From Devosia sp. (GTDB lineage Bacteria > Pseudomonadota > Alphaproteobacteria > Rhizobiales > Devosiaceae): 38,079 bases of DNA. This document shows positions 1 through 38,079 of this stretch, piece after piece; the first letter of the stretch is position 1, and every line of letters starts with the position of its first letter. The notes under the pieces were generated by a model, which was not told where the DNA came from, ran no database searches, and was given only the letters and a program-made list of their open reading frames with translations. The stretch lies in NCBI GenBank assembly GCA_015657675.1, contig JACDQI010000307.1, forward strand, positions 1 to 38,079. The letters run 5' to 3'. A program made the translations under genes and the position numbers.

Positions 1-1
1 A

Positions 2-289
2 ACCGTATGGGAGTGGACCTCGACCTGCGACAGCCGCACGTCCTTCGATGCAGCCGGCGCGCAGGTGAGCCAGTTACAGTCCTGCGGCGTCCGGCTGCTC
101 GAGGGACGTCACCGCACCGCAATGAGCTTTTTTGTTCGCGACTCCGTCGCTGGCGGCTGCTCGGCCGGCGCTCCACCCGACAATCTCGGCTTTCGGCTGG
201 TGCGAGAACCCGGCTGGATCGAAGGCGCGGGGTCGGGGATAGGCGAGTGGCTTTCAGCGCTGTCTAAGCACTGGGGATTTCCTAGCTGA
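2..289 (+). CDS. C-terminal end of SUMF1/formylglycine-generating-enzyme family protein (5' partial)
   Basis: The reading frame is open from the window edge and closes at TGA 287-289, giving about 95 residues. It starts with a VWEWTS motif followed by CD, continues with a CGVRLLEGRHRTAMSFF-like stretch and AGGC, and has the GFRLVRE signature. That order is typical of the C-terminal half of the FGE-sulfatase (SUMF1/EgtB/PvdO) fold, a metal-binding oxidase-like domain. The N-terminus lies outside the window, so neither the exact activity nor a signal peptide can be judged. A tail of about 22 residues after GFRLVRE is longer than usual. The gene lies outside the integrative element, downstream of the original tRNA-Gln locus, so it is probably ordinary chromosome. 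Family assignment is fairly secure; specific function is not. Confidence 0.7.
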   Translation, partial: TVWEWTSTCDSRTSFDAAGAQVSQLQSCGVRLLEGRHRTAMSFFVRDSVAGGCSAGAPPDNLGFRLVREPGWIEGAGSGIGEWLSALSKHWGFPS

Positions 290-646
290 GACTTTCGAGA
301 GTGATTAATCGGCCCTCAGCGGCCGCCCGTGGTGCGACGAAACCAATTTGAACTTTAGGCTCCCCAGCCGGCCTTTGCCAAAATCCAAGCGGTGCTACGG
401 TCGTCGCCGTCGCCCAAATGGTATCGGAATAGTCGTCTATATGTGCGAGCGGACTGAAAATTCTGCGCGCCGAGGCGGGCCGACGTTCCGTTTATTACCG
501 CCGATCCCCATGCCCAAGCCAGCCACGAGACGCCATCTTGGATGGCAACCCGCGTGAGAGATCCCAAGTCTCCCCGAGATCGACATCGCTATGTTTCGCG
601 GTAGCAACACCGTCAAAGTCGAAATCTAGTGTCGCGCAAGCCTTAA
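290..646. other. Intergenic stretch without recognisable gene
   Basis: About 350 bases between the FGE-family gene and the XRE remnant. The open frames here are short, overlap on both strands and give low-complexity Arg/Pro/Ser-rich peptides without motifs. I see no convincing ribosome site, terminator or repeat. Confidence 0.4.
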
Positions 647-886
647 CAAAGTACTCGCCTCATCCCCTTCCTAGACCGCCATGTACTGGCGCTACGAGGA
701 ACGACGTCGCAGATCGAGATTGCCAAAGAGGCCGGCTTCAACAGTCCCAATATGCTGGTGACGATCCGCAGCGGCGCCAACAAGCTGCCCATTGATCGTG
801 TTCCGGGACTCGCCCAGGCGCTAGGTGTGGACCCTGCGCGATGGGCCTTCGATCTGATCGTCGGCGGATTTGGCCTTAGTTTATAG
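647..886 (+). pseudogene. Remnant of an XRE/Cro-type helix-turn-helix regulator
   Basis: From about 662 one frame reads LIPFLDRHVLALRG, then TSQIEIAKEAGF, a NMLVTIRSG recognition-helix-like segment, and KLPIDRVPGLAQALGVDP, ending at TAG 884-886. This is the usual order of a small rhizobial XRE-type DNA-binding protein (residues after SQ form the helix-turn-helix; PIDRVPALAxALGVDP is the conserved fourth helix region). No ATG or GTG with a ribosome site precedes it, and an in-frame TAA lies at 644-646, so the N-terminus is lost or frameshifted. It lies just outside the left attachment repeat. It could be a short protein from a rare start codon, but a remnant is more likely. Confidence 0.45.
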
Positions 887-1001
887 GCGCTTTGCCACTC
901 TAAACCTGACCAGTGGCAAGAGAGATCGCCGTTGTCTAACGGATCATGGACCGAAACACTGTTTCGATTAAACGTTAAGACTTTGATTTCGTTGTGAATT
1001 C

Positions 1002-1051
1002 GGCGCTGGCTGGGGAACCTGGATTCGAACCAAGATTGACGGAGTCAGAGT
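1002..1051. repeat. attL: 50-bp direct repeat, displaced 3' end of tRNA-Gln
   Basis: These 50 bases are identical to 17996-18045. The match breaks at both ends (C versus T before it, G versus C after it). Read on the minus strand, 1007-1051 is the tRNA-Gln 3' part from the anticodon loop to the encoded CCA, without the 5' half. This is the scar expected when an element integrates into a tRNA gene and supplies a replacement 3' end. The integrase gene begins its 3' end 49 bp to the right. Confidence 0.93.
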
Positions 1052-1088
1052 GTTTGCGACGCCTTTGATTTTGATGTGATTTTCACCG

Positions 1089-1109
1089 CAGTGTGCCAAC
1101 TATGTGCCG
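1089..1109. promoter_or_regulatory. Left arm-type integrase binding sites
   Basis: Two 8-mers, GTGTGCCA (1091-1098) and ATGTGCCG (1102-1109), lie 11 bp apart. The whole 21-bp block recurs inverted at 17920-17940 with 19 of 21 bases matching. Paired short repeats on both sides of an attachment core are the usual layout of tyrosine-integrase arm sites. The block overlaps the integrase stop codon. Confidence 0.6.
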
Positions 1110-2266
1110 AACAAGTGCTTCTCGGCCGCTGCAAAGGCTGCGCTCTCGTCGGTGACGGGGAACAGATGCGCGTAGGTGTCGAAGGTCACCTGAATGCTGC
1201 CGTGCCCCATGCGCTCCTGCACCGCCTTGGCAGGCAGCTCGAGGCCGCCATCAGCTCGGCGGTTGATGCACCATGAGGCGAACCAATGTCGTAGGGCATG
1301 AAAGCCGGGATACTTCGGCTTGAGGTTCTCGCCCTCTCCGACTGTCACGCCGGCCGCTATCCATGCAGGCCAGAGGCCACGCTGCAGCATGTTCTGGTGG
1401 AATTCGACACCGCCCTCGGTATTGGGGAACACAAGGCCGCCCTCACCCTTCGGGCAGGCGAGTTTCCACGTCTTGAGCGTGTTGATGACCATAGGTGTCA
1501 GGGGAATGGTCCGCCGGCCAGCACCGGACTTCGGAGCCCCGATTTCCCGGTAACGGTCGGCTCGCTGTGAGACCGTGAGCTTGCCGTTGTCGAGATCCAA
1601 ATCGGACCAGCGCAGCCCGCGCGCCTCGCTGGCACGGATGCCCGTGAACACCATCGTCACCAGCAAGGGCCGCCAGCGGCCTGACACTGACGTCAGGAGC
1701 GACTTGATCTCGGAGCCGGTGGGAATATCCACGCCGACCTGCAGGCGCGGTTTGGCACGTCGGTCCGCCTTCTTTGAACGGGACCGGGACTGCTCATGCA
1801 CGGGGTTGCGGACAGTTAGCCCCCTGCCCTGCGCGTCGGCGATGATCGACCCCAGCGAGACGATCACGCGCTTAACCATGGCCGGCGATCGACCTCCCTC
1901 GCGCAACCTGTCCTGAAAGTCTCGGACGCCGGGCACGGTGAGTTTGTTGAGCCGGACTTCGCCGATAATCGGGACGATGTGGAGATCGAGGTGCTGACGG
2001 CGCTGGTCGAGTGTGGTGCGCTCAAGGCCATCGGCTTCGCCAGATTTCAGCCAGAGCTTGCCCGCTTGCTCGACAGTGACTGTCTCGGCGTCGGCGACGT
2101 GGACGCCTTCGCGAACTTCGGTCCGGGCCGTGAGCAGGAATGCGTCGGCGTCTTTTTTCCGCGCAAACATTTTTCGGCGCCGCTTGCCCTTGGCGTCGAG
2201 ATAATCGGCCTGCCAACCGGATTGCTCGACACCCTTGGTCGACCATGTGCGCTTGCGGACGCTCAT
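1100..2266 (-). CDS. Site-specific tyrosine recombinase (element integrase)
   Basis: A 388-residue phage-type integrase that would cut and rejoin DNA at the tRNA-Gln attachment sites. An N-terminal AP2-like arm-binding domain (WQADYLDAKGKRR) is followed by a SAM-like core-binding domain (about 65-165). The catalytic domain has all the expected residues: Arg211 in TGIRASEARGLRW, Lys246 in APKSG, His323/Arg326 in HALRHW, His355 in RMGHGS and nucleophile Tyr365 in FDTYAHL. I chose the ATG at 2266 (MSVRKRTW), which sits 2 bp after the upstream stop; a start 15 bp earlier would overlap that gene. The gene ends 49 bp from attL, the standard arrangement for self-encoded integrases. Likely transcribed with the membrane-protein gene upstream. 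Confidence 0.93.
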   Translation of the reverse strand: MSVRKRTWSTKGVEQSGWQADYLDAKGKRRRKMFARKKDADAFLLTARTEVREGVHVADAETVTVEQAGKLWLKSGEADGLERTTLDQRRQHLDLHIVPIIGEVRLNKLTVPGVRDFQDRLREGGRSPAMVKRVIVSLGSIIADAQGRGLTVRNPVHEQSRSRSKKADRRAKPRLQVGVDIPTGSEIKSLLTSVSGRWRPLLVTMVFTGIRASEARGLRWSDLDLDNGKLTVSQRADRYREIGAPKSGAGRRTIPLTPMVINTLKTWKLACPKGEGGLVFPNTEGGVEFHQNMLQRGLWPAWIAAGVTVGEGENLKPKYPGFHALRHWFASWCINRRADGGLELPAKAVQERMGHGSIQVTFDTYAHLFPVTDESAAFAAAEKHLFGT

Positions 2267-2268
2267 CC

Positions 2269-2781
2269 CTAGTGCCCCCAAAACTTGAAGCTGGCCTTAC
2301 GCTTGCCTCGCGACATCATCGACCGACGTCGAGCGGTCGCAACGGTCACCATTTGCGATCTGGCCTCCGAAACGGCCTCAATGGAAGAGGCGATGTCAGC
2401 AACCCAATTATCCTCGCGCGTCTTGAGCCGCGACCCCAGCACGTCAAGCGACACGTGAATCTCGTCCTCCAGGATGAGTGCTGCGATGGCCCCTACTTCA
2501 TCCAGCCGTCGGCGGGCATTTCGGTAGCGCTCCAGATGGGGCTCGGTGTCCACCTCTCGATTGACGGCGTAGGCGGAGAGCGTCTGCTCGAGCCCCCGCT
2601 GCATTTCGGCAAGGGCAACAAGTATGTCAGCAATCGCTTGCGTTTCACGTTCCCATGACTTCTCGGACTTGTAGCGCGCCAGTGCCCAATCAACCGTCAG
2701 CCGAGCGATCAAGAGCGCTGCGCCAAGCTGCAGGCCCATCTTGCTGAGTTCGGCCAGAGCGGCCGCGAGTTGAGGGTTCAT
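2269..2781 (-). CDS. Hypothetical membrane-anchored protein
   Basis: 170 residues with one hydrophobic segment near the N-terminus (about 14-34, GLQLGAALLIARLTVDWALA). A long helical, charged region follows (about 38-150) and the tail is very basic (ARRRSMMSRGKRK). I do not recognise the family. A single helix anchor with a coiled cytoplasmic body recalls the 262-residue membrane protein at the other end of the element. The start ATG at 2779-2781 has a GAGGG about 9 bases upstream. It runs into the integrase gene with a 2-bp gap, so the two are probably co-transcribed. A link to element maintenance or exclusion is only a guess from position. Confidence 0.55.
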   Translation of the reverse strand: MNPQLAAALAELSKMGLQLGAALLIARLTVDWALARYKSEKSWERETQAIADILVALAEMQRGLEQTLSAYAVNREVDTEPHLERYRNARRRLDEVGAIAALILEDEIHVSLDVLGSRLKTREDNWVADIASSIEAVSEARSQMVTVATARRRSMMSRGKRKASFKFWGH

Positions 2782-2797
2782 TTGGCCGCCCTCACGT

Positions 2798-2811
2798 CCG
2801 CCAATTGGCGG
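2798..2811. promoter_or_regulatory. 14-bp perfect palindrome, candidate operator
   Basis: CCGCCAATTGGCGG lies 17 bp upstream of the start of the membrane-protein/integrase pair, in the promoter or leader position. A dyad without a loop fits a dimeric repressor site. The binding protein is unknown; the element's HTH and zinc-finger proteins are candidates. Confidence 0.35.
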
Positions 2812-2896
2812 TTTGTCCGTTTTCGGCCTGCCAGCCGTCCTTGGCCTCGCCCTTTGGTCCGGTCCATTGCCGTTTGCGAACTGACATCCTTTTCAC

Positions 2897-3553
2897 TCAC
2901 TGCACCCTGTTTGCTGATCGACGTCTGCTCATTGCTTGCCGGCAGCCGTTGCTGCAGTAGACGGCATCAGTTCTGCGTTCCGTCCTGGGACCGACGAGGA
3001 AGAATTTATTGCAACGCGGGCACTCAACAAGGTGTGCCCCTGCCTCGGCGACAGCAATACACTCCCACCTCATGTAGTTGAGCAAACTGTTGGCAAAGAG
3101 ACCGACGCTCTGCGCCTTCCCAGCGGCAACAAACTGTGCTCGAGGGGCAAGGTCCCGAAGGACTAGGTTCGCATTTTCTCGGCGTGCCGCCAGAGTGCCC
3201 CGGCCCATCTTGACCAACAATGAGATCACCGCCCTAGAGCGGATTTCTTCAGGGCGAGATACCGGCCAAGCATGGCGCTCTTCGGCTCGGTGAGAGGGGA
3301 GATGTTCTAGCCCATACTGCCCGTAGAAGGCCTCCAGATGCTTTAGGGACCTAGCGTTTCCAAGTTGAACGACCAAGGGATTGTTCAGCGAGTCGAGGCC
3401 AAGACGAACTCGTTTGCGTCGCGCCGATCTGTACCGCGCGACTAAGTAGCCCTCTGTCTCGTCAAAGAGGGCGTCCGACCGGTCAAGGGAGTTGGCCGGT
3501 ACAATTTCGATGCCATCGACGCAGGTCTCCCAAAGGAGAGAAATACCGATCAT
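2897..3553 (-). CDS. CGNR-like zinc-finger protein, probable DNA-binding regulator
   Basis: 218 residues. The C-terminal 45 residues contain CPRCNKFFLVGPRTERR, then YCSNGCRQAMSRRR. This C-x2-C / C-x3-C finger followed by an arginine cluster matches the general form of CGNR-type and related zinc fingers of bacterial regulators, although the literal CGNR motif is absent. The N-terminal 165 residues are mostly helical and carry no motif I know, as in the variable ABATE-type ligand domains of this class. It is transcribed toward the membrane-protein/integrase pair from a separate start at 3553, and divergently from the excisionase-like gene at 3666. Its place between the two suggests control of integration genes, which is inference. 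Confidence 0.6.
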   Translation of the reverse strand: MIGISLLWETCVDGIEIVPANSLDRSDALFDETEGYLVARYRSARRKRVRLGLDSLNNPLVVQLGNARSLKHLEAFYGQYGLEHLPSHRAEERHAWPVSRPEEIRSRAVISLLVKMGRGTLAARRENANLVLRDLAPRAQFVAAGKAQSVGLFANSLLNYMRWECIAVAEAGAHLVECPRCNKFFLVGPRTERRTDAVYCSNGCRQAMSRRRSANRVQ

Positions 3554-3665
3554 TTCAAGGGCCCGTTACGGCTATCGCTAACTTCACGATACTACCCTTC
3601 GTGCCTTCTAGCTACGCCTCTCGCACCGATGTTACGCTTAGCTCCATAAATTGTGGAGAGTGAAA

Positions 3666-3869
3666 ATGGCTACTAAAGCGGAGGCCCTAGATCTTGTTTG
3701 GGGCGCGTCCGAGATTGCCGCGGTGATCGGTACATCGCCGCGCAGAGCGTTCGACCTTCTCGAGAAAGGTCGAATACCCGGCCGCAAAGTGGGCGGCAGG
3801 TGGGTCGCCGATAGAGCTGAGCTGGTCGATTTCTTTCGGCCGGGCACTGCAACTGAGCCTCCCGCTTAA
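3666..3869 (+). CDS. MerR-like/HTH_17 DNA-binding protein, excisionase-like
   Basis: 67 residues, almost all one small winged-helix domain: ASEIAAVIGTSPRRAFDLLEKGRIPGRKVGGRW, then ADRAELVDFF. That is the typical pattern of excisionase-family (HTH_17) proteins, in which the GRW wing and LVDFF helix end the fold. Small proteins of this kind act as recombination directionality factors or repressors in integrative elements. The ATG at 3666 has GGAGAG five bases upstream; an earlier in-frame start at 3651 lacks this. It heads the plus-strand block of maintenance genes. Whether it directs excision or regulates transcription cannot be told from sequence. Confidence 0.7.
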   Translation: MATKAEALDLVWGASEIAAVIGTSPRRAFDLLEKGRIPGRKVGGRWVADRAELVDFFRPGTATEPPA

Positions 3870-4012
3870 GTGGCGTTCTGAACTGCCACGAACTCCCGGC
3901 TGCACGACGCCTATCCCAACCGTCTCAAGCTTATTTCGAGTGGCTGCGGGCGCGCCAACTTTCGCGCCCCCAAGTTCGAATTCGCCAGTGAGACTCGACA
4001 AGGAACGCATGA

Positions 4013-4360
4013 ATGAAATCTATACCCAGAGTAGAGATCCCTCCCTCCATCGACCGAGGCATTTTCCTCGAACCGAGTCCCTACGAGACAGATGCCGGGA
4101 ACCTAATCGGCCGCGACCCACGGCAAGTCCCGTTGGCCGAAATTCGCCTGCTAGGTCTTCCAGAGAGCCCTATAAAGGCGATCAGAGCGAAGTGCGTCGA
4201 GTGCAGCGGTAACAATGTCGCTGAGGTCCGAAAATGTGTCTCAGTGCATTGCGCGCTTTGGCCGATGCGGATGGGCGTGAGCCCTTTCCATGCCTCCAGC
4301 AGCAGCGCCAAACTGGACTTGGCGAAATTCGCCGCGTCGAAGGAAGGGCGGGGTATTTGA
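4013..4360 (+). CDS. Small Cys-rich conserved protein of rhizobial mobile elements
   Basis: 115 residues. The core reads PIKAIRAKCVECSG, VRKCVSVHCALWPMRMG. A CxxC and a CxxxxC pair separated by about 15 residues, followed by LWPxRxG, is a pattern I associate with small proteins recurrent in prophages and islands of Hyphomicrobiales. The four cysteines probably bind zinc. The N-terminal 45 residues are variable. It lies between the excisionase-like and replication-like genes on the same strand, about 140 bp after the former. No function is known to me; a DNA- or RNA-binding accessory role is plausible. Confidence 0.6.
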   Translation: MKSIPRVEIPPSIDRGIFLEPSPYETDAGNLIGRDPRQVPLAEIRLLGLPESPIKAIRAKCVECSGNNVAEVRKCVSVHCALWPMRMGVSPFHASSSSAKLDLAKFAASKEGRGI

Positions 4361-4571
4361 ATGTCCCTGCATCAACCTCCGCGACGCCACCAACCAGTGG
4401 ATGGGACAATGAAACTGCTTGAGGCGGCCGACATGGCCGCTTCGACAACTAGCGGTCGAGCAAATGGTCCCGAAAGACTCGGCCTTGCCTAGGACGCAGC
4501 GGCTGTTGCTGCTCTCCTCGGCTTCGCCGAGCGACGAGTTCTTTCAAAAGTTCGAGGCAGGGGGCCCTTCC

Positions 4572-5048
4572 ATGACGCGAGATCGGCGTAAAAAGCGCGC
4601 TGGGGGCGCAAGGCATTGGGTGATGCTGGAACACTACCTGCTCGATACGCTTGCGTGGCGTTCGTTGTCCTCCCGCGGGCGAGCGCTCTATGTCGAGGTT
4701 AAGCGCCGGTACAACGGTAGCAACAATGGCATGATCCCATTCAGTGCTAGAGAGGCCGGCACCGCCCTAAACGCCTCACACCATACTGGCGCGCGCGTGC
4801 TCCAGGAACTTCAAGAGCACGGCTTCATTGCGATCACCGAAGAGAGCAGCTTTGACCGCAAAGTGAAGATCGCCCGCGAATACCGGCTTACTGAGGCCCG
4901 AAATGATCGGCCAGGTTTTGAGGCCCCGCCGACGAAAGAATTCCTCCGGTGGCGACCAAGCGAAAATCAAAACGTCAGTCGCACTGGTGAGATTGACAGT
5001 CGCACCGGTGAGACTAAGACACGAAAAAGGGAGGCCGCTAGTGCCTGA
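4572..5048 (+). CDS. Winged-helix protein, replication-initiator-like, of the element
   Basis: 158 residues. HWVMLEHYLLDTLAWRSLSSRGRALYVEVKRRYNGSNNG, followed by a typical helix-turn-helix (AREAGTALNASHHTGARVLQELQEHGFI) and a KEFLRWRP box, marks a family common in rhizobial islands and annotated as helix-turn-helix protein. The layout (bulky-residue N-lobe, winged helix, short linker) recalls plasmid replication initiators. The C-terminal tail holds two 7-residue repeats with core SRTGE, encoded by the first two of four iteron-like DNA repeats. The start ATG at 4572 has a purine-rich GAGGCAGGGGG upstream; an in-frame extension of 51 residues is low complexity. A replication role is inference; transcriptional regulation is the alternative. 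Confidence 0.65.
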   Translation: MTRDRRKKRAGGARHWVMLEHYLLDTLAWRSLSSRGRALYVEVKRRYNGSNNGMIPFSAREAGTALNASHHTGARVLQELQEHGFIAITEESSFDRKVKIAREYRLTEARNDRPGFEAPPTKEFLRWRPSENQNVSRTGEIDSRTGETKTRKREAASA

Positions 5049-5111
5049 CAGTCTCACCCAAGCGACTGTTCTGCCCGATCTCGGGATTTCACAGTCTCAC
5101 CCACGCGACAC
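4976..5111. repeat. Four iteron-like 20-bp repeats, candidate replication origin
   Basis: Copies with consensus CAGTCGCNYBGGTGAGAYTR lie at 4976-4995 and 4997-5016 (direct, 21 bp apart) and at 5049-5068 and 5092-5111 (opposite orientation, 43 bp apart). Spacing of one or two times 21 bp puts them on the same helix face. Two are inside the 3' end of the winged-helix gene and two in the following intergenic space. Iterons beside an initiator gene are the classic plasmid origin layout. They could also be autoregulatory operators for the same protein. Confidence 0.6.
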
Positions 5112-5156
5112 TATCAGATATCTGCCATACCCCCCTGCCGCAATTCGGAGCGTGCA

Positions 5157-5522
5157 GTGACGGACCAGTCCGACCTGTTTGACGCTTCAGCCTCCTTGGT
5201 TGCTCGAACCAGCGCCGGGACGCCTCCAAAGGACAACGGCAGCTCCGTCACCCCTTCGCCGGCGATCTTGCCTTTCCCGCTTGCCCGCCGTCTCGGCAAG
5301 GTCCGTGACGTCGCCAACAAGTTGCTCACCAGAACCACGGAGCGGGCCGTTGAGCACTATCGCCGCCAAGTTACCAGCGCGCTGCAGGTTCATTTGCAGG
5401 TAAAGCGTGTCCCGGCTGAAGACCACCAAGGCGAAATCGCTCGTTTCTGGCTTGCTGTCGACTGCGAGGTCGCTAGGCGCCTTTACATTCTCCGCGGGGA
5501 CGAACGGCCCCCCGTCTCCTGA
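5157..5522 (+). CDS. DUF6074 family protein
   Basis: 121 residues from a GTG start. After a disordered N-terminus comes ILPFPLARRLGKVRDVANKL, then AVEHYRRQVTSAL and an acidic/amphipathic region. LPFPxARRxxKVRxVA followed by a YxRQ helix is the hallmark of the DUF6074 family, small proteins frequent in rhizobial phages and islands. No biochemical role is known to me. GGAG about 7 bases before GTG 5157 supports the start. It follows the iteron region and shares its frame with the next gene, separated by TGA 5520-5522, which leaves open a once-continuous frame. The neighbours suggest a part in element maintenance. Confidence 0.7.
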   Translation: MTDQSDLFDASASLVARTSAGTPPKDNGSSVTPSPAILPFPLARRLGKVRDVANKLLTRTTERAVEHYRRQVTSALQVHLQVKRVPAEDHQGEIARFWLAVDCEVARRLYILRGDERPPVS

Positions 5523-5549
5523 GGTGAACCAAACGTAGACCCCAAGGCA

Positions 5550-6200
5550 GTGGGTCGTTTGGCACTTAATTTCGATGGATCGAACTTGATGGTTGCCTTG
5601 ACGCGCCGTACCTCTCGCGACCTGTGCGAGCACACAAATCAAATAGATATCAGACGTTTGCAGCGACAAGGCTGCTTCGACGATCTGAATTCCGGCTGCA
5701 TCAAATGGGCTGACGGAACCTTGATATCTTTCTTGGTCACCGGGTCAGAACTGATCTTTCAGCCTTTCATGAACCCTCATGAGCCACTTCAGGTGATTCA
5801 GATTGTGACTACGCCACAACGCCTGGGTGGCAAAAGGCGGTGGTTCCAGTGTCCGAACTGCCGTCGGCGCTGTGCCAAACTATACCTAGGGAGCGCAATC
5901 GCCTGTCGGCTGTGCTGCAACCTGACCTACGAGTGCCAACGCGAGAACCCCTTTCACCGGGCGATTTCAAAAGTTCAGAAGGCACGGATGAGACTAGGCG
6001 GATCAGCGGATCTGACTGCACCGTTTCCAAGTCGGCCTAAGGGCATGCACCTTGATACCTGGGAGAGGCGCCGAGTGAAAACGGCATCTCATGAGAGCCG
6101 GTTCTTGTCTCTTGCACAATCATTCACCCGAGACCTTAGAGCCTCGATCGAGCGCGGACCCAATGCCCTTGGCCGCCGACATAGCGGTCGCCGTACTTAA
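5550..6200 (+). CDS. Zinc-ribbon protein of rhizobial mobile elements
   Basis: 216 residues. The middle has a zinc ribbon: RWWF-like KRRWFQCPNCRRRCAKLYL, then CRLCCNLTYECQREN. The LGGSADLTAPFPSRPKGMHLDTWER segment after it is very conserved among unnamed proteins of Hyphomicrobiales islands. The protein is basic at its C-terminus. Structure suggests nucleic-acid binding, but no function is known to me. The start is GTG 5550, the only reasonable start after the TGA at 5520. It closes the plus-strand maintenance block and is convergent with the GrpB gene. Confidence 0.65.
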   Translation: MGRLALNFDGSNLMVALTRRTSRDLCEHTNQIDIRRLQRQGCFDDLNSGCIKWADGTLISFLVTGSELIFQPFMNPHEPLQVIQIVTTPQRLGGKRRWFQCPNCRRRCAKLYLGSAIACRLCCNLTYECQRENPFHRAISKVQKARMRLGGSADLTAPFPSRPKGMHLDTWERRRVKTASHESRFLSLAQSFTRDLRASIERGPNALGRRHSGRRT

Positions 6201-6210
6201 CGGCGGCGCG

Positions 6211-6291
6211 CCTTCGACAACCGTCCTTATCGAAGGTCTGCTTGGCGCCAAAAGCAGTCCCGCCCCCCACATCCCAAGATCATCTGTGGGG
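6211..6291. terminator. Two hairpins between convergent genes
   Basis: CCTTCGA (6211-6217) pairs with TCGAAGG (6230-6236), and CCCCACA (6265-6271) with TGTGGGG (6285-6291). Both are perfect 7-bp dyads in the 116-bp gap between convergent genes. There is no strong T-run, so termination is likely but not certain. Confidence 0.4.
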
Positions 6292-6316
6292 TAACTCCAC
6301 CATTGCGCACCCCTGG

Positions 6317-6889
6317 CTAACCGTCTGCCTTTGCGTTTGCGGGTTGGGCCCACTCTAGAGCCCGCTCGATCAACGCGCTCACGTAACCCGCCTTCGCGTC
6401 TGAGTAGGCCAAGAGCGATGTGCGGCCAGCTGCGACCGCAAGCAACTTCGCATGGCTGTAGGCATCGCGCTCGCTGGCATGAGCGCGCAGATAGTCGCGC
6501 AATGCTAGTGCTCTCCGCCAGTGGGGCGAGTCTAGTGCAACCAGATGAAGATTGAGGGCAAGCGAGTCTCTCAAACGCAGGTAGCGTCGGCCCGGAACGC
6601 CCGCCTCGCCGAGGTCCGTCCACCCTGCCAGTGACGCGATGCCAGCTATCTGCTCCAGGTCGTCAGGCCGACGCAATCCAACCATCAGGTCCAGTATGGG
6701 CTTGGCACTCATGCCTTCGACGGCGGTGCTTCCTATGTGTTCTACTTCAACATCGAAACCACTGAGTTGACGTCGGAGTATTGCAGCCTGCTTGGCCGCC
6801 GACACGCGCCACAAAGGATCGAACGCCGCTAGGTGGACGGGTTCGTCTACAGTGGGGAGTGCCTTCATTTCGTCGTGCTCAGCCATCAT
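6317..6889 (-). CDS. GrpB family protein (UPF0157, nucleotidyltransferase-like fold)
   Basis: 190 residues. The diagnostic GrpB stretch is clear: HLAAFDPLWRVSAAKQ, then VEVEHIGSTAVEGMSAKPILDLMVGL, followed by RRYLRLRD and NLHLVALDSPHW, and a helical C-terminus with an AYSDAKAGYV motif. The family has a nucleotidyltransferase-like fold; some members act as dephospho-CoA-kinase domains in fusions, but the role of stand-alone forms is unsettled. ATG codons at 6889 and 6886 are both possible. Hairpins on either side separate it from the DoxX/VOC operon upstream and from the convergent maintenance block, so it is probably its own unit. Cargo gene. Confidence 0.85.
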   Translation of the reverse strand: MMAEHDEMKALPTVDEPVHLAAFDPLWRVSAAKQAAILRRQLSGFDVEVEHIGSTAVEGMSAKPILDLMVGLRRPDDLEQIAGIASLAGWTDLGEAGVPGRRYLRLRDSLALNLHLVALDSPHWRRALALRDYLRAHASERDAYSHAKLLAVAAGRTSLLAYSDAKAGYVSALIERALEWAQPANAKADG

Positions 6890-6956
6890 CACGCGAACGT
6901 CTCGCGACGGGAACGTCAGACCTTATGCGAACGAGGCAAAATGAAACAGGGACACC

Positions 6957-7005
6957 CCCACGCCCTTCTACGGGTGTGGGAGGCCGCTCTGCGCCACAAG
7001 CGGCC
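6957..7005 (-). terminator. Tandem hairpins after the carboxylesterase operon
   Basis: CCCACGCCC (6957-6965) pairs with GGGTGTGGG (6972-6980) with one G-U, and GGCCGCT (6982-6988) with AGCGGCC (6999-7005). They follow the end of the minus-strand carboxylesterase gene by about 30 bp. A clear U-run is missing. Confidence 0.4.
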
Positions 7006-7036
7006 GCTCCAGATGCATGAGTGCGAAGTAGTCTCC

Positions 7037-7690
7037 CTAAGGAAGGCAGGACTTGAGAAAAGCACCCGCGGCTTCCATCCCGTCTTCGGAGATTGCATGC
7101 CCTGTTCTCGCCATGACAAACCGTTTGGCATGGATCCCAGCTTTGGATAGGGCATCTGCCGTAGTGGTGATGCCGTTGGTCCCCAGCAATCGATCATCGG
7201 CGCCGGTGATGATGAGGTAAGGCGGCCGGCTGCGCACCTCCTGCACGAGGGTATCCTTGCGCTTCATCCGGCCGGCAATGGCGACGACACCGGCCAGTTG
7301 ATCGGCTCGCCGTGGGCCGACCTCATAGGCGAGCCCTGCGCCCTGCGAGAAGCCGAGCAGTGCAAGCGAGGATGCGGGAAGTCCCGTTGCCGTCAGGTGC
7401 CGATCGAGAAAGTCGTCCAACAGCCCTGCGGAGTATCGGAGCTGTCGGTCGGACTCTGGGGGGCTGGAACCGTCCAACTCGGGGATCGTGTACCAGGCTC
7501 GGCCACCTGGCCGGCCGGCCGCCTGACCCGGCGCATCAGGCGCGAGGAAAGCCGTGTCGGGCAGTGAGGGCGACAGAACCTTTGCCAGCCCAAGCATTGC
7601 CGCGCCGTTCGCGCCAAAGCCATGGAGGAGGACGACAAGGCTTCGTGTCTCACCCGACTGGGCCGGGAGGTGCTCGTGGGTCAGGTCCAA
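7037..7690 (-). CDS. Phospholipase/carboxylesterase family alpha/beta hydrolase (MhqD-like)
   Basis: 217 residues of the compact Abhydrolase_2 family. The oxyanion region is LVVLLHGFGANG; the nucleophile Ser lies in GFSQGAG; Asp is in TGADDRL and His in ARTGHAISEDG. AFLAPDAPG and AWYTI are also family marks. These cytosolic esterases act on small acyl or aryl esters. In Bacillus a related hydrolase, MhqD, belongs to the methylhydroquinone-induced set together with DoxX and ring-cleaving VOC proteins, the same partners found here. The start is TTG 7690 with AGAGAG upstream; no ATG is available before the upstream stop. Last gene of the operon, about 100 bp after the second DoxX gene. Confidence 0.82.
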   Translation of the reverse strand: MDLTHEHLPAQSGETRSLVVLLHGFGANGAAMLGLAKVLSPSLPDTAFLAPDAPGQAAGRPGGRAWYTIPELDGSSPPESDRQLRYSAGLLDDFLDRHLTATGLPASSLALLGFSQGAGLAYEVGPRRADQLAGVVAIAGRMKRKDTLVQEVRSRPPYLIITGADDRLLGTNGITTTADALSKAGIHAKRFVMARTGHAISEDGMEAAGAFLKSCLP

Positions 7691-7792
7691 TTGTGCAATC
7701 TCTCTGTTTCAGGCGTGCTGGGGCAGAAATGGCGGCCGCCGACCCGCGTCCGGAAGTCGGCGGCTATCGATCTCGCGACGTGCGGGTCGACT

Positions 7793-8215
7793 TCATAGAC
7801 GACCATGAGACAGCCCCGTGACCCGGCGCAGATGCACCCACAGGATGAGCAGGGTCAGCGCCAGAATGACCGCCTTCACGGGGAGATCACTGAAGCTGCC
7901 CGCGGAAAGGTCGAGTCCAAGGGCTGCGATCTGGATAACCAGCAGAACCGCAGCGCCAACCGTCACAGTCGACGGAGGAAGCCGCAGCAGCCCAGGCATG
8001 ATCAGGCAGAGTGCGGCGAGCCCTTCAACCGCCGCCACGACGCGGACCACCCACAGCGGCGCGCCGGGGATCCAGATCAGGTCCATTTCGGTCAGGGCCG
8101 AAGGAGAGGATAGCCCTTCAAGCCATGCAGCGATAAGGAACGGGGTGGCAACGAGGATTCGGGCGATCCACAGGGCAGTGGCCCAAGTGTGAGGCAGGGT
8201 GTCAGGGCTGGCCAT
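7793..8215 (-). CDS. DoxX-like membrane protein (second copy)
   Basis: 140 residues with four hydrophobic segments (about 13-32, 51-72, 82-102, 113-130), the DoxX-like four-helix layout. The first helix with an Arg (IARILVATPFLIAAWLEGL) and the VVRVVAAVEGLAAL motif match DoxX/DoxX_2 proteins, inner-membrane proteins thought to work with quinones or thiol redox partners. It starts 6 bp after the cytochrome b561 stop, so translation is coupled. Sequence differs clearly from the DoxX at the operon start, so the two are paralogues rather than a recent duplication. Exact substrate unknown. Confidence 0.75.
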   Translation of the reverse strand: MASPDTLPHTWATALWIARILVATPFLIAAWLEGLSSPSALTEMDLIWIPGAPLWVVRVVAAVEGLAALCLIMPGLLRLPPSTVTVGAAVLLVIQIAALGLDLSAGSFSDLPVKAVILALTLLILWVHLRRVTGLSHGRL

Positions 8216-8221
8216 GGCGCC

Positions 8222-8722
8222 TCACTTCCGACGCGCGGGAAGCATCCGCGCCAGCGTCCCATCCTTGCGGACAAACTGATTGAACACGGCCGCGGCAGCA
8301 TGGGCGAGGGCCGCGAAGAACAGTGCAATGTTGATGCCGAAATGGACGCCGCCCAGTGGCGCGATCCCGTTCCAGGTCAGCATGCCGGTCACCACCATTG
8401 CGAGCAGGAGGCCGTACAACAAGAAGTGCATGGCGTCGGCGAGGCGACCCTGCAGCGCCGAAGTGCCGGCCGCGTGGCCGGGAACACCGTAGCGCCAGCG
8501 CAGGTAGAAGCGCGCAATGACAGCGAGCAGGATTGTACTGCCCACGCCAACATGGACCCAGGCCGATGTCAGGTCCGTGGCCGCAGGTACTTGCCCTGCC
8601 TCACGGGCATCAAGAACCGCGACGATGGCATCGTGGAAGCCAATCTGGACGATCACGCCGACGACAACGATCCAGTGCAACCAGATCTGTGCGGGGCGGT
8701 AGGCAGAGGACGTGGTAGCCAT
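8222..8722 (-). CDS. Cytochrome b561-type diheme membrane protein
   Basis: 166 residues, four transmembrane helices. Histidines sit where the b-type heme ligands are expected: LHWIVV (helix 1), AWVHVGVG (helix 2), DAMHFLLYGLLLAMVVTG (helix 3) and AALAHAAAAVFNQFVRKDGTLARM (helix 4, with the family's NxFVxKDxTLxRM tail). Members pass electrons between quinol and soluble or periplasmic acceptors in the inner membrane. GGAG lies 8 bases upstream of ATG 8722. It sits between the ring-cleaving dioxygenase and the second DoxX, which suggests handling of quinone redox state. Family is secure, partner is inferred. Confidence 0.88.
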   Translation of the reverse strand: MATTSSAYRPAQIWLHWIVVVGVIVQIGFHDAIVAVLDAREAGQVPAATDLTSAWVHVGVGSTILLAVIARFYLRWRYGVPGHAAGTSALQGRLADAMHFLLYGLLLAMVVTGMLTWNGIAPLGGVHFGINIALFFAALAHAAAAVFNQFVRKDGTLARMLPARRK

Positions 8723-8819
8723 TGCAGGGCTCCGGTTTGAGGACTGGGTCGTTGTCAGGCGAGAGAGCAGGGGCGGCGCGCGGCTGCGATGCGGACCGCT
8801 GCGAGGGCGGCATGGGCGG

Positions 8820-9754
8820 TCATGCCGCCACCTCCTTGCGGGACTGGGTGGCGCTCAGCGACAGGTTCAGCGTGACGCCTGCGGGGTCGGTGCCGGTCAG
8901 GGCCCCGGTCGTCGGCTCCTCGGTCAGTTGCGCTGCCGCGGAGCTGAAGGTCGCGGTGTCGCTGGTTTCCAGCCGATAGGACAGCAGGCGCGCCGAGGTC
9001 GCCGGCGCGGGTCGTGCGCCGGGACCCGCCCAGAGGTTCATGGCCAGCCGATGGGTATAGGCCCCTCCAGCGCCCATATCGGCCATGCCGACATGGTCCA
9101 GAAGCAGGTTGCGCGCAAAACCCAGGCCCTCGAACCAGGCGAGGGACGGCTCCAGAGCCGGGACGTGCAGGTGCAGATGCGCGACCGTTGCATCACGGTG
9201 CAAGGGCAGCGCGGGATCGACGCCGTCGGCGAGGGCCAGCTCGGCCGCAACATCAAGGCGTTCGCGCCCGCTATGGACCCGGCCCTGGGCGTCGAACATG
9301 GTGAAGCCGCCGCCGTCATTGCCGAAGCTTCCGAAGCGCTCGGGTGTCTCCCAGGCGATCTCGATGCCGTGCCCGTCCGGATCAGAGAGGTAGAGCGCCT
9401 TGGACATCAGGTGATCGACCGGTGAAAATGGCAGGCCGAGTGCGATGAAGCGCAGCATCCGGCGCGAGAATTCCGCCTGGGAGGGCATGCCGAACGCCAC
9501 ATGGTACATCCCCGCGTGGCCCCGGGCGACCGGGCCGGTGGCGCCGGGAGTGAGCACCACCAGCGTCCGGTCGTGGGTGCCCAGTGCCAGACCAGGACCC
9601 TGTTGGGGGCGGCGGACAAAGCCCAAGGCCTGGGTCCAGAACGCCTCCGCGCGCCGAAATTGGTGACCGACAAGGTCACCGGGCCCCAGGTCAGCCGTTC
9701 GGAAAGTCCGTCGGCCTGGCGTTGCCGGGCGAGTTCGAGTGCGTCGGTGTCCAT
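8820..9754 (-). pseudogene. VOC ring-cleaving dioxygenase (CatE-like), frameshifted
   Basis: About 311 residues if one base is restored. The N-terminal frame begins MDTDALELAR and reads WGPVTLSVTNFGA; the rest continues in another frame as EAFWTQALGFVRRP. The break is in the GC run at about 9645-9657. Two vicinal-oxygen-chelate modules follow, with GMYHVAF, DHLMSKALYLSDPDGHGIEIAWE and, in the second, VAHLHLHVPALEPSLAWFEGLGF and NLWAG. His in YHVAF, Glu in IEIAWE and the HLHL histidines are probable metal ligands. This architecture is that of catechol 2,3-dioxygenases like Bacillus CatE. It follows DoxX by 24 bp, the same gene pair as catD-catE. The single-base break looks like a sequence error. 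Confidence 0.75.
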
Positions 9755-9778
9755 GTCGGCCTCCGGATCAGCAGGGGG

Positions 9779-10210
9779 TCAGGCGCGGGGCGCGATCGGG
9801 GCCTTGCGGGCGCGGCCCCAGAGCACGAAGAGGGCCAGCGCGACGTAGATCAGGTTGAAGCCGAGCACGCCGAATTCGCCACGGATCATATGGAACGGGA
9901 TGGCCAGAGCCTGGATCGCCAGCAGACCTGCCGCGGCCCACACGGTCAGCTGCGGCATGATGCGGGTCAATGCCGGCAAGATCACACCCACCGCGCCGAG
10001 GAATTCGACCACGGCGATGCCTCGTACCAGAAAGACCGGCGCGCCTGAGGTCCAGGCCATGCCCATGTTGGCCAGATCGGCTATGGGCATGGTGCCCTTC
10101 ATCCCGGCGGCCATAAGGTAGAGACCGGAGAGCGCAATCTGGCCGCCCCAGATGGCGATGTTCCAGCCGCGGCTGGTGGGAGCAAGCGAGGGAGTAGCGG
10201 TCATTGTCAT
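9779..10210 (-). CDS. DoxX-like membrane protein (CatD-like), first gene of the redox operon
   Basis: 143 residues, four predicted helices (about 19-37, 58-80, 86-106, 112-131). IALSGLYLMAAGMKGTMP, then FLVRGIAVVEFLGAVGVILPAL is the conserved N-terminal half of DoxX_2 proteins, with a short charged C-terminus. In Bacillus, CatD is a DoxX-family protein encoded just before the ring-cleaving CatE and induced by catechol and quinones; the same order is seen here. The gene diverges from the LysR gene across a 226-bp spacer. AGGAAAGG lies about 8 bases before the ATG at 10210. Function as a quinone-linked membrane partner is inferred. Confidence 0.78.
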   Translation of the reverse strand: MTMTATPSLAPTSRGWNIAIWGGQIALSGLYLMAAGMKGTMPIADLANMGMAWTSGAPVFLVRGIAVVEFLGAVGVILPALTRIMPQLTVWAAAGLLAIQALAIPFHMIRGEFGVLGFNLIYVALALFVLWGRARKAPIAPRA

Positions 10211-10258
10211 GTGTCGAGCCTTTCCTAGTGTTGAACGGGCCGGGCCCGGGTGTCTCTG

Positions 10259-10274
10259 GCGCTGTTTCTAGCGC
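10259..10274. promoter_or_regulatory. Candidate LysR operator in the divergent spacer
   Basis: GCGCT-6-AGCGC is a short interrupted dyad midway between the divergent LysR and DoxX starts, where LysR proteins usually bind. A second GC-rich palindrome, CCGGGCCCGG, lies at 10240-10249. Arms are short, so the assignment is tentative. Confidence 0.3.
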
Positions 10275-10436
10275 TCAAAACGCGCGGGATCATTCCGCAA
10301 CGACCGAAAGCAGACTTTCTCTGCAGTTGATGATCTTGCTGGATGGGCCGATTTTCTTCATCGAGCGGCAACGGTTCGCCGCCTACTCTGGGGCGCTCGC
10401 GGGCCTTGTGTTCAAACTGATCTTCCGGAGGAAAGC

Positions 10437-11342
10437 ATGGACAGCCTTCTCAGCCTGCGGGTTTTCGCTGCGGTGGCCGAGGCAAGGAACTTCTCCGTGG
10501 TGGCGGAGCGCCTGAACCTCTCGGCCGCCATGACCAGCAAGCACGTGCAGCATATCGAGGCCCAGGTCGGCGCGCGGCTTCTCCACCGCACCAGCCGCAG
10601 CGTCAGTCTCACCGAAGCGGGAGCGGTCTACCTGGCGACGGTCCGGCCACTCCTGGAGGGACTGGATGAGGTGGGTGCCCGGCTGGCCCAGTCGACGATC
10701 GATCCGAGCGGCACACTCAAGATTTCGCTCCCGGTCTGGCTGGCAGAGCCCGGCTTCGTCCGCATGCTGGCGGCCTATAGGGAGAGGTACCCGGCGGTGA
10801 ACCTGGATCTCGATCTGAGCGGACGACAGGTCAATCTGGTCGAGGACGGCTATGATCTTGCCCTGCGAGTCAGTCCGTCCTTGCAGGAGGGCTTGATCGC
10901 GCGCCGGCTGGCCGACATCACGTTCCTTCTTGTCGCTTCCCCGCATCTCCTGGATCGGATCGGGCGCCCCAGCACGATGAAGGACCTGACGGGGGCGCCC
11001 TTTCTCGCCTACAGCCCGGTCACCACTGGTGGGCGCGTGCGGCTGGGTCTGGGGCCGAATGCGCCGGAGGCGCACATGCGGTTTGTGCTCCAGAGTGCCA
11101 ATGAGACGGTGCTGTTTCAGGCTGCGCTGGAGGGGATGGGGATCGCCATAATGCCTCACCTTGCGGCACGGCCCTATCTGGACGCGGGACGTCTGGAGCG
11201 GCTCCTGCCCGAACTCACGCCGCCGACGGTGGCGCTGGCAGGTATCTATCCGGAACGCAGTTACCTGCCCGCCAAGACACGCAGCCTGCTCGATTTTCTG
11301 GCTGGCAAAGAGGGCTTTGGCGGTTCGCCCACCCTTGCCTGA
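10437..11342 (+). CDS. LysR family transcriptional regulator
   Basis: 301 residues, normal LysR length. The N-terminal winged helix is complete: MDSLLSLRVFAAVAEARNFSVVAERLNLSAAMTSKHVQHIEAQVGARLLHRTSRSVSLTEAG. A periplasmic-binding-type sensor follows (GTLKISLPVWL, DLDLSGRQVNLVEDGYDLALRV, GMGIAIMPHLAA), most like the AaeR/DmlR group with the VNLVEDGYDLALRV motif. GGAGGA is 6 bases before the ATG. It diverges from the DoxX-VOC-cytochrome-DoxX-esterase operon, which it probably controls in response to an aromatic or quinone compound. The ligand is inferred from context only. Bacillus uses MarR-type repressors for similar genes, so the control here is different. Confidence 0.88.
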   Translation: MDSLLSLRVFAAVAEARNFSVVAERLNLSAAMTSKHVQHIEAQVGARLLHRTSRSVSLTEAGAVYLATVRPLLEGLDEVGARLAQSTIDPSGTLKISLPVWLAEPGFVRMLAAYRERYPAVNLDLDLSGRQVNLVEDGYDLALRVSPSLQEGLIARRLADITFLLVASPHLLDRIGRPSTMKDLTGAPFLAYSPVTTGGRVRLGLGPNAPEAHMRFVLQSANETVLFQAALEGMGIAIMPHLAARPYLDAGRLERLLPELTPPTVALAGIYPERSYLPAKTRSLLDFLAGKEGFGGSPTLA

Positions 11343-11555
11343 ACGGGGCCGGCTGGGCGACCATCATTTCTCCTTAAGAAACGCTGGATCAATTTTACCA
11401 CCAATGATCTCCCTGTAGCGAAAGATTAGCTTCCTCTCATCGGGACACGGTTCGCCGTTCAGGCCCGAACAGACTGAAGCCCGGATGGTCTCCGGCAAGG
11501 TGCGCATGGCGTCGCTCACCGGAGACCGCAACCCAGATCACTCAAGGAGACCACC

Positions 11556-12047
11556 ATGTCGATCACCCGCCGCGCGCTGCTGGCGCTTGCCACCGCCTCC
11601 ACTGCCCTGTCGCTGTTTGCCGGCACGGCCTTTGCCCAGGACAACTACAAGGAAAAGATCCGCATCTTCTACGACACCTTCAACACGAACGATGCGAACC
11701 TTCTGGACCAGATCCTCGCCGAGGACTGGGCGCATATCCCGGCCGCCCCGGGAGAGGAGCCGGGCCGCGACGGCTTCAAGAAGCAGATTCCCGGCTTTGC
11801 CACCACGTTCAAGGATGGCAACATCAAGATCGAGGACATCGTCCAGGAGGGCAACAAGGTGGTTGTCCGCTCAACCTACACGGCAACCCAGGCCGGCCCG
11901 TTCATGGGGTTCGAGGCAAAGGGCCGCCCCTTCACCATCATGACGATCGATATCCACGAGTTCAACGAGGACGGTCTCGTGCAGACCAGCTGGCACCTCG
12001 AAGACTGGCTGGGCGGGCTGTTCCAGATGGGCGCCTTCGAGCAGTAA
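11556..12047 (+). CDS. Exported SnoaL-like (NTF2-fold) ester cyclase family protein
   Basis: 163 residues. A signal peptide is evident (about 1-28, ITRR then a hydrophobic stretch ending AFAQD; the twin Arg could mean Tat export). The mature part has the SnoaL/NTF2 pattern: IRIFYDTFNTNDANLLDQILAEDWAHIP, GFKKQIPGFATTFKDGNIKIEDIVQEGNKVVVRST, and IDIHEFNEDGLVQTSWHLEDWLG, which matches SnoaL-like polyketide cyclase or ester cyclase domains. Strong AAGGAG precedes the ATG. It is transcribed alone, 213 bp after the LysR gene. The role is unknown; binding or turnover of a small hydrophobic ring compound would fit both the fold and the neighbours. Confidence 0.8.
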   Translation: MSITRRALLALATASTALSLFAGTAFAQDNYKEKIRIFYDTFNTNDANLLDQILAEDWAHIPAAPGEEPGRDGFKKQIPGFATTFKDGNIKIEDIVQEGNKVVVRSTYTATQAGPFMGFEAKGRPFTIMTIDIHEFNEDGLVQTSWHLEDWLGGLFQMGAFEQ

Positions 12048-12164
12048 CCTTCAGCGACAATGGCGGCTCGGGGCCATGGCTCCGGGCCGCACTTGATATT
12101 GCCACGGGAGTTTTACGAAGTCATCAAGTGCACGACACTGCATGTCTCGTCGCGCCATCAGCGT

Positions 12165-12184
12165 CCGCTTGGGGCCAGAAGCGG
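12165..12184. repeat. Short intergenic dyad (CCGCTT/AAGCGG)
   Basis: CCGCTT (12165-12170) pairs with AAGCGG (12179-12184), flanked by GCGT and TCGT. This motif resembles a dispersed intergenic palindrome common in rhizobial genomes. It stands 118 bp after the SnoaL-like gene and may also end its transcript. The rest of 12048-12360 shows no gene. Confidence 0.3.
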
Positions 12185-12360
12185 TCGTAGGCGCCCTCGC
12201 AAGAAGTAATGGTCAACCGTATCCCGACGACTCTCGCCCTTGCGGCGGGACGGCGGGAGCAGACCGAGCGTCTTGAACGAGGTCGGTCACGAATTCGGCA
12301 GCGCATCGCCAGCCGTGCGCGCGTCAAGCAATTGGCCTCACCCCTTCCGGGCGCGACCTA

Positions 12361-12698
12361 CTTTCCCTGCGCGAGTCCCGGCATTGCGGCGGGACGTTCA
12401 CCCGACCGATGCCAAGTCGGTGTATTGCTCTACCGGGTGCAAACACCAAGGGCGCCGGGTCTGTCGTCACGCCATTGAATGTCAGCACTGCCGCAAAGAA
12501 CTCCGGCCGACCAACTGGAAAAGAAATCTTGCAGCCGGGAGCGTCGGGAGGCCCACGACCGGCCGCGCGACCACCGCTGGAATTGCAGTATGGTGCGGTG
12601 AGGCATTACCCGCAGCCGAGGCCGGCGCACACTTCTGTAAGGCGCTGCCTCCTCGTTTCCTATCGCTGCAACCTGGGCAGCACGCCTTTCGGCAGTAA
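12361..12698 (+). pseudogene. Degenerate zinc-finger gene fragment
   Basis: One frame reads RHCGGTFTR (12379-12405). A shift of one base then gives TDAKSVYCSTGCKHQG (to about 12450), a typical C..CGxxFTPTDAKxxYCSxxCK zinc finger like that of small island regulators. The second frame continues through a CQHCRKE motif to a stop at 12698. No start codon or ribosome site is evident. It is probably a relic of a finger protein broken by an indel; a short functional protein is unlikely. The surrounding 700 bases otherwise contain no gene. Confidence 0.35.
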
Positions 12699-12741
12699 GC
12701 ACTTCGGTGCTTGGACTAGGTGTCGTATCAGCGCATATTCC

Positions 12742-12765
12742 GTAACATTGCTAAAGCAATGATAC
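12742..12765. promoter_or_regulatory. 24-bp hix-like palindrome with AA core before the serine recombinase
   Basis: Eleven-base arms GTAACATTGCT and AGCAATGATAC match as inverted repeats at 10 of 11 positions around a central AA dinucleotide. This is the form of a serine-recombinase crossover site, in which the two central bases are the overlap. It lies 15 bp before the recombinase ATG, so it could be its crossover site, its autoregulatory operator, or both. Confidence 0.55.
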
Positions 12766-12780
12766 AAACGAGGCAGAAAA

Positions 12781-13464
12781 ATGCAGGTCTATGGGTACAT
12801 CCGAGTGTCCACCGCCGAGCAAGCGGCGACCGGCGATAGCCTCGACACTCAGCGCAACAAGGTGCTCGGCTACGCGCTGATGCAGGGATGGCAACTGGCT
12901 GACGTCTACGTCGAGTCGGGTGTCAGCGGCTCTGTACCGCTTGCGGAGCGACCCGCCGGCGCCAAACTGCTCGGCATCATCGAGAAGGGCGACGTGATCG
13001 TTACGCCGAAGCTTGATCGAATGTTTCGCTCGGCCTCGGACGCGCTCGGCACATTGGAGGAGATGAAAGCCCAGGGTGTTGGTTTGGTGATGCTCGATCT
13101 TGGCGGAGACGTGACCAGCAATGGTATCAGCAAGATGGTGTTCACGATCCTCTCGGCCGTCGCAGAGCAGGAGCGAGACCGCATCCGGGAGCGCATCCGT
13201 GAGGTGAAGCGACATCTGGCCTCGCAGGGCGTGTATGGTGGTGGGAAACCGCCGTATGGCTATGACGTTGTGGATGGCCGTCTGGTCGAGAACGAGGACC
13301 AGCAGCGCATACTCTCCACCATGCGGGGCATGCGGGACAATGGTGATAGCTACCGGATGATCGGGGCCGCCGTGGGCATGCAGCCGATGACCGTCAAGCG
13401 GATCCTCGACCGGGTGCCGATTACGCCCGACCGGCAGCCGATTGCGTCAGCCGTCGGCGCCTAG
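12781..13464 (+). CDS. Serine recombinase, resolvase/invertase type
   Basis: 227 residues. The catalytic domain starts VYGYIRVSTAEQ with nucleophile Ser10 and Arg8, includes SLDTQ, DVYVESGVSG and PKLDRMFRSASDAL (catalytic Arg pair), and ends with the long E-helix region EQERDRIRERIREVKRHLASQGVYGGGKPPYGY. A short C-terminal part (RMIGAAVGMQPMTVKRIL) is a plausible helix-turn-helix. Length excludes the large serine integrases and fits the resolvase/invertase group, with a longer GGKPPYGY linker typical of recombinases in mobile elements. A near-perfect palindrome lies just upstream. It may resolve, invert or have moved the cargo that it borders. Most likely a separate acquisition from the tyrosine integrase. 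Confidence 0.88.
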   Translation: MQVYGYIRVSTAEQAATGDSLDTQRNKVLGYALMQGWQLADVYVESGVSGSVPLAERPAGAKLLGIIEKGDVIVTPKLDRMFRSASDALGTLEEMKAQGVGLVMLDLGGDVTSNGISKMVFTILSAVAEQERDRIRERIREVKRHLASQGVYGGGKPPYGYDVVDGRLVENEDQQRILSTMRGMRDNGDSYRMIGAAVGMQPMTVKRILDRVPITPDRQPIASAVGA

Positions 13465-13682
13465 AGTGCTCTACTGCGGCTGATAGTCGGCCAATGGTCC
13501 AGCAGGTCTTGCGGTCATTCTCGTCGGCCTTCCCGTCATTCCCCAGAGCCGAGTTGGTGACACGCATTGTGAGCCGCTCCTTCGCACCTGGCCAGGCGCT
13601 GCTCCACAAGATAGAACTTTGCAAGATACGCAGAAACCAAAGTGGAATGGCAGGGATGAACGCTGCGGCGCCAGCCGCGCAT

Positions 13683-14471
13683 TCAGACGTCGTAGACGAT
13701 CGTCAGACCTGGGCGGTTGCCGAAATACTCCTTCGACACCTTGCTCAGCTTAGTGGCCACAGCCTTGCCCTGGGCAACGACTCTTGCCGGGCGATCTGCA
13801 AAATTCGCAACAAGATCGCCAAGGATGTGGGCCTGCATCGCTGCGCGACTTGCATATTCGCTTTGGAACGTTGTCTCGAAAGACCCATCCGGGTTCTGAA
13901 CGGGTGTGCTGAACTCGGCGGCGAAGGCATCCCAGCTACCGCGGAGCGAATTGTAGCGGGCGAGGCAGGCGCGCAAGGTTTCAACCTCATCGCTCAGCCG
14001 TATGCAGTCATTGATGACGTCCGCCGCCTTCGCCTTGATAAAGGGCACAAAGTCCTCGCTCACGAACTGGGGCGCCGCGTTCTCGGGCATGACTGTGGGT
14101 GTGATGACGCTCCAAAGTTCCGAGGCCGGAGTGTTGGGGGCAACCCGACTACGTGCCTCATCAACGATCAGCTGCAGATTGTAGGCGAGGTTGGTGAGCC
14201 GCTGCGCGGTGATTATCGCTCTACTTGCCCCCGCTTGCTCTACGTTGAGCCGTGCCTCTTCGTCCCGCCGCAGGGTGATCTGACTGCCTCTTTCTGCGAT
14301 CACGTAGGAGATTACTCCGGCGACAAGGACGCCCCCGAAGCCGGCTAACAAGGTGCTGCCAGACGGGGAGGCAGCAAATGCTTCGATATCGGCGCCCCAT
14401 CGCTGGGCGGTCCCGGTACCAAGTGCAATACCAGTTGTTAAGCCGATAAAGCCGGCCGTTGCTCTTCGCAT
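13683..14471 (-). CDS. Hypothetical membrane protein with large soluble domain
   Basis: 262 residues. Two hydrophobic segments near the N-terminus (about 8-22, and 39-58 with LLAGFGGVLVAGVISYVIAERG) are followed by a helical soluble region of 200 residues without known motifs. The start ATG at 14471 is preceded by GGGAGG at a good distance; an in-frame GTG at 14486 overlaps that ribosome site and is not used. It is the last gene of the right-hand unknown block and is convergent with the serine recombinase. Membrane anchoring plus a helical body is seen in many effector or sensor subunits of defence and exclusion systems, but nothing here proves it. Confidence 0.6.
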   Translation of the reverse strand: MRRATAGFIGLTTGIALGTGTAQRWGADIEAFAASPSGSTLLAGFGGVLVAGVISYVIAERGSQITLRRDEEARLNVEQAGASRAIITAQRLTNLAYNLQLIVDEARSRVAPNTPASELWSVITPTVMPENAAPQFVSEDFVPFIKAKAADVINDCIRLSDEVETLRACLARYNSLRGSWDAFAAEFSTPVQNPDGSFETTFQSEYASRAAMQAHILGDLVANFADRPARVVAQGKAVATKLSKVSKEYFGNRPGLTIVYDV

Positions 14472-14707
14472 TAGTGTGCCTCCCACTGGCGGCTTGTAGT
14501 AGGGCGTTGATGCCCCGGCCCTACCCCACCGAGGAAATAAATGCGCGCGGCAAATCCGTAATCGGCGCGTTACGCGCTACGATCAAGAACGCCGACCTTG
14601 AACCGGCCGACGAGCCTGTGCGCATCAAACTCAGGTAGTCCGGACGGGATCGACGCCATGCCCAGATACCCCCGGGTCGAAAACCCGGCGAGCCGGTAGA
14701 CCCACAC

Positions 14708-15761
14708 TTAGACAAGATAGGTCCAACCATTTCGGGCGTGAGCCGCTTGGGCTACGTGCGCCATTAGCTCGGCGCTTATGGACATAATGCCCGTTCCTTC
14801 CAGGTTGGAAAAGCGCAAGAGATCGGAAAGGTCACCGCCGCCCAGTAGAGTGGTCATTGAGTCCCCTGCGTGCACTGCCTCCAGGTCGATAAAGGCGGCT
14901 ATCTGATCAAATTCTAACGGCGGAACATGTTCAAGGCCAAAGTCGAGCGCATCGACAAGCGGGCCGAACGCGTGAACCTCTGCCCTTTCGACGCCTCTGT
15001 CGAGCGACAGCAGCCTGATGACATGGTGGTCACGGTTTGTGCGGACATTAAGTACCGTCGGGGCTGGCTGTAGCCTAGCGGTCCCGCTAGCGAGCACGTC
15101 AGCCCGCACTGTCAGCAACACGACGGGAGGCAGCGAACCGGCCCGATCTGGAGTGATAATGATGCCCTCAAAAGCCCCGCCCCATCCGTCAGCGATGCCC
15201 TCGCCCGTAGCTTCTTGCCAGCCCATGAGTTGGCAGACGAGCTGATTAGCAAATGACGTTTGGGCAATGAATGGGTCTGCGTGCGTGCCTGGACGCCAGA
15301 CGAGTGTGCGCTCCAGTACGCGAACAAGATGATCCGCCCCGCTGCCGGCGACGAAGCCTTCCGGATTAGAGACTTGAGTAACCTTCCCGTATGCGGTCTG
15401 CAGTGGCTTCTCCCGGGAGAAGAAGCGTTGCGAGCACCGTGAGGTTGTCCCTCCACTCTTCAGCCACCTGAAAGACGAGATCTAGGAAGCTCTCCTCGTC
15501 GGTCCACCGCGGCCGATCCCGCAGATGTCGGATAACGACTCTGGCCTGCTCGAGGTCGCCTGCCCATGCGAGAACCGTTTGCTCATCCAGGGGCTGAAGT
15601 TTGCGAACACCACGTGAGACCGGCAGCGACTTGCTCTGCAGATCGGCCGCTATGCCGGTCGGCAGAATGATTGGCTTCCCAGGAGATCGGTTCGAGGTGA
15701 CTATCGCGTCGCCAATGAGAAGCGTTGCTCCGCCTAAATCGAGTTGTGCAATGAGCGTCAT
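14708..15761 (-). pseudogene. Candidate Ntn-hydrolase (HslV/proteasome-like) protein, frameshifted
   Basis: About 350 residues once one extra base is removed. The first frame begins MTLIAQLDLGGATLLIGDAIVTS and includes VLAWAGDLEQARVV. Near 15410-15440 the coding frame shifts by one; the second frame reads FVAGSGADHLVRVLE and runs to the stop at 14708. The opening Met-Thr, the GxxLLIGDxxVT strand pair, the AGD segment and the GSGADH turn are laid out as in HslV and proteasome-type hydrolases, where the Thr after Met is the nucleophile. The C-terminal 170 residues are unknown. Homology is proposed from pattern only. It lies 77 bp after a two-helix membrane peptide gene and downstream of an HNH gene on the same strand. 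Confidence 0.45.
15407..15422. repeat. 16-bp perfect palindrome at the frameshift point
   Basis: CTTCTCCCGGGAGAAG sits exactly where the reading frame of the Ntn-like gene changes. A perfect dyad with direct CTT/AAG extensions could cause polymerase or sequencing slippage. A role in programmed frameshifting is possible but not supported by a known slippery motif. Confidence 0.4.
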
Positions 15762-15838
15762 GATATGGCAGCGATCCCGACTTCCGCGATGATGGCTCCT
15801 GGCCGAAAGGCTAGAGCCTGCGCGGAGGCTCACCGAAA

Positions 15839-16033
15839 TTATCGTCGCCGTTTCAGGGACCAGAGCAAGACTCTGAACGCAATGCCGCCTGTCACCGCGC
15901 CCACGACCGCGGCCGCCAAACCGGCTGGCAGGTAGCTCACATCTCTGTCTCCCGGATACAGTATCACCGCCGTGGCCATCATTGCCGCGAGGCCAATGGC
16001 GATGGGGAGCACCGGCAACAAGCGGGCGAACAT
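15839..16033 (-). CDS. Small two-helix membrane protein
   Basis: 64 residues: two hydrophobic segments (about 6-26, LPVLPIAIGLAAMMATAVILY, and 36-58, LPAGLAAAVVGAVTGGIAFRVLL) joined by a short polar loop (PGDRDVS) and ending in KRRR. This is a small hairpin membrane protein. The ATG at 16033 has GGAGGAGG 4-9 bases upstream, a very strong ribosome site, which supports real translation. It starts 12 bp after the restored stop of the HNH gene and ends 77 bp before the Ntn-like gene. Small two-helix proteins beside nucleases or proteases can be holin-like, immunity or toxin subunits; no homologue is known to me. Confidence 0.65.
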   Translation of the reverse strand: MFARLLPVLPIAIGLAAMMATAVILYPGDRDVSYLPAGLAAAVVGAVTGGIAFRVLLWSLKRRR

Positions 16034-16045
16034 TCACACCTCCTC

Positions 16046-16755
16046 CTAGTCAGGCGGGAATCCCTCGCCCAAAGGAAAGATTGCCATGAGGAGGATCTTG
16101 TCCCAGAGCAACATCGCCCAATAGTTCCACCCGGGATTCTCCGTCCTGTGCCGATAGGCGAATACACCTTGGTGATTACCCTTGCTCGTCTGCGCCTCGG
16201 ATCCAGCATAAATAGTTCAAAGTGCTGAGGCGGGTTCGAACGGGGGAACGTGATATCCCACACGATCTTTACGTCTTGCGGGAGGACATATCCGGTTTCG
16301 ACGTAATGTAACCCTCGCACGATCTTGTCGGCAACACGGTAAAACCGATCGCCTTCGAACTGGTACGCCATCGTGCTGGCTGGCAGAAGGATGTTCCCGA
16401 CCTTGTTCGTCCACTGCCCCTTGATCCTGTTGACCAAGCCGACATTCATGCCGGCATGATATTCCTCGATCGTCTTTCGATAGAGGGCCGTGGCCGGTTC
16501 GTTCCCTCCCCTGAGGTAGGGCACGAGGTTCTGGACAAAGTACCGCTCATCCATCTCGTACGAGAGGTTGCAGGCGGAATGAACCCGACGCGTCACAAGC
16601 CGGACGGGTGCATATTTTCTCCGCAGACCGGGCGTCATCGTTTGCTTCGGCGGGATGTGGTCAACATTCGTTGCCTCGCCAGGCAGCATAGCGTGGCCGC
16701 ATAGGTAGCAAGTCTCCCTTACCGCCTCCGCGTCGGCCTCAGCCCGCATATGCAT
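16046..16755 (-). pseudogene. HNH-type endonuclease-like protein, frameshifted near its C-terminus
   Basis: About 236 residues if one missing base is restored. The N-terminal part reads ETCYLCGHAMLPGEATNVDHIPPKQ, then VHSACNLSYEMDERYF. The CxxC pair, DHIPP (catalytic His) and HSACN follow the zinc-finger/beta-beta-alpha order of HNH nucleases. After FELFMLDP (about 16199) the frame changes and the natural end reads NYWAMLLWDKILLMAIFPLGEGFPPD, stopping at 16046-16048 just before the ribosome site of the two-helix gene. Without repair the frame runs on to 15979 with an unnatural Arg/Cys-rich tail. The start at 16755 or 16749 overlaps the preceding gene by 11-17 bp, so the genes are coupled. A nuclease role is likely; the target is unknown. 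Confidence 0.65.
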
Positions 16756-17161
16756 CGTGGGAGTCGAAGTTCTGCTTGCACTGTGGGCAGGTGGCGATGC
16801 GCCGGCCATCCAGTACTCCACGTACGAGCCGCATTATCCGGCCGTCGACGCCCAGGCAGCGGGGACATACAGCGTAGCCATGAATTCCGCCGTCGGAGTC
16901 GGGGATGAAGTCGAAGCCCCCTTGGTGCACCAAGGTTTCCTTGACGGCGAAGGAGTCCTTTAGGCGGGCAAGTTCCCGGTCCTTCTGCTGCATCACGTCT
17001 TGCAGCTCAAGCAGCGCGATCTTGGCATCAGCAAGTTGGCTGGCGAGATCGGCCACATGAAGCTTGAAGCTCGCCGCGTCGAAGTCCTTCTCGATGTTGC
17101 GAAGGGCCGAAACGATCCCTAGCGCGGTACTCACACTGGTAAGCGCAGTTGGTATGTCCAT
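16739..17161 (-). CDS. Coiled-coil zinc-ribbon protein
   Basis: 140 residues. Residues about 20-75 form a heptad-rich coiled coil (LASQLADAKIALLELQDVMQQKDRELARLKDSF). A zinc ribbon follows with CPRC (about 98-101) and CPQC (about 127-130), close to the C-terminus NFDSHDAYAG. The layout, with an N-terminal helix resembling MDIPTALTSVSTALGIVSALRNI, fits small cytoplasmic proteins seen next to nucleases in accessory regions. No function is known to me. Its stop lies inside the start region of the HNH gene, so both should be made together and may work as a pair, for example with this protein as adaptor or sensor. That is inference. Confidence 0.65.
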   Translation of the reverse strand: MDIPTALTSVSTALGIVSALRNIEKDFDAASFKLHVADLASQLADAKIALLELQDVMQQKDRELARLKDSFAVKETLVHQGGFDFIPDSDGGIHGYAVCPRCLGVDGRIMRLVRGVLDGRRIATCPQCKQNFDSHDAYAG

Positions 17162-17212
17162 AGACGCATCCCCGTTAAAGTAAACAACCTTAGGGCGAAG
17201 ACGCCGACAAGC

Positions 17213-17791
17213 CTACAGTCGCGTGGAAACTACGCGACCACTTTTTGGATCCCACTCGTCCCGCGCCGCCTTTACTTCATCGGCGAGAACGGCGCCCGTG
17301 AAGCTTTGATATTCGGCGATGCTCAGGTGGATAATTCGCGACCTCAGGTGCCAATCCGAGACTATCAACATCCCATCAGCGAGGCCCGCCTGGTCGCCAA
17401 TCACCATCAACTGTGACGAGTGAATTATCTCATCCGCGAGGCCCTTCGGCTTGAGGCGCACGATAGCCGGTGCTGCGAGCTCAAAGTTGGCAAGTGTCCC
17501 GCCGGCTGATCTATGGAAAGCGGGCCGATCAATGTCGCGCTCAACTTTGGGGAACGTTCGGACTTCCAACTCAATCGCGCTGAAGCTGTCCGTCAACAGC
17601 CGTTTCTCTAGCAGTCGGCGGACGCAGAAAGCGCTGAGGCAAAGGGCACGTTCGAGCATGTGGTGCGGGTTGTGCTCGCCGTTGAAACCCTCATCTAGGA
17701 CCTCGAGGATATGCTCACGGACCTGGGCCGCTTGCAGGGCCAGCTCGTTCTTCCAAGTGTAGGCCTGCCAGTCAGCCCAATGTGCGGTCAT
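17213..17791 (-). CDS. Hypothetical protein, first gene of the unknown right-end block
   Basis: 192 residues from ATG 17791, preceded by AAGCGAGAAA. It is helical in the first half (WQAYTWKNELALQAAQVREHILEVLDEGF, HMLERALCLSAFCVRRLLEKRLLTDSF) and mixed in the second, with no motif I recognise and no membrane segment. It starts only 60 bp from the right arm sites, a typical place for recently gained cargo, and is followed after 52 bp by the coiled-coil zinc-ribbon gene. A conserved EHNPHHMLERAL region might be a useful search seed. Function unknown. Confidence 0.5.
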   Translation of the reverse strand: MTAHWADWQAYTWKNELALQAAQVREHILEVLDEGFNGEHNPHHMLERALCLSAFCVRRLLEKRLLTDSFSAIELEVRTFPKVERDIDRPAFHRSAGGTLANFELAAPAIVRLKPKGLADEIIHSSQLMVIGDQAGLADGMLIVSDWHLRSRIIHLSIAEYQSFTGAVLADEVKAARDEWDPKSGRVVSTRL

Positions 17792-17850
17792 TTTCTCGCT
17801 TCGCGCACAAGCTCTCACCCCTTGTGAAGGCTCCGATACGCTTCATCACA

Positions 17851-17940
17851 ATGTGCCATCTCATGTGCCACGGAGGCGCGGGGAGGAGCAAGAAGTGCTG
17901 AGAAATGCTGGTTTTTACACGGCACATGGCTGGCACACTG
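17851..17940. promoter_or_regulatory. Right arm-type integrase binding sites
   Basis: Direct ATGTGCCA copies lie at 17851-17858 and 17863-17870. An inverted pair, CGGCACAT (17920-17927) and TGGCACAC (17931-17938), is an inverted near-copy of the left pair, with the same 11-bp offset. The block ends 56 bp before the right direct repeat. Confidence 0.6.
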
Positions 17941-17995
17941 TGGACTACAGGAAAATCCGCAAATCTGCCAAAACCACTAATATTTTCAGATAGTT

Positions 17996-18045
17996 GGCGC
18001 TGGCTGGGGAACCTGGATTCGAACCAAGATTGACGGAGTCAGAGT
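17996..18045. repeat. attR: 50-bp direct repeat within tRNA-Gln
   Basis: Identical to 1002-1051. It covers the tRNA-Gln 3' part (18001-18045) and five bases beyond it. The copy here completes a functional tRNA, so the element restored the gene on insertion. The two copies set the element length at about 17.0 kb. Confidence 0.93.
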
Positions 18046-18074
18046 CCGTAGTTCTACCGTTGAACTATTCCCCA
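18001..18074 (-). tRNA. tRNA-Gln (anticodon CUG), integration target
   Basis: A 74-nt cloverleaf on the minus strand with encoded CCA. The acceptor stem pairs TGGGGAA with TTCCCCA (U1-A72, a glutamine identity feature). The anticodon stem ACGGA/TCCGT encloses loop CTCTGAC, giving anticodon CUG, which reads CAG. The T arm carries GGTTCGAATCC. The 5' half (18046-18074) is host DNA and the 3' half lies in the attachment repeat. The gene is intact despite insertion of the element. Confidence 0.95.
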
Positions 18075-18503
18075 AGCGCGAAGCGCAAGGAAAGGACAGC
18101 GGCGCGAGGCGCCGGGGTGTCGTTTCGGGGTGCCTTGTAGCGGCAATGCTCGCGGGGATCAACTGGTTTTGCGGAAGATCGTGAAGCGAAGCTCAAATAG
18201 CTGAAATCGTTCGGTTTTGAGGTGCTGGGCGGGTGTGAATAGCCCGCCGACACAGGACCGCATAGCATCACCCTTGTCCAGACCAGTCGGAAGAAGATGG
18301 GGCGCGTGTGGTGAGCGGCTCGAACAGATCGGGCTCTCCCACCCCCCACCCTGTCCCTCCCCCGCAAGGGGGGAGGTGACACTGCTGCCGGTGCACGCGG
18401 CCAAGCACTCGGGAACAGCCCTCGTGGCCATCTCGTCTCAAATCGCTCCACGGGAGCGATCTGGCCTGCGGTCGGCTCGGAGTCCCGCAAGGGGGGCCTG
18501 CCG
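18075..18503. other. Intergenic stretch upstream of tRNA-Gln
   Basis: About 430 bases between the tRNA and the first dehydratase gene. Open frames here are short and compositionally biased. It includes the GC-rich palindrome at 18356-18376 and several CCGCAAGGGGGG-like runs (a second near 18483). No gene is supported. Confidence 0.5.
18356..18376. repeat. Intergenic GC-rich palindrome (CCTCCCCC/GGGGGAGG)
   Basis: CCTCCCCC (18356-18363) and GGGGGAGG (18369-18376) form an 8-bp stem with a GCAAG loop, within a run of CCCACCCCCCACCCTGTCCC. Palindromes of this type are scattered between genes in Hyphomicrobiales. It may be a dispersed repeat rather than a terminator, as no T-run follows. Confidence 0.5.
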
Positions 18504-19707
18504 TCAGGCGTCGAAGAAGCCGGCGTCTTCTTCCTTGAGGTACTTTTTGGCGCCGACGGCGTCGATGTCGAGCCCGAGGCCGGGAGCCGGGAGAAGGTCG
18601 ACGTGGGAGTTTTTGACGATCGGGCCATCGGGGAGACCGATTACGATGTCGTTCCACCAGGGGTCGGAGGCCGAGGGGTACTCAAAGGCGATGTAGTTGG
18701 CCGGCAGGGTGGCGCAGACGTTGATCAGCGCGCCGAGGCCGAGCAGGCCGTTGGCGGTGCCGTGTGGGGCCATCATGATCGAATGCATGTAGGCGTGCTC
18801 GGTGACCCACTTGAGTTCGGCAATGCCGCCGATATCGGCCGGATCGGGACCGATGACGCGGACGGCCTGAGTCTCGATCAGTTCCTTGAAATTGTGGCGC
18901 AGGTAGATCTGCTCGCCGGTATGGATCGGCGTGGTGGTGGAGGTGGTGAGCTCGCGATAGGCCTGCGGGTTGACCCACGGGACATAGTCGCCGGTCAGCA
19001 TGTCCTCGAGCCACATGAGGTTGTATTTTTCCACGGCGCGGGCAAAGCGGATGGCATCGTTGAGGAACCAGCCGGGGCCGCAGTCGAGGGCGAGCGAGAC
19101 CTTGTCGCCAAGGGCTTCCTTCATGGCGATGACGCAATCGAGCATGTAGTTGAAGCTGTGCTCAGAGATCTGCCCCTGGTCCATGGCGCCGTGATAGGTG
19201 GGCGGCTGGCGGACACCGTAGTGGAAGTCTTCCTGGGTCGTCTTCATGGACGAGTGGAAGCTGATGCCCTGCTTGACCATGAAAAAGCCCTGCGGCTGCT
19301 CGGCCATCCACTTGACGTCGGCGGCAAAGTCCTCGGGGCGGTCGCCGGCGCGGGCCTTGCGGACCGAGCCGTTATAGACGCGGACCTTGTCGCGCACCTT
19401 GCCGCCGAGCAGCTTGTAGACCGGCACGTTGGCGGCCTTGCCGGCAATGTCCCAGAGGGCGTGTTCGATGGCCGAGACGGCGGCGCCATAGGGCTTGAAG
19501 CTGCCGCGCTGGCGGATTTTCAGCATCACGCGCTCGACGTCGGTGGGGTCCTCGCCGATCAGCGCGTCGCGGAAATGCAGCACCCAGGGTTTCAGGTAGG
19601 GCTTGGTGTATTCCACCTCGCCCCAGACCATAGAGGCCCTCATCGGTGACGATGCGGACAATCGGGTGCTTGCCGATGACGGCACAGCGCAGATCAGTGA
19701 TTTTCAT
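18504..19707 (-). pseudogene. Enolase-superfamily sugar-acid dehydratase, frameshifted near its N-terminus
   Basis: About 400 residues after removing one extra base. The N-terminal frame reads [27 protein letters not shown], then at about 19630-19640 the frame changes and continues [12 protein letters not shown] to the end. The capping domain is followed by a TIM barrel with LDCGPGW (metal Asp), WLEDML (Glu), HTGEQIY (Glu), [10 protein letters not shown] and MAPHGTAN (His), the mandelate racemase/muconate-lactonising plan. The substrate is unknown. A long insert ([30 protein letters not shown]) is unusual. It diverges from the IclR gene and probably belongs to its regulon. The break is probably a sequence error in a GGT/CTGGGG run. 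Confidence 0.78.
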
Positions 19708-19816
19708 GAATGATTTCCTCGTTGCCGGTTCGCGTGTGAACAGGCCCTTCCCATATCTGGAATTCTAGGTTGACCCACCCTGCCCGTCAACGCGCCCTTT
19801 GACCAATGCCCTGCTT

Positions 19817-19852
19817 GTTCAAATATGCAGCAGCATTATCCCAAATGTGAAC
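19817..19852. promoter_or_regulatory. Candidate IclR operator
   Basis: GTTCAAAT (19817-19824) and ATGTGAAC (19845-19852) form an imperfect inverted pair in the divergent promoter space. A third half-site, GTGTGAAC, lies at 19734-19741. The position between the dehydratase and IclR starts fits control of both, but arm similarity is partial. Confidence 0.3.
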
Positions 19853-19901
19853 TTTTCAGATGCGTCGGCCGGTGCTAGGTCTAGCGCCGGGAGGATCGGG
19901 A

Positions 19902-20681
19902 ATGCGGGACGGGGAGACGCTTCGCAACGGCGTGCCGGTGCTCGAACGCACCATTGCGCTGCTCGACCTGCTTGAGCGCGACGCCGCAGGCACGACCATT
20001 CGCGGCGCCATGCGCGAGCTCGGGCTGCCGCGCTCGACGGTCTATCGCATCCTTAACACACTGGTGGCGCATCGGCTGGTGCGCCGCGATGCGGCCGGCA
20101 GCTTTGCCCTCGGGCCGCGGGTCAGCGAACTGGCGGCGCGGGTGTCACGGGCTGTGACCTATGACGTCGCTGCAATTGCGGCGCCGCTGGCGCAGGCGCT
20201 GCGCGACCGGCTGGGGGAGCCGGTGAAACTCTCGGTGCGCGACGGGGACATGGCCAAGGTGGTGGTGGCGATCCTGGGCAAGCACGATTACAGCCCTGCC
20301 CCGGCCGTCGGGACGCGCTATCCGCTGCATGCGGGGGCGGCGAGCAAGACCATTCTGGCCTACATGCCGGCGGGCGAGCTGGAGCGGCAGCTCGGCGCGC
20401 CGCTGACGCGCTACACGGCCAAGACGATCACCGATCCCGAAAAGCTCCGCGCTGATCTCAAGAAGATCCGGCAGCAGGGCTTTGCCGAGGAAATGGGCGA
20501 GCATAACGGCACGGTGCATGCGGTGGCGGCGCCGGTGTTTGCGCCGGACGGCCAGTTTCTGGGGGCGCTGAGCATCCCGTTTCTCTCCGACAAGGATGCG
20601 GCGACGCGGGAGCGGCTGCGGGCCGGCGTGGTCGAGACGGCTATAGCGATATCGGCAGAGATTCCGGGGAGCGACGAATGA
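19902..20681 (+). CDS. IclR family transcriptional regulator
   Basis: 259 residues from ATG 19902, which follows GGGAGG. The N-terminal winged helix reads VLERTIALLDLLERDAAGTTIRGAMRELGLPRSTVYRILNTLVAHRLVRRD, followed by GSFALGPRVSELAARV and a GAF-like ligand domain with ACGTRYPLHAGAASKTILAYMP, TAKTITDPEKLRADLKKIRQQGFAEEMGEHNGTVHAVAAPVF. This is a normal IclR protein. Such regulators usually repress sugar-acid or aromatic catabolic genes and are released by a pathway intermediate. It overlaps the SDR gene by 4 bp (ATGA) and diverges from the first dehydratase. An in-frame start 14 codons earlier has no ribosome site. Confidence 0.9.
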   Translation: MRDGETLRNGVPVLERTIALLDLLERDAAGTTIRGAMRELGLPRSTVYRILNTLVAHRLVRRDAAGSFALGPRVSELAARVSRAVTYDVAAIAAPLAQALRDRLGEPVKLSVRDGDMAKVVVAILGKHDYSPAPAVGTRYPLHAGAASKTILAYMPAGELERQLGAPLTRYTAKTITDPEKLRADLKKIRQQGFAEEMGEHNGTVHAVAAPVFAPDGQFLGALSIPFLSDKDAATRERLRAGVVETAIAISAEIPGSDE

Positions 20682-21474
20682 CTGAGGGGACGGGCGAACT
20701 GGCCGGACAGGTGGCGCTGGTCACCGGGGGCGGCTCGGGGATCGGCGCGGCGACAGCGCGGCTGCTGGCGTCGCGCGGCGCCATGGTCGGACTGCTCGAC
20801 CATGTCGAGACTGGCATGGCGAGCGTGCGCGACGACATCATCGCCAAGGGCGGCGAGGCGTTCACGCTGATGGCCGATGTCGGCAACGAGATGCAGATGC
20901 GCGGCGCCTTCGAGGCCTTCGCGGCCAAGGCAGGGCGGCTCGATACGCTGGTGCTCTGCGCCGGTATCAATGGGGTGTGGGCGCCGATCGACGACATCAC
21001 GCCGGCCGAGTGGGACCGCACGATGCATGTCAACCTGCGTGGCACCTATCTGGCGCTGCACCTGGGTGTGCGATGCTCAAGGCCGCAGGCGGCGGGACGG
21101 TGACGATCGTTTCCTCGATCAACGGGCAACGGACGTTCTCGACGGCGGGCGCGGCCTGCTATTCGGCCAGCAAGGCGGCGCAACTGGCGCTGGCGACGCA
21201 GCTGTCGCTGGAGCTGTCGCATGCCAAGATCCGGGTCAACACGGTCTGTCCGGGCTCGACGGTGACGGGGATCGGCCTCAACACGTTCCGGCGCAATACC
21301 GACCTGTCGCGTATCCCCGTGGAGTTTCCGGCGGGCGACGTGCCGATCACCGGCGGCAAGCCGGCGCTGGCGGATGACATTGCCGACGGCATCGCCTTTC
21401 TGGCGTCATCTGCAGCTCGCCATATCACCGGCGCAGTGCTCAACATCGATGGAGGACAGTCGCTGCTTCGGTAA
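20678..21474 (+). pseudogene. Short-chain dehydrogenase/reductase, frameshifted in the middle
   Basis: About 265 residues with one base restored. The first frame has the NAD(P) fold: QVALVTGGGSGIGAATARLLASRG, LCAGINGVWAPIDDIT, HVNLRGTYLALHLG. After about 21066-21072 the other frame continues MLKAAGGGTVTIVSSING, GAACYSASKAA (catalytic Ser, Tyr, Lys), LSHAKIRVNTVCPGSTVTG and GAVLNIDGGQS. All classical SDR parts are present. The start overlaps the IclR stop. In sugar-acid pathways such enzymes oxidise keto-deoxy or aldonate intermediates; here the substrate is unknown. The break looks like one missing base in CTGGGTGTGCG. Confidence 0.8.
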
Positions 21475-21580
21475 CAGAATACCGTTGGGAGGCGGAGTGG
21501 CCGGCCACGGTGTGGTGGGCGGCGATGTGGCGCGTCCAAAGACGGAAATACAAAAGAATGCAATTAGTTGGCGCGGTTTG

Positions 21581-21608
21581 TTGACAAGCTTTCCGCGCCC
21601 CAGATAAC
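21581..21608 (+). promoter_or_regulatory. Sigma-70-like promoter of the ManD operon
   Basis: TTGACA (21581-21586) is a perfect -35 box; GATAAC (21603-21608) serves as a -10 box after a 16-base spacer. It lies about 170 bases before the manD start, leaving a long leader. Confidence 0.5.
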
Positions 21609-21616
21609 CTGACATT

Positions 21617-21686
21617 CCAGTTTGTTCCGGCGATAAGGACTACGAAAAGTCCAGCTTGAACGTGGGAGGAGCCCACGAAATTCTGG
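21617..21686 (+). other. Structured leader between promoter and manD
   Basis: GGACT/AGTCC (21637-21652) and CGTGGG/CCCACG (21661-21677) form two hairpins. The second displays AGGAG in its loop. An outer CCAG/CTGG pairing (21617-21620, 21683-21686) could close a three-way fold. It lies in the 300-base gap between the SDR and manD genes, which has no other content I recognise. It may be a cis-regulatory element, a small RNA or a coincidence. Confidence 0.3.
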
Positions 21687-21776
21687 CGTTGAACGGGGGA
21701 AATTCCGTTCGCTGATCGTCACCTGTCTGCCGCCCCGCCCTGGGGCCCTGCCCCTTTGCTCATTGCCGAGACCCTC

Positions 21777-22988
21777 ATGAAGATCACCGACATCAAAGTC
21801 ATCGTCGCCTCGCCCGGTCGCAACTTCGTTACCGTCAAGGTCTACACCGATCAGGGCCTCACCGGCATCGGCGATGGCACGGTGAACGGACGCGAACTCA
21901 GCGTCGCGAGCTACCTCAAGGATCACGTGATCCCGACGCTGATCGGCAAGGATGCGCTGCGGACCGAGGACATCTGGCAGTATCTCTACAAGGGCGCCTA
22001 CTGGCGGCGCGGACCGATCACCATGGCGGCGATCGGCGCCATCGACATGGCGCTCTGGGACATCAAGGCCAAGGCGGCCAACATGCCGCTCTATCAGTTG
22101 CTCGGCGGCAAGAGTCGCGACAAGGTGATGGTCTACAAGCACGTCGGCGGGCTCGATATCGGCGAAGTCGTCGAGGGTGTCGTGGCGATGCGCGAGCAAG
22201 GGCTCGATGCGATCCGGGCGCAGGTGTCGATCCCCGGACTGCCGCCGATCTATGGCACCGGCCCCTCCACCGATCAGGCGGCGGGCGGCATGATCCATCC
22301 CCTCCCCAACGAGGAAGTGTGGGCGACGCATAAGTACCTGCCGCTAGTACCGAAACTCTTCGAAAAGCTCCGCGATGCGGTCGGCTATGACGTGCACCTG
22401 CTGCACGACGTGCATCACCGGCTGACGCCGATCGAAGCGGCGCGGCTTGGCAAGGACCTCGAGCCGTTCCGGCTGTTCTGGCTGGAGGATGCGATCCCGG
22501 CCGAACTGCAGGAAGGTTTTCGGATCATCCGGCAGCACACCACCCAGCCGCTGGCGGTGGGTGAAGTGTTCAACTCGATCTTTGACACCACGACGCTGAT
22601 CACCGAGCAGTTGATCGACTATATCCGCGTCACCTCGGTGCATGCGGGCGGCGTGACGGGGCTCAAGAAGATCTTCGACTTTGCCTCGATCTACCATGTG
22701 CGCTCGGCCTGCCACGGGCCGATGGACGTGTCCCCGGTCGCCATGGGTTGCAACATCCATGTCGATGTGGCGATCAACAATTTCGGCATCCAGGAATTCT
22801 CCGGCTACACCGAAGCCACGCACGAGATGTTCCCGTGCAGCTGGAGCTATGATCGCGGCTACCTGCAGCCGGGCGAAGCCCCCGGCCATGGCGTCGAGAT
22901 CGACGAAAAGGTCGCCGAAAAATACCCCTACGCCCCCGCCTACCTGCCGGTTGCCCGGCTGGAAGACGGCACCCTCACGAGTTGGTAG
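21777..22988 (+). CDS. manD: D-mannonate dehydratase of the enolase superfamily (ManD/RspA group)
   Basis: 403 residues. ManD enzymes dehydrate D-mannonate to 2-keto-3-deoxy-D-gluconate. Family signatures are present throughout: [57 protein letters not shown]. The expected catalytic set can be placed: Arg147 and Tyr159 in the flexible loop, metal ligands Asp211, Glu237 and Glu263 ([22 protein letters not shown]), His213 and His313 (ACHGP). These agree to within one residue with characterised ManD numbering. ATG 21777 is used; an upstream TTG in frame is not needed. It is followed after 13 bp by the next dehydratase gene. Some family members with these residues have low or different activity, so substrate is likely but not certain. 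Confidence 0.85.
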
Positions 22989-23001
22989 AGCCCAAAACAA
23001 A

Positions 23002-24152
23002 ATGAAGATTACCGAGATCAAGAGCTATCCGACCTGGGTCGGTCACCGGAACCAGCTGATCGTCAAGGTGGAGACCGACTCCGGCGTTTATGGCTGGGGC
23101 GAAAGCGGTCTTTCGGGCCGCGAGAAGGCCGTGGTCGGCGCCATCGAGCACTATCGTGAATGGCTGATCGGCAAGGACGCGTTCAACATCGGTGCGATCT
23201 GGCAGGAAATGTATCGCAGCCAGTATTTTGAAGGCGGCCGGGTGTTGCAGGCGGCGATCTCGGCGATCGATATCGCGCTGCACGACATCAAGGGCAAAGC
23301 GCTGGGCGTGCCGGTCTACGAACTGCTCGGCGGCAAGCAGCGCGACCGCATTCCGACGTTTGCCTCGACCTCTGCCGGTCCGGGCGAAGAGATGATCGCG
23401 CAGGCCAAGGCATTGCGCGAGCGCGGCTGGGACGTCATCCGCTTCTTCCCGGCCGGCGACCGCGACGGCATTCACGAGCCGCGCCAGTCGATTGCCGACA
23501 CGGCCCGCTGGATGGTGCGGGCGCGCGAAGAACTGGGTGATCGGGCGGTGCTCGGCATCGACTATCACCACCGGCTCAGCATCGCCGAGACGGCGAGCTT
23601 TTGCCAGAAAATGCCGTCGGGCACGCTCGACTTCCTCGAAGAGCCGATCCGTGACGAGACGCCGGAGGCCTACGAGTCCCTGCGCAAGTTGACGGACGTG
23701 CCTTTCGCGATTGGCGAGGAGTTCGCCAGCAAGTGGCAGTTCCTCCCGTACATCGAACGCGGCATCCACCAGTTCAACCGTATCGACGTCTGCAATGTCG
23801 GCGGGCTGACCGAGTCCATGAAGGTCGCCGGCTGGAGCGAGGCGCATTATGTCGACATGATGCCGCACAATCCGCTGGGACCGATCTGCACGGCGGCGAC
23901 GATCCATTTCTCGGCGGCAGTGGCGAACTTTGCCTGGCTCGAGACGCGGGCTTCGCCAGCGGAGAACTACATGGGGGCGTTCGACTCCGACCTCTTCCCG
24001 GTGCAGCCGCGCCTCGAAGGCGCCACCTATCCCTGCCTACCGGTCCGGGCCTCGGCATCGAGGTCGACGAGAAGGCCGTGCAGAAGCAGAGTTTCAAGTT
24101 CTGGGAGGCTCCGCACTGGAAGCGTATCGATGGCTCGGTCACCAACTGGTAG
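23002..24152 (+). pseudogene. Enolase-superfamily dehydratase, galactonate-dehydratase-like, frameshifted near its end
   Basis: About 384 residues if one C is restored in a CCC run near 24030-24040. Most of the gene is one frame: MKITEIKSYPTWVG, VETDSGVYGWGESGLSGRE, YFEGGRVLQAAISAIDIALHDIKGKALGVPVYELLGG, metal ligands in GIDYHHRL, DFLEEPI and AIGEEF, and MMPHNPLGPI (His). The true end, TGPGLGIEVDEKAV, then APHWKRIDGSVTNW, is in the next frame and stops at 24152. The tail GLGIEVDE and the MPHNPLGP motif resemble DgoD-type galactonate dehydratases. The start follows manD by 13 bp. The substrate is probably another aldonate; exact identity is open. Confidence 0.78.
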
Positions 24153-24182
24153 CCGCAAAACAGGTTTTCGAGGAGGAATAGA

Positions 24183-24950
24183 ATGAAGATCGTTCACAGC
24201 CCCATCCCGGCGTTCAAGCGCCCGAGCAAGGACATTATCGAGGCCCTCAAGGACATCGGCACCGCCACGGTGGCCGGGTCACTGGGCCACGCGGGCTTCC
24301 GCAACCCGCACATGCTCGGCCCGGTGACACAGAACCCGGGCAAGTCGATCGTGGGTGTCGCCCAGACCTTGCAGTTCCTGCCGCAGCGGCCTGACCTGTT
24401 CAGCGAAGGCGAATATGCCGACCCGGAGACGCAGCTGCACCGTCACGTGCTCTACGAGATCGAAGCCGGTGACGTGGTGGTGGTCGACGCACGGGGCGAC
24501 ATGAGCTCGGGCGTGTTCGGCGACATGATGTCGACCTACTTCAAGGGTCGCGGCGGCGCCGGCATCGTCATCGACGGCGTGATGCGCGACCGCCCGAATG
24601 TGGAAAAGCTCGGGCTCGCGACCTGGCTGCGCGGCTGGACGCCGAACTACCACGTACAGACGGGCATCTTCCCCAACGCGGTGAACGTGCCGATCTCGTG
24701 CGGCGGCGTTACGGTGATCCCGGGCGACATCATCCTCGCCGATGATGACGGCGTAGTCGTGCTGCCGCAGAGCATGGCCGAAAAGGTCATCGAGGACTCC
24801 CAGAAGCACTCCGAGTGGGAAGTGTATTCGCGCGAGAAGCTGATGGCTGGCGCCGACCTCCGCCGCTACTACCCGCTGCATCCGGACGCCGAGGACGAAT
24901 ACCAGGCCTGGCGCAAGGCCCATGGGATGCCGCCGAGCCCCAGCCGCTAG
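24183..24950 (+). CDS. RraA-like family protein, probable class II keto-acid aldolase
   Basis: 255 residues. The RraA/HMG-aldolase fold is recognisable: IIEALKDIGTATVAGSLGHAG, GDVVVVDARGDMSSGVFGDMMSTYFKGRGGAGIVIDGVMRDRPNVEKLGLATWLRG, and VNVPISCGGVTVIPGDIILADDDGVVVLP. Arg in MRDRP and the following Asp are the usual substrate- and metal-binding pair. Stand-alone RraA-like proteins in catabolic operons act as 2-keto acid aldolases; true RraA RNase E regulators are shorter (about 160 residues). The extra C-terminal 50 residues agree with the aldolase group. GAGGAG precedes the ATG and the gene follows the dehydratase by 30 bp. It probably cleaves the keto-deoxy acid made by the dehydratases. 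Confidence 0.82.
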   Translation: MKIVHSPIPAFKRPSKDIIEALKDIGTATVAGSLGHAGFRNPHMLGPVTQNPGKSIVGVAQTLQFLPQRPDLFSEGEYADPETQLHRHVLYEIEAGDVVVVDARGDMSSGVFGDMMSTYFKGRGGAGIVIDGVMRDRPNVEKLGLATWLRGWTPNYHVQTGIFPNAVNVPISCGGVTVIPGDIILADDDGVVVLPQSMAEKVIEDSQKHSEWEVYSREKLMAGADLRRYYPLHPDAEDEYQAWRKAHGMPPSPSR

Positions 24951-24970
24951 GTCGGCTCGACGCCAACAAA

Positions 24971-25003
24971 GAAGGGGTGGGGCTGATGGCTCCACCCCTT
25001 TTC
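24971..25003. terminator. Strong rho-independent terminator, bidirectional
   Basis: AAGGGGTGG (24972-24980) pairs with CCACCCCTT (24992-25000) with extra GGC/GCT-type pairs, loop TGAT, then TTTTC. It stands between the convergent RraA-like and chemoreceptor genes and serves both. Confidence 0.85.
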
Positions 25004-25033
25004 ATTGGTGGGGCTGGCTAAGGCCAGACGGTC

Positions 25034-27099
25034 TCAGAATTCGTCCCAGTCAGCCCTCAGCGCAGCATTCCCGGAGGTCACGTAGGTCTCGGCGGCGGCG
25101 CGGACGCGGGACTGGAGTGCACGAGCACCGGACGTCGGAGCGGCGGGCGGCTGGCGCAGGACGCGGCGCGGTGAGGCGTCGACAACGAAGACGTCGACGA
25201 TCCGGTCGAGCTCGTTGGCCTGGCCTTCAGTCTGCTCGATGGCAGCGTTGGTTTCCTCGACGAGCGCCGCGTTGTGCTGGGTCATCTCGTCCATCTGCCG
25301 GATGGCAGTGGTGACCTCGGTGATGGCGCTGGACTGATCGCGGGTGGCATCGGAGATACCCTGCGTCAGCTCGGCGCTTTCGCGCACGTCAGCGAGCATG
25401 GAGACCAGCTTCGGGGTGGCCTCGGCGACAAGCTTGCTGCCCGAGTTCACTTCGCCAGTCGACTGTTCGATCAGTTCCTTGACGTCGCTGGAAGCGCTTG
25501 CAGCCGACTGGGCAAGACGGCGGACCTCCACGGCGACTACGGCAAAGCCCTTGCCGGCGTCCCCTGCCCGAGCGGCTTCAACGGAAGCGTTGAGCGCGAG
25601 GAGATTGGTCTGGAAGGCGATGTCGTCGATCAGGCCAATGATGTTGGAGATCTTGGCCGACGAGGACGATATCCGCTCCATGGCCTCGTTGGACCGGGTC
25701 ATGACCTGGCCGGTCTGATCGGCGGTTGTGGCAACGATCCTGGCCTTGGCGCTGGCCTGCTCGGCGCGGCGGGCATTGTCGGTGACGGTGTTGGCAAGCT
25801 GTTCCATGGCCGCCGAGGTTTCCTCGATGGCGGACGCCTGCTTGGTGGTGCGTTCGGCCAGATCGTTGGCGCCGGCAAGGATTTCGCCGGTGGCGGTCTT
25901 CAGCGACCCGGAGGTGTGGCGCAACTGGCCGACGACGTTGGTGAGATTGTCGACCACCGCGTTGGTGTCGGCCTTGAGCTTGGCGAAAGCGCCACGATAG
26001 TCGCCCTGCACCTGCAATGTGAGGTCGGTGCGGGCGAGCGCCGCCAGGACGTCGCCGGTTTCGACCAGACCACGATCGACGGTTTCGACCAGGTTGTTGA
26101 CGCTGGTGGCCACGCCAGTCAGGTCGGCATCCTTGAAGGTCGCAGTGATGCGCTGGGAGAAGTCGCCATCGACGGCGGCGTCGACGACGCTCCCCAGTTC
26201 CTGGACGAGCAAAGCCATGGCGGCACTGCGCTCGCGGGTCTGGCCGGTTCGTACCAGTCGGCGGCGTTGAGCTCGGCGACCTGGATGGCGTTTTCGCGGA
26301 ACACCTGTACGGCGGCGGCCATGGCACCGATCTCGTCGGTGCGACCAAGATAGGGGATGTCGGCCTCGAGATCATTGGCGGCGAGGGTGGACATGCGCGT
26401 GGTGATCTGGCGGATCGGCCTGGCGATCTGCTTGGCGCCCATCACCGCAGTGCCGGCCATGGCGACAATGGTGAGAAGACCAAGGACAAGGCTGGACAGC
26501 AGCGAGAGCTGGGCTTGCGTCTTGGCTTCAGCCTCGACCGCGAGTTCGACTTCACGTGTCCCGGCGACGATCTCATCGACGGCGGCGACCGTCGCGGTGG
26601 AGGCTTCCCGCATCTGGTCCTGCACGTCCGTCAGCGACTTGGCCACACCAAGGTCGACGCTACCGGGTGGCAGCGCCATCTTGCGCTTGAGGATGGGGAG
26701 CATCTGGATGCTGAGGTCAACATAGGACGTGGCCGACGTGATGGCTGTCTCGACACGTTCGATGTTCGCCGAGAGCGTCATGCGGGCCTTGGCCGCCTCA
26801 AGCTTTTCGATCATTTCCTGCAGGCGAGCCTGCTCGGCCTTGGCGGCGTCCTCGGCATCATAAGGGCTGGTGGCCAAGCGCATGTCGCGTGCCGCCATCT
26901 GGGTTTCGCGCATGCTCACCTTGGCGTCGAGCACGGCGCGACCGATAGCGACCTGATTGTCGGCCCTGGCGCCCAGCATCTCATTGACGGAAGCGAAATA
27001 TGTGTTTGCGGCTACCAAACCGACGACCAGCACAATGCCCACGCCAGACATGAGCGACAGTTTGTTACCCAATTTCAGGTTCTTAAAACCCTTGGCCAT
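25034..27099 (-). pseudogene. Methyl-accepting chemotaxis protein, frameshifted
   Basis: About 688 residues with the break repaired. The N-terminus (MAKGFKNLKLGNKLSLMSGVGIVLVVGLVAANTYF) is the first membrane helix; a helical sensor follows, then a second helix (LLSSLVLGLLTIVAMAGTAVMG), HAMP ([43 protein letters not shown]), and in the next frame a further HAMP-like region and the signalling domain with the tip [28 protein letters not shown] and DVKELIEQS. The frame changes near 26245-26260. It senses a small ligand from the periplasm and signals to CheA. The start ATG 27099 has GGGGAAC upstream. The end WDEF is the usual methyltransferase-docking-like tail. The break is likely a sequence error. 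Confidence 0.85.
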
Positions 27100-27376
27100 A
27101 ACGTTCCCCAGTAAAGAAAAGTCAGTATGGGGGCAGCGTCGCAGGCGATTGTTAAGATGTTGTTCCCATTGATTTAAACGGCACTTCCTCGCAGGAGGCG
27201 GCAGCACCGAAGTGGCAACACTAATCATTCCGCGGGCGGAATTACGGGGTGATTTGAGGTCCGCTCATGCAGCGCGCGACAACGTACCGACCAGCTTTCG
27301 CTCCATCTGGAGCGCGCTCAAGCGCCAAGGGGCAGCAAAACTTTTTCTGCACCCTTACGGTCGGCGGCCCGCGGCA

Positions 27377-29497
27377 TCAGTCCTGCGGCAGCTTTTTCGG
27401 CTTGGGGCGGGGGCTGGCGCCGGTGATGGGGGCAGCGTTAGGGCGATTCTTGTACTTGGGCTTGCCCTTGTCCTTGGTACTCGGCTTTTTGGGCTTGCGC
27501 GGCTTGTCGCCGGCAGCCGGCTGGGTGCCGAGATCGTCGCCGCGATCGGAGCGCACCTTGAAATGCGGTTCGCGCTCGGTGCGAGGAGCAGACGTCGGGT
27601 CGAGCGACGGCTCCCACTTCTTCTTGCGGGGGGCTTCGGTGCGGGCTGCGTCAGTCGGCGTGGCGGCGGGCTTGGCGCTGTACTGCGCATCGAGTTCGGC
27701 GGCTGTCGGCCACTTCTTGGGCTTGGGGTGCGGGGACTCTGACCGCTCGTAAGGCTTGCCGGGACGAGCGGGTTTTTCGTAGGGCGTGGACGAGCGCGGG
27801 CGCGAGTATGGCTTGCCCGAGCGGGTCAGCTTTTCATCGACGCGGGCGATGCGGGCGCCCTTTTCCAGCGCGCCGGGTTGCTTCACCAGTTCAGCGAAGG
27901 CGTCGGCCTTGTCGGCGGCGATTTCGAACTTGGTCTCGCTGTCAAAGATCTTGATCGAGCCGATGTCGCGCTTGGAGACGTCGCCGGCCTTGCAGATCAG
28001 CGGCAGCAGCCACTTTGGATCGGCGCGGTGCTGGCGGCCAAGCGAGAGGGTGAACCAGACGCCGTTGGAGAGATCGGGGGCACGTACGCCTTCATCGACG
28101 AAGCGTTCACGACGCGGCGCCTTGCCGTCGTCGCGCGGGATCGGCATTTCGGAGGTTTCTTCCGGCGCCGGGCGCGCCGACATCTGCTGGCGCAGATAGG
28201 CAACGGCGAGGCGTTCGGCAGAGACCGAGGCCAGCAGTTCGGCAACCAGCGGCGCCTCGATCTCGTCGGCTTCGGTGGTGGTCAGCGCCTGCTCGATGAT
28301 CTGGGCGCGCTGCTTGGCTCGATCTCGGCCATGGTCGGGCCCGCGGGTCGTGGCCTGCAGGTTGGCGAGGCTGAGGACGCGGGCGGCGGCGTTGCGGCGA
28401 TAGACCGGGACGACCAACACGCAGATGCCCTTGCGGCCGGCGCGGCCGGTGCGGCCGGAGCGGTGCAGCAGGGTGTCCGGGTTGGTCGGCATGTCGGCGT
28501 GGATGACGAGATCGAGATTGGGCAGATCGATGCCGCGGGCGGCAACGTCGGTGGCGACGCAGACGCGGGCGCGGCCGTCGCGCATCGATTGCAGCGCATT
28601 GGTGCGCTCGGACTGGGTCAGTTCGCCAGAGAGGGCCACGACGGCAAAGCCGCGATTGGCAAGGCGCGCGGCGAGGTGCTTTACGGCCTCGCGGGTGTGG
28701 CAGAAGACGATGGTATTGGAGCTGTCATAGTAGAGCAGCGCGTTGATGACGGCGTGCTCGCGCTCGTCCTTTTGCACCAGCATCAGCTGGTAATCGATAT
28801 CGGCGTGACGCTCGGTGGCGGCGGTGGCGGTGACGCGCACGGCGTCCCGCTGGAAGGTTTTGGCCAGCTTGGCGATGGCCGGCGGCACGGTCGCCGAAAA
28901 CATCAGGGTGCGGCGTTCGGCCGGGGCGGCGGCGAGGATGAACTCGAGGTCTTCGCGGAAGCCGAGGTCGAGCATTTCGTCGGCCTCGTCGAGGACCACG
29001 GCGCGCAGGCCCGAAAGATCGAGGGCGCCGCGGGTGATGTGGTCGCGAAGGCGTCCGGGGGTACCGACGACGATGTGAGCACCGCGTTCCAGCGCTCGGC
29101 GCTCGGTGCGCTGGTCCATGCCGCCGACGCAGGCGGCGGTAATGACGCCGGCCTCGGCATAGAGCCAGTCGAGCTCGCGGCGGACCTGCATGGCAAGTTC
29201 GCGTGTGGGGGCGATAACGAGGCCGAGCGGCAGGCCGGCCTGGCCGAAGCGTTCGGCGTCTTCGAGCAGGATGGCCGAGATGGCCATGCCAAAGGCCACG
29301 GTCTTGCCGGAGCCGGTCTGGGCGGAAACCAGGAGATCGGCGCCGGCATTGGCCGGTTCGAGCATCAGCAGTTGCACGGGAGTAAGGGTTTCGTAGCCCT
29401 TGGCGGCAAGTGCGCGGGCCAATGCGGGGTGTAGCGTTTCGGGCAGGACCGGCGCGATGACTGTTTCGGACGCGATATCGGACGCGATTTCTGACAT
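27377..29497 (-). CDS. DEAD-box ATP-dependent RNA helicase (DeaD/CsdA type)
   Basis: 706 residues. All helicase motifs occur in order: Q motif LTPVQ, SAQTGSGKT (motif I, 58-66), PTRELAMQ (Ia), DEADEML (II), SAT (III), ATDVAARGID (V), HRSGRTGRAG (VI). A DbpA/CsdA RNA-binding domain follows (GVWFTLSLGRQHRADPKWLLPLICKAGDVSKRDIGSIKIFDSETKFEI). The last 170 residues are a Lys/Arg/Pro-rich, disordered tail. It unwinds RNA, typically in ribosome assembly and cold adaptation. MSEIASD at 29497 is the most likely start; two in-frame Met codons lie upstream without better ribosome sites. Convergent with nothing; it faces away from the chemoreceptor promoter. Confidence 0.9.
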   Translation of the reverse strand: MSEIASDIASETVIAPVLPETLHPALARALAAKGYETLTPVQLLMLEPANAGADLLVSAQTGSGKTVAFGMAISAILLEDAERFGQAGLPLGLVIAPTRELAMQVRRELDWLYAEAGVITAACVGGMDQRTERRALERGAHIVVGTPGRLRDHITRGALDLSGLRAVVLDEADEMLDLGFREDLEFILAAAPAERRTLMFSATVPPAIAKLAKTFQRDAVRVTATAATERHADIDYQLMLVQKDEREHAVINALLYYDSSNTIVFCHTREAVKHLAARLANRGFAVVALSGELTQSERTNALQSMRDGRARVCVATDVAARGIDLPNLDLVIHADMPTNPDTLLHRSGRTGRAGRKGICVLVVPVYRRNAAARVLSLANLQATTRGPDHGRDRAKQRAQIIEQALTTTEADEIEAPLVAELLASVSAERLAVAYLRQQMSARPAPEETSEMPIPRDDGKAPRRERFVDEGVRAPDLSNGVWFTLSLGRQHRADPKWLLPLICKAGDVSKRDIGSIKIFDSETKFEIAADKADAFAELVKQPGALEKGARIARVDEKLTRSGKPYSRPRSSTPYEKPARPGKPYERSESPHPKPKKWPTAAELDAQYSAKPAATPTDAARTEAPRKKKWEPSLDPTSAPRTEREPHFKVRSDRGDDLGTQPAAGDKPRKPKKPSTKDKGKPKYKNRPNAAPITGASPRPKPKKLPQD

Positions 29498-29778
29498 GGA
29501 ATTTCGGACTTTCATCAATGCCAAACGGCGCGTCCCGGCGGGACAGCGCACGCGTTTCGGCAACTACCTGGCAAGCAAGGGGGGCGCGTGGGAGGGCGCC
29601 TGTTGCGCGCGGGTGTAGAGGAGAAGTGCCGGAAGGGCAAGGTGGGGCAGTTTTTGGGCCGGTTTTTGGGCGTGCCAACTGAAAGTATTATGAACGAGCA
29701 GATCAGCGAGGCTTCAGGGCGACATCTCTAGAAGGTGGATCAACGCAATCAAGCGCAACCCTTTCAGGAGACACCCAA

Positions 29779-30069
29779 ATGATCCGTTTCGCCCTCGCCG
29801 CCGCCCTCGTTGCCACTGCCACGCTCGCTTCCGTCGGTGGCGTTTCTGCTGGCCCGCTGCAGTTCAACCCGATCAACACCCCGATCGTGCTGCTACCGCT
29901 CGGCCAGGGGAGCAAGGGCGCGAAGGTGAACGGGCCGATCACCAGCCCCGGCGATGCGTTCTATCCGCAGACTGCCACTGTCGATGTGCGCGAGGAGTGC
30001 CTGGCTGCCGGCGGCACGCCGAAGCGCACGTTCGATGGCACCGACTTCGTCTGGACCTGCCGCCAGTAA
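29779..30069 (+). CDS. Small exported protein of unknown function
   Basis: 96 residues with a clear Sec signal peptide (about 1-24, ending VSAGPL). The mature part has VLLPLGQGSKGAKVNGPI, then TVDVREECLAAGGTPKRTFDGTDFVWTCRQ. Two cysteines (ECLAAGG, WTCRQ) are spaced for a disulphide. The ending resembles small periplasmic proteins of alphaproteobacteria. TTCAGGAGACACCC precedes the ATG. It is monocistronic with a terminator hairpin 20 bp after its stop. No function is known to me. Confidence 0.75.
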   Translation: MIRFALAAALVATATLASVGGVSAGPLQFNPINTPIVLLPLGQGSKGAKVNGPITSPGDAFYPQTATVDVREECLAAGGTPKRTFDGTDFVWTCRQ

Positions 30070-30089
30070 GCGCCAGTAGTTTGATGTTG

Positions 30090-30121
30090 AGAGCCGGTCC
30101 AGCGATGGGCCGGCTCTTCTG
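30090..30121 (+). terminator. Terminator of the small exported protein gene
   Basis: AGAGCCGG (30090-30097) pairs with CCGGCTCT (30110-30117), loop about 12 bases with partial CC/GG closing, followed by TCTGTCTT. Located 20 bp after the stop codon. Confidence 0.7.
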
Positions 30122-30136
30122 TCTTCAGAAAAGGAT

Positions 30137-30163
30137 GAGGCGGCGACAGGGAGCCGCCGCCTC
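30137..30163 (-). terminator. Terminator of the BMP binding-protein gene
   Basis: GAGGCGGCG (30137-30145) pairs with CGCCGCCTC (30155-30163); on the minus strand it is followed by ATCCTTTTC. A second palindrome, CCGGCGTT-4-AACGCCGG (30171-30190), lies between it and the stop. Confidence 0.7.
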
Positions 30164-30196
30164 GGGTGACCCGGCGTTTGGGAACGCCGGATAGAG

Positions 30197-31300
30197 TCAG
30201 GTGATCGAGCCAACGATGCCTTCAAGCAGATAGTCGGTGCCCCAGAGGGCGCCGTCATAGAGGCCGAGCGTGCCTTCGATGACCACCTTGCCGGTATTGT
30301 CCTTGAGCGGGCCGACGAAGATCGGGGTGCCAGCTTTGGTCTCTTCGATGGCCTTGGTGGCAGCGGCGATGGCGGCTTCGGTGGCGCCTGCGCCGAAAGC
30401 AGTCGAGGCGACCATGTCCTTGTCGTAGCCACCTTCGTTGACGTTGGGCAGCTTTTCGCCGGCAGCGATCAGCTTGGCGTACTGGGTATAGACGGTGCCC
30501 CACTTCAGTTCGGCGCCGGTGATGAAACCCTTTGGCGCCAGCGAGGCCTGGTCGGCATTGTGGCCGCAGGATTTGACGCCGCGCTGTTCGGCGGTCTCGA
30601 CGATGACTTTCGGGCTATCGACGTGGCAGGCGATGACGTCGCAGCCGGCATCGACGAGCGCATTGGTGGCTTCGGCCTCGCGCACCGGCAGCGACCATTC
30701 GCCGGTGATGATGAGACGGACCTCGGCAGCCGGGTTCACTTTCTTGACGCCCATCAGGAAGGCGTTGACGTTGCGCAGCACCAGCGCGATCGGCTTGGCG
30801 GCGATGAAGCCGATCTTGTTGGAGGTGGTGGAGAGACCGGCAGCGATGCCGTTCACGTAGTGACCCTGGTCGAGGTAGCAGAAATAGCCCCCCAGGTTCA
30901 TCGGGTCGGTGTCCTTGTTCCAGAGCGAGGTCGGGTGACGGAACTCGACGTCTGGATGCTTTGCGGCGGCTTCCTTCATGAAGGGGTCGAAGTAGCCGAA
31001 CGAAGTCGGGAACAGCAGCTTGGCGCCATCGAGGTTGATCATGGATTCCATCGACTGGGCGACGGCATCGGTCTCGGGGACGTTTTCTTCTTCGACGACG
31101 GTGACGTCGGGCAGCGCCTTGAGCGCGGCGGCGCCAACCGCATGGGCCTGGTTCCAGCCGAAGTCGGTGACCGGGCCGACATAGATCATGCCGATGGTCA
31201 GCGGTTCGGCGGCCTGCACGCGCAGGCCGCTGGCGAGCAGCAGCGAGCCGGCAGCGGCGCTGCCGAGGAAATGACGGCGGTTGAGCTTGAAGTTGGACAT
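30197..31300 (-). CDS. BMP/PnrA-like ABC transporter substrate-binding protein
   Basis: 367 residues. A twin-arginine-type leader (NRRHFLGSAAAGSLLLASG, cleavage near VQAAEP) is followed by TIGMIYVGPVTDFGWNQAHAVG, the opening of BMP (basic membrane protein/PnrA-like) proteins, and by VEFRHPTSL, GGYFCYLDQGHYVNGIAAGL, GIVA-like FIAAKPIALVLRNVNAFLMGVKKVNPAAEVRLI and DVIACHVDSPKVIVETAEQRG. These periplasmic proteins bind nucleosides, purines or related compounds. No permease or ATPase gene is nearby, so the rest of the transporter must be elsewhere. ATG 31300 has GGGGG upstream. It lies 112 bp after the flavin reductase gene, perhaps in the GntR operon. Confidence 0.85.
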   Translation of the reverse strand: MSNFKLNRRHFLGSAAAGSLLLASGLRVQAAEPLTIGMIYVGPVTDFGWNQAHAVGAAALKALPDVTVVEEENVPETDAVAQSMESMINLDGAKLLFPTSFGYFDPFMKEAAAKHPDVEFRHPTSLWNKDTDPMNLGGYFCYLDQGHYVNGIAAGLSTTSNKIGFIAAKPIALVLRNVNAFLMGVKKVNPAAEVRLIITGEWSLPVREAEATNALVDAGCDVIACHVDSPKVIVETAEQRGVKSCGHNADQASLAPKGFITGAELKWGTVYTQYAKLIAAGEKLPNVNEGGYDKDMVASTAFGAGATEAAIAAATKAIEETKAGTPIFVGPLKDNTGKVVIEGTLGLYDGALWGTDYLLEGIVGSIT

Positions 31301-31412
31301 AGGTTGCACCCCCAAAAAGTCCAGGTTTCATCGTTCGGAGAACGCGGGATGCGCTCTCCGTCTCGGCAACGCGGTGGCGCTGCGATTGGGTCAGTCCGGT
31401 GGTCTCCGGCGC

Positions 31413-32093
31413 CTAACGGGCGGCGCCGGTCTCGAGCACCTGGCGCGCGGCCTTGTGCTGTTCGTATTCGCCGACAGTCAGGGTCTTGATGTCGAACTGA
31501 TCGCGCGTGCGCGAATAGGAATTGCCGCCGAGCCGGCCGATGGCATCCATGCCGGCCTGATCGACATGCAGCGTTTCGGCGTCGACGAGGTCGGCGCGAA
31601 TATGGACGCCGAGCACCTTGCCGAGGATGATCTCGCGGGCCTTGCCGACTTCGAGCGTCATGTAGCGGCGGCATTCGAGGGCGGCGGGCGCGGTGACAAT
31701 GCGCGGGCTGATGACGGCGGTGCCGGGCACCGTCTCGAGACCTGCCTCGGCCAGTTCATCGACATCGGGGCCGAACTTGACGGCGCAAATCTCCATCTGG
31801 GCGGCCAGCGCATCGTCGACGATGTGGACGGTAAAATCCTCGGTGTCGCGGATGTTGCGCGAGGTGTCCTTCATGCGGCCGTCGTCATAGTTCTCGACCC
31901 CTATGGCGACGATGGCCGGATCGTGGGTGAGGACATTGAAGAAGCTGAAGGGGCCGGCATTGTGGCGCCCTTCCCGGCTGGTGGTGGTGATGAAGGCGAT
32001 GGGACGCGGGATCACGGTGCCGATCAGCAGCTTGTAGCGCTGGCGGGCGGTGAGCGCCTCGAAGTCGAAATGGGTGTAGCCGGGCTCGCTCAT
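31413..32093 (-). CDS. Flavin reductase-like domain protein
   Basis: 226 residues. YKLLIGTVIPRPIAFITTTSREGRHNAGPFSFFNVLTHDPAIVAIGV is the flavin-binding opening of the flavin reductase (FMN-binding split-barrel) family; RNIRDTEDFTVHIVDD and EVGKAREIILGKVLGVHIR continue it. Members give reduced flavin to monooxygenases or act directly on small substrates. It overlaps the GntR gene by ATGA, so the two are coupled. In a cluster with a nucleobase-type binding protein and amidohydrolase, supply of reduced flavin for ring opening is a reasonable inference, as with RutF. No monooxygenase gene is in the window. Confidence 0.85.
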   Translation of the reverse strand: MSEPGYTHFDFEALTARQRYKLLIGTVIPRPIAFITTTSREGRHNAGPFSFFNVLTHDPAIVAIGVENYDDGRMKDTSRNIRDTEDFTVHIVDDALAAQMEICAVKFGPDVDELAEAGLETVPGTAVISPRIVTAPAALECRRYMTLEVGKAREIILGKVLGVHIRADLVDAETLHVDQAGMDAIGRLGGNSYSRTRDQFDIKTLTVGEYEQHKAARQVLETGAAR

Positions 32094-32830
32094 TTGGTGC
32101 GCGCCTTGCGGACCAGCGGGGTGGCGGTTTCCCGCGCCGTGATGGCGCCGGCATAGCGGGCGAGCACGTCGCCGATGGCGGGGCGCGTCTCTTCCTCGGG
32201 GCCGACGATGGCCCGGCTCTCGACGACACCCATGTGGTGATCCATCAGCTCGACGGCGCGCGCCGCGTCGCGGGAGCGCAGCGCGGCGATGATCTCTGCA
32301 TGCTCGTTGGCATGGCCGTCATGGCTATGCGGCTTGCCGAAGACGGCGAGGATCAGCGAGCAGCGCGTCACCAACTCGGCCATGTACTTTTCGAGCAGCG
32401 CATTGCCGGAGAGTTTGGCGAGGCGGATGTGGAACTCGCCGGCGAGGCGGCCCCAGACGTGTTCTTCGTGCCGCTCGCGGGCCGCTTCTTCCTCGCGCAC
32501 CAGGCCTTCGAGTTCGGCGCCAAAGCTGGGCTTCCAGCGCTTGACGACGAGGCGGACGACTTCGGCTTCGAGCGCCCGACGGACCTCGAAGACGTCGCGG
32601 GCTTCGGCGAGCGTCGGGACCGCGACGGTGGCAGTGCGCTTGGGACGGGCGTCAACCAGTCCCTCGGCCGCCAGCTTGGCAAGGACGGCGCGCACCAGGG
32701 TGCGGCTCATGGCGAAATGGGCGCCGATCTCGTCTTCGGGCAGCTTGGTGCCCGGTTGCAGCGCTCGCTCGAGGATCGCCTGCTTGAGCGCCTCATGAGC
32801 GATATCGATGCGGGGCGACGGACGGGACAT
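32090..32830 (-). CDS. GntR family regulator (FCD subfamily)
   Basis: 246 residues from ATG 32830 with GAGG upstream. The winged helix reads HEALKQAILERALQPGTKLPEDEIGAHFAMSRTLVRAVLAKLAAEGLVDARPKRTATVAVPT. An all-helical FCD ligand domain follows (RRALEAEVVRLVVKRW, FHIRLAKLSGNALLEKYMAELVTRCSLI, GHANEHAEIIAALRSRDAARAVELMDHHM), with the metal-type His residues of this class in FHIRL, EHAEI and DHHM. It probably represses both the operon it heads and the divergent one, through the TGTATACA-type sites upstream. The inducer is likely the substrate of the cluster. Confidence 0.88.
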   Translation of the reverse strand: MSRPSPRIDIAHEALKQAILERALQPGTKLPEDEIGAHFAMSRTLVRAVLAKLAAEGLVDARPKRTATVAVPTLAEARDVFEVRRALEAEVVRLVVKRWKPSFGAELEGLVREEEAARERHEEHVWGRLAGEFHIRLAKLSGNALLEKYMAELVTRCSLILAVFGKPHSHDGHANEHAEIIAALRSRDAARAVELMDHHMGVVESRAIVGPEEETRPAIGDVLARYAGAITARETATPLVRKARTK

Positions 32831-32860
32831 ACGGACCTCGGGATCGGGTAGGATCATTCA

Positions 32861-33021
32861 TGCATACAGGATTTTGTCGCGCAAGTATGCAGTTCTGCCG
32901 ATCGACAGGGCCAAAAACCGCATATTCTGCGGCCATTTGACTGTTATCTCGACTGGTGATGCAGGAATCGCATGGCTGCTATGCGCGAAATCCGGTCGTC
33001 GGATCGGCGATCATGTATACA
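32861..33021. promoter_or_regulatory. Three TGYATACW boxes, candidate GntR operators
   Basis: TGCATACA (32861-32868), AGTATGCA (32884-32891, which is TGCATACT on the other strand) and the perfect palindrome TGTATACA (33014-33021) lie in the 219-bp divergent spacer. One pair is beside the GntR start and one box is 29 bp before the start of the divergent operon. TGTATACA-like sites are usual for FCD-type GntR regulators. Confidence 0.5.
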
Positions 33022-33049
33022 GTTTTCGTATCCAAGATTGGAGGGCAGC

Positions 33050-33193
33050 ATGGCAAGCAGGACCATCGTCCTCAAGCTGAACCAGCAGCAGCTTGAGCTC
33101 ATCGACCGCACCATCAAGAAAGGGGAGGCGCCAGACCGGACCGCCCTGATCAAACGCGCGGTGCGCGAATATGCGGAGGCACACGGCAAATGA
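33050..33193 (+). CDS. 47-residue ribbon-helix-helix-like protein
   Basis: MASRTIVLKLNQQQLELIDRTIKK, then RTALIKRAVREYAEAHGK: a beta strand (TIVLKLN) followed by two helices with the ALIKRAVREYA pattern, the shape of an Arc/MetJ/CopG ribbon-helix-helix protein. GGAGGG is 5 bases before the ATG. Its stop overlaps the start of the DUF1989 gene (ATGA), so translation is coupled. No toxin partner is adjacent, so it is more likely a small local regulator than an antitoxin. It is too short for many gene finders. Confidence 0.65.
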   Translation: MASRTIVLKLNQQQLELIDRTIKKGEAPDRTALIKRAVREYAEAHGK

Positions 33194-34113
33194 GAACGGT
33201 GCTGGAGACACGGATCCTGGAGCCCGGAACGGGCAAGGCGATCGAACTGCTGGCTGGGCAGATCCTCAGGATCGAGCAGGTGGAGGGCGGCCAGTGCGTC
33301 GACTTCAATGCTTTCAACCTGCACGACTACAAGGAATTCATGCATTGCGGGCGGACCCGCACGGTGCATGGCTTCAACCCGACCGAGGGGACGTTTCTCT
33401 GGAGCCAGCCACCGCGCGAACGGGCCCTGCTCTACATCCTCAAAGACACGGTCAAGCGCAACGACGTGCTGTTCCCGCGCTGCTCGGCCTATCTCTACGA
33501 AAGCGCCTATGGCTTTCACGACCATACCAATTGCCACGACATCCAGGCGGAGGCGCAGCGCGAATATGGGCTGACGCCGGACGATGTTCATGACAGCTTC
33601 AATTTCTTCATGAACACGGAAGTCGGCATGGACGGCAAGGCGACGATCACGCGGCAATCGAGCAAGGCGGGCGACTTTGTCGACCTTTTGGCACTGACCG
33701 ATGTGCTGGCCGTGCCCAATGTCTGCGGTGCGGACGTGATGCGGACATCGAATTTTTCTTTGAAGCCGATCAGGCTGACGATCTTCGAGGCGACGGACGA
33801 GGACATGGCGGCGGTGCCGCCGACGCCGGTGCTGCGCAGCCAGCGCACGCCCAAGGATTTCCGCCAGCCGACCATCAAGGCTGATCGCGAACTCTATCGC
33901 GACACGGCCTACACGCCGGCCTTCACCAATGTGCCAATCCGTACCGAGGAGGTCACGGTGACCCTTAGCGAGGAAGAGGCGGCGCTGTTCGACGCGGCGC
34001 GCCTGCCGCTCTACGGCGACGATGAGGGCGCGGCGCTGCGCGACATGGTCTTTACCTGGTGGGAAGAGACCTATCTGGGCGGCAAGGCCGGGGCGCCGGT
34101 GATCGACAAATGA
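33190..34113 (+). CDS. DUF1989 protein (urea-carboxylase-associated family)
   Basis: 307 residues. The DUF1989 pattern is clear: ETRILEPGTGKAIELLAGQILRIEQVEGGQCVDFNAFN, HDYKEFMHCGRTRTVHG, FLWSQPPRERALLYILKDT, RCSAYLYE, FHDHTNCHDI, NFFMNTEV, and RTSNFSLKPIRLTIFEA. Histidine and cysteine residues (HDHTNCHD) form a probable metal site. The family is linked to urea carboxylase and allophanate genes and to nitrogen metabolism, with activity still uncertain. ATGA overlaps join it to the small upstream protein and the downstream amidohydrolase, so the three act together. It is longer than the about 200-residue core, with an additional C-terminal domain (FRQPTIKADRELYRDTAYTPAFTNVP). Confidence 0.82.
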   Translation: MRTVLETRILEPGTGKAIELLAGQILRIEQVEGGQCVDFNAFNLHDYKEFMHCGRTRTVHGFNPTEGTFLWSQPPRERALLYILKDTVKRNDVLFPRCSAYLYESAYGFHDHTNCHDIQAEAQREYGLTPDDVHDSFNFFMNTEVGMDGKATITRQSSKAGDFVDLLALTDVLAVPNVCGADVMRTSNFSLKPIRLTIFEATDEDMAAVPPTPVLRSQRTPKDFRQPTIKADRELYRDTAYTPAFTNVPIRTEEVTVTLSEEEAALFDAARLPLYGDDEGAALRDMVFTWWEETYLGGKAGAPVIDK

Positions 34114-35645
34114 CCGAGTGCCTGGTCGAAGCGGGGACCGTGCTGCGCGGGATGGGGACGGATGGCCGGTTCGTGATCGACACGGACGCGGCGATCCTCG
34201 TCCGCGACGGCAAGGTTGCTGAGATCGGCGATGCGCAGCGTTTGAAGGCTGGATATCCCGCCCTGCCCCGCTTTGGCGGACCGGGCATGATCGCCATGCC
34301 GGGGATGACCAACAGCCACCACCATTCGGGCGTGACGCCACTGATGCATGGCGTGCCGTTTGCGCCGCTGGAACTGTGGCTGCCGCAATTCCGGGCGCTG
34401 CGGCCGATCCCTACCAAACTCGACACACTCTATTCGGCGATCGAGATGCTGGAGAGCGGCACGACCAGCGTGCAGCATATCCATGGCGGCGTCGCCGGGG
34501 CGCCGACGGCGTGGCGCGCGGAAGCCGACGATGTGCTGGGGGCCTATGGCGAGATCGGCATGCGTGCAGGCTTCTGCTTCATGATCCGCGACCAGCACAT
34601 TCTGGGCTATGGCGATGATGCGGCGATTCTCGCGCAACTACCGGCGGCAGAGGCAGGGTTGCTCAAGGCGCAACTCGATGCGGCGATGATCCCGATCAGC
34701 GAGCTGATGGGGTTTTTCCACGAGCTGCGCGCGGCCTATGGCGGGCGCGACGACGTGCGGATCAACCTGGCGCCGGCAAATCTCCACTGGTGCAGCGACG
34801 CAGCGCTCGAGGAGATCTTCGGCACGGCCAAAGCACATGGCGCACAGATCCATATGCATCTGGTCGAGACGGAGCGGCAGGCCAATGACGCCGAGGCGCG
34901 GTTCGGCCATTCGGCCATCGCGCACCTGCACCAGCTGGGATGCCTGGGCGACAATGTCACCTTCGGGCATGGCAACTGGAACAATCGCGCTGACCTCGAC
35001 CTGCTGGCGGAACACGGCTGCTGTGCCTGTCACAACGCGAGCTCCGGCCTCCGGCTGTCGAGCGGCATTGCGCCAGTCAATCCTATGCTGGGGCTCGGCA
35101 TTCCGGTGGCGCTGGGGATCGACCAGTCGAACTACAATGACGACCGCGACATGCTGGCCGAGATCAAGCTGGTCTGGGCGCTGCATCGCGAGACCGGCAT
35201 GTTCAACCCACGGCCGGACGCCGCAAAAGTGTTGCAGATGGCGACCGAGAACGGGGCGCGCACGGCAGGTTTCGGTGGTTTCACCGGACGGCTGGAGCCG
35301 GGGCGCGCGGCCGATATCGTGCTGCTCGACCGGGTGAAGGTAGAGCGGCCGTTTGTCGACCGGCGCACGCCGATCGAGGAAACGATTTTGCACCGGGCGA
35401 AGTCCGGTGCGGTCGAGCAAGTACTGGTCGGCGGCGAGCTGGTGGTGGACGGCGGCCGGGTGACGCGGATCGACCGTGAGGCGGTGATGGCCGAGATCGG
35501 GGCGCGGCTGGCGGCGGCGCCGACGCCGGCGGAGTTGCAGGCGCGGCAGATGGTGGCAGCACTGATGCAGGTGCTGGAGGCGACGCATCGGCGCGAGACG
35601 CCAGATACGTACCGGCCATATCGCTACAACCGGATGCACGACTGA
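34110..35645 (+). CDS. Amidohydrolase (chlorohydrolase/deaminase-like)
   Basis: 511 residues. The metal-dependent amidohydrolase barrel is complete: HxH in GMTNSHHHSG (His70, His72), LVETERQ with a metal His in IHMHLVE, TFGHGNWN, and the Asp in ALGIDQSNYNDDRDM. The C-terminal GFTGRLEPGRAADIVLLD is the usual beta-sandwich return. It resembles TRZ/ATZ-type and guanine or cytosine deaminase proteins, acting on N-heterocycles. An ATGA overlap couples it to the DUF1989 gene. The neighbourhood (BMP-type binding protein, flavin reductase) suggests a purine- or pyrimidine-like substrate. The exact substrate is unknown. Confidence 0.85.
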   Translation: MTECLVEAGTVLRGMGTDGRFVIDTDAAILVRDGKVAEIGDAQRLKAGYPALPRFGGPGMIAMPGMTNSHHHSGVTPLMHGVPFAPLELWLPQFRALRPIPTKLDTLYSAIEMLESGTTSVQHIHGGVAGAPTAWRAEADDVLGAYGEIGMRAGFCFMIRDQHILGYGDDAAILAQLPAAEAGLLKAQLDAAMIPISELMGFFHELRAAYGGRDDVRINLAPANLHWCSDAALEEIFGTAKAHGAQIHMHLVETERQANDAEARFGHSAIAHLHQLGCLGDNVTFGHGNWNNRADLDLLAEHGCCACHNASSGLRLSSGIAPVNPMLGLGIPVALGIDQSNYNDDRDMLAEIKLVWALHRETGMFNPRPDAAKVLQMATENGARTAGFGGFTGRLEPGRAADIVLLDRVKVERPFVDRRTPIEETILHRAKSGAVEQVLVGGELVVDGGRVTRIDREAVMAEIGARLAAAPTPAELQARQMVAALMQVLEATHRRETPDTYRPYRYNRMHD

Positions 35646-35681
35646 GGTCGTGCCATCACTCATTGCTCATTCGATGGAAAT

Positions 35682-35711
35682 GCGGGGTGGGATCGCTCCC
35701 ACCCCGCTTTT
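35682..35711. terminator. Strong rho-independent terminator
   Basis: An 11-bp perfect stem GCGGGGTGGGA / TCCCACCCCGC with loop TCGC, followed by TTTT. It ends the amidohydrolase operon and lies 2 bp before the stop of the convergent phytase-like gene, so it may serve both. Confidence 0.9.
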
Positions 35712-35713
35712 CG

Positions 35714-37876
35714 TTACTCGACCTTGAAGGTCCAGAACAGGGTTTCGCCCGACGAGTCGTCGGTGCCGTCATTGTCGGTGATGGCGTAGGCCGTACCGGC
35801 AGCATCGATGGCGAGGCTCTCGACCTTGTCGACGACATAGCCCTTGGCCATGGCCAGATCGGGCAGCAGGTCGCGGACCTCCTCCTTGGTCACCAACGGC
35901 AGGTCACCACCGAGTTCGGCGCCCTTGAGTTCGGCGACGGGGACGCGGAAGACCTTCTTGAGAGCGGCCTTGGAGGCGATCTGGTTGTCACGCTCGATCA
36001 GGTAGACATAGTCGCCGTGCAGGGTGATTTCCGACAGGCCGTTCCAGGCGCCCTCAGCGGCGGCTTCGAGCGGATAGCGGACAGCGGTCCAGGCCTTGTC
36101 CTTGATGTTGTAGCCGAGCAGCTTGACCTGACCCTTTGGGTCGTCCTTCCACTCGCGCTGGATGGCGACCCAGAGGGTGCCGTCGACCAGGGCAATGCCT
36201 TCTGCACCGAAGCGGATTTCGCTGGGCAGCAGGGTTTCCGGGAACGCGACTTCAGCGAGGATCTTGCCTTCGGCGTCAACACGGAAGAGGGCGTGCGGGG
36301 TCAGACGATCCGAGCGGCCTTCCGAGGCGAGCCAGAAGCCACCTTCGCCATCTAGGGTAATGCCCTCGAGGTCGAGCTTCTGGGCGGCGTCGCTGCCGCG
36401 CTTGACCACGATCTTGTTGACGATACGGGCCGGCTTGGCGGTGGCGTCAATGGTGTAGATGGCGGGCTGGGTGGAGAGCACGCTATCGGACACGGCATAG
36501 AGCATGCCGGGCTTTTCGGCATCAGCAACGGCGCCGGAGATGGCCGACCAGCCGATCGGATGACCATCAGCGTCATTGTCCGACACCAGCTGCGGGTACA
36601 TGGCTTCGCCTTCGGCGCGCTCGTAGATCATGACATGCGAGCCGCCCAGGCCATCTTCGCGCAGGTCGAGTTCGTTGGCCGTGGCCAGCAGGCTCCGCGA
36701 CGGGATGGCAACGATGCCTTCCGGCGAAATGCCCGAGGGCAGCGACTGCAGGTATTCCGGTTCGGCGCCGGTATCCTTGTAGACAGCGATCAGCGAGGCG
36801 CGTTCCTCTGCAACGAAGAACAGCTTGTCTTCGCCAAAGGTGGCGACTTCTGCGCCCTCGGGCTCGACGCCCTTGTTGTTGCGGTGGTCGGGATAGTGCC
36901 CCATGGCCACAGCAGTCATTTCGAGGCTCGAACCGCTCTCGAACAGGACGGTGCCGTCCTTGCCGAAGATGGTGAAGCTGCGCGAGCCGCCCTTCCAGTC
37001 GCCTTCGTTTGCGACCAGCAGACGATCGTCATCGAGCCACTTGATGGCGTCGGGCTCACGCGCGACGTCTTCCTTCTTGCCGGTGAAGGTGAGGGCGCCG
37101 TCACGCTTGGTGTCGACACCTTCGATGGTCGTGGCGCCAGCCGAGAAGTGCGTGACCACCGCGCCGGTCTTGCCGTCGACGATGACGATCTCGTTGTTCT
37201 CCTGCATGGTCACCGCGACTTCGTCCTTGCCATTGAAGGCGACGAATTCGGGCTCCGGATCATCGCCGCCGACCGCGGCGAGGCCGGTCATTTCGACCTT
37301 CTTCAGGCTCGATGCGTCGAGCTTGCCGTCGGCGAGCGTGAACAGCACGAGGAAGCCTGCGGGGGCCTGCGGGAGGTCGCCGTCGTTGACGTCCTCGTCG
37401 CGCTCGTTCTCGATGGCGATGGCGAGCAGCGTACCGGCGTCGTTGTGGGCAATGGAGTCCGGCTGGCCACCCAGTTCGACAGTTTCTTCGATGGCCTTGG
37501 TGGCGAGATCAATCACGACCAGCTGGCCGGAAACGTCGACGAAATCCTTGCGGGTGTTGATGGCTGCGTAGACCTTGCCGCCGATGATGGTGACCGATGT
37601 CGGCTCGCCATCGAGGGCGACATAGCCGGCGGGCTTGGGGGCGGCGGGATCGGTGATGTCGACAAAGCCGATGCCCTTGCCGGGGCTGTCGGAATAGACC
37701 AGCGTCATGCCATCTTCAGAGGCGGCGATGATTTCGGACGAGGACGAGCCTTCGGCCTTGTTGAGCTCGACGGGAAAGCTGGCGACGCGGTTAAAGACCG
37801 GCGCGGCAATCGCGCTGGCGGCCGTCGCCATCATGAGGCTGGCCGCAAGCATAGCCAATACACCCTGACGCTTCAT
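35714..37876 (-). CDS. Exported esterase-like-of-phytase family beta-propeller protein
   Basis: 720 residues with a signal peptide (MKRQGVLAMLAASLMMATAASAIAAP). The first half is a choice-of-anchor-I-like propeller (LVYSDSPGKGIGFVDITDPAAPKPAGYVALDGEPTSV, GQPDSIAHNDAGTLLAIAIENERD, ENNEIVIVDGKTGAVV, EPDAIKWLDDDRLLVANEGDWKGGSRSFTIF); the second contains the phytase-like signature (KLDLEGITLDGEGGFWLASEGR, SDRLTPHALFRVDAEG, VESLAIDAAGTAYAITDNDG). It is probably periplasmic or extracellular and may hydrolyse phosphate esters, though many members lack proven activity. CAGGGAG precedes the ATG. It is transcribed alone and is convergent with the amidohydrolase operon. Phosphate control is plausible but no pho box is visible. 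Confidence 0.85.
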   Translation of the reverse strand: MKRQGVLAMLAASLMMATAASAIAAPVFNRVASFPVELNKAEGSSSSEIIAASEDGMTLVYSDSPGKGIGFVDITDPAAPKPAGYVALDGEPTSVTIIGGKVYAAINTRKDFVDVSGQLVVIDLATKAIEETVELGGQPDSIAHNDAGTLLAIAIENERDEDVNDGDLPQAPAGFLVLFTLADGKLDASSLKKVEMTGLAAVGGDDPEPEFVAFNGKDEVAVTMQENNEIVIVDGKTGAVVTHFSAGATTIEGVDTKRDGALTFTGKKEDVAREPDAIKWLDDDRLLVANEGDWKGGSRSFTIFGKDGTVLFESGSSLEMTAVAMGHYPDHRNNKGVEPEGAEVATFGEDKLFFVAEERASLIAVYKDTGAEPEYLQSLPSGISPEGIVAIPSRSLLATANELDLREDGLGGSHVMIYERAEGEAMYPQLVSDNDADGHPIGWSAISGAVADAEKPGMLYAVSDSVLSTQPAIYTIDATAKPARIVNKIVVKRGSDAAQKLDLEGITLDGEGGFWLASEGRSDRLTPHALFRVDAEGKILAEVAFPETLLPSEIRFGAEGIALVDGTLWVAIQREWKDDPKGQVKLLGYNIKDKAWTAVRYPLEAAAEGAWNGLSEITLHGDYVYLIERDNQIASKAALKKVFRVPVAELKGAELGGDLPLVTKEEVRDLLPDLAMAKGYVVDKVESLAIDAAGTAYAITDNDGTDDSSGETLFWTFKVE

Positions 37877-37969
37877 AGTGATCTCCCTGAAATGCAATGG
37901 CGCACGGCATAGGAGAGGCACGAGAAAGCTGGGTGACAGTTTCGTGACGGATCGATGACGGTCCGTCGG

Positions 37970-38079
37970 TCAGGGGTTCTTGGGCGGGACGTCCTTGAGG
38001 TGGTCGAGCAGATAGGCGTGGGTGGCCGGGTTGGCGACGAGGAGGCAGCCGGTGCGTTCGTAGAATTCCGGGCCGCGGC
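37970..38079 (-). CDS. C-terminal fragment of an unidentified protein (5' partial)
   Basis: The minus-strand frame is open at the window edge and ends at TGA 37970-37972, giving 36 residues: GPEFYERTGCLLVANPATHAYLLDHL, then KDVPPKNP. The sequence is coherent and uses normal codons, so it is a real gene end. The fragment is too short to name a family. The tail KDVPPKNP and the conserved FYERTGCLLVANP phrase are good search seeds. Confidence 0.6.
   Translation of the reverse strand, partial: RGPEFYERTGCLLVANPATHAYLLDHLKDVPPKNP

Follow-up and report, generated by a model that had tools for sequence, protein, structure and literature searches.

The six minus-strand genes (g1 to g6) that occupy the tRNA end of an integrated element of ~17 kb are best understood as accessory cargo of that element, a mosaic of separately travelling genes that includes a distant Rip1-family protein (g2) and does not constitute one machine, a reading to which we assign a probability of roughly 0.6. 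The element occupies positions 1002-18045 of the window, by which we mean the whole stretch of Devosia sp. DNA analyzed here (38,079 nucleotides). It is a mobile element integrated in tRNA-Gln, recognized here by its bounding repeats and its integrase: a perfect 50-bp direct repeat marks both ends, the second copy falls mostly within the tRNA-Gln(CTG) gene, and a tyrosine integrase sits at the end opposite the block. These features bear out the proposal of an earlier sequence-only reading that the genes lie at the variable end of a mobile element. When the integrase-end DNA was compared with plasmids, the tRNA repeat was the sole matching part. The top matches for the tRNA and for host DNA point to an alphaproteobacterial host.

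Table 1. Positions of the element's ends, recombinases and six-gene block within the window
Feature	Coordinates	Strand	Evidence or remark
Attachment-site repeat, far end of element	1002..1051	.	Copy of tRNA-Gln 3' part; perfect 50-bp match to 17996-18045
Tyrosine integrase of element	1100..2281	-	Pfam Phage_integrase, E 4.9e-19
Short serine recombinase, resolvase domain	12781..13464	+	Pfam Resolvase, E 3.5e-33; phrog_95, E 1.3e-52, positions 88-282 of 651
g6, one clear hydrophobic stretch, 262 aa	13683..14471 (or 14486)	-	Hydrophobic stretch, residues 39-60
g5, predicted proteasome-like Ntn hydrolase	14708..15761	-	Two frames: 15366-15761 and 14708-about 15430
g4, 64-aa peptide, two hydrophobic stretches, strong ribosome site	15839..16033	-	
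g3, putative HNH-type nuclease, C-terminal part in other frame	16046..16749	-	Motif from sequence; weak PHROG HNH match
g2, Rip1-like coiled-coil zinc-ribbon protein	16739..17161	-	phrog_1244, E 1.5e-6; family profile A6 match to Rip1
g1	17213..17791 (or start 17818)	-	192 aa
Attachment-site repeat, tRNA end	17996..18045	.	Perfect 50-bp direct repeat
tRNA-Gln, anticodon CTG, integration target	18001..18074	-	

The best functional lead in the block is g2, which appears from sequence comparison to be a distant Rip1-family protein. It matched phrog_1244 over nearly its full length (residues 5-136 against 7-147 of 157), the same model that the Rip1 chain matches at E 2e-51, and a five-sequence profile of the g2 family (A6) identified Rip1 (PDB 9oox) at E 4.2e-12 as its sole PDB match below E 0.001. 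Cysteines 99, 102, 125 and 128 are invariant in all five sequences and make up a four-cysteine ribbon that follows the coiled coil, in agreement with the original description of a coiled-coil zinc-ribbon protein, and helices were predicted at residues 3-23 and 29-79 (single-sequence model of moderate confidence, pLDDT 63). Rip1 was not found in the PDB set by g2 alone (phmmer) or by a three-sequence profile (A7), and hhalign of A7 against Rip1 returned an E of 4.4e-4 yet a probability of 34%; a Foldseek search with the g2 model placed nothing below E 0.001, and Rip1 was absent among the best 50 matches listed. Among 178 further genomes from the same order, a single one held a g2 relative, covering half the length, and 11 loci carry g2 relatives in the absence of the remaining block genes, the early region of phage RcWaterboi among them.

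The sequence-only reading took g1 for an orphan, which is contradicted by tblastn matches reaching E 2e-32 that define a family (alignment A5) found mainly on alphaproteobacterial plasmids and also at two IMG/VR loci. Strongly scoring defense genes stood near g1 relatives at three of the six loci fetched (a raw count over six loci): one relative belongs to an operon whose first gene encodes a type IIG-like methyltransferase (L008), another directly follows an AbiJ/Abi_C gene (L062), and a CBASS pair is located about 2 kb from the third (L007), while the remaining three loci contained no convincing defense gene. The g1 family profile found nothing in the PDB. Given these neighborhoods, g1 would probably be an accessory of defense carried by plasmids and islands.

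Judged by its conserved positions, g5 is a rare, predicted proteasome-like Ntn hydrolase. Equivalents of the catalytic Thr1, Asp17, Lys33 and Gly47 are kept in all three family members (T2, D18, K54/55/59 and G68/69/73, with a Lys-to-Gly distance of 14 in each) and all fall within the first frame here. At E up to 1, all 20 matches of the g5 profile in the PDB were proteasome subunits (best E 0.001, about 45 positions), matches that are mutually related and therefore amount to one weak signal. The read-through of g5 gave no Pfam hit at a cutoff of E 10, its relatives likewise gave none, and the two frames taken apart matched no NCBIfam model at E up to 1, proteasome and HslV models included; accordingly, HslV or another housekeeping protease was rejected. 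Among the block's proteins there was no AAA+ match that could represent an HslU partner beside g5. The suggestion of a threonine-nucleophile, HslV-like enzyme thus survives as regards the proteasome-like Thr1, Asp17 and Lys33, whereas its HslV part does not. The AlphaFold model of the Mariprofundus relative is of low confidence (pLDDT 33), and of two scans of genome contigs with g5, one was empty and the other returned only the Mariprofundus contig already found. Weak g5 matches (one at E 0.006, five at E 0.0026-0.0092) were regarded as chance and dropped before counts were made.

By eye, the g3 sequence contains the motif C-x2-C, DH, H-x2-C-N, an HNH-type metal site, and it weakly matched PHROG HNH families (phrog_589, E 0.0048 over residues 13-36; phrog_144, E 0.049); a Pfam search with a cutoff of E 10 yielded nothing. 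The gene is nearly unique, its only strong relative being one Microvirga match in two pieces; three other matches at E 0.0038-0.0052 had stops inside, were treated as chance and were dropped before counting. The remaining two genes, g4 and g6, encode orphan membrane proteins and would serve as such in the cargo. The ribosome site of g4 is the strongest of the six (duplex energy -13.4 versus a 0.5% background value of -10.3), which together with its two hydrophobic stretches accords with the two-helix membrane peptide and very strong ribosome site reported originally. In g6, a single hydrophobic stretch exceeds the cut-off; relatives were found neither on plasmids nor in 60 other related genomes, and its phage comparison covered PHROGs only. 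A phage origin of the block was rejected, as viral contigs yielded no relative of the g5 first frame, of g3 or of profile A1 and no confirmed relative with A7, and phage records contained no match to g3 or g1.

All six reading frames described in the sequence-only reading are present, and phase-specific GC agrees with them, the frame changes in g3 (near 16170) and g5 (near 15400) being visible; at g6, a plus-strand ORF (13494-14348) displays a similar pattern, and GC does not decide against that ORF. With the start of g3 set at about 16749, our choice within a frame open from 16821, g3 overlaps g2 by 11 bp, so that the HNH-like gene overlapping g2 is found as first described. This overlap hints at coupling and counts against the mosaic reading. 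The g3-g4 gap is roughly 12 bp, and the remaining junctions measure 51, 77 and 221-236 bp.

The proposal that these genes form one undescribed six-gene system fares poorly when their relatives are considered. No second copy of the six-gene set was found, nor of any pair of its genes; relatives of g1 and g2 occur on different plasmid records (8 and 10, respectively), no record matches both, and none of these 18 (plasmid records only) matches g3, g5 or g6. The sequence-only reading had held that homologues alone in unrelated contexts would speak against it, and such homologues were found for g1, g2 and g5, both g5 relatives standing without other block genes. PADLOC (2023 library) recognized none of the eight block proteins or protein fragments at an E cutoff of 0.1. 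The defense makeup it proposed is upheld insofar as g2 shares phrog_1244 with Rip1 and half of the g1 loci lie near defense genes, but not as a single system. A genuine multi-gene defense unit, in which a Rip1-like sensor would release the HNH nuclease, the two-helix peptide and the Ntn hydrolase as effectors or activators on sensing, could account for the shared strand of all six genes, the g2 overlap, the closely following g4 with its strong ribosome site and the adjoining sensor-like and effector-like parts; we nonetheless consider it improbable given the lack of any recurring gene pair, the plasmid records without g3, g5 or g6, the solitary g5 relatives and G117, which has g5 and no g3 match. 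A smaller defense module of g2 and g3, possibly with g4, pairing a Rip1-like protein with its own nuclease beside unrelated g1, g5 and g6, is doubtful but the least unlikely of these alternatives: overlap and spacing set these genes apart from the wider junctions elsewhere, yet the 11 g2-relative loci contained no HNH neighbor (most neighbors being annotated as hypothetical, with five scanned against Pfam) and no g3 match turned up on the 10 plasmid records.

The frame breaks in g3 and g5 raise the further alternative that the block is decaying junk and no longer functional, which the two-piece state of the sole strong g3 relative would also fit. The breaks are, however, probably assembly or sequencing errors, because a host gene of the enolase superfamily, whose start lies 0.7 kb past the block, is also split over two frames in this contig and intact at L019 and L020, the two informative loci of nine tested (the other seven gave another reading frame). 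Frame-specific GC is also maintained on either side of each break, and we regard decay as very unlikely.

Under the mosaic reading, we infer every activity of these proteins, and defense as their net role. RIP1 is described in a conference report (PMC12908700) as a prophage-encoded defense; by analogy, g2 would sense ring-shaped parts of incoming phage (the terminase ring for Rip1) and gather on them, whereupon its N-terminal helix would form a membrane pore and infection would be stopped. The g3 product would cut nucleic acid, and g5 would be a threonine-nucleophile peptidase, amidase or protein ligase of proteasome-like fold. A very unlikely elaboration is a Rip1-family ring sensor with translationally coupled effectors, in which binding of a phage ring would open the membrane and license the HNH nuclease, with the hydrolase processing a partner; if true, this would be the first defense unit in which a pore protein that senses rings is joined with a nuclease and a proteasome homologue.

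Finding a distant member of the Rip1 family on plasmids and on an island of an alphaproteobacterium suggests that this phage-sensing pore defense, described only recently, may extend beyond its prophage source. The g5 family also brings a few more members to the proteasome-like hydrolases, a poorly understood group, and one of these new sequences is carried by a mobile element in a defense-flavored setting. For the novel proteasome homologues, no genomic context suggesting function was found (PMC8665760), and a part for g5 in phage defense would provide a testable role for such a family.

Compared with known systems, g3 shares its metal-site motif with the HNH endonucleases of phrog_589 and phrog_144, but its profile match is weak and close relatives are absent apart from the two-piece match. 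The prokaryotic proteasome-like family comprises HslV, Anbu, BPH, connectase and 22 further groups (PMC8665760); g5 resembles it in the threonine after the start methionine, the correctly spaced Asp17, Lys33 and Gly47 equivalents and its profile matches to proteasome subunits, and differs in carrying some 20 additional residues in the Asp17-Lys33 interval and in its long C-terminal portion. PMI-5, which the paper describes as restricted to Proteobacteria, rare (19 sequences) and bearing an insertion between strands S3 and S4, is a candidate counterpart of g5 by that description (PMC8665760). Relative to Rip1 (ring interacting pore 1), g2 is distant, does not match it when searched alone, and overlaps an HNH gene, an arrangement not seen at the 11 other g2-relative loci; it is nevertheless similar to Rip1 in length, has a helical region at the N-terminus, a coiled coil and a C-terminal C-x2-C...C-x2-C ribbon as Rip1 does, and matches the same PHROG over nearly its whole length.

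A perfect 50-bp direct repeat that includes the 3' part of tRNA-Gln(CTG) occurs twice in the contig (C115, one of 317 in the 3.94-Mb assembly). Because a tyrosine integrase lies between the two copies, next to the far one, we read the stretch that they frame as a putative integrated element, which bears out the mobile-element setting proposed in a sequence-only reading. GC per 1-kb bin is 0.57-0.61 across the block of genes g1 to g6 versus 0.61-0.70 in the host flank. Two short stretches beside the element have many copies in the same genome and in the genus, like dispersed repeat elements.

Features of the contig and of loci (L-numbers) carrying relatives of the block genes
Feature	Position	Strand	Remark
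Putative integrated element	1002-18045		~17 kb
Direct repeat copies	1002-1051; 17996-18045		50 bp, perfect
Tyrosine integrase	1100-2281		Just inside far repeat; Pfam E 4.9e-19
Short serine recombinase	12781-13464		Adjoins block
Block g1 to g6	13683-17818	minus	
tRNA-Gln(CTG)	18001-18074	minus	
Short multicopy stretches	~18329-18395; 18406-18495		
Enolase-superfamily host gene	~18504-19707		Beside element
g3-related fragment	L004:6001-6242		Microvirga lotononidis
CBASS cyclase and phospholipase	L007:8373-10229		Gluconobacter plasmid
Gene row with g1 relative	L008:1607-6684		Mesorhizobium
Abi_C/AbiJ gene and g1 relative	L062:2872-4369		

All six minus-strand genes were found as first described, with coding supported by phase-specific GC; the same signal located the frame changes of g3 and g5, and does not decide between the g6 frame and a plus-strand ORF of similar pattern. 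The very strong ribosome site reported for g4 was confirmed (-13.4 versus a 0.5% background value of -10.3), g6 has a strong one as well (-10.2), and the start chosen for g3 in this analysis lacks one. The neighbouring host gene likewise runs over two frames here but forms a single 400-aa frame in two relatives, L019 and L020 (the informative pair of 9 tried, the other 7 giving a different longest frame), which points to assembly indels. Since this gene is also split, we infer that sequence errors are likelier than decay in g3 and g5.

Whether the six genes form one undescribed system, as had been suggested, was assessed from the distribution of their relatives. No plasmid record is common to the g1 list (8) and the g2 list (10), and none of these 18 records, each a single plasmid record, matches g3, g5 or g6; the genome G117, which has g5, lacks a g3 match, and PADLOC returned no match in the block. 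One undescribed system is not supported by these distributions, and the simplest account is that the tRNA end of the element carries a mosaic of cargo genes. A two-gene unit of g2 and g3 is possible, given that g3 overlaps g2, but no HNH neighbour was seen in 11 g2-relative loci (most neighbours annotated hypothetical, 5 scanned with Pfam). For g3, the HNH-like assignment stands on a motif read by eye (C-x2-C, DH, H-x2-C-N), which we take to be an HNH-type metal site, while PHROG support is weak. One plasmid record, from M. lotononidis, holds a g3 relative in two pieces (83 residues); the fragment there lies ~1 kb from a 1003-aa ORF, presumably a Tn3-type transposase. Phages, viral contigs and a further 149 genomes from the order yielded none, and 278 other genomes of the phylum gave chance-level matches only. 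The 64-aa g4 has two hydrophobic stretches and weak, sub-threshold Pfam matches only; g6 has one such stretch and no relatives on plasmids or in 60 other related genomes. Collectively, the block is accessory cargo of an ordinary kind with two good finds: g2, a probable distant Rip1-family gene and the best-supported defence component, and g5, a candidate proteasome-like hydrolase, rare and with conserved catalytic positions.

The 192-aa g1 is not the orphan it had seemed: relatives occur on 8 plasmid records, 6 of them typed conjugative, and at two IMG/VR loci (47% and 36%), with none in phage records. Among six fetched loci (four from the plasmid records and the two from IMG/VR), strong defence models lie close to the g1 relative in three (raw count). 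At L008, a type IIG-like methyltransferase (E 5.4e-29) heads a row that continues with two proteins without PADLOC match and contains the g1 relative, and may represent an undescribed restriction-type unit. At L062, an AbiJ/Abi_C gene (PADLOC 7.5e-11, Pfam 2.6e-16) lies directly upstream of the closest g1 relative (47%), 22 bp away, a possible two-gene abortive-infection unit. At L007, the CBASS pair (E 1.4e-124 and 7.3e-156) is ~2 kb from the g1 relative. The remaining loci showed a weak restriction-enzyme match nearby (L005), an SOS/DNA-polymerase region around the g1 relative (L006) and no defence genes by eye (L063).

For g2, Pfam gave sub-threshold noise only, and phrog_1244 matches nearly the whole protein (E 1.5e-6). 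Seven of the 10 plasmid relatives cover at least 80% of g2, and phage RcWaterboi carries another; 9 of the 10 plasmid loci, the RcWaterboi locus and a genome locus with a half-length match (L054) were fetched. When a profile of g2 and four relatives was searched against the PDB, Rip1 (9oox, 'ring interacting pore 1') was the sole sequence below E 0.001 (E 4.2e-12), and Rip1 itself is assigned to phrog_1244 (E 2e-51). Since Rip1 is missed by g2 alone and by the closest three-sequence profile, hhalign of that profile against Rip1 gives E 4.4e-4 at 34% probability, and scans yielded few relatives (none in viral contigs, one over half length, L054, in 178 other genomes of the order), the link rests on family membership, with proteins closer to Rip1, such as that of RcWaterboi (E 3.5e-28), as the bridge. 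An excerpt of PMC12908700 describes RIP1 (Maxwell laboratory) as prophage-encoded and stopping replication of incoming phage, with 12 monomers seated on a terminase complex of 11 subunits, an arrangement that suggests a pore. We infer that this is the PDB Rip1, though the name is spelt out differently in that excerpt; 9oox contains 12 Rip1 chains, as in the RIP1 12-mer described there.

The HslV-like threonine-nucleophile candidacy of g5 held in its Thr1 equivalent and proteasome-like profile, but no library model matched (Pfam, NCBIfam, PHROGs, PADLOC). At E <=0.01, 8 of 398 phylum genomes match: its own, two convincing (E 3.3e-10 and 4.4e-10; 23-25% identity) and five chance-level. The first convincing relative, from the same-order genome G117, is presumably flanked by flavin monooxygenase-like and phosphogluconate dehydratase-like genes; the second, in a Mariprofundus MAG, is beside a TerB-DnaJ gene and what we take to be argJ- and secA-like genes. 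Wider sampling brought no further ones: none among 100 relatives, a single chance-level match among 384 other members of the class, only the already-known G809 in 78 genomes, and only its own genome and G117 in 347. The g5 profile matched 20 PDB sequences at E <=1, all mutually related proteasome subunits (best E 0.001). Met1-Thr2, Asp18 and a G-[ST]-G, presumably the Ser129 site, are kept in all three g5 sequences, as are a Lys and a Gly, the Lys preceding by exactly 14 residues. The Thr, Asp, Lys and Gly fit Thr1, Asp17, Lys33 and Gly47, at the spacing known from the proteasome. PMC8665760 names the first three as the catalytic triad and Gly47 as the oxyanion-hole residue. Compared by the description in that paper, g5 resembles the PMI-5 group in the additional residues that separate Asp17 from Lys33 and in its rarity in Proteobacteria.
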